In this document: positions 1 through 64,000 of the stretch, piece by piece
Numbering within the stretch: position 1 is the stretch's first letter
Layout of the letters: the number at the start of each line of letters is the position of its first letter
NCBI GenBank assembly: GCA_964036195.1
Contig: OZ038456.1
Coordinates: 2,294,001 to 2,358,000, forward strand
Source of the DNA: Sphaerolaimus hirsutus
Taxonomy: Eukaryota; Nematoda; Chromadorea; Monhysterida; Sphaerolaimidae
DNA: 64,000 bases
Direction: 5' to 3'
The notes under the pieces: generated by a model
Database searches by the model: none
Told to the model about the DNA's origin: nothing
What the model saw: the letters and a program-made list of their open reading frames with translations, nothing else
Translations under genes and position numbers: made by a program

Positions 1-59
1 ATACGGTATATAATACAAACAATTTGCTGAATATAAATATATAGGGTTGTGAGAAAATG

Positions 60-262
60 ACGCCATTTTTATGGAGCAGCACCATGGTTCATGGACTCCA
101 AAGTGGTGCCATTTTATGGAGTGGATCCGTGAACACGAAATGACACCATTTTCATGGAATGGTGCCATGGACTGCAAAATGGTGCCATTTTCACATTTAT
201 GGAGTGGTGTCATGGACTCCAAAATGGTGCCATTTTCATGAATGGTGCCATTGCCTCCAAAA
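60..262. repeat. Degenerate tandem repeat (ATGGTGCCATTTTCATGGA-like)
   Basis: ATGGTGCCATTTTCATGG and its partial reverse complement (CCATGGACTCCAAAATGG) recur about every 25-50 bases. The repeat makes a short open frame that repeats the same peptide, and I do not regard it as coding. From 263 to 774 I see only AT-rich sequence with traces of the GGAGATACC-type element near 470-510. Confidence 0.6.
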
Positions 263-774
263 TTGTAAAAATGTTCAGATTTCTTAGTCGTAGTTCAGAT
301 GATTTCATAGTTTTGTATGGGGATTATGGCACATCACTGGAAATCTTTACTGTAATTCTATCTGTATTTTATAAGTGGAGTGGAGATATATACTGAGTTT
401 CAATGATGAAATAAATGATGACTTTTTAGAATGACTTACATTCTTGTGGAACAACATCCATTTCAGGGTGGAGATATACCAACATTCGGATGATTTTTCG
501 CTGTATCTCGGGAATGGTGTTATAGGTACCTAGGTATATAGCAATCATTTTCTCTATCAAGAACAAATATATACGCTTAGGTATATCAGATCTGCGCTTA
601 ACTTTTTATGTCATTTTGGTCAAACGGAACTAGACTCCTCAAGCGTTCGACAAATTTACATCGTGAACTAGTATCACAACAGTAACTACAAAAATTTAAT
701 AAATTTAAACTCATAAATCTGCTTTGAACACATTTGAGTTGACTGGAATGAGTCATTTTTAATTTCCATCAAAT

Positions 775-2344
775 TTCAAAAGTTGAGTTAAATGTTAAGA
801 GTTGAGTTAAAGGTTAAAAGTTGAGTCAAAAGTTGAGTTAAATGTTAAGAGTTGAGTTAAAGGTTAAAAGGTGAGTTAAAAGTTGATTTAAAAGACAAAT
901 GGGTCATTCGTTGCAGAACCGCGATACGCTGATCTTCAATCATATTTTGTCCCCGCACGGCCATTTTGAAACAATGTTCCGCGATTTTATTTTTTTAGCG
1001 ATAATTTTTTTGGATATGCTATTTTCAAATGTCGTGCATACAACATTGGCAGCATGCCAGCGAACAGCCGTATCAATACCAATTTCACATTTTTTTTTAC
1101 CATCATTTTCCACTTGTCTCTTAACTCTCAACTCTTAACTCAACTCTTAACTCAACTCTTAACTCTTAACTCAACTTTTAACCTTTAACTCAACTCTTAA
1201 CATTTAACTCAACTTTTAACTCAACTCTTAAATTTTAACTTTTCTCTTAAACTTTAACTTTACTCTTAACTCGCCATTTGTCATTTTACTCAACTCTTAA
1301 CTTTTAACTCTTAACTTGTCCACTTGCGGAACCGGCACCTGGTGCCGGTTCCGCAAGTGGACAAGTTAAGAGTTAAAAGTTAAGAGTTGAGTAAAATGAC
1401 AAATGGCAAGTTAAGAGTAAAGTTAAAGTTTAAGAGAAAAGTTAAAGTTTAAGAGAAAAGTAAAAATTTAAGAGTTGAGTTAAAAGTTGAGTGTAGAGTT
1501 AAGAGTTGAGAGTTAAAAGACAAGTGGAAAATGATGGTAAAAAAATATAAAAAAATAAAAATGTGAAATTGGTATCGATACGGATGTTCGCTGGCATGGT
1601 GCCAATGTTGTATGCACGTCATTTGAAAATAATGTATCCAAAAAGATGATCGCTAAAAAAAGAAAAAATCGCGGAACGTTGTTTCAAATCTAACGCTCTC
1701 AAGATCGAAATTCATTTTTTTAATTTTTTTATTTTTTTAAATTACATTTTTCCCCCATTTGTCTTTTAAATTAACTTTTAACTCACCTTTTAACCTTTAA
1801 CTCAACTCTTAACTCAACTTTTAACCTTTAACTCAACTCTTAACATTTAACTCAACTTTTGACTCAACTTTTAACCTTTAACCCCAGGGGCCAGTTCCGC
1901 AAGTGGAAAAGTTAAGAGTTAAAAGTTAAGAGTTGAGTAAAATGACAAATCACAAGTTAAGAGTAAAGTTAAATGATAAATGATGAGTAAAGTTAAATGA
2001 CAAATGTTTAGTTAAGAGATAAAAGTAAAGTTAAGAGTCAAGCAAGTGTATCCAAATCTTATTTTTTCGTATCCAGATCTTGTATTTTTGTATCCAAATC
2101 TTATTTTTCGACATAAGATTTGGATAGAAAAAAAAAGATTTGGATACGAAAAAATAAGATTTGGATACACTTGCTTGACTCTTAACTTAACTCTTATCTC
2201 TTAACTAATCATTTGTCATTTAACTTTACTCTTGTCTCTTAACTCATCATTTATCATTTAACTTTACTCTTAACTTGCCATTTGTCATTTTACTCAACTC
2301 TTATGTTTTAACTCTTAACTTGTCCACTTGCGGAACCGGCACCA
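775..2344. repeat. Cluster of hairpin elements, TTAACTC type (introner-like family II)
   Basis: Long runs of AGTTGAGTTAAAAGTTAAG and the reverse complement fold on each other. Element ends are visible. At about 1343 a right end (CTTGCGGAACCGGCACCT) meets a left end (GGTGCCGGTTCCGCAAGTGG) head to head. Another left end lies at about 1886 and a right end (GCGGAACCGGCACCAG) at 2329-2344. The right arm lacks the block and reads straight through at about 30830-30910, so this is a left-arm insertion. A second repeat inside (2045-2175) is a perfect mirror of GTATCCAAATCTTATTTTT-like sequence. The ends resemble those of the elements that form whole introns in the Kv gene. Confidence 0.75.
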
Positions 2345-2843
2345 GTTGTTGACTAGTTTGCATAGGACCAATGTGTCAACTTATTTATTTGTGGAAAAAT
2401 ATAAAAAACATGGCAAAAATAGAGAAATAAGCTCAGCTTTAATCATTTTCATTACTGCGAAACCAAATATGTATCCGAATAGGCTCACCGCTCACGTCCC
2501 ATATCAGCTTCATTTTTTTCAAAGAAATTTTTTTGGGCTACAAAATGGCTATTCTGTAATGATGATATTTGAGCGAACTCAATTTCCAAATGTTCATTTT
2601 GCGGTGAAAACAGTTTCGAAAATGTCAACAAAAAAGCCTGAAAACAAAGTGAAATGAGTACATAAAATAGCCGTACTCTAGCGAATCTTCCAAGTGTCTC
2701 ACTCTCACATTCCTTCCACTTCACTTCACGTCACATTTTCCTTGATTCACACGCAGACCAATGTAGAAACGAGCTCATTTGATTATTCATGACGCACTTC
2801 GCTGGTACGCTCTGTAGTCAGTAGTCACAAGAGGCGGCGCTTT

Positions 2844-3081
2844 AGTATACGTCGCGCTTTTCTGAAGGAAACACGCCATCGTGACGTCATCGATAATAAA
2901 ATCAAGAAAGAAAGAAAAAACATTTCAGGAAAAAAACATCCGTCGCTTGTACACGACTCTGCCTTTTTTCTTTTAAAATATTTTATTTTTGAGAATGTGC
3001 ATACATAAGTATCCTACTCGCGCATTATCGATCAAGACATAAATAATTTTGGGCGCATACTTTGCGGTCAGCCGAGTATAC
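2844..3081. mobile_element. MITE, GTATAC-ended family (left arm copy)
   Basis: It runs from AGTATACGTCGCGC to GCCGAGTATAC. Internal GTGACGTCATCG and ATAAATAATTTTGGGCGCATAC segments recur in the copies at 13265-13507 and 34190-34425 and in the mirror copy at 30102-30338. It is non-coding. Confidence 0.6.
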
Positions 3082-3960
3082 TCATTTCTTTCCATTCCAG
3101 GTATGTAAATATACCTGCTGATTCAATTTGCTAGAATACATACATATTTATCCTTCAACCCAGCGGCCCGCGGCGTATTTTTTTCCGATTAATAAATGTG
3201 AGAACGTATTTATCAAAAATGCATCAGTCTGTGATAGCGCACACGGCTGGTAGCGGCGATCCGCTAGGTAAGATAGCTCAAAATGTAGTCATGAAAGCTG
3301 TGAACTATTGGAATAGGAAGGATATTTTTAGGGACGTAGGCTCATCCTACATCTAAACCCATCCCACATCTAAATCTACTTTGTCTCTCAAATAGACTGT
3401 ATTAAATTTTTGGGAATTTCAAAAAAAGTCATGATGACACAAGGTAAACAATCTAATATAATATGTTAGAGTGTTTGAAGGCAATTTGACACCACATGTG
3501 TTAAAACATGACAGTTGACAACTATTGAGTGCAGTCAGTGTTATTGAGTACAACTTTGACCTGCGAAATCACCGAGTCATTGAAAGTGGCTCTTTATGTA
3601 GCACGTTTTCATCATCAAGATTTTTTTTGCATTCATTATCCACCAAAAATGCAAGGAAAACGCATCAAATATGACAAGCATCCAATTTATGGGCTGGTAT
3701 GTGGGATGGGCTTAGATGTGAGATGGCACAGACACATTTTAGGTAGTGGGACAAAGGGCGCCAGTTGTAGGGACAAAGGGCGCCAATTCAATCTTGACAA
3801 AAAAACAACAATTAAAACAAAATTACCACAAGAAAATGATTTCAAGTAAAATGGATCAGCAAACGGTGCTGAGCCCTATATTTATTCACAATAATGGGTT
3901 GTAGGAATAACACCACAATTTGCGTCATTCACTTAATGCTCAAGGCTCCTCAGCTACAAT
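3082..3960. other. Arm-shared low-copy sequence, no gene recognised
   Basis: This stretch is mirrored at about 29225-30100. It holds AT-rich sequence and short open frames that are not equally open in the two arms. It lies upstream of the first recognised Kv exon and could hold 5' exons or regulatory sequence, but I can support neither. Confidence 0.4.
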
Positions 3961-3965
3961 AAGTG

Positions 3966-4473
3966 AGGAGTTTGATTCCGAACCGAAACCCGTTATCTGC
4001 ACGTTTTTGGGTTTTTTGAAAATCGCATTTGAAACTTTGACATTGGTCCGCGCGGGCATGCTTCAAGTGACAACGCTTGCCCAAAACTTTTTGAAAAGTT
4101 CATGAATTTCTCTACATTTTCCATATTGACAACCCTCTGGCCGGCATATGTACCTAGAGTTATGGTGATTTGTTTGACGTCACTTCAGCATAAATGCATG
4201 CAGATAACGAGTTTCGGGTGCAAAAAATGATAGTTTTTTTTGTAGATAACGGGTTTCGAGTGCAACTCACCTATTTTGGGCTGCAGATAACGGGTTTCGG
4301 ATGCAAAATTGCATTTTTTTCAAAAAACAATATCTCTGTCTGTATCTCGGGAACGGTATGAGATCTTGAGGTTATTTTTTTATCACGAAGAAATATATAT
4401 ATATACGTCAGATCCGCACTTAACTCAATTTTTTTCACTTTTGCACTTAACGGGTTACGGAATCAAACGCCTC
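3966..4473. mobile_element. Left-arm-only inverted-repeat element (GATTCCGAA-type)
   Basis: The ends are AGGAGTTTGATTCCGAA and, reversed, GAGGCGTTTGATTCCGTAA. AAGTG lies on both sides (3961-3965 and 4474-4478). The right arm has the empty site (…ACAATAAGTGCTCCTC… in reverse). Inside are repeated GATAACGGGTTTCGGGTGCA units and a segment related to the element at 8811-9671. Confidence 0.7.
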
Positions 4474-4596
4474 AAGTGCTTCTCAAAAGATATAAAAAGT
4501 TATAAATTTACATTGGAGTTCCCGATCAGTTAAACCAAAAAATTCAGCCAAAATAATTTGTCAATTTCCCCTGTCGCCGGCGCCCTTTGTCACCTT

Positions 4597-7500
4597 CGCT
4601 GTAACTCCCCGCGGCTCCATTGCCAATCACCGAAATCTCCGAAAACTCAGGCGGGCAACAACGATCTGAGACCCCGCCGCCCCGCTTGAATGTGGTCACC
4701 GCGCTGGCACGAGCTGCAGGTGGGGGTCGATAATGTAATCTACCGTATTACCTCGAAATACCCCCCGGGGGTGATTGTTTCAGAGTGAGAATTTTGAGAG
4801 AAAAACGTGAAAAATGCAACAATAACCACCATTTATAAGTTTTTACAGCCTTATATAAGGATGTAGATGGTATAAACAATGTTCAAACGTAACACAGTAA
4901 GTGTTTTGAACATCTGTTATGCATTTCCCGGACCACAAATTCATAGTGCCGATTTTGAGGGGGGGGTATTTCGAGGGAGGGGGGTATTTCGAGGAAATAC
5001 GGTAGCTAATTGACCCCATTGGTGGCCCACACACTAGTTGACACGTGTGTGTGTGTCAACTGATCATCTGTGTCAACTCAGATTTCGGCTTCACGTGTCC
5101 GGAGCGATCTCTAAATGCACATGCGGCAATGTTGCAAAACAATTATTATGGGAAGTGCATCGGAAGATCGCTGTGCACACGTGAAGCCAAAAGCTGAGTT
5201 GACACACACTAGTTGACACACTTGTATCAATTGGTGCCAGTCCCAGGCCCTGTAAAATGTCAAATGTCATGCGAAGTGTGAAAAGTCATGGAAAACGCCC
5301 TGCAAAATGGCAACCGAGTTGCCATTTTGCCGGGCATTGTCCATGACTTTTGACACTTTGCATGACATTTGACATTTGACAGGGCATTTTCCAGGGCACA
5401 GGACTGGCCCCTAGTGTGGGCCCCCAATCAGTCAACACAAATCCAAGTAACCGAACCAGTCCCCTTGCAGGCAGCGCGGCTAGCGTGTGCGCCGTGGCGC
5501 TGGCGCACGAGCCGGAAGAAATCCGCGATCGAAAACGTCTCGAATGTGCGAGACTGCGCGCGCTGGACCCCCCCTCGAGCGCGGCGGGCACCCCCGAGGG
5601 GGTGGACAACGACGATCTGCTATTGAAGGTGGCCAAGGAACCATTGGTTTGTCGACTGCGGCGATTTTGCCACCGCAAGCAATGACGTAGGCTCGCTTGG
5701 CAATGGCATCTAACCCACTTGGCATGTAGATCCGTTGCGGGAGTCTCATGGGGGAGGACTGTTCAGCTATCAATCTATCCTGATGCTACTATCACCTGAG
5801 CCACCCCCCAAATCGCTCAACTATCTATCTACTATCTTTGAGGAAGAAACTTTGAGCGATTTTCCCCCAATTTTTACTCAAAATCGCTAAATTTTCCTCC
5901 ATTTTGTCAATTTTGCCATATACATCATAGGTAGGTGTATATTTTACTCCAGCGAGCCCTCCAGAATAATTTCAGCTATCTATCCATCCAGTGGAGGGTT
6001 TTGCTATCTACCAAGCCCCCGCGAAGGCCAAAACCTTGGAAACCCCTGAGCCCTGATCCATTGTCTACATGCCAAACGAGTTTACATGCCAGCAGGCACA
6101 GGCCCTTAGGCGAGGCAAAATGTCTTCACTATGACACTGCAAGTCTGCGTGAGGACACTTCGACACTTCACCGCGCATCACACACCCATTTTTATAGTGT
6201 ACATTGATTAGCCGTGACGTTCACTGCAGTTGCACGTGAGCCCACTTTAATTATCACTGCAGATTTACGTGAACATGGGCGGCAAAAACTACACGATCCT
6301 GAAAAGGCACATCCCTAGATTCATTTTTGACAAGGATTCGAAGGCTACAAAAGTGAAACCCGCGACGCCAATGGAAACGAACGTTAAAGAGCCTCAAAAC
6401 TCGCCAGTGAAAACGGACACGAACGACAACGACTTGTTATTTATCGACGACCTGGCGCCGTGTTTCAGCGCCACGCCGGCCAGGTGCCAATCCCATACCC
6501 TGTAAAGTGTACAGTAAAGTGTAAAATGTCATGTAAAATGTCATGCAAAGTGTCAATGACAAATGTAAAATAAAGTGTCAATTATCACGCAATGTTCAGT
6601 AACAAAAATTTTTCTTTTCCGTTTTTATTGACATTTTACATGACATTTCACACTTTACTTGACATTTTCCAGTGTCTCGGACTGCCTCCAGGCGGCACTG
6701 CGACAACAAACAGTCGGAAGTGTTGCTCGGCCTCGCCAACGACACGTCGCAGCGTCTGCTGCCGCCGCAGGAGATGCAGCGATTGCAGCCGCGCGGCCGA
6801 GCGCCCAGCCGCAGTCGACCGCAGGCACAGAGGGACGTGTTCGCCAGATTCGTGTGGTGTGTTCAACGTAGGTGTGAAACACCGTTTTTTCAATGACTTT
6901 GTTTTTAAAATAAAAACAACGTTTAAAAACAGCTAAAGCAACTTTTAAAAACACCGATCATCAATAGAGTTAGAGCAGTGCTGCAGCCGCCTCTACATGC
7001 TAGTGCAAGGTGTGCATCTGGTAGCTCAGTCGGTAAGAGCATTCACGCGTGAGGTGAAGATCCCTGGTTCGATCCCCGGCCTGGTTCAAAACATTTTGCA
7101 CCTAGCCTTCTGGCTGGTAAATACGGCTCTCCCAACTATAGTTAGATCGACAAAAAAAACATCAGAAAAAACTCAAACCACCATCCAAGATCCATTTCCC
7201 ACTTTTTTATCCAACCCATCCTACCCTGTAAATATTATCTACCTGTGCAGGTCATCTCACAACGAGCGAGTGCTGCTGTGCGACCACTACCACGAATGCG
7301 AGCATCGATATTACTTCGCCAGGCACGCGACCACGTTTGATGCACTTCTGGACTACTACAGGTGCCACTACTAGAGCCTGTAAAATGCCATGTGAAATGT
7401 AAAATGTCATGCAAAGTGTCAAGAGTCGTGTAAAATGGCCTGTAACATCGCAACTAGGCTTTACATGACTTTTGACACTGCATGACATTTGACTTTTTCT

Positions 7501-10500
7501 GGGTACGGGGGTGCCCCCAGGTGCCACTCCCAGGTTCTATAAAATGTCCAGCAAAATGTCAAATTTTTTTATATTTTTTTTTAACTAGTAGTTTGCCATT
7601 TTACAGGGCATTTTGTCTTTTGACGCTTTGCATGACATTTTACATTTTACTAGGTCTGGGACTGCGCCCAGGTGCCACTCCCAGGTTCTATAAAATGTCC
7701 AGTAAAATGTCAAATTTTAATTTATTTTTTACTGGTAATTTGGCATTTTACAGGGCATTTGTCTCTTGACACTTTGCATGACATTTTACATTCTACTGGG
7801 TCTGGAATTTGACATTTTACTATGCCCACAGGCAATTTGAAACATTGCCAAAATTCAAATTCAACATTTGGCGCAGGACTGGCCAACTGCACCGGCCTCT
7901 GGAACTGTGCAGGAAGCGTTTCGTGGAGGAAATGCGCCACTGGGGCATACGGGCGGAATTGTGCAAATACTGTAGCAAGTTGGTGACCCTGCAAATTGAT
8001 TTGTGTCTAACGGAAATACACGGCAAATATTTAGAGTATACTCGACGTACATGATACTCTGTCGTCGCACTGATTTATGTCTCGTGTTGGAAGCGTGCCA
8101 ATGATTGTTAAGTCATGCGATTTCCGTAAAAAGATGAAAAAATTCATCGATGTGAATATGTTAATGAATAACATTATAACAACCATCAATTTTGTCATCT
8201 TTTTATGAAACTCGCAAGCGCTAACCATAGTGGGCACACTTCCAGCGGGAACCACGCGTGCAGGGTGTAAAGTAACCGGAGTATACAATAAATATTATAG
8301 GGTGAAATTTTTCACCGATAGTTGTTAGAGTCTGATCCTAGCTTGTGTAATTTGCTCTTCTTCTGTAAACTTCCTCAATGTACAAAAAGAAGGGGTGAAA
8401 AAATATTGTTGTTTTGGCCACGGCAAACCAAGGAATGCTCAAAACCCAAGACTAGTCATGTAAAAGCGCTTGGCGCTAGCGCCAAAGCAAAAATCACAAA
8501 GTTTTCAGTGGCGCCATTGGCGCTTAGCGCCAAGGGTTAGAAAAGCGCCATGGCGCTTTGCGCCAAAGAGTTGGGGTTTTTTACATCACTAATTTCCATA
8601 AAACACGCACCCCCCCACAGGTCAAAGAGCTCATCAGACTCAGACGAGACTAGCGACGCGGCAGAAACTGAGGACGGGGCCGCGCCGAACCAAAAAAACG
8701 GGCCGCAGGCTCGACCGGGCAGTGCTAGTGAACAGGAAGCAGGGGATGTTGCACTCACCATGTTTGATAGTGTTGGTTTGTGGGAAATTAGCTGAATGCA
8801 CGCAGGAATTGTGGCATCTAGTTCCGAATGTCGGTATCTCCATCATTTTAGGTTTTTCCAAAATTGCATTTGAAAATTCAAAGTTGGCCCGAGCGGGCAA
8901 CTTTAAAGTGACAAGTCTTGCCCAAGACTTTTTGAAAAGCTTATGGAATTGTCTACATTTTCCATATTTTAAACCCTGCGGCCGGCGTATATAGCTAGAG
9001 TTATGATGATTTGATTGATAGCATGTCAGCAGATTCAGTGGAGATACCCTGTTTCGAGTGATTTTTTTGAAAAAAATCACTCGAAACAGGGTATCTCCAC
9101 TTAGTCGATGGGATCAACAGGCCCGGTTGTGCTGCCGTTCTGCTGGCCCATGGCCCCACTTGAGAGCAAATTTCTTACCCAGAGCAGTGGAGATACCCTG
9201 TTTCGGACAAAGATTTTTTGGAGATACCCAGTTTCCAACAAAGATTTTTTTGGAGATACCCTGTTTCGGATGATTTTTTTCAAAAACTGGTTTGGAATTC
9301 TATACCGTAATTCGGATGATTTTTTCTGTTTTGTATGGGAATTTGGACTGTTTGCGCCAAATCTATACCGTAATTCGGATGATTTTTTCCGTTGGTGGAG
9401 ATACCCTGTTTCGAGTGAAATTTTTGGTGGCTCTTTTTGGAGATACCCTGTTTCGAGTGAATTTTTTCCAATTTGAGGGTGGAGATACCCTGTTTCGGAT
9501 GATTTTTTTTGTTTTTTTCTAAAAATCGGCATATATATATCTCGGGAACGGTATAAGATATTGAAAAAATTCTTTTGCTATCATGAAGAAATAAGTGCAC
9601 TTATACCAGATCCGCACTTAACTCATTTTTTTACACTTTGGTCTTTACCGACATTCGGAACTAGATGCCTCAATTATAGTGATAATTTAAAATGTGGTGA
9701 ATGAGCATTGACATTTTGCGCTCATGAAAACAATAGTATGGGGGCCTCCAATTGAACGGAATTCGCCAATACAATCCTCGTCGCCGTGCTAATCCCCCCT
9801 GAAATACATGACTGGCGGGTCTACATATACTACAGTTACTTTACACTAGTGATGGAATGGCGCCATGGCGCCATTGGCGCCCTTTTTCTGTGGCGCCCTT
9901 GGCGCCTGGCGTCCACTTTCTGAAAGGCGCCATGGCGCCCTTTTTCCGTGGCGCCCTGCTTTAAAAGGGCGCCAAAATGGCACCAGCAGGGTTTCAAGGT
10001 GAGCGCTGCGAAAATGATAAAAAATAAAAAGCGCGTCCGTGGATAATCGAAATTCGCTGGAAAAATGCACGTGGAGCCAGGCCAGTGGATTGAAAACTTT
10101 TTGTCGAATGGTTTTCCAGACACTTCTGCTGGATCAGAAGCTGAGAATGATGGGCCGTGGAACCTGCCAAATCAACGGATTCAAATCATTTTAATTCCGT
10201 TTTCGTCCACTTTAAAAAAACACCCGTTGGATCACTCTATTTGAGATGAATGCATTGTTCTGTGAAATGACATTTTTCATTGCGTTTGAATTGAAATTAT
10301 GTGTGAGTATGATTTTCTGCAAAAGTTTTGTTGCTAGTTTCGTTTTTGTTGATTACATCCTAGAGAACATTTATAAAGAAGTGTATGTGTGCAATACTGT
10401 GTTGGAGAACCATTTTTAGCACACGCATGGTATCATACACACTTATTTATCCTGGCGCCCTTGGCGCCTGGCGCCTTAAGTTTCAAATGGCGCCATGGCG

Positions 10501-13245
10501 CCCTTGGCGCTTGGCGCCCTCTTTCCGTGGCGCCCTTGGCGCCTGGCGCCCAGTTTCCGAATGGCGCCATGGCGCCCTTTTTCTGTGGCGCCCTTGGCGC
10601 TTGGCGCCCAGTTCCCGAATGGCGCCATTGGCGCCTGGCGCTTTTCCATCACTACTTTACACCCTGCACGCGTGGTTCCCGCTGGAAGCGTGCCAACGAT
10701 TTTTTACGCATGCGATTTTCATACAAAGTTAAAAAAAATCATCTTCGTTAACGCTATACGTTGACTTTTTCACAACAATCATTTTTTGATCTTTAATACA
10801 AAAATCGCATGCTTTATCGTCATTGGCACGCTTCCAACGTGAGACATAAATCAGTGCGAGGGCAGAGTATCATGTACGCCGAGTATACCTAGGGGGTTTA
10901 CATGACTACAGGCACAGCGTCAATATTATGTTGAAAGAGTGCCAAAACACAAAATTATAAAAATAGAGGCGAGAACATTCAAAGCATTCAAATTTTCTTA
11001 AACTGTCCAATGAAAAGTGTGTGAATAAACTGGTGAAAAATAGAAGGGCACCTCCAATAGAATGGAAGGTAAAAAGCCGACAAAAACAGAGAATAGCACT
11101 CTTCTAAATATTAAAAAATACTGTAATTATGCAGGTTTGGCTGTGCGGCAACACGAGGAGAAAAATATGGCTCACATTGGAGGATCCAGCGTCTTCCTCA
11201 ACAGCTAGAATATATTCATTAGTATCAATTGCTTTTGTGATTGTGTCAGTACTCGCAATGATTATAGCTTCGTTGCCGAGTTGCCAGGTGAGTGCCACAA
11301 AATGAGTGTTCAAATAGATAATATCTTTAAAAATTTCACTACCACAGGTTTACGACCCTATAGAGGGCGAGATGGTACCGCTGTTCTTCTTTGATCTCAT
11401 CGAGAAGGTTACTTTCCAAATTTTTAAAATCAATCAACATCCAGGGGACAGTCCCAGACCCTGTAAAGTGTGAAATGTCATGTAAAATGTCAATCAAAAC
11501 AGAAAATAAAAGATTTTATTGCTGAACTTTGCATGGCATTTGATACCTTACTTTACCTTGTCATGAACATTGACACTTTGCATGACACTTGACACTTCAC
11601 TGGGTCTGGGATTGGCACCAGGAGTTTTTCAATGGCCAAATAAATCCCCATCCCCCCCCCGCAGATCTGCATCGCCTGGTTCACAATGGATTTGGTGTTC
11701 AAATTCATCATAGCCGCGGACAGATGCGACTTTCTGCGAGAACCAATGAACATAGTAGATGGGCTATCAGTGATACCGTTCTACCTGGAATGGATAGTCA
11801 GCATCACCGGGTGCCAGTCCCAGACCCTGTAAAATGCCCTGCAAAATGTCAAATGTCATGCAAGGTGTCAAAAGTCATGTAAAATACCTGCAAAATGGCA
11901 TTTTACATGACTTTTGACACTTTCCATGACATTTTACATTTTACAGGGCATTTTACAGGGTCTGGGACTGCCCCCTGGTTGACTAGTAAAGCGCTGGGAA
12001 GGGTTCAGGCAGCCTTGTTGGTGCTGCGATTACTCAGGATTCTGAGAGTTATGCGACTGTTCAAATTGGCTAGATACAGGTAGGTATTTAAGGGCCATGA
12101 CTAGAGTCAGATTTAAATGTCAACATAGGGTTTCTTCTGAATTTAGCTTATTCTTTTTGTTATCGACAATTTTTACAGTCCCCTCGGCACTCGTTACTGA
12201 TGGTTAAAAACTATAAAAGGGTATGAAAATTAGCGATTTTGAGTGAAAATAAGGGGAAAAACTCTCAAAAATTGCTCCAGACAAATAGCTAGTCGATTTT
12301 TTTTTGGGGGGGGGGGGGATTCGAGGGAATTAGACAAATATTCTGCCTCTGAAGATCGCTGCACGATGCCAATTGCCAACCTTACAAAAAAGTCATTCAC
12401 AGCGGCGGTTTGGCGTCGCTGGCGCGCACACTACGATATTCATACAAGGAAATCAGCCTATTATTCACCTTCCTGGCAATCACCATAATCCTGTACTCGA
12501 CCACGGTGTACTACCTAGAAAAGGAGGAGCAGGTGCCAGTCCCAGACCCTGTAAAATGTCATTCAAAGTGTCAAAAGTCATGAAAAATGCCCTGCAAAAT
12601 GGCAACTCGCTTGACACAACATGACTTTTGACACTTGACATTTTACAGGGTCTGGGATCGCCCCCAGGATACCAAATTCACCAGCATTCCAGCCACGTTC
12701 TGGTGGTGCATCATCACCATGACAACGGTGGGCTATGGGGACACGGTGCCAAAAACTACAGGTGCGTCAAGTGAGAGTTTCAGCCAGTGTGGCTGCGATT
12801 TGGTTCTAGTAGGGGGTCTCGTGTTTAGATCTGACCCCTGCGGGGGTTCAGATAATGTGCAAAAAGGCATGAAAATTAACGAGTTTGGAATTGATAAAAA
12901 AGCGTCAAAAATTGAGATATGAGATAAGGTAGAGTTTAAACGGGATTCGTTCCGTTTGGGATCCGTTCAAAAATACTGAAACCACAAAATTCAAACACCA
13001 ACGTCAGCAACGAAAAAAATTCCAAATCCCAATCCCGTTAAAAAATACCACCAAAAATTCAAACATAACTTTCCCCAGCGGGCAAGCTGGTGGCCACCCT
13101 GACCGCCCTGTCCGGTGTCATAGTTCTCGCCTTCCCCATCACGCTCATCGTGGAGAATTTCAACTATCAATATCGAGATGGCTGCATGCCGCCGCCGCCA
13201 AAGAAGGGCAAACGACGCAGAATTACCGTTGTCAGGATGTTTTGA
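4597..13245 (+). CDS. Voltage-gated potassium (Kv) channel alpha subunit, left copy
   Basis: Pore-forming K+ channel subunit of the plasma membrane. Exons: about 4597-4719, 5471-5646, 6263-6483, 6692-6856, 7251-7361, 7877-8002, 8621-8771, 11135-11287, 11348-11407, 11665-11810, 11987-12079, 12403-12532, 12668-12761, 13079-13245; all phases match, giving about 597 codons after exon 1. In order: T1 domain starting [10 protein letters not shown], split by a roughly 130-residue polar insert, with HRYYF, LHRP and an H-x5-C-x20-C zinc-type pattern as in Kv2-Kv4; acidic linker; S1 (exon 8), S2-S3 (9-10), S4 [16 protein letters not shown] (11), S5 (12), pore TTVGYGD (13), S6 (14). The C-terminus is short and basic. 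S6 reads FPIT where most Kv channels have PVP. Uncertain points are the start codon (not found), the exon 1 start, the exon 7 donor, and the exon 11 start (an AG at 11986 or a TG at 11977 both keep frame). Subfamily not assigned. Confidence 0.9.
4741..5004. mobile_element. Tc1/mariner-like MITE, CCGTATT…AATACGG (left arm only)
   Basis: The element runs 4743-5002 between two TA dinucleotides, with ends CCGTATTACCTCGAAATACC and its near mirror. The core is C-rich, then G-rich (GAGGGGGGGGTATTTCGAG). It lies in Kv intron 1. In the right arm the same place reads TACCGTA (28792-28798), consistent with excision leaving three terminal bases. Confidence 0.8.
5025..5230. mobile_element. Palindromic GTTGACAC element
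   Basis: A long inverted repeat from CCCACACACTAGTTGACAC to GTTGACACACTTGT, containing the mirrored CAGATTTCGGCTTCACGTG and CACGTGAAGCC arms. It is present in both arms (mirror about 28570-28775). Relatives are at 28799-28975 and 39508-39742. It lies in Kv intron 1. Confidence 0.65.
5232..5414. mobile_element. Introner-type hairpin element, family I, in Kv intron 1
   Basis: It starts GGTGCCAGTCCCAGGCCCTG and ends CACAGGACTGGCCCCTAG. The core is a hairpin of AAATGTCATGCAAAGTG-like units followed by their reverse complement. It lies inside a longer intron (4720-5470) rather than filling it. The mirror copy is 28381-28569. Confidence 0.75.
5758..6060. mobile_element. hAT-like CAGGGG-family remnant (AGCTATCTATC repeats)
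   Basis: CAGCTATCTATC, AAATCGCTCAACTATC and TTTTGCTATCTACC motifs and the end ACCTTGGAAACCCCTGAG match the elements at 15741-16221 and 42892-43249. Kv intron 2, present in both arms. Confidence 0.5.
6484..6691 (+). mobile_element. Introner: element equals Kv intron 3
   Basis: The whole 208-bp intron is one hairpin element. It starts at the donor, GTGCCAATCCCATACCCTG, and ends at the acceptor, GTCTCGGACTGCCTCCAG. Both flanks are CAG (exon CCAG before, CCAG at the end), as expected if 3 bases of target were duplicated. Splicing joins AG to G, giving an in-frame arginine in the T1 insert. The right-arm copy is 26855-27062, the same length. Confidence 0.85.
7015..7086 (+). repeat. tRNA-like sequence (probably SINE head or tRNA pseudogene)
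   Basis: Box A-like TAGCTCAGTCGG, a perfect anticodon stem TTCAC/GTGAA, and box B-like GGTTCGATCCC are present. The acceptor stem pairs poorly, the T stem has a mismatch, and position 33 is C rather than T, so a working tRNA is unlikely. It lies in Kv intron 4. The mirror copy at 26444-26515 is the same length. Confidence 0.6.
7362..7520 (+). mobile_element. Introner 1 of 3 in Kv intron 5
   Basis: It begins at the exon 5 donor, GTGCCACTACTAGAGCC, and ends CGGGGGTGCCCCCAG. The interior is a hairpin of ATGTCATGCAAAGTGTC units. It is directly followed by the next element. The right-arm copy, 26011-26169, has the same 159-bp length. Confidence 0.8.
7521..7671 (+). mobile_element. Introner 2 of 3 in Kv intron 5
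   Basis: Starts GTGCCACTCCCAGGTTC and ends GGGACTGCGCCCAG, 151 bp, abutting elements on both sides. It has its own GT at the start and AG at the end, so it could splice alone. The right-arm copy is 25860-26010. Confidence 0.8.
7672..7831 (+). mobile_element. Introner 3 of 3 in Kv intron 5
   Basis: Starts GTGCCACTCCCAGGTTC like the previous one and ends CTATGCCCACAG. The acceptor of exon 6 is 45 bp further on (7876), so the last piece of this intron is not element sequence. The right-arm copy is about 25699-25859. Confidence 0.75.
8036..8286. mobile_element. MITE, GTATAC…GTATAC (ACATGATACTCTG type), Kv intron 6
   Basis: It starts GTATACTCGACGTACATG and ends AACCGGAGTATAC. Inner arms GTTGGAAGCGTGCCAATGAT and CACACTTCCAGCGGGAACC are partly mirrored. 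Copies are 9825-10888 (interrupted), about 27607-27862 and the interrupted right-arm counterpart 22649-25494. Confidence 0.7.
8453..8591. mobile_element. hAT-like MITE, TAGTGATG/GCGCCATGGCGC family, Kv intron 6
   Basis: It runs from TAGTCATGTAAAAGCGC to TTTTTTACATCACTA with mirrored GCGCCAATGGCGC units between. The right-arm counterpart is about 22341-22476. Target duplications are not clear in this copy. Confidence 0.65.
8811..9671. mobile_element. Left-arm-only inverted-repeat element (GGAGATACCCTGTTTCG units)
   Basis: The 25-bp ends match: GGCATCTAGTTCCGAATG at the start and CATTCGGAACTAGATGCC at the end. AATT is repeated at both flanks (8807-8810, 9672-9675). The right arm has an uninterrupted site (about 22110-22130). 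Inside, GGAGATACCCTGTTTCG followed by a T run occurs about seven times, some inverted. It lies in Kv intron 7. Confidence 0.75.
9825..10888. mobile_element. GTATAC MITE, left arm only, split by a hAT element
   Basis: It is the same family as 8036-8286 and ends at CGCCGAGTATAC. The right arm reads CTACATAACTAGGGGG at this place (in reverse), so it is an insertion. A hAT-like element (9847-10654) sits inside it. Confidence 0.65.
9847..10654. mobile_element. hAT-like element, TAGTGATGG…CCATCACTA, 8-bp duplication
   Basis: CTTTACAC is repeated exactly on both sides (9839-9846 and 10655-10662), the duplication size made by hAT transposases. The ends consist of GGCGCCATGGCGCC units. The middle, about 9990-10440, is low-copy and has no transposase frame I recognise, so the element is non-autonomous. 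Confidence 0.85.
11445..11621. mobile_element. Introner-type element inside Kv intron 9
   Basis: Starts GGGGACAGTCCCAGACCCTG and ends GTCTGGGATTGGCACCAG. The host intron (11408-11664) has its own donor and acceptor, so the element is inside the intron rather than equal to it. The mirror copy is 21170-21346. Confidence 0.75.
11811..11977 (+). mobile_element. Introner: element forms Kv intron 10
   Basis: It starts at the donor, GTGCCAGTCCCAGACCC, and ends GTCTGGGACTGCCCCCTG. The next AG is 9 bases beyond the element (ACTAG, ending 11986) and gives ITG-KALGRVQ. Splicing at the element end (TG, 11977) would give [13 protein letters not shown], also in frame. I cannot tell which is used. The mirror intron is 20807-20982. 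Confidence 0.75.
12533..12667 (+). mobile_element. Introner: element equals Kv intron 12
   Basis: The 135-bp intron starts GTGCCAGTCCCAGACCCTG right after exon KEEQ and ends CTGGGATCGCCCCCAG right before exon [11 protein letters not shown] flanks both sides. The joined sequence fits the S5-pore linker of Kv channels without gain or loss. The right-arm copy, 20120-20254, is also 135 bp. Confidence 0.88.
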
Positions 13246-13264
13246 TTCGTTTTGGATAAGTAAT

Positions 13265-13507
13265 TGTGCTCGGCGGACCGGAGAGTATGCGTCCAAAATT
13301 ACTTATGTCTTAGATGATAAGGTCGGGGCAGGATACTTATGTACACTGTTTCACAAAGTAATTTTTCAAAGGCGGAGTCTAGCACGACCAACATACGTTT
13401 TGTGCCCGAAACGATTTTTTTCTTGTTTTCAACGATTTTCAATTTTTGATGATGACGTAATGGACTGTTTCGTTCAGAGAAGCGCATAGCTTGGGTCCGC
13501 TGAGTAC
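13265..13507. mobile_element. MITE of the GTATAC/AAGTATGCGCCC family, 3' of Kv gene
   Basis: It begins GCTCGGCGGACCGGAGAGTATGCG just after the Kv stop codon and ends near GGTCCGCTGAGTAC. TGATGACGTAATGGACTG and ATTACTTATGTCTTAGATG match the copies at 2844-3081 and 34190-34425. It may lie in the 3' UTR. The mirror copy is about 19268-19510. Confidence 0.55.
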
Positions 13508-13510
13508 AAG

Positions 13511-14240
13511 TGAACCCGATATAACATAATTTCGTTTGTTTGAAGAATTCCTTTAATGTTTTGTACAAAATATAGTTTTATCGCTAGCTAATCGATTCCA
13601 CTGGTTTTGCTATCAATTTTTTTTGTACATTCGACGATGTTGTTTCACGAGAAATGCTTTTCGAATAAATGCATGTCTGGATTCGAAAATATTGAATTGC
13701 GGGCCGAAAAAACGTCTTCATTTCCACTCAAAACGAAATCAACAACAGAAACCAACAAAAAAAGTTCTAACCTCGACGCAACATGATAACACAGAAAAAT
13801 CGAAAAGATTCACACATAATTCACTTTTTCGCCTTCTTGCCACCTGTGCCGCCTGGAATGAAAATTTTACGGATAAATTTGCCATTTGACAAAGAAAGTG
13901 CAGTGAGCTAAAATATTCGAAATTTGCCAAAACGAATAACCAGTATTTGCCACAGCACAAAATGTGGAAAACCTCAAAGTTTTCCCCTTCCGACAAAGTC
14001 CGAAAACAACAACTATTCCCACATTGATCCCACAGACCTTCAATCGCAACACAAAAACTCTGGACAATCCCATATCGCTGAGACAACGTCTTTAGTTCAA
14101 ATCGCCAAATTGGCAATTAGCCAAATATAGCGAGTTTGAACGCTTTTATACAAAATCGATGTCGCAACGGCAAGGAAAACATTTTTCGTTCAATTTTATT
14201 GATCCAGTCCTTGATGGACTTGTGTACAAATCGATCATTA
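13511..14240. other. Arm-shared sequence downstream of Kv, no gene recognised
   Basis: AT-rich sequence, mirrored at about 18530-19265. A 125-codon minus-strand open frame (13739-14116) is broken by indels in the other arm, so I do not call it a gene. Confidence 0.4.
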
Positions 14241-14407
14241 TATACAGGGTGCGGCAATTTAGATGCCCCTCTAGATTTCGAAAAACTTGTCACTGGGTGG
14301 TTGGATTAACGTCAAATTTTAGGTCAACATTAACGGGGATGTACCGGCCGTAAAGTAAACCCGGTTGTAAAGTAGAGGGTGCTACTTTAGGCCGGGCATC
14401 ATTACGG

Positions 14408-14900
14408 CAGAGTTGTTAAAAGTACTGAAAATTTTTCAAAGTAAACGTAAACGTAAACTATTTTATTTTTAGTCACACCTGAGACCAGAAAACGTAAAGT
14501 AAAATTTTTCTACTTTTACGCTGTGTAGAAGGTGAGTAAACGTAAATATCTGTAAATACTCAGGGAAAGCGTAAAAGTAAGAAATTTTTCGATTTTGTAC
14601 CTAGGAAAACTTAAAAATGAGTATAGGTGAAAGCACGAGTCGTCGCTATCCCTACCCATCGCGAATTCTATAATTTCCGCGTTATTTTATGTATTTTTTC
14701 AGCCGTTTATATTCGTGTGAGTGATTTTTTGCTTTTTATGCACACAAAAAATGTTCTCAATTACGTTTTCTGTACTCGCGTACTTTCAAAAAGTACGCGA
14801 GTGAGTACCGGTATTTTGTCGGGAGGAAACGTTAACGTATATACGCAGCACTCGAGTATACGTATTTATCGAGTAAACGTAACGAGTTTTAACAACTATG
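14408..14900. mobile_element. hAT-like element CAGAGTTGTTAAAA…, 8-bp duplication CATTACGG
   Basis: It starts CAGAGTTGTTAAAAGTAC and ends TTTTAACAACTATG. CATTACGG is exact at 14400-14407 and 14901-14908. The interior is made of TTTACGTTTACTC-like units in both directions, with no coding frame. It sits inside a repeat of CGGCCGTAAAGTAAACC units (about 14340-14960). The mirror copy is 17890-18385. Confidence 0.85.
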
Positions 14901-15299
14901 CATTACGGCCGGATTCACTTTACGGCCGGATTTACTTTACGGCCGGGTTTACTTTACGGCCGAGATCTCGCCAACACTAACAACTAAATAGGAAAAGATC
15001 CCTGAAAATATGGCTGCGATAGCTCCACTCGTTCACAAGTTATTAATGCAAACGAGTAATTGTCATTTTTCCACCACGGTGTGATATCTTTCAAACTGGA
15101 TTGACTTTTCGGGACCGGGATCGGATTGTTTTTTTAAAGGTTTTTTTCTGATTTTCTTTTCGCAGCTGCATGCCTGCATGCCCGCCACCAATTCGCTATG
15201 CCCATAAGGAAATCGGCGGGCGCTTGCGGAATTGGTCATAAATCTAGGTGGTGGAAAAGTGACAATTACGCGTTTGCATGAATAACTTGTGAACGAGTG

Positions 15300-15740
15300 C
15301 AGGGTCGTATCCAGGGGGGGGGGCTGCAGCCCCCCCTTCCCGGGGTGAGACCAGAAAGTGACCGGAAAATGCGACTTTTTCAAAGTCAATGTAAAAAATT
15401 TTGCGCGCAACCGCGCATTTCTCACCAGACATGAGGTATTTTATCAGATTTGCTCCCGGTGGCCGCAAATTATTATAAATATACTCAACGGTGTGCTTTT
15501 TGCTGTATTTTTGTATATTTCATACATATACAGCGTTCCATGGTGCGGGCGCCAACGCCAATGGCGCCATGGCGTGGCACCTACTCAGGGACGTACGCAG
15601 GATTTTTAAGCGGGGAGGGGGGCGGATTGTTTACGGAGCCCGGCGAACGGGGGGGGGGGGCGGCGCCCCCCCCCCCTAAAATTTGGCCCTATCGTCAAGG
15701 AATGGAGCCATGGCGCTGGCGCCATTTGTAGGCGCCAGCG
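15300..15740. mobile_element. hAT-like CAGGG(A/T)CGTA elements, nested
   Basis: CAGGGTCGTATCCAGGGG at 15300 is one end; a second, opposite end (CAGGGACGTACGCAGGA) starts at about 15589. The G- and C-runs and the GCGCCATGGCG arms match the complete element at 37146-37584. Order and orientation indicate one copy inserted in another; the mirror lies at about 17040-17475. Confidence 0.6.
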
Positions 15741-16221
15741 CAGGGGTATCTTGAATTTTGACCCTCCGAGTGGTTGGATAGATAGCAAATCGCTCCTCCG
15801 GAGGGATAGATAGCTGAAAAATTTTCTGGGGGGGGGGTTGGGGTGGGGTTGTGGTGGTTCAATATATAGGCTTTTTCGGGGCATAGAAGGGAGAAAAGGG
15901 AGAAAAATGGCTAAAGTAGGTGTAAAATAGATCAAAATGGGTATACAAGAGCATATAGTACTTAAAATAGCTGAAAATAGGCAGTTAGACGCATGAACTA
16001 GTGATTTTGGTGGTGAAAATCTATATATAGGTATGAAAAATAGCGATTTTGAGTGAAAATTGGGGTATAGTTTCTAAAAAATCGCTCCAGATAGGTAGAT
16101 AGCTGGGCGATTTGGGGGTGGTTTAGGGGGTAGTAGCTGAGCGGCCTCCGGGATAGATAGATAGCTGGGCGGTTTGGGGGGGGGTAACCCCCCCCCCAAC
16201 CCCCCGCATTCGAGACCCCTG
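15741..16221. mobile_element. hAT-like CAGGGG element, 8-bp duplication CGCCAGCG
   Basis: It starts CAGGGGTATCTTGAAT and ends CATTCGAGACCCCTG. CGCCAGCG is exact at 15733-15740 and 16222-16229. AGCTATCTATC, GGGATAGATAGC and long G/C runs fill the inside. A second copy in reverse starts at 16296, facing it across the palindrome centre. Confidence 0.85.
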
Positions 16222-16229
16222 CGCCAGCG

Positions 16230-16295
16230 CCATGGCAGTATTGGCGTTGGCGCTGGCGCCAACGTATACTCTATAGGTACCGATTTAGACCTATA
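16230..16295. other. Centre of the inverted duplication
   Basis: Single-copy spacer between two inverted CAGGGG elements. It continues the host element of the left copy and ends in GTACCGATTTAGACCTATA, with a short TATAGGT/ACCTATA inverted repeat. The right arm's homology starts exactly at the next base, the CAGGGG terminus. Confidence 0.7.
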
Positions 16296-17035
16296 CAGGG
16301 GTCTCGAATGGGGGGGGGGGGGTTGGGGGGGGGGGGGGTTACCCCCCCCAAACCGCCCAGCTATCTATCTATCCCGGAGGCCGCTCAGCTATCTATCTAT
16401 CCAGGAGGCTAAAATTTTGGGCTACTACCCCCTAAACCCCCCCCCAAATCGCTCAGCTATCTACCTATCTGGAGCGATTNNNNNNNNNNNNNNNNNNNNN
16501 NNNNNNNNNNNNNNNNNNNNNNNNNNNNNNNNNNNNNNNNNNNNNNNNNNNNNNNNNNNNNNNNNNNNNNNNNNNNNNNNNNNNNNNNNNNNNNNNNNNN
16601 NNNNNNNNNNNNNNNNNNNNNNNNNNNNNNNNNNNNNNNNNNNNNNNNNNNNNNNNNNNNNNNNNNNNNNNNNNNNNNNTCTGGAGCGATTTTTTAGAAA
16701 CTATACCCCAATTTTCACTCAAAATCGCTATTTTTCATACCTATATATAGATTTTCACCACCAAAATCACTAGTTCATGCGTCTAACTGCCTATTTTCAG
16801 CTATTTTAAGTACTATATGCTCTTGTATACCCATTTTGATCTATTTTACACCTACTTTAGCCATTTTTCTCCCTTTTCTCCCTTCTATGCCCCGAAAAAG
16901 CCTATATATTGAACCACCACAACCCCCCCCCCCAACCCCCCCCCCCCAGAAAATTTTTCAGCTATCTATCCCTCCGGAGGAGCGATTTGCTAGCTATCCA
17001 ACCACTCGGAGGGTCAAAATTCAAGATACCCCTGC
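16296..17035. mobile_element. hAT-like CAGGGG element, second (inverted) copy, contains gap
   Basis: Runs CAGGGGTCTCGAATGGGG … CAAGATACCCCTG. The outer flank (17036-17043, CGCTGGCG) is the reverse complement of the left copy's duplication, but the inner flank (GACCTATA) does not match it. The 200-N gap lies inside. Confidence 0.75.
16480..16679. other. Assembly gap (200 N)
   Basis: There are exactly 200 N. The 12 bases before the gap (16468-16479, TCTGGAGCGATT) are the same as the 12 after it (16680-16691). Removing the N run and one copy of the 12 bases makes the palindrome symmetric about 16280. The flanking contigs therefore probably overlap, and the real gap is zero or negative. Confidence 0.99.
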
Positions 17036-17889
17036 GCTGGCGCCTACAAATGGCGCCAGCGCCATTGCTCCATTCCTTGACGATAGGGCCAAATTTTAGG
17101 GGAAGGGGGCGCCGCCCCCCCCCCGTTCGCCGGGCTCCGTAAACAATCCGCCCCCCCCCGCTTAAAAATCCTGCGTACGTCCCTGAGTAGGTGCCACGAC
17201 ATGGCGCCATTGGCGTTGGCGCCCGCACCATGGAACGCTGTATATGTATGAAATATACAAAAATACAGCAAAAAGCACACCGTTGAGTATATTTATAATA
17301 ATTTGCGGCCACCGGGAGCAAATCTGATAAAAATACCTCATGTCTGGTGAGAAATGCGCGGTTGCGCGCAAAATTTTTTACATTGACTTTGAAAAAGTCG
17401 CATTTTCCGGTCACTTTCTGGTCTCACCCCGGGAAGGGGGGGCTGCAGCCCCCCCCCCCCCTGGATACGACCCTGCACTCGTTCACAAGTTATTCATGCA
17501 AACGCGTAATTGTCACTTTTCCACCACCTAGATTTATGACCAATTCCGCAAGCGCCCGCCGATTTCCTTATTGGCATAGCGAATTGGTGGCGGGCATGCA
17601 GGCATGCAGCTGCGAAAAGAAAATCAGAAAAAAACCTAAAAAAACAATCCGATCCCGGTCCCGAAAAGTCAATCCAGTTTGAAAGATATCACACCGTGGT
17701 GGAAAAATGACAATTACTCGTTTGCATTAATAACTTGTGAACGAGTGGAGCTATCGCAGCCATATTTTCAGGGATCTTTTCCTATTTAGTTGTTAGTGTT
17801 GGCGAGATCTCGGCCGTAAAGTAAACCCGGCCGTAAAGTAAACCCGGCCGTAAAGTAAATCCGGCCGTAAAGTAAATCCGGCCGTAATG

Positions 17890-18385
17890 CATAGTTGTTA
17901 AAACTCGTTACGTTTACTCGATAAATACGTATACTCGAGTGCTGCGTATATACGTTTACGTTTCCTCCCGACAAAATACCGGTACTCACTTACTCGCGTA
18001 CTTTTTGAAAGTACGCGAGTACAGAAAACGTAATTGAGAACATTTTTTGTGTGCATAAAAAGCAAAAAATCACTCACACGAATATAAACGGCTGAAAAAA
18101 TGCATAAAATAACGCGGAAATTATAGAATTCGCGATGGGTAGGGATAGCGACGACTCGTGCTTTCACCTATACTCATTTTTAAGTTTTCCTAGGTACAAA
18201 ATCGAAAAATTTCTTTCTTTTACGCTTTCCCTGAGTATTTACAGATAGTTACGTTTACTCACCTTTTACACAGCGTAAAAGTAGAAAAATTTCACTTTAC
18301 GTTTTCTGTACTCAGCTGTGACTAAAAATAAAATACTTTATGTTTACGTTTACTTTGAAAAATTTCAGTACTTTTAACAACTCTG
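17890..18385. mobile_element. hAT-like CAGAGTTG element, right-arm copy
   Basis: Mirror of 14408-14900, with ends CATAGTTGTTAAAACTCG and CTTTTAACAACTCTG. CCGTAATG is exact on both sides (17882-17889, 18386-18393). Confidence 0.85.
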
Positions 18386-19527
18386 CCGTAATGATGCCCG
18401 GCCTAAAGTAGCACCCTCTACTTTACGGCCGGTACATCCCCGTTAATGTTGACCTAAAATTTGACATTAATCCGACCACCCAGTGATAAGTTATTCGAAA
18501 TCTAGAGGGGCATCTAAATTGCCGCACCCTGTATATAATGATCGATTTGTACACAAGTCCATCAAGGACTCGATCAATAAAATTGAACGAAAAATGTTTT
18601 CCTTGCCGTTGCGACATCGATTTTGTATAAAAGCGTTCAAACTCGCTATATTTGGCTAATTGCCAATTTGGCGATTTGAACTAAAGACGTTGTCTCAGCG
18701 ATATGGGATTGTCCAGAGTTTTTGTGTTGCGATTTAAGGTCTGTGTGGACAAATGTGGGAATAGTTGTTGTTTTCGGACTTTGTCGGAAGGGGAAAACTT
18801 TGAGGTTTGCCACATTTTGTGGCAAATACTGGTTATTCGTTTTGGCAAATGTCGAATATTTTAGCTCACTGCACTTACTTTGTCAAATGGCAAATTTATC
18901 CGTAAAATTTTCATTCCAGGCGGCACCGGTGGCAAGAAGGCGAAAAAGTGAATTATGTGTGAATCTTTTCGATTTATCTGTGTTATCATGTTGCGTCGAG
19001 GTTAGAACTTTTATTGTTGGTTTCTGTTGTTGATTTCGTTTTGAGTGGAAATGAAGACGTTTTTCGGCCCGCAATTAAATATTTTCAAATCCAGACATGC
19101 GTTTATTCGAAAAGCATTTCTCGTGAAACAACGTCGTTGAATGTACAAAAAAAAATTGAAAGCAAAACCAGTGGCATCGATTAGCTAGCGATAAAACTAT
19201 ATTTTGTACAAAACATTAAAGGAATTCTTCAAACAAACGAAATTATGTTATATCGGGTTCACTTGTACTCAGCGGACCCAAGCTATGCGCTTCTCTGAAC
19301 GAAACAGTCCATTACGTCATCATCAAAAATTGAAAATCGTTGAAAACAAGAAAACAAATTGTTTTGGGCACAAAACGTATGTTGGTCGTGCTAGACTCCG
19401 CCTTTGAAAAATTACTTTGTGAAACAGTGTACATAAGTATCCTGCCCCGACCTTATCATCTAAGACATAAGTAATTTTGGACGCATACTCTCCGGTCCGC
19501 CGAGCACAATTGCTTATCCAAAACGAA

Positions 19528-22500
19528 TCAAAACATCCTGACAACGGTAATTCTGCGTCGTTTGCCTTTCTTTGGCGGCGGCGGCATGCAGCCATCTCGA
19601 TATTGATAGTTGAAATTCTCCACGATGAGCGTGATGGGGAAGGCGAGAACTATGACACCGGACAGGGCGGTCAGGGTGGCCACCAGCTTGCCCGCTGGGG
19701 AAAGTTATGTTTGAATTTTTGGTGGCATTTTAAGTGTTGAATTGGGATTTGGAATTTTTTTGTTTCTGGTGTTGGTGTTTGAATTTTGTGGTTTCAGTAT
19801 TTTTGAACGGATCCCAAACGGAACGAATCCCGTTCAAACTCTACCTTATCTCAGATATCTCAATTTTTGGCAAAAATTTTGACGCTTTTTTATCAGTTAT
19901 AAACTCGTTAATTTTCATGCCTTTTTGCACATTATCTGAACCCCCGCAGGGGTCAGATCTAAACACGAGACCCCCTACTAGAACCAAATCGCAGCCACAC
20001 TGGCTGAAACTCTCACTTGACGCACCTGTAGTTTTTGGCACCGTGTCCCCATAGCCCACCGTTGTCATGGTGATGATGCACCACCAGAACGTGGCTGGAA
20101 TGCTGGTGAATTTGGTATCCTGGGGGCGATCCCAGACCCTGTAAAATGTCAAGTGTCAAAAGTCATGTTGTGTCAAACGAGTTGCCATTTTGCAAGGCAT
20201 TTTACATGACTTTTGACACTTTGAATGACATTTTACAGGGTCTGGGACTGGCACCTGCTCCTCCTTTTCTAGGTAGTACACCGTGGTTGAGTACAGGATT
20301 ATGGTGATTGCCAGGAAGGTGAATAATAGGCTGATTTCCTTGTATGAATATCGTAGTGTGCGCGCCAGCGACGCCAAACCGCCGCTAGTGAATGACTTTT
20401 TTGTAAGGTTGGCAATTGGCATCGTGCAGCGATCTTCAGAGGCAGAATATTTGTCTACTTCCCTCGAATTCCCCCCCCCCCAGAAAAAAAATCGACTAGC
20501 TATTTGTCTATCTGGAGCAATTTTTGAGAATTTTCCCCCTAATTGTCACTTAAAATCGCTAATTTTCATACCCTTTTATAGTTTTTAACCATCAGTAACG
20601 AGTGCCGAGTGGGGTTTTAAAATTGTCGATAACAAAAAGAATAAGCTAAATTCAGAAGAAACCCTATGTTGACATTTAAATCTGGACTCTAGTCATGGCC
20701 CTTAAATACCTACCTGTATCTAGCCAATTTGAACAGTCTCATAACTCTCAGAATCCTGAGTAAACGCAGCACCAACAAGGCTGCCTGAACCCTTCCCAGC
20801 GCTTTACTAGTCAACCAGGGGGCAGTCCCAGACCCTGTAAAATGCCCTGTAAAATGTAAAATGTCATGGAAAGTGTCAAAAGTCATGTAAAATGCCATTT
20901 TGCAGGTATTTTACATGACTTTTGACACCTTGCATGACATTTGACATTTTACAGAGCATTTTACAGGGTCTGAGACTGGCACCCGGTGATGCTGACTATC
21001 CATTCCAGGTAGAACGGTATCACTGATAGCCCGTCTACTATGTTCATTGGTTCTCGCAGAAAGTCGCATCTGTCCGCGGCTATGATGAATTTGAACACCA
21101 AATCCATTGTGAACCAGGCGATGCAGATCTGCGGGGGGGATGGGGATTTATTTGGCCATTGAAAAACTCCTGGTGCCAATCCCAGACCCAGTGAAGTGTC
21201 AAGTGTCATGCAAAGTGTCAATGTTCATGACAAGGTAAAGTAAGGTATCAAATGCCATGCAAAGTTCAGCAATAAAATCTTTTATTTTCTGTTTTGATTG
21301 ACATTTTACATGACATTTCACACTTTACAGGGTCTGGGACTGTCCCCTGGATGTTGATTGATTTTAAAAATTTGGAAAGTAACCTTCTCGATGAGATCAA
21401 AGAAGAAAAGCGGTACCATCTCGCCCTCAATTGGGTCGTAAACCTATGGTAGTGAAATTGTTTTTAGATTTTATCTATTTGAACACTCATTTTGTGGCAC
21501 TCACCTGGCAACTCGGCAATGAAGCTATAATCATTGCCAGTACTGAGACAATCACAAAGGCAATTGATACTAATGAATATATTCTAGCTGTTGAGGAAGA
21601 CGCTGGATCCTCCAATGTGAGCCATATTTTTCTCCTCGTATTGCCGCACAGCCAAACCTGCATAATTACAGTATTTTTTAATATTTGGAAGAGTGCTATT
21701 CTCTGTTTTTGTCGGCTTTTTACCTTCCATTCTATTGGAGGTGCCCTTCTATTTTTCACCAGTTTATTCACACACTTTTCATTGGACAATTTTAACAATG
21801 CAACTTGAGCAATATTTAATATCATAGCTACAATTTTAAATGTTACCTAGGTATATCTATTTGAATGCTTTGGATGTTCTCGCCTCTATTTTTATAATTT
21901 TGTGTTTTGGCACTCTTACAACATAATGTTGACCCTGTGCCTGGAGTCATGTAAACCCCCTAGTTATGTAGACCCGCCAGTCATGTAATTTAGGGGGGAT
22001 TAGCACGGCGACGGGGATTGTATTGGCGACTGCCGTTCAATTGGAGGCAGCCATTCTATTGTTTTCAGGAGCGCAAAATATCAATGCTCATTCACCACAT
22101 TTTATCATATCACTATAATTCCTGCGTGCATTCAGCTAATTTCCCACAAACCAACACTATCAAACATGGTGAGTGCAACATCCCCTGCTTCCTGTTCACT
22201 AGCACTGCCCGGCCGAGCCTGCGGCCCGTTTTTTTGGTTCGGCGCGGCCCCGTCCTCAGTTTCTGCCGCGTCGCTCGTCTCGTCTGAGTCTGATGAGCTC
22301 TTTGACCTGTGGGGGGGGGGGTGCGTGTTTTTTGGAAATTCGTGATGTAAAAACCCCCAACTTTTTGGCGCCAAGCGCCATGGCGCTTTTCTAACCTTTG
22401 GCGCTTGGCGCCAATGGCGCCACTGAAAACTTTGCGATTTTTGATTTGGCACTAGCGCCAAGCGCTTTTACATTACTAGTCTTGGGTTTTGAGCATTCCT

Positions 22501-25500
22501 TGGTTTGCCGTGGCCTATAAATATAACAATATTTTTTCACCCCTTCTTTTTGTACATTTAGGAAGTTTACAGAAGAAGGGCAAATTACTCAAGCTAGGAT
22601 CAGACTCTAACAACTATCAGTGAAAAATTTCACCCTATAATATTAATTGTATACTCCGGTTACTTTACACCCTGCACCAGAGTTGGAAAAACGTATTTAC
22701 GTTTACCCGAAATACCCGGTTATTCGGGTATTTATACTTACGTTTACGTTTAGGTTTTCCAAAAATACCATTACGTTTTGTTACGTTTTCCTGGCACAAT
22801 TACCCGGGTACCAGAGAAAACGTAAAAATCCAGCTACACGAAACCACGGGTCTGTGAAATGTGCTCTATTACTGCAGTCACATTGATTTTGTGTAAATAG
22901 TTTTACCACGGGACCTAAATAATGCCAATTATGTTGTGTAATTGTCTTTTTGACAGTGAAAATATTGTAAATAAGTGCAATCAATCAATTGTAAATGTAT
23001 TCAATGTGTCAATTTTGGAATATGAATAGTGTCTAGGAATGTGTTACCTATAAATACAAGCACGGGGATCTCCAGTCCATTTCGGAAGTTGATGAGATAA
23101 AATATTTAGGCTTAACGCTTACGTCAGCTAACGATATGTTTGGTAAGCAACGTCAGCTACTTCTCCAGCGAGCACAAACTGCTGCTATTATGGTTGGAGA
23201 CTTAGCGTCAATGTCATTGCGTCCGTTTTGGGCAGTCAACAGACTGTGGACACTTTATGCTATGACAAAAGTTTTCTATGGTGTGGAAATCTTTGGCCTT
23301 CCAAAGCAAACCTTAGCAAAGCTAGTTGGCATACAAATGTCTGTATATAGAAAGGTATGCCGTGCCCCCGTGCATCTATCAAGCAGATGTCTTGCTATAG
23401 ATGGAGATGTGACAACAATGAAAGCTTGGTATACACAAATCATTGTAGGTCACTGCCGGTACTTACAAAGCAATCACGTTAGCATAATGACTAAACAGGC
23501 GTTTAATCTTTGGGGTAGGACAAAATTAAACCAACCACGACGCCAGAGCCCTTCGGGGAGGTCGGCAGCGCTATTACGTGATGCTAGTATTGACCCATCA
23601 TTGGGTTTAAAGAGCATCAAACAGATTGCTAAGCAAAATGCGTGGGGTGATAGCTCACTAGGTAAAGTGTATCTGTCACGTACCCGTATGGAGCGCTACC
23701 GGGAATCCAACCTAGAACCCCTAAATACATATAAAATTTACTCAGATGAAATGCCATGGGTAATTGCACGACATGGATTATTTCAAAAGACAATACAATT
23801 TGCACTGAGCAGTATGGGGAAAAATGGTCTAGGTGTAAGCCGTGCGTAAAGTATGGTCATGACTTCTGGCCAACATTATCGCACTACTTGTACGGTTGTC
23901 AGGATGTGGCCATAATATACTGGCGCAATAAATTCCTTAGGGAGTTAAAAAGTGACTGCTGTGAGGAAAAGTGCTGTCATATGTTGAGTATGGGGGAACC
24001 TATTGAACAGCTGGCGCACCTTGTAAAATGTAGCTGCAACAAGTTGAGAAGGTTGATATCCACACATATTACAGCACTAGATACCTATCTATACGGCCTT
24101 GAATAATACTGTATTGTGTAGTTGTTTTATCCTGCTCTATTGCAAAAGAAATATTACAACTAGTGTGCACGTATTTACAGTATTTTAGTCTACCCTTCTT
24201 TTTATGGATAATCATTCTGAGTCGCAGGGTGTTATACAAGTGCAACGATAGACTTAAAGTGGTCACGATACACGTCATATTGATCATTGCATCATGACAT
24301 ATCATGGGATTTTAACTTCCACATGTGAAAAGTCAGCAATGCTATGTGTATTGAGTATGCACAAGAACACACCCTAGTCTCATATAAAGCTACGAGTATT
24401 TTAGGTAAATCCAGGGCCCTGGTACCATCCGTGCTTTACTTTTACTATTATAAGTATGCATATTACAATGTATCTCAAGTTCGCGACCGGTACTTTAATT
24501 AAACTTTTTTGTACCTCAGCTATATCTACCTACTGTATCGCCATTATAGACTCTGTTCACTTTATTAAATTGCCTTACCCGTGAAACATTTAGGTCCTGT
24601 TTTATATACCGTTATTATATCCTGTTCCATGTAATGTGTATGAAGTATTTGCTTATTTTACTGTTGGGTAACAGGTAAAGCCGATTAATAATCTCAACTG
24701 TTGACACTGTCATGCTGTAATTTCGCAAATGTTTTTCTTATTGTTACCATAATGCCCGTGACTTGTAGAGCCAGCCGTGGTATGTGTGTTAAAATAAAAA
24801 TAAATAAAATAAGCAGAAAAGTGGAATGTGTGTACGCATTTGTGTTGTGGATTTTACAATCATTCACTGTTTTGTTTTATTCATATCCTGCTGAAGTTTT
24901 GCAGTAATGAACTTTTTGATGAAGAAATGTGCTAATCCATGTGCTAAACTGCGAGGCCATCAGCACCAACATTCGTAAACAAATAGACAAAAATTTGAAT
25001 AAGATTTTTTTGTTTGCTATGAATGTAAGTGGAAAATATGGATGGAAATTATGTATACATTGTTGAAAATGTCACAACAATAGTATTTTCAGAAGCTCTG
25101 CTCATATGGGGCACTTCTTGAAATTTTTACGTTTACGTTTTTTTTTACGTATTCCTTGGTATTTTAAAAATACCTTACGTTTTAGTATTTATACTTTAGA
25201 TTTGGAAAAGGTATTTACGTTTACGTTTATGTTTTCCAAAAATACCAGTATTTGAACAACTCTGCCCTGCACGCGTGGTTCCCGCTGGAAGTGTGCCAAC
25301 TATGGTTAGCGCGTGCGAGTTTCATAAAAAGATGACAAAATTGATGGTTGTTATAATGTTATTCATTAACATATTCACATCGATGAATTTTTTCATCTTT
25401 TTACGGAAATCGCATGACTTAACAATCATTGGCACGCTTCCAACACGAGACATAAATCAGTGCGACGACAGAGTATCATGTACGTCGAGTATACTCTAAA

Positions 25501-28500
25501 TATTTGCCGTGCATTTCCGTTAGACACAAATTAATCTGCAGGGTCACCAACTTGCTACAGTATTTGCACAATTCCGCCCGTATGCCCCAGTGGCGCATTT
25601 CCTCCACGAAACGCTTCCTGCACAGTTCCAGAGGCCGGTGCAGTTGGCCAGTCCTGCGCCAAATGTTGAATTTGAATTTTGGCAATGTTTCAAATTGCCT
25701 GTGGGCATAGTAAAATGTCAAATTCCAGACCCAGTAGAATGTAAAATGTCATGCAAAGTGGAGAAGAGACAAATGCCCTGTAAAATGCCAAATTACCAGT
25801 AAAAAATTAATTAAAATTTGACATTTTACTGGACATTTTATAGAACCTGGGAGTGGCACCTGGGCGCAGTCCCAGACCTAGTAAAATGTAAAATGTCATG
25901 CAAAGCGTCAAAAACAAAATGCCCTGTAAAATGGCAAACTACTAGTTAAAAAAAAAATATAAAAAAATTTGACATTTTGCTGGACATTTTATAGAACCTG
26001 GGAGTGGCACCTGGGGGCACCCCCGTACCCAGAAAAAGTCAAATGTCATGCAGTGTCAAAAGTCATGTAAAGCCTAGTTGCGATGTTACAGGCCATTTTA
26101 CACGACTCTTGACACTTTGCATGACATTTTACATTTCACATGGCATTTTACAGGCTCTAGTAGTGGCACCTGTAGTAGTCCAGAAGTGCATCAAACGTGG
26201 TGGCGTGCCTGGCGAAATAGTATCGATGCTCGCACTCGTGGTAGTGGTCGCACAGCAGCACTCGCTCGTTGTGAGATGACATGCACAGGTAGATGATATT
26301 TACAGGGGGATGGGTTGGATAAAAAAGTGGGAAATGGATCTTGGATGGTGGTTTGAGTTTTTTCTGATGTTTTTTTTTTGTCGATCTAACTATAGTTAGC
26401 GAGCCGCATTTACCAGCCAGAAGGCTAGGTGCAAAATGTTTTGAACCAGGCCGGGGATCGAACCAGGGATCTTCACCTCACGCGTGAATGCTCTTACCGA
26501 CTGAGCTACCAGATGCAAACCTTTCACTAGCATGCAGAGGCTTACCTATGTGCGGCTGCGGCACTGCTCTAACTCTATTGATGATTGGTGTTTTTAAAAG
26601 TTGCTTTAGCTGTTTTTAAACGTTGTTTTTATTTAGAAAACAAGGTCATTGAAAAAACGGTGTTTCACACCTATGTACGTTGAACACACCACACGAATCT
26701 GGCGAACACGTCCCTCTGTGCCTGCGGTCGACTGCGGCTGGGCGCTCGGCCGCGCGGCTGCAATCGCTGCATCTCCTGCGGCGGCAGCAGACGCTGCGAC
26801 GTGTCGTTGGCGAGGCCGAGCAACACTTCCGACTGTTTGTTGTCGCAGTGCCGCCTGGAGGCAGTCCGAGACACTGGAAAATGTCAAGACAAGTGTGAAA
26901 TGTCATGTAAAATGTCAATCAAAACGGAAAAGAAAATTTTTTGTTACTGAACATTGCGTGATAATTGACACTTTATTTTACATTTGTCATTGACACTTTG
27001 CATGACATTTTATATGACATTTTACACTTTACTTTACACTTTACAGAGTCTGGGACTGGCACCTGGCTGGCGTGGCGCTGAAACACGGCGCCGGGTCGTC
27101 GATAAATAACAAGTCGTTGTCGTTCGTGTCCGTTTTCACGGGCGAGTTTAGAGGCTCTTTTACGTTCGTTTCCATAGGCGTCGCGGATTTCACTTTTGCA
27201 GCCTTCGAGTCCTTGTCAAAAATGAATCTAGGGATGTGCCTTTTCAGGATCGTGTAGTTTTTGCCGCCCATGTTCACGTAAATCTGCAGTGATAATTAAA
27301 GTGGGGTCACGTGCAACTGCAGTAAACGTCACGGCTAATCAATGTACACAGTAAAAATGGCTGTGTGATGCGCGGTGAAGTGTCATAAGTGTCCTCACGC
27401 AGACTTGCAGGGTCATAGTGAAGACATTTCGCCTCGCCTACGGGCCTGTGCCTGCTGGCATGTAAACTCGTTTGGCATGTAGACAATGGATCAGGGCTCA
27501 GGGGTTTCCAAGGTTTTGGCCTTCGCGGGGGCTTGGTAGATAGCAAAACCCTCCACTGGATGGATAGATAGCTGAAATTATTCTGGAGGGCTCGCTGGAG
27601 TAAAATATATATACTCGGCGGACATGATACTCTGCCCTCGCACTGATTTATGCTTTGTGTTGGAAGCGTGCCAATGATAATTAAATAATGCGAATTCCAT
27701 AAAAAGATGAAAAAATTCATCGATGTGAAAATGTTTATGAATAACATTATAACAACAATCAATTTTGTCATATTTTTTTGAAACTCGCAAGTGTTAACAA
27801 TCGTTGGCACACTTCCAGCCGGAACCACGCGTGCAAGGTGTAAAGTAACTGGGGTATACCTATGATGTATATGGAAAAATTGACAAAATGGAGGAAAATT
27901 TAGCGATTTTGAGTAAAAATTGGGGGAAAATCGCTCAAAGTTTCTTCCTCAAAGATAGTAGATAGATAGTTGAGCGATTTGGGGGGTGGCTCAGGGGATA
28001 GTAGCCTCAGGATAGATTGATAGCTGAACAGTCCTTCCCCATGAGACTCCCGCAACGGGTCTACTATTTACATGCCAAGTGGGTTAGATGCCAAGCGAGC
28101 CTACGTCATTGCTTGCGGTGGCAAAATCGCCGCAGTCGACAAACCAATGGTTCCTTGGCCACCTTCAATAGCAGATCGTCGTTGTCCACCCCCTCGGGGG
28201 TGCCCGCCGCGCTCGAGGGGGGGTCCAGCGCGCGCAGTCTCGCACATTCGAGACGTTTTCGATCGCGGATTTCTTCCGGCTCGTGCGCCAGCGCCACGGC
28301 GCACACGCTAGCCGCGCTGCCTGCAAGGGGACTTGTTTGGTTGCCTACTTGGATTTGTGTTGACTGATTGGAGGCCCACACTAGGGGCCAGTCCTGTGCC
28401 CTGGGAAATGCCCTGTCAAATGTCATGCAAAGTGTCAAAAGTCATGGAAAATGCCCGGCAAAATGGCAACTCGGTTGCCATTTTGCAGGGCATTTTCCAT

Positions 28501-29120
28501 GACTTTTGACACTTCGCATGACATTTGACATTTTACAGGGCATTTTACAGGGCCTGGGACTGGCACCAGTTGACACAAGTGTGTCAATTAGTGTGTGTCA
28601 ACTCAGATTTTGGCTTCACGTGTGCACAGCGATCTTCCGATGCACTTCCCATAATAATTGTTTTGCAACATTGCCGCATGTGCATTTAGAGATCGCTCCG
28701 CACACGTGAAGCCGAAATCTGAGTTGACACAGAAGATCAGTTGACACACACGTGTCAACTAGTGTGTGGGCCACCAATGGGGTCAATTAGCTACGGTAGA
28801 TTGGGCCCACACACGCTAGTTGACATCGACACCAAATGTCAACTGGTGCCGATCCCGATTCAAAGCTTGCTGACGAGTGGACGAACGACGTTCAAACGCA
28901 ATCTTTGAATTAGGAACGGGACCAGTTGACATTTGGTGTCGATGTCAACTAGCGTGTGTGGGGCCATTACATTATCGACCCCACCTGCAGCTCGTGCCAG
29001 CGCGGTGACCACATTCAAGCGGGGCGGCGGGGTCTCAGATCGTTGTTGCCCGCCTGAGTTTTCGGAGATTTCGGTGATGGAGCCGCGGGGAGTTACAGCG
29101 AAGGTGACAAAGGGCGCCGG
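19528..29120 (-). CDS. Voltage-gated potassium (Kv) channel alpha subunit, right copy
   Basis: This is the mirror copy of the left Kv gene. Exons in coding order: about 29120-28985, 28320-28145, 27283-27063, 26854-26690, 26280-26170, 25653-25528, 22306-22156, 21657-21505, 21443-21384, 21128-20983, 20806-20714, 20384-20255, 20119-20026, 19694-19528. Exon lengths are the same as in the left copy from exon 2 on. T1, S1-S6, the TTVGYGD filter and the FPIT S6 motif are all kept. Most differences are synonymous; amino-acid changes cluster in the T1 insert (for example [10 protein letters not shown] against [10 protein letters not shown]). Exon 5 has lost the left copy's acceptor: the bases before it read GTGCAT instead of GTGCAG. 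Exon 1 is 7 bp shorter than the left one, just before [10 protein letters not shown]. Intron 6 carries the 2.6-kb hAT/LINE insertion. No start codon was identified. Confidence 0.88.
20120..20254 (-). mobile_element. Introner equal to Kv intron 12, right copy
   Basis: 135 bp, starting GTGCCAGTCCCAGACCCTG and ending CGATCGCC-type CCCCAG on the minus strand. It is the exact counterpart of 12533-12667. Confidence 0.85.
20807..20982 (-). mobile_element. Introner forming Kv intron 10, right copy
   Basis: Counterpart of 11811-11986, the same 176 bp up to ACTAG. On the minus strand it starts GTGCCAGTCTCAGACCC and its element end is again CCCCCTG. Confidence 0.75.
21170..21346 (-). mobile_element. 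Introner-type element in Kv intron 9, right copy
   Basis: Counterpart of 11445-11621, with GGCACCAG and GGGGACAG ends. Confidence 0.7.
22678..25264. mobile_element. hAT-like CAGAGTTG element carrying LINE sequence, right arm only
   Basis: It begins CAGAGTTGGAAAAACG and ends GTATTTGAACAACTCTG. CCCTGCAC is exact on both sides (22670-22677, 25265-25272), and the left arm has the empty site at about 8262-8272. The terminal 150-200 bp resemble the short CAGAGTTG elements; the interior is unrelated and holds part of a non-LTR retrotransposon. It therefore looks like a short hAT-like element enlarged by a captured or inserted LINE. Confidence 0.8.
23064..24106 (+). pseudogene. Truncated, frameshifted non-LTR (LINE) ORF fragment
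   Basis: Reading from about 23064, [14 protein letters not shown] and [10 protein letters not shown] are typical of the segment just after the reverse-transcriptase core of LINE proteins. After a frameshift near 23800-23815 the frame continues [16 protein letters not shown] … SHYLYGC, a C-x2-C … H … C zinc-knuckle pattern found near LINE C-termini. It stops at 24106. The catalytic RT part and the endonuclease are missing, so it cannot work by itself. The first half runs to 23849 in one frame. I do not assign a clade. The sequence from 24107 to about 24960 is a possible 3' UTR that includes an A-rich stretch near 24790-24815. Confidence 0.8.
25699..26169 (-). mobile_element. Three tandem introners in Kv intron 5, right copy
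   Basis: Elements at 26169-26011, 26010-25860 and 25859-25699 mirror the left-arm trio, with CAG/GTGCC at each junction. The trio therefore predates the split of the two arms. Confidence 0.78.
26444..26515 (-). repeat. tRNA-like sequence, right copy
   Basis: Counterpart of 7015-7086, with the same box A and box B and the same weak acceptor stem. Confidence 0.6.
26855..27062 (-). mobile_element. Introner equal to Kv intron 3, right copy
   Basis: 208 bp on the minus strand from GTGCCAGTCCCAGAC to GACTGCCTCCAG, counterpart of 6484-6691. Confidence 0.85.
27607..27862. mobile_element. GTATAC MITE, right arm only
   Basis: Same family as 8036-8286. The left arm reads straight through at about 5935-5950 (TGTATATTTTACTCC), so this is an insertion in Kv intron 2 of the right copy. 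Confidence 0.7.
28381..28569. mobile_element. Introner-type element in Kv intron 1, right copy
   Basis: Counterpart of 5232-5414, with ends GGGGCCAGTCCTGTGCCC and GGGCCTGGGACTGGCACCAG. Confidence 0.72.
28792..28798. other. Possible Tc1/mariner excision footprint (TACCGTA)
   Basis: On the minus strand the site reads AATC-TA-CCG-TA-GCTAATTG. The left arm has AATC-TA-[element CCG…CGG]-TA-GCTAATTG at 4737-5012. Two TA copies around three terminal element bases are what Tc1/mariner excision usually leaves. Confidence 0.7.
28799..28975. mobile_element. Palindromic GTTGACA element, right arm only
   Basis: It runs from TGGGCCCACACACGCTAGTTGACATCG to its mirror, with the arms CCAAATGTCAACTGG around a short unique centre. 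It is absent from the left arm and related to 5025-5230 and 39508-39742. Confidence 0.65.
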
Positions 29121-30101
29121 CGATTGGGGAAATTGACAAATTATTTTGGCTGAATCTTTTTGATTTAACTGATCGGGAACTCCAATGTAAGTTTGATAAC
29201 CCTTTATATCTTTTGAGGAGCACTTATTGTAGCTGAGGAGCCTTGAGCATAAAGTGAATGACGCAAATTGTGGTGTTATTCCTACAACCCATTATTGTGA
29301 ATAAATATAGGGCTCAGCACCGTTTGCTGATCCATTTTACTTGAAATCATTTTCAATGTGGTAACTTTGTTTTAGTTGTTTTTTTTGTCAAGATTGAATT
29401 GGCGCCCTTTCTCCCTACAACTGGCGCCCTTTGTCCCACTACCTAAATTGGGTCTGTGCCATCCCACATCTAAACCCATCCCACATCCCGGCCCATAAAT
29501 TGGATGCTTGTCGTATTTGATGCGTTTTCCTTGCATTTTTGGTGGATAATGAATGCAAAAAAATGTTGATGATGAAAACGTGCTACAGTAAGAGCCACTT
29601 TCAATGACTCGGTGATTTCGCAGGTCAAAGTTGTACTCAATAACACTGACTGCACTCAATAGTTGTCAACTGTCATGTTTTAACACATGTGGTGTCAAAT
29701 TGCCTTCAAACACTCTAACATATTATATTACACTGATTGTGTCATCATGACTTTTTTTGAAATTCCCAAAAATTTAATACAGTCTATTTGAGAGACAAAG
29801 TAGATTTAGATGTGGGATGGGTTTAGATGTTGGATGAGCCTACGTCCCTAAAAATATCCTTCCTATTCCCATAGTTCACAGCTTTCATGACTACATTTTG
29901 AGCTATCTTACCTAGGGGATCGCCGCTACCAGCCGTGTGCGCTATCACAGACTGATGCATTTTTGATAAATAAATACGTTCTCACATTTATCAATCGGAA
30001 AAAAATACGCCGCGGGCCGCTGGGTTGAAGGATAAATATGTATGTATTCTAGCAAATTGATTCAGCAGGTATATTTACATACCTGGAATGGAAAGAAATG
30101 G

Positions 30102-30338
30102 GTATACTCGGCTGACCGCAAAGTATGCGCCCAAAATTATTTATGTCTTGATCGATAATGCGCGAGTAGGATACTTATGTATGCACATTCTCAAAAATAA
30201 AATTTTTTAAAAGGAAAAAGGCAGAGTTGCGTACAAGCGACGGATGTTTTTTTCCTGAAATGTTTTTTCTTTGTTTCTTGATTTTATTATCGATGACGTC
30301 ACGATGGAGTGTTTCCTTCAGAAAAGCGCGACGTATAC
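30102..30338. mobile_element. MITE, GTATAC-ended family, right-arm copy
   Basis: Mirror of 2844-3081: GTATACTCGGCTGACCGC at one end, CGCGACGTATAC at the other. Confidence 0.6.
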
Positions 30339-31367
30339 TAAAGCGCCGCCTCTTGTGACTACTGTCTACAGAGCGTACCAGCGAAGTGCGTCATGAATAA
30401 TCAAATAAGCTCGTTTCTACAGTGGTCCGTGTGTGAATCAAGGAAAATGTGACGTGAAGTGAAGTGTACGGAATGTGAGAGTGAGACACTTAGAAGATTC
30501 ACTAGAAAACCGCTATTTTATGTACTCATTTCACTTTGTTTTCAGGCCTTTTTGTTGACATTTTCCAAACCGTTTTCACCGCAAAATGAACATTTGGAAA
30601 TTGAGTTCGCTCAAATATCATCATTACAGAATAGCCATTTTGTAGCCCAAAAAAAATTACTTTGAAAAAAATGATGCTGATATGGGACGTGAGCCTATTC
30701 GGATACATATTTGGTTTCGCAGTAATGAAAATTATTAAAGCTGAGCTTATTTCTCTATTTTTGCCATGTTTTTTATATTTTTCCACAAATAAATAAGTTG
30801 ACACATTGGTCCTATGAAAACTAGTCAACAACAGGTCTACTTAAAATTTAGTAAACTCAAACAACAGCATTGAACGGCATTTGAATTCACCGGATTGAGA
30901 TCCTCGTCAACTACAATTGATGGAAATTAAAAATGACTCAGTCCAGTCAACTCAAATGTGTTCAAAGCAGATTTATGAGTTTAAATTTATTAAATTTTTG
31001 TAGTTACTGTTGTGACACTAGTTCACGATGTAAATTTGTCGAACGCTTGAGGAGTCTAGGGGGGGTTAATTCAAGGGGGGCATAATTCGAGGTAATACGG
31101 TAGAAAATGAGGATGGATATAAAAATTATAAATTTTAACACGTTATAAATAATGTATGAACAGGTAAATAAATTCCGTAAATAAATAATAAGTGGAGATA
31201 CCGACATTCGAGTGAAAAATTCATCCAAAAGCCAATTTATAGAATTTTTGAAATATTTAAAACCTTACAGCTTGTGACCATAAACTGAAGTCTGGTATGA
31301 TGACAACCTTATTTAACAACCGCAGTTCACTAAATTTGCCTGGACATGCAACTTCTAGGTAGTTGAA

Positions 31368-31772
31368 TACCGTATATCCTCAAAGCCCCCCTCGAATAAC
31401 TCCCCCCCCTCTGTTAGCTAACTGAGGAAAAATAAGTCCCCCCTCAAAAAACACCTCTCTTTGATGGGTGGGAAGGACGTCCATGTTTAAGTACCGTTTT
31501 ATTAATGTGTTCATTCAAAAATGTATTTTTTGTAGCTGAAGTTCCGTTAGCACTGCTTTCATTGAATGAACTGCGAAATTTCTATTCTGACTTACAGGTT
31601 AATGCCTTCATGCAACTAAGTTAGGTAACCCCATTCATACAATATCATGATCATGAATTTTTCTTAACACTCTGACAAAAAAATAACGTCTCCCCTCAAA
31701 TAACCCCCCCCCCAGTCAAAAAGTCTGACCAAAGAGTAACCCCCCTGGGGACTTATTCGAGGATATACGGTA
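31368..31772. mobile_element. Tc1/mariner-like MITE, TACCGTATATCCTC ends
   Basis: Starts TACCGTATATCCTCAAAGCC and ends TTCGAGGATATACGGTA. C-rich arms face G-rich arms around an AT-rich centre. No coding frame. Confidence 0.7.
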
Positions 31773-31898
31773 ACTTGATTAATGCCTTCCGTTCGGTGCG
31801 GCGCACTGTGGGCACTACCGTAGATGCTGACTAATTGTGTGTACTGTGTTGATATTCAACTATAGCTGACTACCATACACGCATCTGAATGACTCTGC

Positions 31899-32282
31899 TA
31901 CCGTATTTCTTCTGATAGAACGGCGTCTCCAATAGAAGGTACACTTTTTGACATAATTTGGGCCACGAATTAATAGAAGGGCGGTCTCTAATAAAGGTAC
32001 ACAAAGTTCTGGAATTGTGCCAATAGCATAAAACATTAAAAAAATATTAGTGAACGCTGTGATTTAGTGGCTTTTGTCCATTGATTTTGAACTATTTTAA
32101 CATCAAATGTTGAATGAACTCTATGTATCATCATTCTGTGGACTGCCTGTGACGTGACACTTTCAAAAACTTTGGAAGAACTTGAAAAAGCTTGGCTGAA
32201 AGGTTGTCGAAAAAATGGAAGAGCAGGTAAAAAAGTTGACGAAAAAATAGAAGGGCGCCCTTCTATTAGGAGAAATACGGTA
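31899..32282. mobile_element. MITE, TACCGTATTTCTTCT ends
   Basis: Starts TACCGTATTTCTTCTGATAG and ends TATTAGGAGAAATACGGTA. It shares the first ten bases with the C-rich TACCGTATTT elements, but the core (AATAGAAGG units) is different. Confidence 0.7.
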
Positions 32283-32743
32283 TCTCTGCTAGGCTTAGAG
32301 GCTACGAGGTAGATAAAATAAACACAGGAACTAAAACGAACGGAACCAATGGCTCGCACTGTCAAATGATTCTAGAGACAAATATTTTACAAGATTGAAG
32401 ATGATCCTTGAAAAAGTGATGATAAATCTGTTAAATGCCCCTTCATATTTACGGCATGTAAAGTTTCAAATACCGGAAATAGTTTACTTTGAATCCCCGT
32501 CTGAACTTTGTCATTTGACACGATTTGGGTTAGATTCCTTAATCCTTATTGCGGAAATCGGTGTGACCAGATTGAGGATGATCGTTAGGACATGAATGCC
32601 TAATTCTAAATATGGTAGCAGGCTAAAAATATCCATGTATTTGCGGTAGGTCAACAACACAGTTTTTAAACTTCAAAGTTTTAACAACGCAGTCTTTAAA
32701 TCGACAATTTTATCGGTAAATGGATACATTCGCCTGTCTGAAT
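32283..32743. other. Low-copy sequence, no gene recognised
   Basis: A 66-codon plus-strand frame (32395-32595) has no recognised motif and no second copy to test it. I do not call it a gene. Confidence 0.3.
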
Positions 32744-33349
32744 TAGGGTGTCAACCTTCTGTGTTCCGTTTTTTGATGGACAAATTTTTACCTTTCTGTT
32801 TTCTGGCAGCCATCACAATTTTGTCGTTCCGTTTTCTGTTTTCCGGTGGCTGGAATTTCTTATAATACCTTTCTGTTTCCGTTTTTCCAGCCCATTTGAG
32901 TTACATTTAAGTTCAATTTTGCTAAATTCTGAGTGTTTTTGACACTTTGATTATTTTGTAATGAATTTTTATTTGTTGGTTCAGTTCAGATTTATCTACA
33001 AGTGGTACACTGGCAGAATTTATAGTTTCAGACTATACAGCTACCACAATCAGACACAAACAGGCACACATGTATCAAGGTATTTCTTCAATTACATGAA
33101 CTTTTTCAGCTAATTTTCTGCAATTTTTTTTGTTTTCTTTTCAATTTCCAGTTCCCACCATTTCATTTGTCCATTTTCTGGCAGATAATTTTTTACCTTT
33201 CCATTTTCTATTTTCTGTCAAGTGAAAAAATGGGCCTTTCTGTTTCTCTGGCAGAAATTTTTTTAATGTTTCTGTTTCCCTTTTTCCATTAAGTGAAAAT
33301 TTTTACCTTTCTATCTTCCATAAATTTTTTTGATTGACATGATACCCTA
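32744..33349. mobile_element. hAT-like T-rich element TAGGGTGTC…, duplication GTCTGAAT
   Basis: The ends are TAGGGTGTCAACC and GACATGATACCCTA. GTCTGAAT is exact on both sides (32736-32743, 33350-33357). The inside is pyrimidine-rich, repeating TTTCCGTTTTCTG-like units. Relatives are 46967-47454, 48410-49004 and 63489 onward. Confidence 0.82.
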
Positions 33350-33531
33350 GTCTGAATAGAGTCACCAATTTACATGGGGTCCTTGATTGACCCTATCCAA
33401 GTTATGAAATAACACAATAGTTGTTAAAATACATACTGGTATTTTTGGAAAGCGCGAGTATTAGCATAAATACCGTGTTCAGATTGTATTTAAAGTAATT
33501 TTTTAAACTACCAAAAAAAGCGTAAAGTAGC

Positions 33532-34059
33532 ATACCATATTTCCTCGAAATACCCCCAGGGGGTTTATCTTTCCAGAGTGGAAATTTAGAGGGTGTATTT
33601 CGAGGGGGGGGGCTTATTCGAGGGGGGGCTTATGGTCAACGATGGGTGAGTTCTCAAAATAAAAACACTTTCTGTATTTTGAGTTTTTCAAAAATGAAAA
33701 GTTATGGTTTCGCCAGAAATTTTCACGAAGTTCATAGTAAAGAGTACGCTTTTATATACCCAAAACCGGTAATCAAAGCGTCCAAGTAGGGTATATTTGG
33801 ATATATCAACGTCCATCGCTACACAAACTAGTATTTATATGTGTAGCTGCGATGCAAACTGCGATTAATATACCGTATTTCCTCGAATTACCCCCCTCGA
33901 AATACCCCCCCCCTCAAAATGGGCACTATGAGGGGGGGGGGGTATTTTTCCCCAGCTCAAAAACACCTGGGGGTATTTCGAGGGGGGGGGGGGTCATTCA
34001 AGGGGGGTATTTCGAGGGGGGGGGGTTCATTCAAGGGGGATATTTCGAGGAAATACGGT
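33532..34059. mobile_element. TACCGTATTT-type MITE sequence, composite
   Basis: A left end (CCATATTTCCTCGAAATACC) is near 33532 and a full inner copy (TACCGTATTTCCTCG … GAGGAAATACGGTA) spans about 33872-34059. G-run arms GGTATTTCGAGGGGGG are repeated several times. Confidence 0.6.
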
Positions 34060-34189
34060 AAATGTAAATTTCTTTGGAAAATGCTTATGCGGCTGAGTAG
34101 TGATGGAATAGAACCATGACACTTATCGCACGGACTATCTACCGCATTTTAAAGGAAAAATCGTAATAAATACCGCTTAAATAAATAAA

Positions 34190-34425
34190 GCGGACCGCTA
34201 AGTATGCACCCAAAAAATGTTATGTCTTGGTTGAGTAGGATAGTTATTTCAGTACTTTCACAAAAAGAAATATATTTTTAAAAGAAAAAGACGGAGTCGC
34301 GTACAAGCTCCGAATGTTCTTCCTGAAATGTTTCTGCTGTAACAATGTATTTTATAAAAACGATGACGTCATGATGGAGTGTTTCCTTCAGAAAAATGCA
34401 TAGCGTGCGGTCATCCGAGTATAGG
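34190..34425. mobile_element. MITE, AAGTATGCACCC / GACGTCATGATGGAGTG family
   Basis: Contains GCGGACCGCTAAGTATGCACC at one end and GATGACGTCATGATGGAGTG with GGTCATCCGAGTATAG at the other. Same family as 2844-3081. Confidence 0.55.
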
Positions 34426-34428
34426 AAT

Positions 34429-34614
34429 TAGTCATGTAAAAGCGCCATGGCGCTGGCGCCTGATGCTAGCGCCAAAGCAAAAAGCGCCATGGCGCTTCTG
34501 CGCTTGGCACCATTTTGCTCTCTGGCGCCATTGGCGCTTGGCGCTGGGGGTTGGAAAAGTGCCATGGCGCTTTTGGCGCGTGGCGCCAAAGTTCTGCGCT
34601 TTTCACATCACTAA
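34429..34614. mobile_element. hAT-like MITE, GCGCCATGGCGC family
   Basis: TAGTCATGTAAAAGCGCCATG to GCGCTTTTCACATCACTA. No exact duplication is visible. It lies just downstream (minus-strand sense) of the exon at 34632-34715. Confidence 0.6.
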
Positions 34615-34631
34615 TACGAAGCATCAATCAC

Positions 34632-34992
34632 CTGGATTCCTGCGTCCACCGCAATGGCCGCCTGTCCTGGCCAACATCTTCCCTTTCTAATCAAAACTCC
34701 GGGCACAAAACTGTCCTGGGGGCAGTCCCAAACCCTGTAAAATGCCCTGTAAAATGTCAAATGTCATGCAAAGTGTCAAAAAGTCACGTAAAATGCTATG
34801 CAAAAAAGAGTTGCCATTTTGCAGGGCATTATACGTGACTTTTGACACTTTGCATGCCATTTGACATTTTACAGGGCATTTGACAGGGTCTGGGATTGAA
34901 TCCTTGTTTTGCATGCAAATATTTTACCAAATATCTCACGGCCCAATTAAATTGCAATGTTAATTTCCGAACATTTGACCCTTTCCGACTGT
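34632..34992 (-). CDS. Two candidate exons of an unknown minus-strand gene
   Basis: Exon a (34992-34928) follows an AG and ends TATTTG before GTAAAA. Exon b (34715-34632) follows CTGCCCCCAG and ends ATCCAG before GTGATT. Both junctions are phase 0, and exon b is open in that frame only. Read together they give …KLTLQFNWAVRYL-DSFVPG and on to AIAVDAGIQ. The intron between them holds an introner-type element. I recognise no domain, and neither further exons nor the gene ends were found. This could be a chance pairing; its support is the splice sites, the phase and the introner. Confidence 0.4.
34716..34905 (-). mobile_element. Introner-type hairpin element, family I
   Basis: On the minus strand it runs GATTCAATCCCAGACCCTG … GGTTTGGGACTGCCCCCAG. 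Its AG end is exactly the acceptor of the candidate exon at 34715. The other end lacks the usual GTGCC start, and the nearest donor is 22 bases upstream. Confidence 0.7.
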
Positions 34993-35039
34993 CTAGGATG
35001 ATATTTTGAAGCAAATTGAATTTTCAAGTTGAATAAAAG

Positions 35040-35860
35040 CTGCCGCGGGTCTAGTTCACTGAATTAATACATTAACATAGCCGCAGTGGTCGGTGATAAA
35101 GTGACACTTTTCGGTGGGGGCTGCGTAAATAAAGTGCCTATGCAAAGGCTCCAGTTAAGTGTTGCATATGTAATGAGGGTCAATATTTTCAAGTTCCAGC
35201 TGAAGAAAATCGGGTGGGCGCGCCAGCGCCATCCCTCGCTGCCGAGGGAGGGCGCAAGCGACCCACCCATAATATGGTCAGAGACAGCAAAATGCGGAAA
35301 ATCGAAAATTAAAACTCAAATAACTTTAGAACGCCATTAGATACAAGGAAACCGTCTACGCCGTTAGAAAGCCCGTGTCGGAAAGTATATTGACTCCAAT
35401 TCTCAAACCGATTGGTTGAACTGGAAAAAAGTTTTTCAAGAATTTCGTTCTGAGGTGCTGTTCTTGTTCTTGTTGTTGTTGTTGGGATGAAAAACTTCAA
35501 ACTGCAATAACTTCCCTGTAACACAACCGATTTTATTGAATAATGGCTCATATGAAAGAGCTTATGATGCAATTTATTATTTTACAAAAAATTTGTTACA
35601 GGCTCCGCCCACTTTAGGACAGTAGCGGTTTGAAATCTTAAAACATGAATAAATTTAAAATTTGAATACAAAGTATGCAATAAAAAAAATTTGTTGATGT
35701 GCGCTGGGACAAGAGCTTTCAAATGAGCTCTTTTTGGCTAATTTTGATTGAGATTTAGAAAAGTTATTTGAGTTTGCGTGTTTTGTGTAAAATGCGCGTG
35801 TGTGCTGAAAGTGCTGCTTGATTTTATACTGGGTCCAGTTTAGTTAAAAACGGATTTCGC
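35040..35860. other. Repeat-like sequence without a recognised gene
   Basis: Includes GCGCGCCAGCGCCATCCCTCGC, a TTGTTCTTGTTGTTGTTG run and phrases such as AATAACTTCCCTGTAACAC typical of dispersed repeats. No terminal repeats or coding frames that I can support. Confidence 0.35.
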
Positions 35861-35864
35861 GTGA

Positions 35865-37045
35865 CAAGGAGATGCTAATAAATAAAAAAGTTTTGTTTAA
35901 ATTATTTCATTTTTCAAACTTTTTAATTTTAGATGTTTATTTTTTTAAAGTTATTGAATTTTTAAATTTGAAAATAATTTATTTTGTTTTTTTTAAATTT
36001 AATGAACGCAAAATTTTTTTAAACTTGTTTATCTTAAATTTTGTTTTAAATTTTCAAATTTAAAAATCATTATTATTACTTTTTATATATTTTTTTAAAT
36101 TATTATTTTTTGTTATACTCATGCTTTTATATTTGTTTCTTTGTTTTAACATATTTTTATTAAAAAATAAACACAAAAAAATATTTATATATTTTTAATA
36201 AAAAAATGTGTTGATTTTTTGTTTGAAAATTAAAATGAATAAATAATTTTTTAAATTATATTTGAGCTTTATATCATTTTAAATTATTTGCTTGTTAATT
36301 TTATTCCTATCTACTTTATTCTTATAATTTAATTTATATTAAAATCAAAATAAATGAATTATTTTTATATTTAAATTAAATTTTTGTAATATTTTTTTTA
36401 ATTTTGGTTAGTTTCTACTATTTTTATTTTAGTTTAAATTGAATTATATTAAAGAAAATTGAAAAAAATTTGCTGATTTTTTTGGTTGAAAATTAATACA
36501 CTTAAATAATTTTTTTAAATTATATTCAAGTTATTATCATTTTGAATTATTTGCTTTTTAATTTTATTCTTATCTACTTAATTTTTTTCAATTCAATTTA
36601 TATTAAAATAAAAAATGAATATTTTTATATTTACATTTAACTTTTATAATTTTTTATTATTTTGGTTTTGATTTTAGTTTAATTTTAATTGTATCGTATT
36701 AAAAAAATTTAAAACAATTTGTTGATTTTTTTTTGTTTGAAATTAGAATAAATAAATAAGTTTTTAAAATTTTATTTTAGCTTTTTATATCTTATCTTTT
36801 AAATTATCTTTTAATTTTTTTCTATCTACTTTTTTAAAATTTAATTTACATAAAAATCCAAATAAATGAATCATTTTTATATTTAAATTGAATTTTGTAA
36901 TATTTTTTTTGGTTATTTTTTATTATTTTGATTTAAGTTTAAATTCAATTTTTATAATTTTTTTCTAATCAAAAATTTTTTACACATTGATTTTATTTTA
37001 CTTAAATTATTTTTTATCATTTTTGTTTAAATTTTACTTTATACT
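35865..37045. repeat. Extremely AT-rich block
   Basis: About 1.2 kb with almost no G or C, built from poorly ordered TTTTTAAATT, AATAAATGAATTATTTTTATATTT and TTTTAATTTTATTC phrases that recur every 250-300 bases (for example TTGCTTGTTAATTTTATTC near 36290 and TTGCTTTTTAATTTTATTC near 36550). It looks like a decayed long-period tandem repeat. Confidence 0.6.
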
Positions 37046-37145
37046 CTGGTCACTAGTGTATAATAAAAAATTTGGAAATGGTATTCATCTTCCACTTACA
37101 TTTTCCGATAATTACAATAGCTTTCACATCATGTATTTACTCAAC

Positions 37146-37584
37146 CAGGGACGTATCCACGATTTTTGAGCGGGGGGGGGGGGGCTGCTTGTTTACGGAG
37201 GCCGGCGAGGGGGGGGGGGGGGGCTCAGCCCCCCCTAAAATTATACCTACATAGTGGTGAAATGGCGCCTTGGCGCTGGCGCCTTTAGTAGGCGCCATGC
37301 CATGGCGCCATTGGCGTTGGTGTCAGCGCCATGGAACGCTGTATATGTATGTAAATATACATACAAAACAGCAAAAACACAACATTGAATGTATTTACAA
37401 CAATTTGCGGTCACATGAAGCAAATCGAATGATAATATACCTTATGTCTGGTGAAGAATGCGCGCTTGCGCGCAAAATTTTTTACGCTGACGTTGAAAAA
37501 GTCGGAATTTTCCGGTCACTTTCTGGTCTCGCCCCGGGAGGGGGGGGGGCTGCAGCCCCCCCCCCCCCCCTGGATACGGCCCTG
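37146..37584. mobile_element. hAT-like element CAGGGACGTATCC…, 8-bp duplication TACTCAAC
   Basis: The ends are CAGGGACGTATCCACG and CCTGGATACGGCCCTG. TACTCAAC is exact on both sides (37138-37145, 37585-37592). Inside are G-run/C-run arms and GCGCCATGGCGCC repeats. This is the uninterrupted reference for the nested copies at 15300-15740. Confidence 0.87.
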
Positions 37585-37798
37585 TACTCAACATTTTCCA
37601 TATTCATAGTCAAAGTTGTGGTATTATGGACCACACACCACACATTCGTGGTTTTCTAAATCATGACATCATTGTTGATATTAAAAATGGATATCCTAGT
37701 GGGCCCGTGGCCACCAAAAGAAGTATATCCCATTAAAAATGGCTAAAGCCAACAAAAAGTGGACGCCATATCCAAACATGTATGCCTTTGAATGCAGA

Positions 37799-37998
37799 NN
37801 NNNNNNNNNNNNNNNNNNNNNNNNNNNNNNNNNNNNNNNNNNNNNNNNNNNNNNNNNNNNNNNNNNNNNNNNNNNNNNNNNNNNNNNNNNNNNNNNNNNN
37901 NNNNNNNNNNNNNNNNNNNNNNNNNNNNNNNNNNNNNNNNNNNNNNNNNNNNNNNNNNNNNNNNNNNNNNNNNNNNNNNNNNNNNNNNNNNNNNNNNN
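37799..37998. other. Assembly gap (200 N)
   Basis: Exactly 200 N of unknown true length. The flanks are low-copy sequence on both sides, with no overlap visible. Open frames crossing it are artefacts. Confidence 0.99.
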
Positions 37999-38080
37999 CA
38001 GGTTTCACTATCTGCTAAATAAATCTAATTTTTCTTCCTTCCATAATCAATCACAGAGTGGGTGGGTAGCATTTATATAT

Positions 38081-38419
38081 TACCGTATTTACTAGAATAA
38101 TCTCCCCAGGGAACTTAATTTTTCGTCAGACTTTTTTGACGGGGGGACTTTTCAGGGTGGAAATATTTAAGGGGGAGGGAATTTTTATTTTCCTCAAAAT
38201 TTTCAACCATGTTCCTAGCAATTTATTTCGAGAGATATGATTAATGAACTTTTTTTGTTCAAATTTAATCATGCCATTTTTTTGTTCAAATTATCAACAA
38301 CAAAATGATCATATGCTCTAAGGGGGAATTATTCCAGGGGGGGGGAGAATTATTTTTCCTCACTAGTCTAACATGGGCGAATTATTTAAGAGGGGGGAAT
38401 TATTCGAGTAAATACGGTA
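38081..38419. mobile_element. MITE, TACCGTATTTACTAG ends
   Basis: TACCGTATTTACTAGAATAA to TTATTCGAGTAAATACGGTA. G-rich AATTATTCGAGGGG arms. A fragment of the related FGAGG-type sequence follows at about 38630-38702. Confidence 0.68.
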
Positions 38420-38994
38420 TTTCCATTGTTCATTTTTACCTTCATACGGTACAAACAAGGTAGTTGTTGTGGGTTCTGTTTTCCATCGGCTTAATCATGC
38501 GTCTTGTACCAATGTGGAAAGGAATGCATGTTCGATATTGCGTCAGTGTTATGGCTTACATTTTGTAGACTTGCATGAACACGTACATGTAGTTACACTT
38601 TTAATTACACACTACACCCGGCTTCTAAAGCTTTTGAGGGGGGGGTATTTCGAGACGGGGGTATTCCGAGGGGGGCGGGGGTTATTTCGAGGAAATACGT
38701 TACATGTATTTAGTGTGCACTTCTCTCGTCGTCACTCGATACAAGTATAAATAGTCACTACGGTAAAATATCACCTTTCAATTATTCTCACAGCACAATG
38801 GACAAGCATTTATCTTTCCAATGACAAATGATGTCTGATGCTGGCGCCAATAATCCACCCAAATAAGCGAATCATTTCAGACGCATTTGCTTGATTTAGC
38901 GGCTGACCCTGTGCAAACGTAGGTAAATACACGCGCGTTCGCGATGGTAGCCAGCCGCTATGTGCAGCCAGGTGAGGCGGCTGGCTCGTAGCCA

Positions 38995-39450
38995 AGAGTT
39001 GTTAAAAGTACCGTACTTTTTCGGAGTACTGTACTTTTAAACGTAAAGTATTTTATTTTTACTCTCTTCTGAGTGCAGAAAACGAAAAGATAAAAATTTT
39101 CACTTTTACACTGCGTAAATGGAGAGTAAACGTAATTACACATATTTTTACTCTGGGAAAGCAAAACCGAGTATTTTTCGAGTTTGTACCCTGGAAAACA
39201 TAAACGTGGGTAAAAGTAAAAGTGAGAGTAGTCATTTTCCCTACCCATCACGATTCCGATCATTTTCGCAGCCATTTCAATTCATCTGGATCATTTTTGC
39301 TTTTCATGCGCCCCATTATTTTTGTTTTACGCTTTCTGTACTCGGTAAAGGCGGGTACCGACATGTAAACCCATTTACACAGTACTCGAGTATACTCAGT
39401 ACTCAATATACCCATTTTTCGAGTAAACGTAAATACGTTTTAACAACCAT
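38995..39450. mobile_element. hAT-like AGAGTTGTTAAAAG element
   Basis: AGAGTTGTTAAAAGTACCG to CGTTTTAACAACCATT, with GTAAACGTAAATAC-like units inside. Same family as 14408-14900. Duplication unclear. Confidence 0.65.
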
Positions 39451-39507
39451 TTTGTAGCCGCACACACTGCAGAGGCGGCAGCGGCCCCTGTGAACGAACA
39501 CTCAACG

Positions 39508-39742
39508 GGCCCCCACACACTGGATGTCAACTGAATTCGTGTCAATTAAATGTCAACTGAATTTAAGTGATACTGATTTCAACTTATCTATCTGATAGAG
39601 CATAGTTAATTTTACACCATGGCACTTCATTTTCACTGTTCCTGTTAAGTGTGATGCTTTTTATTAACAAACTTCTTGTTTTATTCAATTGACACTGAGT
39701 TGACGGGAATTTGCGATGTCAACTAGTGTGTGTGGGCCCAAC
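39508..39742. mobile_element. Palindromic GTTGACA element
   Basis: CCCCACACACTGGATGTCAACTG at the left and GATGTCAACTAGTGTGTGTGGGC at the right, with an AT-rich centre. Same family as 5025-5230. The sequence from 39743 to 40050 is GC-rich with CA/TG-type repeats, and I find no exon there. Confidence 0.6.
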
Positions 39743-40055
39743 CCGCCGCGTGCAGACTGTGTGTGTCTGCGCGTGTGCTCGCGCATGCGCGTGTGAGCTC
39801 AATCATTAGCTGGTTTTGTGGCGCCCGTCAATTAGCGGGCCGGTTTCATGCACCAGCCAACACACGCACACGCACAAGAGTCAATATTGTGGCAATTTGG
39901 CAAAGTGCCAGCCGCGTGCCAATTTGAGCCACCTAGTTGAGCGCGGCCTGTGAAACTATGCAACGACTCCCAGTGCAGTGGGGCATTTTGTAGGTGCGTG
40001 GCACCTTGTGGCGCCAATAGGACACTATGTATTGGAAATACTTATGTACGCATCT

Positions 40056-40235
40056 GGGGCCAGTTCCGCAAATTGAGAAGTGAGAGGTAAAATGGCAAAT
40101 GCGAAGTGAAATGAGAAATAAGAAGTGAATTGAGAAGGAAATTGGCAAAAGCGAAGGGGAATTACTTTTTTATTTATTTTTACTTCGATTTTGCCATTTT
40201 ACTTCTCACTTCTCAATTTGCGGAACTGGCACCTG
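40056..40235. mobile_element. Hairpin element, family III (CCGCAAATTGAGAAG)
   Basis: Starts GGGGCCAGTTCCGCAAATTG and ends AATTTGCGGAACTGGCACCT. The arms are AAATGGCAAATGCGAAGTG-like units. It shares the GGCACC ends with families I and II. Confidence 0.7.
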
Positions 40236-40559
40236 GCTTTATGTATTCACGTTTGAGCCTTTGCCGACTATTTTTACTTCATTTGCGGCGTTTTCTAAAA
40301 CACGAGCTTCTAGGCTATCAAAATGGAAACACGCGGCTCAACATCGCTTATTCACACGCGGTATCAAGTATTTGGATTAGTTTCGTGCGTAGATTCATGC
40401 ATTGAATAGTAGCCATGCTTGAATATTAAAGACAGCGCTCGCACTTTGCGAATGTTTCCACACTATATATCGTAAATATTTATCCCATTTAATTCAACAA
40501 GGCTCGGAAATATTTCGCTGATGAAATATGTAGGGCGCGCCGTTTTGTACATTTTATAA

Positions 40560-40924
40560 TGCCGTGTATCCTCGAATAAGACCCCAGGGGGGTTATTTTT
40601 CGGCAGAGTTTTTGGGGGGGAGTTTTTCAAGGGGGGGGGGGGATTTTTTTCCTCATAATTACATTATATATCTGCTGTCGCTGCCGTAGGCTAATATTTT
40701 TTTTGTATTTTTCATTCCACACACTGGACTGAATTAGCAGCCCAGGCTTTTTTTGGTCTATCTGACTTCATTGATTGTTTTTTAAATTGACCCAAAATAT
40801 TTTCCTCCAATGACCGAGGGGGGAGTTATTCAAGTGTGGAGAGTTAATCAAGGGAGAGTTTTTTTGCCTCACTCGACCAATATGGGGAGTTATTCAAGGG
40901 GGTCTTATTCGAGTATATACGGTA
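40560..40924. mobile_element. MITE, TGCCGTGTATCCTCG … TATACGGTA
   Basis: The left end, TGCCGTGTATCCTCGAATAAG, has one change from the TACCGTATATC consensus. The right end is CTTATTCGAGTATATACGGTA. G-rich arms. Confidence 0.65.
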
Positions 40925-41155
40925 TTTGCGCCGGCAGGGCTGGGCATGTCTGAAACATTGAAGCCCACTAAATTATAGAGTGACCCATGGACGCGTATTT
41001 ATTGGATTCCGTGACCCCCGCGGGAAACATAATGAGAGCGATTTCGGCGCGCGCAAGACACGCGAACAAATATTATCAACAACAGCTTAGCTGAATGTAT
41101 CATTCCGTTGCGCGATTGTGTCATACTCTCTGCCGCGCTTGATTTGAGCCCCCGC

Positions 41156-41658
41156 TAGTGATGGAAAGGCACCGGTACCGGTGCACCGGTGCCCCGGTGC
41201 TGGACACCGAAGGGCACCAGTACCGGTGCTGGTGTAGTGCGGTGCCCTATTGTATTGTAAATATTGTTTAAAAAACGAGATATGGGGCCGTACCCATGGC
41301 TGGGTTCCGCCCCCTCTCCTACGAATGACCAGGGTTAGCTGTTATTAGTCAGACACACCCTGATCAAAATGTCTAAGTAACTATTATTGAGATAGTTTTC
41401 GATACTTATCGATCTGTTATTTTTCGAGGGTGCCATGCCGGTGCGGGACCATTTTGTTAGATTAGCACCACTCCGGTGCGGTGCCCTTTTTCGAGGGTGC
41501 CTTTAGGTGCTCGGATTAGGGCGGAAGTAAAAGGCACCGGCCAATTTTTCATGGGCTGTGAAATTTCGACAGAGGACTGGCAGAGGTGCCGGTGCGGTGC
41601 GGTGCGGTACGGTGCGGTGCCGGTGCGGTGCGGTGCCATTTCCCGGTGCCTTTTCCTA
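41156..41658. mobile_element. hAT-like element with GGTGC tandem repeats
   Basis: TAGTGATGGAAAGGCACCGG to GGTGCCTTTTCCTA, flanked by GCCCCCGC and GCCCCCGT (7 of 8 bases). The arms are a (GGTGC)n simple repeat, where the sister family has GCGCC. Confidence 0.75.
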
Positions 41659-41993
41659 GCCCCCGTAGCAACGCGTCGCGAGCATATAATCAACTGCATT
41701 TGGTTTATTTGCGCACGAACCATTGCCCATCTCCTATATTTCGAAGCCCCTCCATTCAATCACTGAGTGAAATGGTTATATTCTTCACATTGGCCCATGC
41801 TCTCTCATGATTTATTGGCAAACCGTCAACCCTGAACAGAGCCGCCAAATTTATGTCACTTTGTTTTCTGTGGGATAATCTGTGCATTTGCATTTAACAC
41901 GCAGAAGCTTTGAGAAAGTGCGGTTTAACAATGTGATTTTAATTGACAACGTCTACTATCACAAATTCTACAGAAAACTTTTATCTATCAAAA

Positions 41994-43940
41994 ATGGGTG
42001 AAAAATTGGGCTGCGACATGGCCTATGTGACATCATTGCCACATGGTGTACTGAAAGTCCTACAGGCTGTGAGTATACCCATCTTATTGTACATATTAAG
42101 GAATCTAACTACCATATCGTATGCCCTCGAAATACCCCAAGGGGTTTATCTTTTCAGATTGCAAATTTTGAGGCGAGTATTTCGAGGAAATACGGTATTT
42201 GCTTGAATAATTCCCCTGGGGAATTATGTTTCAATCAGACTGTTTTGATGGGTGAACTATTCAAGAGGAGGAGATATTCGAGGGGGAATTATTATTTCAT
42301 AAAAGTTTCAAGCGTGTCTCTATAACTGATTTTGTGACATATGCTTTAAAAACCACACAATATGCCATTTTTGTCATTCACAATCAATTCATCATATGCC
42401 TATGCATCATATCAACAGGAGAATTATTCAAGGGGGGTTATTTCTTTTCACCTGCTCAACAGGAGGGGATTTTCCAAGGGGAATCTTTCAAGCAAGTAAG
42501 GTAAATACAAGCGCCCAGTGTCAGCCTGATTCATTGTGTATTAAATTATGTGATGATCAACTCAGTGTGTTTCTGGTTGACACAATCCTCTGTAAAATAG
42601 CCTGCCAGAAAATCATGTCAGGCCAACCTACCCAATTCACTGCCACCCCAACCCCCCCACCCCCCATCTCAGCTACTCTCCCTAATCACTCTGGTCACAC
42701 TGTTTTCCTCCAGCCGCGCCCCAGTGCTTGCTGGCCCACTTTTGTGGCCCCTGGCTGTCAGCTCATTCACGCTGACATTCTCCACACTACTGATCGGCTT
42801 GTATGTGTGCGGTTTGCCATATAGACCCTCCTTGGTGACTATACCCTGGGCTGAAGTGGTTGGTTTGGGGGGTTGTTTGGATGGTTTGTTTCAGGGGTCT
42901 CCAAGATTTTGGCCCTCGCGGGGGCTGGATAGATAGCAAATTGCTCCTCCAGAGGGATAGATAGCTGCAAAAAACTTCTGGGGGGCTTGAGGGAGCAAAA
43001 TATATTAACTTTTTCAACGCATAGAAGGCAGAAAGGGGAAAATACGCTAAAACTGGTAATTCACAAAAATCAGTCCAGATAGATAGGTAGCTGAGCAATT
43101 GGGGGGGGGGCGGGGCTCAGGGGTAGTAGCCAAAATTTTTGCCTCGGGAAAGATACATAGCTGAGCTGCCTCTGGGATGGACAGATAGCTGGCGGATTTA
43201 GGGAGGGGGCAGCCCCCCCCCCTAGCCCCCCCCCCCTAGGAGACCCCTGGGTTGTTTGAGGTTAAGGGGTTGTTTTTCAATGTGAAACTGTACTCAGGAG
43301 TGGCTGGGCGCGATTCTGATGAGTCTATTGTCATTGACCGCTGGTGGTGTGGTGATGTTTGCTGCAAGGATCTCAATTTCGGCATGGGATTGGTCATTGG
43401 TCACTCTGGTTAGTACTCACTGTGCTGTGAGTAGGCAACAGGGGTATTCTAGATTTTGACCCTCAAGGGGGTTGGATAGATAGTAAATCATCCTTCTGGA
43501 GAGATAGATAACTATTAGGTAGATAGCTGGGCGGTTTTGTGAGGGGGAGGTAACCACCCCCAGCCCCCTTTCCTAACCCTGGCAATGCAGAGCTAGGGGC
43601 AGTTCCGCAAATTGAGAACTGAGAAGTAAAATGGAAATGCAAAGTGAAATGAGAAAGGAGAAGTGCATTGACAATGAAATTGGCAAAAGCGAAGTGAAAT
43701 TACTTTTTCTTTTTTATTTACTTCGTTTTGCCATTTCACTTTGCTTTTGTCAATTTTCTTCTCAATTCACTTCGCATTTGCCATTTGAAACTGGCACCTG
43801 ATATTTCTCTACTTTTCTAGGCATCCTGTCTGGTGACCGCGGTTGCTTACCTGTGCGAAGCCTTGCTGATGTGCCGAATGGAGACCACAGATGTGGGCTC
43901 AAAAAGGGTTTACATCAGGCGTATAAACATGGTTGTATGA
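41994..43940 (+). CDS. MARVEL-domain four-span membrane protein
   Basis: Four exons: 41994-42068, 42673-42834, 43298-43408 and 43821-43940 (stop TGA), joined in phase 0 throughout, give 155 residues, the usual size of MAL/CMTM/plasmolipin-type proteins. The start is the ATG in AAAATGG, giving MGEKLGCDMAYVTSLPHG; the pattern D-x-x-Y-x-x-S-x-P-x-G-x-L-K just before the first helix is typical of the family. Helices: LKVLQALLSLITLVTLFSS; LLWPLAVSSFTLTFSTLLIG; WLGAILMSLLSLTAGGVVMF; and WSLVTLASCLVTAVAYLCEA. Both ends are expected in the cytoplasm, and the tail is short and basic (SKRVYIRRINMVV). MARVEL proteins act in membrane apposition and vesicle traffic; this one's exact role cannot be read. 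Introns 2 and 3 carry hAT-like and family III elements. In-frame codons upstream of the ATG leave an earlier start possible. Confidence 0.82.
42892..43249. mobile_element. hAT-like CAGGGG element in MARVEL intron 2
   Basis: CAGGGGTCTCCAAGATTTTGG to AGGAGACCCCTG, with GGATAGATAGC units. Flanks GTTTGTTT and GGTTGTTT agree at 7 of 8 bases. A shorter relative lies at about 43438-43575. Confidence 0.75.
43594..43800. mobile_element. Hairpin element, family III, in MARVEL intron 3
   Basis: GGGGCAGTTCCGCAAATTGAG to ATTTGAAACTGGCACCTG. The gene's own acceptor, TTTTCTAG, is 20 bases further on, so the element lies inside the intron. Confidence 0.7.
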
Positions 43941-44512
43941 TACTGTCCTGTATTTCATTATGTCACTTTGTTATTTTATGTTCTTGTCTTGTCATTAACC
44001 ATTCATTATTTTTAGCAGTGTATTTCAGTGAACTGTGGGAAATGTGATCCTGTATTTTTACAGTAGTACACATAAAATGACGGCTGTTTACATGGAAACA
44101 AAGTAAATATCTTTGGATGGGAACTACATTAAAAAAGATGCACAATTAAATTTTCCACAGTTCGCTGGAACATAGTGTACATAGTATTTCCATGCGATAC
44201 TTTACCTAGATGTCACTTGTCCTGTGATAATTATTTAAAGACACTTTTGTTGCTAACAGAAGACACATCAATTAAATTAACAATGGTCAAACTGGACATT
44301 TTCATTTTCAAAACTTCATTCACTGTCACCACACCACTGTCACTGTCACCACACTGTCAAAAACCACACTACCGTATTACCTCGAATTAAACCCCCTCTG
44401 AATTACCCCCCCCCCCTCGAATCAGCCCCCCCTCGAATCAACCCCCCCCCCCTCAAAATGGGCTGGCGAAATAATAAAACGCCCTCGAAATACCCCGTCC
44501 GGAATGATATAC

Positions 44513-44650
44513 AGGGTGCGGCCATTGAGACCTACGCTCTAAATTTCGAATAACTTGTCAAATGTTGACCTAAAATTTGATGTTAATCCGACCACCCAGT
44601 GACAAGTTATTCGAAATCCAGAGCGTAGGTGTAAATTGCCGCACCCTGTA
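44513..44650. mobile_element. Palindromic TACAGGGTGCGGC element
   Basis: A near-perfect 138-bp hairpin, ACAGGGTGCGGCCATT … AATTGCCGCACCCTGT, flanked by TA-type sites and so probably Tc1/mariner-derived. A related end occurs at 14244. Confidence 0.7.
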
Positions 44651-44779
44651 CATCATGTATGAATGTACATAATGTATTTATTACTGTTTATTTGCATCGC
44701 AGCTAAACATATAAATATCTGATTGTGCAGCTATCTACGCTTTTGTGTCCAAATATTTATATCCTGTTTGGATGCATTT

Positions 44780-45182
44780 ACCGTATTTCCTCGAAATACC
44801 CCCGGGGGGTTTATTGTTTCAGAGTGAGAATTTTGAGGGGGGGTATTTCGAGGGGGGGGTTTATTATTTCGCCTGACTTTAAGTACTAAATTGTCGTCTG
44901 AAACGTACGCAGACGTCGAAAATGCAACAAAAATCGCCATTTATAAGACTCTAAAGACTTGTATAAGTGTGTAGACGTATAATCACTGTTCTCACACAAC
45001 AGAGTCGTCGTTTTTAACGTGTGTTTTGCATTACCCAGATGACAAACCGCAGCCTTTGTCATTTACGTTCTCTATACACTAAATTTGGGGGGGGGGGGTA
45101 TTTCGAGGGGGGGGGGTTTAAAAGTTCATAGTGTCCATTTTGAGGGGGGGTATTTCGAGGGGGGGTATTTCGAGGAAATACG
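44780..45182. mobile_element. CCGTATTTCC MITE with proven TA duplication
   Basis: The interrupted host reads GCATTTA-[CCGTATTTCCTCG…CGAGGAAATACGG]-TATTACCTG. The uninterrupted relative reads ACATTTATTACCTG (60574-60587). The comparison shows that TA was duplicated, as for Tc1/mariner transposition. Confidence 0.85.
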
Positions 45183-45319
45183 GTATTACCTGTTCTGTGT
45201 ACGTAAATGACTAACTTGACTACAAACCCTACGAAAATTTCTGATGAAAAAATACCCCCCCCCTCGAATAAACCCCCCTCGAATTCACCCCCCTCGAATA
45301 CCCCCCCTCGAGTTAACAG

Positions 45320-45643
45320 CAGAGTTGTTAAAATTACTGAACTTTTTTCAAAGTAAACGTAAACGTAAAGTATTTATTTTTTACTCAACCCTGAGTACAG
45401 AAAACGTAAAGTATTTTTAAAATACTTTACGCTGCGTAAAACGTGGGTAAACGTAAATACCAGTATTTTTACTCAGGGAAAACGTAAAAGCTAGTATTTT
45501 TTCAATTTTGTACTCAGAAAACATAAAGGTGAGTAGAGCAAACGTGGAAGTCATCGCTTTCATCGTGTAAACGTAAACGTAATTACGCAGTACTCGAGTA
45601 TACGTAAAAGTCGAGTAAACGTAAATACGTTTTAACAACTATG
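45320..45643. mobile_element. hAT-like CAGAGTTG element, duplication GTTAACAG
   Basis: CAGAGTTGTTAAAATTAC to CGTTTTAACAACTATG, with GTTAACAG exact at 45312-45319 and 45644-45651. Confidence 0.87.
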
Positions 45644-45714
45644 GTTAACAGCCCCTCAAATTTTGCCGGCGAAATAATAACCCCCCACGGGGGTATATCG
45701 AGGTAATACGGTAG

Positions 45715-47898
45715 TTAATTATGATCACTTCTATTCAATCGAATAATGTTCGGCTTTTTCCGCATACACGGCTCCATAAACTCGGCATAGAGGTGCGCGA
45801 AGGCGAACCTTAGCGCGAGCACGTTGGGCGAGAAAATGCCCTTGTTGTATAGACCGAATTGTGGATCGATTCCGGAGTTCTGCACTTCTTCAATGCGACC
45901 TTTCCTCGATAGGACGACCGCATATCTGGGAGGAAATTTAATTACCGTATACGCTCGAATAGTCTTTTTGGGGAATTATTTGTTTTGTCAGACTTTTTTG
46001 AGGTGTGGAATTATTCAAGGGGAGGAATTATTGGTTCGACGAAGTTTTCAAGCATGTTTATATTAACTCATTTCACAAACTATGCTTGATTAACAGAATA
46101 GCATGCTTTTTTTGTTCAAAAAGGACATTTTTTTACAAATTGATCATGTGCCATAATGCGGAATTATTCAAAAGGGGGGGGGGAATTATTTATTCCTCAC
46201 TCATCTTACAGAGGAAATTATTCGAGGGGTGAATTATTCAAGGGAGAGATTATTCGAGCGAATACGGTAGAACAGAATCGGAGGCCCACATTTCCGCAAA
46301 AAAATTGGTCGTCAAGCTGAAAACGTGTGGCACCTGTGGCCATTTCTGCAAGTGAGAACAGAAGAAGTGAGAACAGAAGTAAAATGGCAAATGCGACGTG
46401 AAATGGCAAAAGCGAAGTGAATTGAGAAGTAAAATGGCAAAAGCAAGGTGAATTGAGAAGTAAAATGGCAAAAGCGAAGTGAATTGAGAAGTAAAATGTC
46501 AAAAGCGAAGAGAAATTACTTTAAATTTTATTTTTTTCTTCGCTTTTGTCAATTCACTTGCCGTTTCACTTCACTTTTGCCATTCTACTTAGCTTTTGCC
46601 ATTTTACTTAGCACTTCTCAATTTGCGGAACTGGCACCTGGTCGCATTGGGTACGGTCGACAAATAGCTCAGTTTCAGTCCGCTCAGTATATTCGACGGT
46701 CGCGTCAGCTGGGGATCCGTTTGCGAGGCGGTGATATTTTCTCGGATAAAACTACCTAGTGAACGAAAGCCTAAATACCTATCTACCGTATTTCCTCGGA
46801 ATACCCCCCCCCCCCTCCCGGGGGTGATAGTTTCAGAGTGAGAATTTTGAGGGGGGTTAAATGAGGGGGGGTATTTCGAGGAAACACGGTAGTTTTTTTT
46901 GCCTGTCAAATACCTACCCACGATTTTAACCAAGCGGTTCCCGAGTTTTAAGCATGCGCTCAGGGCTAGGGTGTCAAATTTCCGTTTTCCGCAGGAATTT
47001 TTTTTCCGTTTTCCGCACCGTTTTCCGGCCACTGAATTTTTCTTTCGTTTTCGTTTCCATTTTCCAGCTCAATTTTCCATTTTTCCGCCTCATATTCCCT
47101 TTTTCAGGCTCAACTGTCTTTTTTTCTGTTTCAGCCAAACTGATAAACACGCATGCAGCTTTTCAATTATGTGCGTTTTTCCAAATTTCCATCAAAAAAT
47201 CACAAATTTTTACTATTTCCAGCAAATTTCAACTAATTTTTTCCATTTCCAGCAAAATTTCAGCAATTTTTGCCATTTCCATGCAAATTTCATGTTTACG
47301 TCTTCCATTTTCCGGCCTTGTTTGCCGTTTTTCAGCCGCTGAAATTTTTTTGTTTCCGTTTTCCGCCAAGTGCTAAATTTTTCCATTTCCGTTTCCGTTT
47401 TCCGGCAAGTGCCAAAAAAATTTCGTTTCCGGTTTCCGTAAAAATCTCGCCCTACTCGGGGCATAAACCCCCCCCCCCCCCCGCGTCCCCAAATGGTACC
47501 CCAAATTTCAGAAATGGTGAAGCTATGGTCCAAAAGCACCCCACCTTACCGCGTAGCACAACCCATCAACTTCAATAATAAACTCTGATTCTTGCTGTTA
47601 TTGATGAACTTGTCGAGCGAATTGATAATGTTGTGCGGCTGCAGGAGGTTTGGCCGCGGCTGGCCAGGTGGCAGTTCCGAACCCATGTAAAGTGTCAAGT
47701 CAAGTGTAAAGTGTCATGTAAAGTGTCGATCAAAACAAAACAGAAAAAGATTGTTTTACTGCGATTTTTATGATAACTTACACTTTGCATCACATTTTAC
47801 AGGACACTTAACATTTTACTTTATACTTTACAGGGTTTGGGACTGCCACCAGGTGCCATCAGGTGATCAGCCAGAGGTTTCGTTAAACCCGTTGCCAT
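45715..47898 (-). CDS. Unknown conserved-looking protein, five exons, about 179 residues
   Basis: Exons in coding order: 47898-47850 (ATG start, MATGLTKPLADHLMAP), 47664-47550, 46751-46638, 46316-46266 and 45925-45715 (stop TAA). Phases fit at every junction. The protein continues QPRPNLLQPHNIINSLDKF, then LLLKLMGCAT, ITASQTDPQLTRPSNIL, FFAEMWASDSVLPYAVVL, GIDPQFGLYNKGIFSPNV and EFMEPCMRKKPNIIRLNRSD. It looks soluble and mixed helical, with no signal peptide. I recognise no family. Intron 1 (47849-47665) is a complete introner element; exact removal restores the frame but needs a 3' site after TG. The first AG downstream (exon start 47659) would break the frame with exon 1. Exon 3's acceptor (GGTAG) is weak. 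Intron 3 contains a family III element and intron 4 is almost all MITE, whose end supplies the donor GT. Confidence 0.62.
45943..46269. mobile_element. TACCGTAT MITE filling intron 4 of the minus-strand gene
   Basis: TACCGTATACGCTCGAATAG to TATTCGAGCGAATACGGTA. The intron is 45926-46265, so the MITE makes up nearly all of it. The donor, CC|GTATTCGC, is inside the MITE's terminal repeat. Confidence 0.75.
46329..46637 (-). mobile_element. Hairpin element, family III, starting at the exon 3 donor
   Basis: On the minus strand it starts exactly at the donor, GTGCCAGTTCCGCAAATTG, and ends AATGGCCACAG. The used acceptor is 12 bases later (TTTTCAG). Those extra bases begin GTGCCACAC, like the start of a second element. 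Confidence 0.75.
46785..46891. mobile_element. Short TACCGTATTT MITE
   Basis: ACCGTATTTCCTCGGAATACC to TTCGAGGAAACACGGTA, about 107 bp, in intron 2 of the minus-strand gene. Confidence 0.65.
46967..47454. mobile_element. hAT-like T-rich TAGGGTGTC element
   Basis: TAGGGTGTCAAATTTCC to AAAATCTCGCCCTA, flanked by CTCAGGGC and CTCGGGGC (7 of 8 bases). The inside repeats TTTTCCGTTTCC-like units. In intron 2 of the minus-strand gene. Confidence 0.75.
47665..47849 (-). mobile_element. Introner equal to intron 1 of the minus-strand gene
   Basis: 185 bp on the minus strand, GTGGCAGTCCCAAACCCTG to GGTTCGGAACTGCCACCTG, with perfect GTGGCAG/CTGCCAC ends and CTG on both sides (3-bp duplication). Removing the element and one CTG gives the uninterrupted frame …MAP-G-QPRPN…. 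Confidence 0.75.
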
Positions 47899-48409
47899 GC
47901 TGCGTGTGTTTCTTAGGGTTTTTTTGTTGAAATTGTTTGTGAATTGTGATTGGCTTTCCAATAAAAGAGTAGATTTTGTAGAAAATATATTTATTTAAGT
48001 ATGATTTCAGAAAAAAACAGGGTAGATATAAAACACCGAAGCACTTTTTTGTGTGTTACTCCAAGGGTTTCATTAGAAATTACAAACAGTAAAAAAAGCC
48101 ATGTACCTGTAGAGATGTAAACCCACTCGGCACGTAGGTAAAATATAGCTGAAATAGGTATATAACCATGTGTATATCCCAAAATAGCGACTTTAATTAA
48201 GGTGAGAAGTGACAAAATGGAACAATAATTAACAATTTTTTGAGTGAAAATTTGGGAAAAATCTCTCAAAATTTGGCTCAACGTAAATAGATTGATAATA
48301 TAACGATGTAGGGGGGCTCAAAATTTGCCCTAAACTTTGTCTCGGGATAGAAAGATAGCTGAGCGAGCTTCCGGGATGGATAAATAGTTGTCCGATTGGG
48401 GGATGCAGC

Positions 48410-49004
48410 TAGGGTGTCAAATTTCCATTTTCCGAAGGCAAATTTTTTCCATTTTCCGTTCCGTTTACTGGCCACGATTTTTTTCCGTTTCTGTTTCTGC
48501 TTTTCCAGCTCATTTTCCGTTGTCCAGCTAAATTTTCAGTTTTTCCGGCTTTTTTTCTGTTTTCCAGCTAAATTTTCTGTTTTTTCCCCACCTTTTTTCC
48601 ATTTTCCGACTCAATTTTCTGTTTTTCCACCTGATATTCCTTTTTCCGGGCTCGACAGTTTGTTTTCTGTTTCAGCCAAAATGGGAAACATGCATGTAGG
48701 TTTTCAATCATTTTAATTTTTTCCATTTTCCATCAAAATTTCAGCAATTTTTACCATTTCCAGCAAATTTCAGAAAAGAAATTTTTTCCATTTTCTGGCA
48801 AAATTTCAGCAATTTAATTTCAGTATCCTGTCAAATTTCAGTTTTCCGTTTCGGTTTTCCGGCCTTGTTTTCCGTTTTCTGGCGGCTGAATTTTTTTCCG
48901 TTTCCGTTTCCGGTAAGTGCCAATTGTTTTTCCGTTTTCCGGCCGCCGAAAATTTTTTTTCCGTTCCATTTGCGTTTTCTGTAAAAAAATTTTTTGACAC
49001 CCTA
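48410..49004. mobile_element. hAT-like T-rich TAGGGTGTC element
   Basis: TAGGGTGTCAAATTTCC to TTTTTTGACACCCTA, flanked by GATGCAGC and GGTGCAGC (7 of 8). From 47899 to 48400 I see only AT-rich sequence and a remnant of the AGCTATC/CAGGGG family. Confidence 0.78.
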
Positions 49005-49104
49005 GGTGCAGCAGCCCCCTCCCCCATTTAAGACTCCTGCAAACGGGTTTACATGCCTAAGGAGTCATGGAAAACTGTCAATTGTGACAAATTTTACTCC
49101 AGCC

Positions 49105-49242
49105 ACATCTAGAAAGTGAGAAGTAAATTGCCAAATGCGACGTGAAATAACGAGTAAAAAGGCAAGAGCGCAGTAAAATAATAAGTAATATCTATTCGCT
49201 TTTGCCATTTTACTTCTCCACTTGCGGAACTGGCCCCTGGTA
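49105..49242. mobile_element. Hairpin element, family III remnant
   Basis: AGTGAGAAGTAAATTGCCAAATG to CTCCACTTGCGGAACTGGCCCC. The left end is damaged. Confidence 0.55.
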
Positions 49243-49348
49243 TAAGCATTGAAAAAATCTCAGCGAGATTTATATAAAAAAAATCCCAGAAAATCTCAGA
49301 AAATATAAGATTTTCTTAGAGTTTTTTCTACGATTTTCCTGAGAGATT

Positions 49349-49742
49349 TACCGTATTTCCTCGAAATACCCCCGGGGGGTTTATTGTTTCAGAGTGAGAA
49401 TTTTGAGGGGGGTTAAACGAGGGGGGGGGGGTATTTCGAGGGGGGGTAATTTCGAGGGGGGGGGTTTATTATTTCGCCAGAAATTTTTTGAGAACCAAGT
49501 ACTAAATTGTCGTCTGAAACGTACGCAGACGTCGAAAATGCAACAAAAATCGCCATTTATAAGACTCTAAAGACTTTTATAAGTGTGTAGACGTATAATC
49601 ACTGTTCTCACATAACAGAGTCATCGTTTTTAACGTGTGTTTTGCATTACCCAGATGACAAACCGCAGCCTTTGTCATTTACATTCTCTATACACTAAAT
49701 TTTGGGGGGGGGTATTTCGAGGGGGGGGGGGGTTTATAAGTT
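49349..49742. mobile_element. TACCGTATTT MITE, cut by gap
   Basis: Starts TACCGTATTTCCTCGAAATA and follows 44780-45182 closely, including GACAAACCGCAGCC. The right end is lost in the gap. Confidence 0.72.
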
Positions 49743-49942
49743 NNNNNNNNNNNNNNNNNNNNNNNNNNNNNNNNNNNNNNNNNNNNNNNNNNNNNNNNNN
49801 NNNNNNNNNNNNNNNNNNNNNNNNNNNNNNNNNNNNNNNNNNNNNNNNNNNNNNNNNNNNNNNNNNNNNNNNNNNNNNNNNNNNNNNNNNNNNNNNNNNN
49901 NNNNNNNNNNNNNNNNNNNNNNNNNNNNNNNNNNNNNNNNNN
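49743..49942. other. Assembly gap (200 N)
   Basis: Exactly 200 N. The left flank is inside a G-rich TACCGTATTT-type MITE and the right flank opens directly into a minisatellite, so the contigs broke in repeats. Confidence 0.99.
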
Positions 49943-50455
49943 GGTTGCATTACGCCGGGAAGTATTTTACGCCAGGAAGCATTTTACGCTGGGACGGATT
50001 TTACACCAGGAAGCATATTACGCCATGAAGTATTTTAAGCTGGGAAGCATTTTATGCTGGAAGCATTTTACGCTGGGTTGCATTACGCTGGGAAGTATTT
50101 ACGCCAGGAAGCATTTTATGCTGGGACGGATTTTACGCCAGGAAGCATATTACACCGTGAAGTATTTTATGCTGGGAAGCATTTTAAGCTGAGTTGCATT
50201 ACGCCCGGAAGCATATTACACCATGAAGTATTTTATGCCGGGAAGCATTTTAAGCTGGGTTGCATTACGCCGGGAAGTATTTTACGCCAGGAAGCATTTT
50301 ACGCCGGAAGCATTTTAGGCCAGGAAGCATTTTACGCTGGGACGGATTTTACGCCAGGAAGCATATTACACCATGAAGTATTTTACGCTGGGAAGCATTT
50401 TACGCCGGGAAGCATTTTATGCCGGGAAGCATTTCACGCTATGGGTAGGAAATTT
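49943..50455 (+). repeat. Minisatellite, 17-bp unit GGAAGCATTTTACGCTG
   Basis: About 30 imperfect units; variants include GGTTGCATTACGCCG, GGACGGATTTTACGCCA and GGAAGTATTTTACGCC. The mirror array is at 51020-51545. It makes open frames on one strand that are not evidence of a protein. Confidence 0.9.
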
Positions 50456-50499
50456 ACACTGTGAGTAAAATTACCAGCACCTGTAATTTACACATACAC

Positions 50500-50950
50500 C
50501 ACAAGAACCAATAGTTTTCTCATCAGTGTCCATCATTTCAATTGCGTTCAGGCTGAGAGCAGTCTGGAAAAAAGTTTCAATATACATTTTCATGTAGAAT
50601 ATATTCATTTTAAGATGCTAGATTACATGTAATCTGTGTATGCTAGAATGTAATCTATAAAATGAATGTAACATTCATATATGTTCTAAATTAACACAAT
50701 CAATCATTTAAATAATTTTATATAACAGATTTTATACAACAGAGTTTAAATTGTAGTTTATGTAACATTTAATAAATACATTAAACATTAATTATCTTAT
50801 GCAGTATACTCTCAATATAACCTGAAAATTTTCCATCAACTGTTCCATGGTTGGTACATAAGCCGATTTATGCAAACGGCAGTATGCACTTAACAATACC
50901 TCAGTTGGAGTTGAAACAAGCAGTGTACACCTGTGATTTTTGTTTGAAGC
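50500..50950. other. Unique spacer between the two minisatellite arrays
   Basis: AT-rich low-copy sequence; no gene or transposase frame recognised. Confidence 0.4.
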
Positions 50951-51019
50951 AATTAAACAGTACTAATTAGTTCTTGTGGTGTATGTGTAAATTACAGGTG
51001 CTGGTAATTTTACTCCCAG

Positions 51020-51545
51020 CGTAAATTTCCTACCCATAGCGTGAAATGCTTCCCGGTGTAAAATGCTTCCCGGCGTAAAATGCTTCATGGCGTAAAATGC
51101 TTCCCAGCGTAAAATACTTCACGGCATAATATGCTTCCTAACGTAAAATCCTTCCCAGCGTAAAATGCTTCCCGACGTAAAATGCTTCCTGGTGTAAAAT
51201 GCTTCCCAGTGTAAAATACTTCACGGCATAATAGGCTTCCTGGCGTAAAATCCTTCCCGGCGTAAAATGCTTCATGGCGTAAAATGCTTCCCAGCGTAAA
51301 ATACTTCACGGCATAATATGCTTCCTAACGTAAAATCCTTCCCAGCGTAAAATGCTTCCCAGCGTAATGCAACCCAGCGTAAAATGCTTCCCAGCGTAAA
51401 ATACTTCCCGGCGTAATGCAACCCAGCGTAAAATGCTTCCCGGCGTAAAATACTTCCCGGCGTAATGCAACCCAGCGTAAAATGGTTCCCGGCATAAAAT
51501 GCAACCCAGCATAAAATGCTTCCCGGCTTAAAATGCAACCCAGCG
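51020..51545 (-). repeat. Minisatellite, inverted partner array
   Basis: The same 17-bp unit in reverse orientation (CAGCGTAAAATGCTTCC). The inner borders of both arrays carry mirrored non-repeat sequence (GTAAAATTACCAGCACCTG near 50465 and CAGGTGCTGGTAATTTTAC near 50995), so arrays and borders form one inverted repeat. Confidence 0.88.
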
Positions 51546-51734
51546 TAAATTTTTCAATATGCTATTTGATTATCACCTATTTAACACCAAGTTGTATTTT
51601 CCTCATGTGTAAATCTATTTTATGATTATACAGGCATTTATGATTACATGTGAAAAAATTTTAAATTTTTTTTGTGACAATTACTTTGTCTATACTCATT
51701 TTATTTTTAACGTGTTTTGCTGTTAAAAATAAAC

Positions 51735-52125
51735 TTCCGTATTTCTCCGTGTAAAGCACCCGGGTGCTATGCAAAATCGAGACCCTTTCCAGCAACCTTT
51801 TTTTAAAACTTGTATAACACCCGGGTGTTAGGTCGGGGGGTGTTACACACGGAAACTAAACTAAACTAAAAAAGTTTGATTTCGTTTTAAATTTATGATA
51901 CACGTCACAACATATTTAGGTATTTTCGGTTCCCAGCGTGCAGCAATTCAATGGAAAAATGCACGCCGCGGAATTACAATGAGTGGCGCGCGCCATTCAA
52001 GTGATATTTAAGCAATTCAAATCAGTGATTTTTTGAAACCTAGCATAGCACCCCGGGGTGCTATGCAGCTGTATAACAACCCAGGTGTTGTGCACGGGGG
52101 GTCCTTTACACAGAGAAATATGGTA
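51735..52125. mobile_element. MITE, CCGTATTTCTCCGTGTAAA ends
   Basis: TTCCGTATTTCTCCGTGTAAAG to TTTACACAGAGAAATATGGTA, with CACCCGGGTGCTATGC arms. It shares CCGTATTT with the other TA-type families. Confidence 0.65.
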
Positions 52126-53435
52126 CACTTAAACGAGTTAAAAAAAACTTATTTTGACATTTTATCACAACATTTTGTGATTGCATGCAATCACCTTGAC
52201 GTAAAATTGTAGCTTGAAATTCCATTTTACGCTGCGTAAATAAGACTATTTTACGTTCACATTTTACGCTGAAAGCTGGGGCCAGACAATTTGTGAGCGT
52301 AAAATGCTAGCGTAAAATGATAGCGTAAAATTATATTTTTTTATAAGTATATAATTATGATTTTTATCATAATTTTTATATGTTGTAGGGCTCAAATGGC
52401 GGAAAAGCTTGTTTTTCAATTTTTCAATTTTCAATTGATCAAAATCGCATTTTAAAGTTTGGCTATGGCCTGATGGCACTATGTATGGGCAACAAAGATT
52501 GCCTTGCACTTTTCAGATGGATCCAACATTTCTGTACAATTTTGCTATTTTCAAAATTTGTTGGCTGTGAAATATTTAGGGAGTAATGTGAGATTTTGTA
52601 AATGACCCAAAATTGGGAACAAATCTGAACATTTGAAATTAAATGTTAAATAACTACTTAATGGTGCAAAAAATGAATTACACAACTGCAAAGCCCATGT
52701 GTAAAAGTACCTCTACCTAGATTTTCAGATCAATATATGCACACATATTTGATTGATAGTGCAAAATAGATTTGGAACTTCACATATGCTTTTTTAGAAA
52801 TGAAACTTTATTTTGGTATGGGAATTCCGGCCATCTCTTCGCCACTGCTCCGAAGCACGCGTGCATTTTTGGAAATAAAATCATTTTTTGGATATGTGCC
52901 TTTTCGATATGAAACTGTGGCGGTCTGAGATGGATTATGCATTTTCGATGTGAAAGTCCTGTTTTTCATAGGGGACTGGTCATGGATATGTGAACTTTTG
53001 ATGTGAAAATTGCAATTATACTGAAAATCGGTACCACTGTATCTCTGGTACAAAATGGACTATAACACTGATTTTTGTTTAAATATTTTAAAAGCTATAC
53101 GTGGAGGTCAAATCCGCGTGAAGCGCATGGTGAAACTAGGTGAAGCGTGTGGAAGACACTTCACCCAGAATCTCGTGATGTTGGTTGAAGCGTGTGGAAG
53201 CGCGCGGCTTCACGCACATCCAGCCCGCTTCCACACGCTTCACGGATCTATTTTTTGCTGTGATAAATCCTGATTTTGATGAGGGGACAGAGTTGTTAAT
53301 GGGTAATTTAATTTTAAAAAGTTTTTTTTTTTTGCATTCACATTACATGAATGATTTTGATAACATTTTTGCGGGCAGTCCTATATTTTATCGGTAATTT
53401 CCCGGTTGCCAACACTGGCTCTACAATTTCACGCA
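52126..53435. other. No gene recognised
   Basis: AT-rich sequence, a few TTTTACGCT units near 52215-52330, and an inverted CGTGTGGAAGCGCGCGG/CCGCTTCCACACGCTTCAC segment at about 53110-53245. Nothing supports an exon. Confidence 0.35.
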
Positions 53436-53574
53436 GGAAGGAACACAACATACGGATATAGGTAATTAAATGCATGCTTCTGATTCTTCTCAAAAGGACA
53501 CACAGAGGCAAAGACGCAAATTAGTGAAAAAAGCCAAAGAATGTCTCGAAAATTACTTTGATCATGGATATTTA
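53436..53574 (+). repeat. Direct repeat, copy 1
   Basis: GGAAGGAACACAACATACGG … GATCATGGATATTTA, about 88% similar to 53925-54064 by eye. The 350-bp spacer contains a remnant of a G-rich MITE. Confidence 0.75.
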
Positions 53575-53924
53575 TTAATCATGGATCAGTAGATCCTCAA
53601 ATAAGTCCTCGGGGGAGTTATTTTTTCCTCAGAATTTTTTGAGGGGGAGTTATTCGAGGGGGGAGTTATTTGAGGGTGGGTCATTTTTTCGTCAGAATAT
53701 TTAGGAAAATTCATTCAATTGATTTGTGTGAACCGGTCAAGGTCCATCAATCAATTTCATTAAGCATTCCTCACCGACATCAGAATCGTTCGAATACACA
53801 ACATCATCATCACATCACACTGCATACATAAGAGCGTACGCTGCCATAGGCTTTTGTGTTTATCGTTGCATTCGATGTATCAGAACGGGGCTCTTTTGGT
53901 CTGTCTGGAAGGACACACAACACT

Positions 53925-54064
53925 GGAAGGAACACAACGTACGGATATAGGTAATTAAATGCATGCTTCTGATTACTTTCGAAATGACACGCGGGGGCAA
54001 AGACGCAAATTAGCGAAAAAAGTCAACGAAATGTCTTGAAAATTAATTTGATCACGGATATTTA
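53925..54064 (+). repeat. Direct repeat, copy 2
   Basis: GGAAGGAACACAACGTACGG … GATCACGGATATTTA, ending about 80 bp upstream of the first GPCR exon. Confidence 0.75.
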
Positions 54065-54145
54065 CATCCACCATTCGCACTATTCGATGTAAAAAAGCTG
54101 GAAATAAATCCGAACACGTCAACTTCGTATGTAAGCCAAGTGAGA

Positions 54146-57100
54146 ATGGGTGCCAATAGCGTGCCGGACGCGTGCCTGTGCGACCTGGCGGTGGGCTTCT
54201 ACGCGCTCGTGGTGCCCGCCGAGCCGCAGACCGCTGCCGCGCCGCTGCAGCTCGGCCTCGGCCTGCTCGCCGTCGCCGCCAATCTCATTCTGCTCATTTT
54301 GGTGAGTCGGCCAGTCAGCTTGGAATTGTCCATAGCGTTCCACGAGATGGGTTGTTTTTCAGAAAAGATAATAGAATTTAATATATATATATAGAGGAGC
54401 TATTTTTTGCATTTTCTTCTCACAAAATCAATATACCAAATTTCCTCGAAATACCCCCCTTTCAAAATTACCACTATGGATTAATAGAACCCTCGAAATA
54501 CCCCCACGGCCCCACCCCCAAAAAAGTGTGTAAACAGAACGTAAATGACAAAAGCTGCAGTTTGTTATCCAGGCAACGCCGAACACATGTTAAAACAATG
54601 ACTGTGTTGCTTTACAACAGGGTTTGTACCATCTACATACCAGAGTTGTAAAAAGTACCAAACTTTTTTCAAAGTATACATAAATGTAAAGTATTTATTT
54701 TTTACTCACCCCCTGAGTACAGAAAATGTAAAGTAAATTTTTTTTACTTTTACTCACGAGTAAACGTGAGTAAACTACTTTTGGTCCCAGAAAACCTAAA
54801 CGTTTTTGAGAAATGTTACCCAATTTTCGCTAAAAATCACTAATTTTCATAACTTTTTGACTGTTTTAACCAATTTTCGGGTATATATGTGCGTGTAGAC
54901 ACATTTCTGACTATTTTCCTGCATTTTTCCCTTTCTATTCCCTTTTTCCCTCTCCATTCCTTCAAAAAGTCGATGTAAAAGACTAACCAGAAATACGTTT
55001 TCTGTACTCGAATACTTTCAAAAAGTATACGTAAAAGCAAGTAAAGGTAAACGTATTTACTCTGTACATACGTCTCGAGTAAAAGTAAATACATATACAT
55101 ATTTAAATACAATATACATAGGTACGTAAATACATATACATAACACATATACATAGTAAACGTATACATATTTCACGAGTAAAAGTAAATACATTTTAAC
55201 AACTATGCTACATACCGTAAATTCTCTAATAATACGACAGGTCTCCAATAATATGACATCTCCAATAGTGCAACAGGTTTGGGCACGTTGTGTGAAAATA
55301 ATCCGACACTCTCCAATAATGCGACACTCTTCAATAGTGCGACACCTGAGAAGCGACGAAGAAAAAGCGACGTAACGATGTCGCAATCGCCGAAGCCGCG
55401 GATTCGGCGCTTTTGGACAAAGTGGCGGCTGGCTGCAGTTCACATGAGTCGCTCGGCAGTTCGCAAAGGGTCAGCGGACAGTTCGCAAGGGTCAGCAAAC
55501 AGTTCACAAGGGTCGGCGGACAGTTCACAAGGGTCGGCGAACAGTTCGCAAGGGTCGGCGGACAGTTCACAAGGGTCAGCGGACAGTTCACAAGGGTCGG
55601 CGAACAGTTCGCAAGGGTCGGCGGACAGTTCGCAAGGGTCGGCGAACAGTTCGCAAGGGTCGGCGGACAGTTCGCAAGGGTCGGCGGACAGTTCGCAAGG
55701 GTCGGCGGACAGTTCGCAAGGGTCGGCGGACAGTTCACAAGGGTCGGCGGACAGTTCGCAAGGGTCGGCGGACAGTTCGCAAGGGCGCCAGCCGCGTCAC
55801 AACCGCCACTATTCACTGGCAGAGAAGTTGTTGATTTGATGAAAACAATAATGCGACACTCTCTAATAATGCGACATCTCCAATAGTACGACACCTAAAA
55901 TGTGCTGAAAAAAATAGTACGACTGTCATATTATTAGAGAATTTACGGTACTTATATTGGTCTGTCAGGAAAGTTCGTTCCGTTTCAGGATCGTCTCCCA
56001 TTGGATCGTGCTGCTGGACGATCAGTGGGCATTCAGCCGGCGTATATAAGCTCGAATTTATCCAAGCATAAATTTTACCACAAAGTTGATTTTTTAAAAG
56101 TCGATGCAGCGCTAATTTATCTCTTAATAATGTTCAAAACTCAACGTGCACAATCCAGCGTTTCGGGGGTTTCGATTTTTCGATGAAATTTCAATGTAAA
56201 ATTGGCTGGAAACATAAAGTTGGAGATATGTATTATCATCCACTTTTATATAATCAATTTCGCGGTAAACTTTTATTTTTAAATTTTACGTTGAGCGGTA
56301 ATTCCAGCTAATACACACCGACTCAAAACTCACAATCCCGGACCATCCAAGGGAAGACGGAACGAACTTTCCCGACAGCCCAATAAATATAAGTCTATAG
56401 ACTCTTCTAAATGAAGTTATTGTTGCATTTTTCTATGTCTGCATATGTTACACACAACAATTCAGTACTGCGACTTCAAAACATTTCTGGCAAAATAATA
56501 CACATCCTCGAAATACCCCCCTCCACCCGCTCAAAATTTCAACTAAGAAAAAATAAGCCCCTCGGGTATTTCGAGGAAATACGGTGATTTAATTTGACTT
56601 ATAATCGAATTAACCATTGGGATTCCTTTTTCAGCTGTTTCAAAGTACTAATCCAGCCCCAGGGGGTGTTGCTGCACCCAGAGCACTAGTAAACAGCGGT
56701 GCCCTACATTCTCTGAACCACCGGTAAGCAGAGTATTGGGAACCCCAATTTTTATAGAATTTTACACAGATTTGACAAAAAGTTTTAAAACCTTTCATTT
56801 TATTTTCATTCATTTTATTATTAAGTTTTCCATTTTATTTTTATTTCTCTGGCGTTTTGCCAACTCTGATTGGTATCCCCTGCTGCTGAAATTGTCGAAA
56901 TATGCCGTCCACTCCCAGGGATGGCCCTTCACTTCCTCGAATGCTGCAGAGAATGAGCACGAGCATGACGCAACTTCAAATTGTGAATGCGGTTACGCTC
57001 AACGGCAGGCGCGTGGACAAGTTGATCGCTTGTTTCGCTATCACACAGGTCCTACTTGCAGTCGTCAGTGTGCCCATAGGACAGCCGATATTGTTTACGT

Positions 57101-60100
57101 GAGTTTAGATTCCATCGGGCACCTCTTAGTATATAAGAGTCAGTCCACGAGTCAGTAGCCAAAAGTTGGACACACATAAAAATTTTTTTCTTAAAGTGTG
57201 TCTTGTATAGCACTGATAAAAAATGACATTTCTTTTTTTTACTGTTTACTCTTATATATAGCATAATTAAGCTTTCTCACATGGAATAGTGACGTGAGGC
57301 GATTGCATTGCAGTGCACACTGTAACTGTGGCTGGGGAAAACCGGTAGACACACATCATTGTGAACATAGGCGGCGTAAGTGCTTGTGCGCTTGTGAATG
57401 TCACAAGCGGAATTTTCGGTGTCACAAGCAGAAATACCTAGTTTACCTAGTAAACACGGTCAAATTGTGGCCAATGTGATTGTGAATGTCACAAGCACAA
57501 ATTGGGACCTTGCGCCACCTATGATTGTGAAGCTGAGAATGTCCTCTTTCCGAATCCATAAACGTTTCATAGGTCTGCTGAAACCAATTTATCTGAGAAA
57601 CCAAAATGTGCTGGCAGAGCTGATTCCAGTTGATTGCATCACTATTCACGCCTGACCTGTGGCTTGGGAAAGGGGGTAGACACAGATCATTGCGAAGCTG
57701 AGAATGTCCTCTTTCAGAATCCACAAACTTAATGGCAGGTTCCCCTCAAGTCACTTACACCTAAGAGAGCAAAACATGCAGGCAGAGTCCAATACACCCA
57801 AGTTCATTGAGATTACTGCCTTAACTGTGGCCAGGGAAGGGGGTAGACACACATTGCTGCAAAGCCGTCAATGTCCTCTATCAGAATACACAAACTTTTT
57901 TGAGGGTTCCGCTGAGGTCACATATAACTGAGAAACAAAAATGTGCTGGCAGAGTAGAGTCCACCAAATTGTATTGTGATTCATGCCTTAACCATGGCTG
58001 GGGAAAGGGAATAGACACATATCATTGCAAAGCTGAAAATGTCCTCTATCAGAATCCACAAACTTTTTTGGGAGTTCCCCTCAAGTCACATATACCTAAG
58101 ATAGCAAAGTGTGCTGCGTGCTGTTGTCCACAGCAAAGTCACATCGCCATTGCAGCAAAACCAGGAAAAACTATTTGCTAATATTCATACCATAAAGAAA
58201 GAGTGCAAAATTGCAAATGCCTCAGGTGGGAATCGAACCCGCACCTCTCGTACAGAACTTGAGTCCCAAACCACTATACTTCAGAGGTGGGGGGCTCTTC
58301 ACTATTAGGAGCTGACATGCTGCGGTGGCAATGCCCTTAACACCTAGCAGTGTTGCTGAGATGTCATCCTCGACATCCTGTTGATGTAGGGGTAAGCAGC
58401 GGATTGTGGTCTGTGCTGTTTACAGACCTGTGTTTCAGACCACACTCAACCAGCCATGTGTGATGGTCAGGCATCTTTGTATGATCCACGGTTGCGGCAC
58501 TAGAAAGAGTGCGAAATTGCACCTGCCTCAGGTGGGAATTGAACCCGCACCTCTTGTATTGAACCCGCCCTAACCACCAGACTACAGAGGCGGCTCGGCT
58601 CTTCACTATTAGGTGCTGACATGCTGTGGCGGCAATGCCCTTAACAATAAGAAAGCTGGGATTGTCAATTGCATCTCAGTTCACACACATGGGAAAGAAG
58701 TAGACACACATCATTGTGAAGCTAATAATGTCCTCTATCAAAATCCACTAACTTTTTAGGGGGTTCCCCTCAAGTCACATATACCTAAGATAGCAAAATG
58801 TGCAGTGTGCAGTTATCCACGGCAAAGTCGCATCATGATTGTGGAAAAACCAGGAAAATTATTCGCTATGATTCATACCATAAGAAAGCTGAGATTGTGT
58901 TCTTTCAGAATTCACTGCCACCCAGAAGGTTAACCATCACTATTTTATACCTTATTTTTGATTTCTTAGGTATCAAATTACGAGAGGTCACCTTATAGGA
59001 GGCAGTGAATTCTGAAAGAACACAATCTCAGCTTTCTGATGGTATGAACCATAGCAAATAGTTTTGCCTGGTTTTGCTGCAATTGCGATGTGACTTTGCT
59101 GCAGATAACTGCATGCAGCACATTTTGCATACCTATATATTTATATGTGACTTGAGGGGAACTCCCCAAAAGTTTGTGGATTCTGATAGTAGACATTCTC
59201 AGCTTCACAATGATCTGTGTCTACCCCCTTTCGCAAGCCACAGGTCAGGCGTGAATAGTGATGCAATCAACTGGAATCAGCTCTGCCAGCACATTTTGGT
59301 TTCTCAGGTAAATTGGTTTCAGCAGACCTATGAAAAGTTTGTGGATTTTATTGAAAGAGCACATAGTCGGCTTATGGCCATATAACCATATAAAATATGA
59401 CCATTATACCTTTATGGTTGGGTGCCCAACAGTGAATTTTGCCAGAAATTCCCAATTTTGGAAATATTCACTTTTGATTGTATGCAATAAATATGAATGA
59501 AAGTTTTGAATGTATTTCATAACTCACTGGACTCATTGGAGTACCTTGGGACCATTTTTGCAATTATCAATCTTTTATCAGTGTCCAAGGTTTGTTCCTA
59601 GAGTGGCTATTGACCCGTGGACTGACTAATGACAATGTTTATAAGAATCCAAAGATAGTGATTTTGGAGGTGAAGATTGACAAAATTTAGTGATTGAGCG
59701 CCGATTGGAGCACCCATAGAGCCCACTGCATTCTGCAACAGGTCTACATGTGGAGTTGTTCACATGTCTAGGGAGCCCACGTTCATTCACCATAACTTTA
59801 GTGCCAAAGTTGATTGTACACATGTTCAAACAATCCTCCCAGCATACTTCTCTTCTGCCGCACTTTTCTCCTGCTGGCCAGCGGGCTCACGCAAGTCGTG
59901 CTCGCCGCGGACCGCCTCCTGGTGAGTGATGTAAAAGCGCCATGGCCGTGGCGCCTGGCACTAGCGCCAAAGCAAAAAGTGCAATGGCGTTTTTGGCGCT
60001 AGGCGCTAACTTGCAGTGGCGCCATTGGCGCTTGGCGCTAGGGGTTGGAAATCGCCATGGCGCTTTTTACATCACTACTCCTGGTCATGTTTTCTCCATT

Positions 60101-62822
60101 CCACGCTGTGAACGGTGTCGCCGCAAAATGGGCAAGACGTTTGCTGTTTTTTTGTTGGCTGCTGGCTGCAGTGGCTGCCTCCTACACTGTGGGTTTCCTT
60201 TAGGGTACGATGAACTATTATATATTCCTGTGTTCATAAAACACCATGAAATATACCTAATAAAGTATTTACTATAATAAAAAATAATAACATAAAATGC
60301 AGGGAAAATATCTAATACCGTATTACCTCGAATTACCCCCCTCTTGAATTAATCCCCCCCCTCGAATTAACCCCCCTCAAAATGGGCTGGGGAAAAAATA
60401 ACCCCCCCCCTCGAAATACCCCCCCTTCGGAATGATGTACGTCATGTACATAATAAATACATCATGTATGCAATGTACATTATGTATATTACTGTTAATT
60501 TGCATTGCAGCTACACATAGACTAGTTTGTGTAGCTATCTACGTTTTTATGTCCAAATATATCCTGTTTGGACACATTTATTACCTGTTTTGGGTGCCAA
60601 TGCCATGCAAATACCTACTATTTACTACGATCCTTACGAAAATTTCCGACGAAATAATAACCCCCCCCCCCTCGAATTAACCCCCCTCAAGTTTTGCTGG
60701 CGAAATAATAAACCCCCATGGGGGTATTTCGAGGTAACACGGTATATTAATGCGATATTTTATTTTTCTTATAAATAAAATTTAATCCCTCGTAAAACCT
60801 AGTGTATATATAAATTAATATACGATTTTTCCACATTAAAAAATATAAATTCGATTGTTTCTACTTGGATGGAATTACCTGGATGTATCTTGGATGTAAT
60901 TACCATATTTCTATGTGTATCTAAGCCAGCCATCCGCCATACAAACACCCGGGGTTCATAGCACATACAGCTTCATAGCACCCCGGGTTGCTATGTTAGG
61001 TTGCAAAAAACATACAGTCATTTTGAATTGTTTGAATGTTGTGACTGGTGCCACTCATTGTAATTCTGTGGCATGCCAATTTTCTCCTTGAATATGCTAC
61101 ACGCTGGGAACCAAAAAATACCTAAAGATGTAGGGAAGTTCATAGAAAATGAAAGCACACGGGCATTTTTAACCCGATTTTTCATTGTTTTGCTTGGTTG
61201 CATTTTGAATCATTTCCAAACATGTGTATAACACCCTCATTGACCTAAATAACACCCAGGTGTTCTACAAGTTAAAAAAAATGCTGCTGAAAAGTGCCTC
61301 AATTTAGTCTAACACCCGGGTTGTTTACACAGAGAAATATGGTAAATTGTTGCAATGTTATAGTGGTAACGGGGGGGGGGGGGGGGTGGAAAGGTTTACT
61401 AGAAAAAATGTCCAATTTTGAATTTTTTGAATATTGGATTTTAATTGGACCCAATTGGAAGATAACTTTATTTAATATTGCAGGAGAATACAACAATAAC
61501 TGATTAACAAGGCTACCTAGAAAAAATAAACCAACAACTGTCAACAACAAAAATTAATGTGATTTCTACTGCATGATTAAATGTCATCTATGAAAATCAA
61601 TGTTTTCGAAGGCAATGATGCTGATCGAGATCAAAGTGTTCATCACAAAAACGTTCAATTTTCAGGACAAAAATGTCGTTGACATCTCGCAGTTATTGCT
61701 GTCACACCGAGGTCACGTAAATCCTCATAATTCTATGAGAATCGTCTATTTTATTGAATAATGCTACGTAAAGTTACCCCACTCATGCACTCAATTAGCC
61801 TGCACGTGCTGGAAAAAAATCGAACACTAATCATCGTGGCCGCACAAGCTAGTTTTAACGGTTTCAATTTGAAAACTCGTTCAAAAACTGAGTGGCGATG
61901 CGAACGTTGATCGACGCCATAGTTGTTAAAACGTACATACTTTTATACAAAAAGTACGTATACTTGAGTACTGGATAAATACGTTTAAGTATACTTTGAA
62001 AAAGTACCTGTACTCGCTTTTACGTATACTTTTTGAAAGTACCCATGTACAGAAAACGTATTTCAGATAGGTTTTGTTATAGGCTCTTTCAAGGGATAGA
62101 TGGGGGAAAAGGGAGAAAAAAGTGAAAAATGGGGGAAAAATTCAAAAAATAGCTTAAAATGAGAAATAACACATGAAATAGTGAATTTCAATGTTAAAAT
62201 GGTCAAAAAGGTACGAAAATGAGTGATTTTGAGTGAAAACTCGGGCAAAATTCCTCAAAAATACTCACTTTTACGTTTTCTGGGCGGAAAAGTATTTTAC
62301 TTATGTTTACTCATGAGTAAAAGTAAAAAATTGTACTTAACGTTTTCTGTACTCAGGGTGTGAGTAAAAAATAAATACTTTATGTTTACGTACACTTTGA
62401 AAAAAGTTAAGTAGTTTTAACAACTCTAATTGACGCTTCCATCATCCCGGAACTTACTTAGACTCAGCGCACTAGTAAATTATTAGGATGCGATTATTAA
62501 CTTACATAAATCCATCAGTCCATGATCGACAAGTCCATGTGTGAGAATATCGACAAGATTTCAATTGAGTTTTCAAATTGGAACCAGAAAACTAGTTTGT
62601 GCGGCGCCAATGTAACACGATCGCACGCACAGGTGGGCGTGTACGCGTATCTGCGCGGCGCGACGCAAGCGCGCACGAGGTCCACCAACGTGTATGACAA
62701 CTACCTGGTGTTGTTGTCGCTGAACAAAGTGTCCCTGCTCCTGACCGTCTACATAGCGCCAGTGTTTCTATGCGCCGCATTCAATTTGATTAGCATTGTG
62801 CGGATTCGGAAGTCGAATACAG
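54146..62822 (+). CDS. Class A (rhodopsin-like) GPCR, first five exons (TM1-TM5)
   Basis: Exons: 54146-54301, 56950-57098, 59843-59921, about 60084-60188 and 62633-62822; phases 0, 2, 0, 0, 1 agree. The ATG at 54146 gives a short Cys-containing extracellular end. TM1 is LQLGLGLLAVAANLILLIL (N1.50-like Asn). TM2 is LIACFAITQVLLAVVSVPIG, with Gln where class A receptors usually have Asp2.50. TM3 is CRTFLLLASGLTQVVLAADR-LL: Ser3.39 and D3.49-R3.50 spacing fit, with Leu instead of Tyr (DRL). Intracellular loop 2 has FSPFHAV. TM4 is RRLLFFCWLLAAVAASYT (Trp4.50). TM5 is VSLLLTVYIAPVFLCAAFNL (Pro5.50). TM6-TM7 are not in the window. Exons 3 and 4 are separated only by a hAT MITE. The intron after exon 5 begins as an introner. 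The ligand is unknown. Confidence 0.8.
54651..55207. mobile_element. hAT-like CAGAGTTG element, duplication CTACATAC
   Basis: CAGAGTTGTAAAAAGTACC to TTTTAACAACTATG, with CTACATAC exact at 54643-54650 and 55208-55215. Confidence 0.87.
55215..55948. mobile_element. TA-flanked element with CCGTAAATTCTCTAATAAT ends and a minisatellite core
   Basis: The 26-bp ends are near perfect: CCGTAAATTCTCTAATAATA at the left and TATTATTAGAGAATTTACGG at the right, each next to TA. Inner CCAATAATGCGACACTC units are mirrored. The core is a 21-bp minisatellite. It is probably a Tc1/mariner-like MITE. Confidence 0.8.
55449..55784 (+). repeat. Minisatellite, 21-bp unit GGGTCGGCGGACAGTTCGCAA
   Basis: 16 units with few variants (CAGCGG, GCGAAC, TTCACAA). 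Because 21 is a multiple of 3, all frames stay open (GSADSSQ on +, NCPPTLA on -), which explains the long open frames here; no gene is needed. Confidence 0.93.
55957..56384. mobile_element. mariner-like MITE
   Basis: TTGGTCTGTCAGGAAAGTTC to GAACTTTCCCGACAGCCCAA, flanked by TA. The terminal motif resembles mariner ends. The interior has no transposase frame. Confidence 0.78.
57290..58175 (+). repeat. Tandem repeat with about 166-bp unit, GPCR intron 2
   Basis: AAGCTGAGAATGTCCTC-like starts recur at about 57530, 57698, 57862 and 58029, each followed by AGAATCCACAAAC and AAGTCACATATACC. More distant copies are at 58715-58960 and, inverted, 59000-59345. Confidence 0.78.
58219..58290 (-). repeat. 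tRNA-like sequence (SINE head), copy 1
   Basis: On the minus strand AAGTATAGTGGTTTGGG and GCGGGTTCGATTCCCACC resemble box A and box B. The shared downstream part (CTGACATGCTG…GGCAATGCCC) points to a tRNA-derived SINE. Confidence 0.65.
58525..58591 (-). repeat. tRNA-like sequence (SINE head), copy 2
   Basis: On the minus strand GCCTCTGTAGTCTGGTGG, then GCGGGTTCAATTCCCACC and CTGAGGC, with a mostly paired acceptor stem. The same flanking SINE body follows as in copy 1. Confidence 0.65.
59400..59842. other. GPCR intron 2, last part, nothing recognised
   Basis: AT-rich, no terminal repeats seen. It ends in the acceptor CCTCCCAG of GPCR exon 3. Confidence 0.4.
59924..60077. mobile_element. hAT-like MITE inserted in GPCR coding sequence (between exons 3 and 4)
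   Basis: GAGTGATGTAAAAGCGCC to GCGCTTTTTACATCACTA, 154 bp. CTCCTGGT is exact on both sides (59916-59923, 60078-60085). Removing the element and one duplication gives GAC-CGC-CTC-CTG-GTC-ATG, the expected DRLLVM at the end of TM3. GT from the duplication plus GAGT from the element makes the consensus donor GTGAGT. Confidence 0.88.
60316..60744. mobile_element. TACCGTATTACCTCG MITE, uninterrupted copy
   Basis: TACCGTATTACCTCGAATTA to TTTCGAGGTAACACGGTA. It serves as the empty-site reference for 44370-45713. Confidence 0.78.
60901..61344. mobile_element. MITE, TACCATATTTCTATGTG ends
   Basis: TACCATATTTCTATGTGTAT to TTTACACAGAGAAATATGGTA, with CACCCGGG-type arms as in 51735-52125. Confidence 0.65.
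61918..62428. mobile_element. hAT-like CATAGTTG…CAACTCTA element
   Basis: CATAGTTGTTAAAACGTAC to TTTTAACAACTCTA, flanked by ATCGACGC and ATTGACGC (7 of 8). GPCR intron 4. Confidence 0.78.
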
Positions 62823-63440
62823 GTGGCAGTTCCAAGCCGTGTAAAGTGTAAAGTAAAGTGCAGAGTTGTTGAAAGTACTGAACTTTTTTCAAAGTATAAG
62901 TAAATGTAAAGTATTTATTTTTTACGCACCCCCTGAGTACAGAAAACAGAAAATACAGAAAAGTCAAAATTTTTACTTTTACTCTTGAGTAAACATGCGT
63001 AAAATACTTTTTCCTCTAGAAAATCTAAAAGTGAGTATTTTTTAGAAATAAGCCCCAATTTCACTCAAAATCACTAATTTTCATGCCTTTTTGACAATTT
63101 TTACCTTCAAATTCATTACTTCATGTGTTTTGTGCCTATTTTCAGCAATTTTTTACCCTATTTTCCACTTTTTTCTCCTTTCTTCCCCATCTATGCCTTG
63201 AAAAGCCTATAACAAAGCCCATCTGAAATACGTTTTCTGTACTCAAGTACTTTTAAAAAGTATACATAAAGGCAAGTACAGGTAAATTTTCCAAAGTATA
63301 CGTAAATGTATTTACTCACTACTTGAGTATACATACTTTTTTAGTAAACATAAATACGTATTAACAACTATGGTAAAGTGTCAATTGTCATGCAAAGTTC
63401 AGTAATAAAATTTTTTTCTTTGTTTTGATTGACACTATAC
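62823..63440 (+). mobile_element. Introner at the GPCR exon 5 donor, split by a hAT element
   Basis: Starts exactly at the donor, GTGGCAGTTCCAAGCCGTG, as in the minus-strand gene. GTAAAGTGTCAATTGTCATGC continues after the nested element. The right end, past about 63435, is not recognisable. Confidence 0.68.
62861..63372. mobile_element. hAT-like CAGAGTTG element inside the introner, duplication GTAAAGTG
   Basis: CAGAGTTGTTGAAAGTAC to TTAACAACTATG, with GTAAAGTG exact at 62853-62860 and 63373-63380. Confidence 0.85.
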
Positions 63441-63488
63441 TCCGCGAGCTGCATGATGTGCCAGTTGTGTTGTCAGCAAGCTGTTGGC

Positions 63489-63790
63489 TAGGGTGTCAAA
63501 TTTCCATTTCCATTTTCCATTTCTGCTCTTCCACAGGAAAATTTTTTACCTTTCCGTTTTCTTTTTTCCGGCAGCTGAAAAAATTTTACCTAACCATTTT
63601 CCATTTACCAGTAGCTGAAAATTTTTTACCTTTCCATTTCCGTTTTTCCGGTCCATTTTTCCATTTTCCAGCTGAAATTTTTTTACCTTTCTGTTTCCAT
63701 TTTTCCAGGCCATTTTTCCATTTTCTGGCTCGATTTTTGGTTTTCTGGCATTTTTACATTATTTTTTTCCAATCTGTATGTATCTTTTTT
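63489..63790. mobile_element. hAT-like T-rich TAGGGTGTC element, left part
   Basis: TAGGGTGTCAAATTTCCATT followed by TTTTTACCTTTCC units. The right end is not identified. Confidence 0.55.
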
Positions 63791-63835
63791 CATTTTTAAA
63801 TATTTTTCTGTTTATGTGAAACTGCATGCCAAACA

Positions 63836-63880
63836 CAGTAATTTTGGACACATACTTAGCAGTCCGCTGAGTATACTTTT
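63836..63880. mobile_element. End of a GTATAC-family MITE
   Basis: AATTTTGGACACATACTTAGC and GTCCGCTGAGTATAC match the end of 2844-3081. The rest of the window is AT-rich with nothing recognised. Confidence 0.45.
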
Positions 63881-64000
63881 TACTGTTCGGTTACATCAAA
63901 GTTCACTTTTGCTAAATTCTTATTGTTGTTGTAGTGTACTTTTGCTGCCTTTTGATGATTTTTTTGTTTGTTCAGTTAACTTGAACTACAAGTGAAGTTA

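Follow-up and report, generated by a model that had tools for sequence, protein, structure and literature searches.

How does a mobile element come to occupy an intron from its first base to its last, and what supplies the splice site at its far end? The question is raised by a Kv channel gene in a stretch of 64,000 nucleotides of the genome of the nematode Sphaerolaimus hirsutus (the whole of this stretch is called the window below), several of whose introns are built from one family of hairpin elements. A joined S1-S6 peptide of the gene, typed by eye and containing a few residue errors, aligns with Kv channels at E=3e-55. The answer that we consider likely is that a MITE resembling the NuwaI transposons inserts at CWG (where W is A or T), that the spliceosome removes the element together with one copy of the target-site duplication (TSD), and that the TSD itself acts as the 3' splice site. 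The elements in and beside the gene are as follows:

5234..5411, + strand: element 5' of the Kv exons, flanked by TTG and TAG, TSD not clear
6484..6691, + strand: Kv intron 3, a single element end to end, with CAG at 6481-6483 on its left and CAG at 6689-6691 at its end
7362..7876, + strand: Kv intron 5, three head-to-tail elements (starting at 7362, 7521 and 7672) with shared CAG joints, then a 45-nt tail
11445..11618, - strand: reverse-oriented element between CAG (11442-11444) and CAG (11619-11621), within an ordinary GT-AG intron (11408-11664)
11811..11977, + strand: Kv intron 10, a single element (11811-11974) plus CTG, with CGG on the left and CTG on the right
12533..12667, + strand: Kv intron 12, a single element end to end, CAG/CAG

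Introns 3 and 12 start with GTGCC after a CAG, consist of palindromic element sequence throughout and end in CAG, which agrees with the initial annotation, where these two introns were described as element from first to last base. That annotation took introns 5 and 10 to be nearly all element, and this needs adjusting: intron 10 is one element, and intron 5 is three of them plus the tail. It also placed CAG on both sides of the elements, which is correct for introns 3 and 12 but not for intron 10. The 3' end of intron 10 can be drawn at 11977, giving TG, or at 11986, where a TAG lies nine bases further on; both keep the frame. We set the end of intron 5 at 7876 because TAC TAC AG|G ACT GGC encodes a peptide as in T1 domains; removal of intron 12 leaves a peptide equal in length to that of Kv2.1. 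By the folding model, the RNA hairpins of introns 3, 12 and 10 are far stabler than their dinucleotide shuffles (z of -6.7, -9.4 and -18.2, for folds that ran to 6693 and 12669, each 2 bases past the intron end, and to 11992 for intron 10), and the arms of intron 10 are 83 nt long and 90% complementary.

The Kv region is present twice in the window, as inverted copies of about 96% identity on either side of a 200-N gap, and the elements of the two copies (A, above, and B) are thus not independent insertions. All six element features tested are found in both copies, with identities in copy B of 95.7% for the intron 3 element and 98.8% for the intron 5 array. The matches to copy A, all with approximate ends, include:

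20120..20254, - strand: copy-B intron 12 element
20816..20970, - strand: copy-B intron 10 element
21170..21343, + strand: copy-B reverse-oriented element
25650..26170, - strand: copy-B intron 5 array
26855..27062, - strand: copy-B intron 3 element

Elsewhere in the window we find three further copies:

34719..34886, + strand: element with CTG and then an intact GGGGC-type end, the other terminus lost
47668..47849, - strand: element whose two ends are both GTGGC; read on the minus strand, CTG|GTGGC...CCAC|CTG would join MATGLTKPLADHLMAP|GQPRPNLLQPHNIINSLDKF in frame in a putative gene, recognised by reading
62823..62870, + strand: left end of an element (GTGGC) after the CAG that ends a likely GPCR exon

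All three places had been named at the outset as carrying the element. The copy in the minus-strand gene is there; its flanks are CAG/CAG on the plus strand and, in the direction of the likely gene, CTG/CTG; at the GPCR gene the left end is present but the remainder is broken by another repeat, and the element at 34.6-35.0 kb lacks its right terminus.

Now we consider the family beyond the window, in the window's own assembly (348 Mb, 762 contigs). The 17-nt donor end GTGCCAGTCCCAGACCC has 1,633 exact occurrences, and the same pattern read backwards, our control, has 0, so the suggestion that this is a genome-wide introner family is upheld. CWG precedes 1,390 of the 1,633 left ends (CAG in 744 cases and CTG in 646, 85% together). 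The other end, GGGGCAGTCCCAGACCC, occurs 2,073 times and adjoins CWG in 1,493 of these, with CAG as the right flank 883 times and CTG 610 times. The GTGGC variant of the element end occurs 86 times, and a similarity search with intron 3 gives at least 109 matches, from 40 scored of 1,660 candidates. Copies are carried at unrelated gene positions, including those of CNOT9, OSCP1, cyclin-Y, an ATPase, a permease and a sugar transporter.

For a closer look at both flanks we use 90 loci on contig C1, taken in list order, 50 of them picked for a left CAG and 40 for a left CTG. The right end was located in 87 (L011, L024 and L095 are missing) and refined in 86 (L022 was lost), and the flanking triplets of these 86 loci are CAG/CAG in 38, CTG/CTG in 27, CTG/CAG in 8, CAG/CTG in 3 and other in 10. 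Refinement takes CWG at any of 8 offsets after the right TIR core (76 of 86 loci), so some of the CWG right flanks may be chance. Among the 76 loci with CWG on both sides, the left and right triplets are concordant in 65 and discordant in 11 (Fisher p=2e-10). The right triplet thus tracks the left locus by locus, and we therefore have a true 3-bp target duplication, as had been proposed from the window. Because the TSD is CWG and not just CAG, the 'ready CAG|G junction' of that proposal is only part of the story: it describes the CAG copies, but CTG copies are apparently also exactly removed from coding exons. The sample holds duplicated loci (L019/L020 and L088/L090, with L118/L119 and L078/L080 alike), so the 86 loci are not all independent, although the 23 strict frame cases described below include no such pair. 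The symmetry of the target extends past the TSD, with C at -1 in 50 of 76 loci, G at +1 in 52 of 76, and A at -2 and T at +2 as the commonest bases, which gives ACCWGGT; we take the target of zebrafish Harbinger3 to have this same core. Element length has a median of 183.5 nt and a range of 113-432 (n=76). We sought a paralogous empty site in the tandem-repeat gene of L005 and across the sampled loci, where one short self-match apart there was no convincing one.

What kind of element is this? Its right terminus begins GGGGCAGTCCC and its left GTGCC; within the first five bases the two differ at the second (T on the left, G on the right) and the fourth (C and G), and the T creates the splice donor. 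The NuwaI group of PHIS (PIF/Harbinger) elements has a CWG TSD and TIRs of 12-61 bp that usually start with GGG, and its source records it from animals alone (PMC4482050; here and below, papers are cited from the parts available to us). The family described here likewise has a CWG TSD and an animal host, and one of its two termini, the right, is of the GGG type, while the left starts with GTG. A NuwaI affinity within PIF/Harbinger is therefore likely. The group itself is defined by its transposase (PMC4482050). Membership is unproved, because no transposase with these termini was found: among 30 loci taken from 163 DDE_Tnp_4 matches in the genome, 0 have a TIR pair within about 1.5 kb and one has a single partial match. 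The description that suits the element best is that of a NuwaI-like MITE acting as an introner. The preference of PIF/Harbinger elements for extended targets, 15 bp in vertebrates, and their usually perfect excision have been described (PMC2836001), and in the available parts of the NuwaI source no intron-making role appears (PMC4482050).

If the elements behave as introns, the coding frames on their two sides should agree once the element and one TSD copy are removed, which is the excision we model. We call the frame of each flank independently with a codon-score model, trained on the exons of the Kv gene plus others that homology or inspection by eye marked as coding, and always leaving out the tested locus; flanks would agree in phase by chance in 1/3 of cases. 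At the strict setting (threshold 4, strand margin 4), which is one of four run together, all sense cases are in phase: 11/11 for CAG/CAG, 9/9 for CTG/CTG and 3/3 for CTG/CAG, with 1/2 for antisense copies. Threshold 5 with margin 5 gives 11/11, 8/8 and 3/3 (antisense 1/2), threshold 3 with margin 4 gives 11/14, 9/10 and 3/3 (antisense 1/3), and threshold 3 with no margin gives 13/17, 10/13 and 3/3 (antisense 3/9). The strict sense test is passed by 12 of the 40 CTG-left loci and 11 of the 50 CAG-left loci. A new observation here is that coding exons carry CTG copies and CAG copies at about the same frequency. Extrapolated roughly and from one contig, the 9 strict CTG/CTG sense cases per 40 CTG loci would put the number of such introns in the 646 exact copies at about 145, a figure that would rise with diverged copies. 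Ignoring phase, the coding strand is clear at 48 of 87 loci, and of these copies 39 lie in sense and 9 in antisense (p=1.5e-5). The GT end is therefore upstream in genes, as spliceosomal removal predicts.

The 3' end of the CTG copies invites a different reading. Ordinary GT-AG splicing might join these copies at some other AG, either in the exon downstream or within the element tail, with a few codons lost or gained, which we regard as unlikely. Among 12 of the 27 CTG/CTG loci, chosen for coding evidence, an in-frame AG lies within 18 nt downstream in 6, and one lies in the last 45 nt of the element in 4 (L087, L102, L108 and L079), so frame alone leaves other cut points possible at those loci; Kv intron 10 has its own GT-AG option at 11986. 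Against this, at L107 (a sugar transporter), L069, L092 and L088 (GPCR-like) neither the final 45 nt of the element nor the first 37 nt beyond it contain an in-frame AG, so exact removal there calls for an end other than AG or for a site further away. The commonest AG of the tail, 19 nt before the junction, was considered as a cryptic site and rejected: it shifts the frame in 11 of the 12 CTG/CTG loci, in a check with donor offsets, taken from the sequence, of +0, +6 or +18.

The proteins themselves bear on the same point. In CNOT9 (CTG/CTG) the join LTSLGVIGAL|VKTDEQEV is gapless with E=3e-65 over 121 residues, and residues on both sides match the solved CNOT9 chain. In OSCP1 (CTG/CTG) the join DKLYDL|MTMACKYQ places residues 7-48 on positions 48-89 of the Pfam profile, gapless at the junction, with E=4e-17 (a PDB search was without match); the same family is matched by a CAG/CAG copy 0.8 kb away, with the junction YILEQRL|RAQN. 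Cuts at a downstream AG in CNOT9 or OSCP1 would delete residues that are conserved in the aligned relatives. The sugar transporter (CTG/CTG) places residues 12-80 on profile positions 346-414 with E=4e-18 and is gapless to a PDB chain over 60 residues. Two further CTG/CTG cases are less sharp: the permease (PF00860) sets 87 residues on 86 profile positions, which means one gap whose place the alignment does not give, and for ALKBH7 the PDB alignment crosses the junction with one gap about 50 residues downstream, while the Pfam match is below its cut-off and begins after the junction. A reading of L108 as PP2C-like was dropped, with no Pfam match.

A second alternative accepts only the CAG copies as true GT-AG introners and sees in the CTG copies unspliced loss-of-function insertions, for the most part heterozygous, that were caught in the assembly by chance. 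The rarity of GT-TG introns in known genomes speaks for it, as do duplicated haplotype-like segments in the assembly; we nevertheless give it only slight weight. Identity to the nearest sampled neighbour is 84.1% for CTG/CTG and 84.4% for CAG/CAG copies (p=0.75), so CTG/CTG copies are as diverged as CAG/CAG copies and hence persist. This tells against reading them as a group of recent, unspliced mutations, and the two kinds are about equally frequent in coding flanks (12/40 and 11/50). For CNOT9, with conserved residues on both sides of its junction, the genome holds a single match; it falls on the right-hand exon, the piece to the left being too short for scoring. The lean of the right TSD towards AG, to which we come below, also counts against unspliced copies.

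Removal might instead act through the RNA hairpin and not through GT, as suggested for Amoebophrya, or by precise somatic excision of the DNA in the manner of PIF/Harbinger. The hairpins are indeed very stable, perfect Harbinger excision has been reported (PMC2836001) and a few antisense copies (L035 and L083) sit in open frames, but either route predicts no orientation preference, and the 39 to 9 split favours the GT end upstream, so we consider this improbable. The weakest possibility, that elements invaded pre-existing introns and that the matching ends are coincidental, fits the Kv copy at 11445-11618 and the tail of intron 5, where elements do lie inside longer introns, but is very hard to reconcile with whole introns made of element ends plus TSD, with a TSD that tracks per locus (p=2e-10) and with flanks that are coding right up to the junction and in phase.

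The spliceosomal account has its own difficulty with the antisense copies in open frames, L035 and L083. The open frame that holds the reversed copy L035 is close to a TMEM165/GDT1 domain, and GT-dependent splicing gives no account of this copy unless the exon starts elsewhere.

Returning to removal by the spliceosome with the TSD as 3' splice site, the mixed CTG/CAG loci suggest a direction of change. Cyclin-Y, with the join AECAIITL|VYIERLL (E=2.5e-39), and the Na,K-ATPase, with AYEDL|GGLGERV (E=6e-23), are both CTG/CAG and gapless at the junction; the ATPase search returned nothing at E 1e-25 and 38 sequences at 1e-8, and the ATPase Pfam matches (L099 and L038) are below their cut-offs. In both genes the exonic TSD is CTG, encoding a leucine common to the aligned PDB chains, and the intronic copy is CAG, so an insertion at CTG and a later T-to-A change in the intronic copy would account for them most simply. 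Genome-wide, the ratio of CAG to CTG is 883:610 at the right flank versus 744:646 at the left (Fisher p=0.0026), in counts that sample partly different copies, and CAG is also favoured at the left flank alone (p=0.009). In the 76-locus sample the CTG/CAG excess, 8/35 versus 3/41, is not significant alone (p=0.10). Mean nearest identity is 80.5% for CTG/CAG (n=8) versus 84.1% for CTG/CTG (n=25), a comparison of means only.

Taken together, the family, its TSD and target, its orientation bias, the in-phase excision and the proteins conserved across junctions are observed directly; the splicing itself and its exact cut points, GT-AG or GT-TG, we infer from sequence. In the proposed mechanism a non-autonomous hairpin MITE of the NuwaI, PIF/Harbinger kind, probably mobilised by a NuwaI transposase, would insert at ACCWGGT and duplicate the central CWG. 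An ancestral GG-to-GT change would have turned one terminus into GTGCC, a ready 5' splice site, while the other retained its GGGGC form. With the GT end placed upstream in a gene, the transcript would read CWG|GT...CWG|G, and the spliceosome would take out the element and one TSD copy and so restore the message exactly. The 3' splice site would come from the TSD, as AG at CAG targets and TG at CTG targets, and the intronic TSD of CTG copies could later change from T to A and give AG. On balance, and with less assurance than for the mechanism as a whole, we favour the further reading that one transposon family makes both GT-AG and GT-TG introns in one animal according to the central A or T of its target, with hundreds of TG introns that an otherwise ordinary spliceosome, perhaps aided by the hairpin, would process and that would be turning into AG introns mutation by mutation.

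If this is true, a family with two intron types would be a live record of how a canonical 3' splice site originates. It would offer a near-paired comparison in one genome, with the same element, donor and hairpin, an AG or a TG 3' end, and conserved genes around them, and it bears on the long-standing question of intron origin and of the route by which the splice sites of new introns turn canonical. An animal introner family with a named transposon affinity is useful in itself, since in the survey of DNA-transposon introners by Gozashti et al. 2022 no more than two animal groups have introners (PMC9860276). In a shallow survey of parts of the introner literature we recognised nothing like a CWG hairpin family, and its absence elsewhere is unproven.

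How does the family compare with known systems? The introners of that survey (PMC9860276) are similar in being non-autonomous, many with TIRs and TSDs of 3-9 bp, in having splice sites that are part element and part TSD, and in mostly keeping mRNA length on excision; the difference is that here one and the same family, through a palindromic CWG target, would have both AG and TG as states of its 3' splice site. Amoebophrya introners (PMC7789003) are also hairpin introns with short direct repeats at their boundaries and non-canonical ends, but are described there as without family-specific inverted repeats or a constant splice motif, whereas here the GT is fixed and the orientation bias strong. 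In fungi, PIF/Harbinger elements are among the transposons detected in recently gained introns (PMC8476143), but as recognisable remnants, and the available parts of that paper describe no CWG duplication or splice-site role.

An animal parallel may be Fritillaria borealis, where the triplet YAY is often found at both intron ends (PMC13326754), a pattern that would fit a TSD supplying the 3' splice site. Its intron ends are mainly AG-AC and AG-AT and its U2AF is duplicated (PMC13326754), in contrast to the GT-AG and GT-TG ends here. A U2AF2 model gives 15 matches in our genome, none over the cut-off, of which four are one U2AF2-like locus on C6 and the others read as generic RRM proteins; with one such locus seen, a duplication like Fritillaria's may still exist. 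The mitochondrial code also differs from that of tunicates such as Fritillaria: at conserved positions of COX1, compared with typical COX1 residues, AGA reads as Ser, AAA as Lys and TGA as Trp. A larvacean host, which the triplet at both intron ends had brought into consideration, is rejected on this code, as are an echinoderm, a flatworm and a vertebrate.

GT-TG splice sites themselves have precedent. The Micromonas introners IE-B and IE-D use them (PMC3879977), in families of 25 and 6 members and up to 6,494 nt in a green alga, and their authors suggest reverse splicing as the route of spread (PMC3879977). In human U2 introns TG is usable as a 3' splice site (PMC2374985), but as an alternative site, in 36 genes, whereas here TG would be the sole site of many introns.

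One intron of the Kv channel gene, intron 5, consists, apart from a 45-nt tail, of three tandem copies of the introner (the hairpin element flanked on both sides by a CAG/CTG duplication), which share their CAGs and together span window 7362-7831. Copies 2 and 3 of this array are near-identical in appearance, and this near-identity suggests that the array grew either by tandem duplication or by insertion of a new copy at the CAG of an older one.

Reversed copies of the element stand out at two further loci. At L083, the introner lies in phase and antisense to the likely coding strand, and the end that comes to stand on the donor side reads GC (CAG|GCAGC...CAC|CAG); judged from these borders, the insertion may be a GC-AG intron made by the opposite orientation of the introner. 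At L035, a reversed introner lies immediately 5' of a TMEM165/GDT1 domain (PF01169) with an open frame on either side of it, an arrangement that GT-dependent splicing does not explain.

The Kv region itself is present as two inverted copies, about 96% identical, which meet at an assembly gap:

2341-16091, first copy of the Kv region
16480-16679, gap of 200 N
16680-30836, second copy, inverted relative to the first

These copies could be either haplotypes placed side by side in the assembly or a genuine inverted duplication. Both carry a tRNA-His-like sequence within a Kv intron (7014-7088 and 26442-26516); it scores under the Rfam gathering score and could be either a SINE or a gene. Read by eye, the Kv T1 domain seems to hold a long, poorly conserved insertion (6263-7360) that is distributed over exons and lies between a stretch of 14 residues and HRYYFARH.

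Other repeats were seen in the window. GGAGATACCCTGTTTCG recurs in both orientations at 9030-9520, in places forming near-perfect palindromes; units like CGTAAAATGCTTCCCGG make up a tandem repeat in two inverted blocks at 49943-51550; and a tandem array of short units at 55436-55785 has several frames open on both strands.

Elsewhere in the assembly, mitochondrial COX1, on a contig of 14,754 bases (C762), uses AGA 10 times and AGG 0 times in the 445 codons counted. The DDE_Tnp_4 transposase search gave more than 100 matches of very similar score (L039-L068 among them), most of which contain four in-frame TGAs within the match; these TGAs probably mark an intron in the transposase gene.
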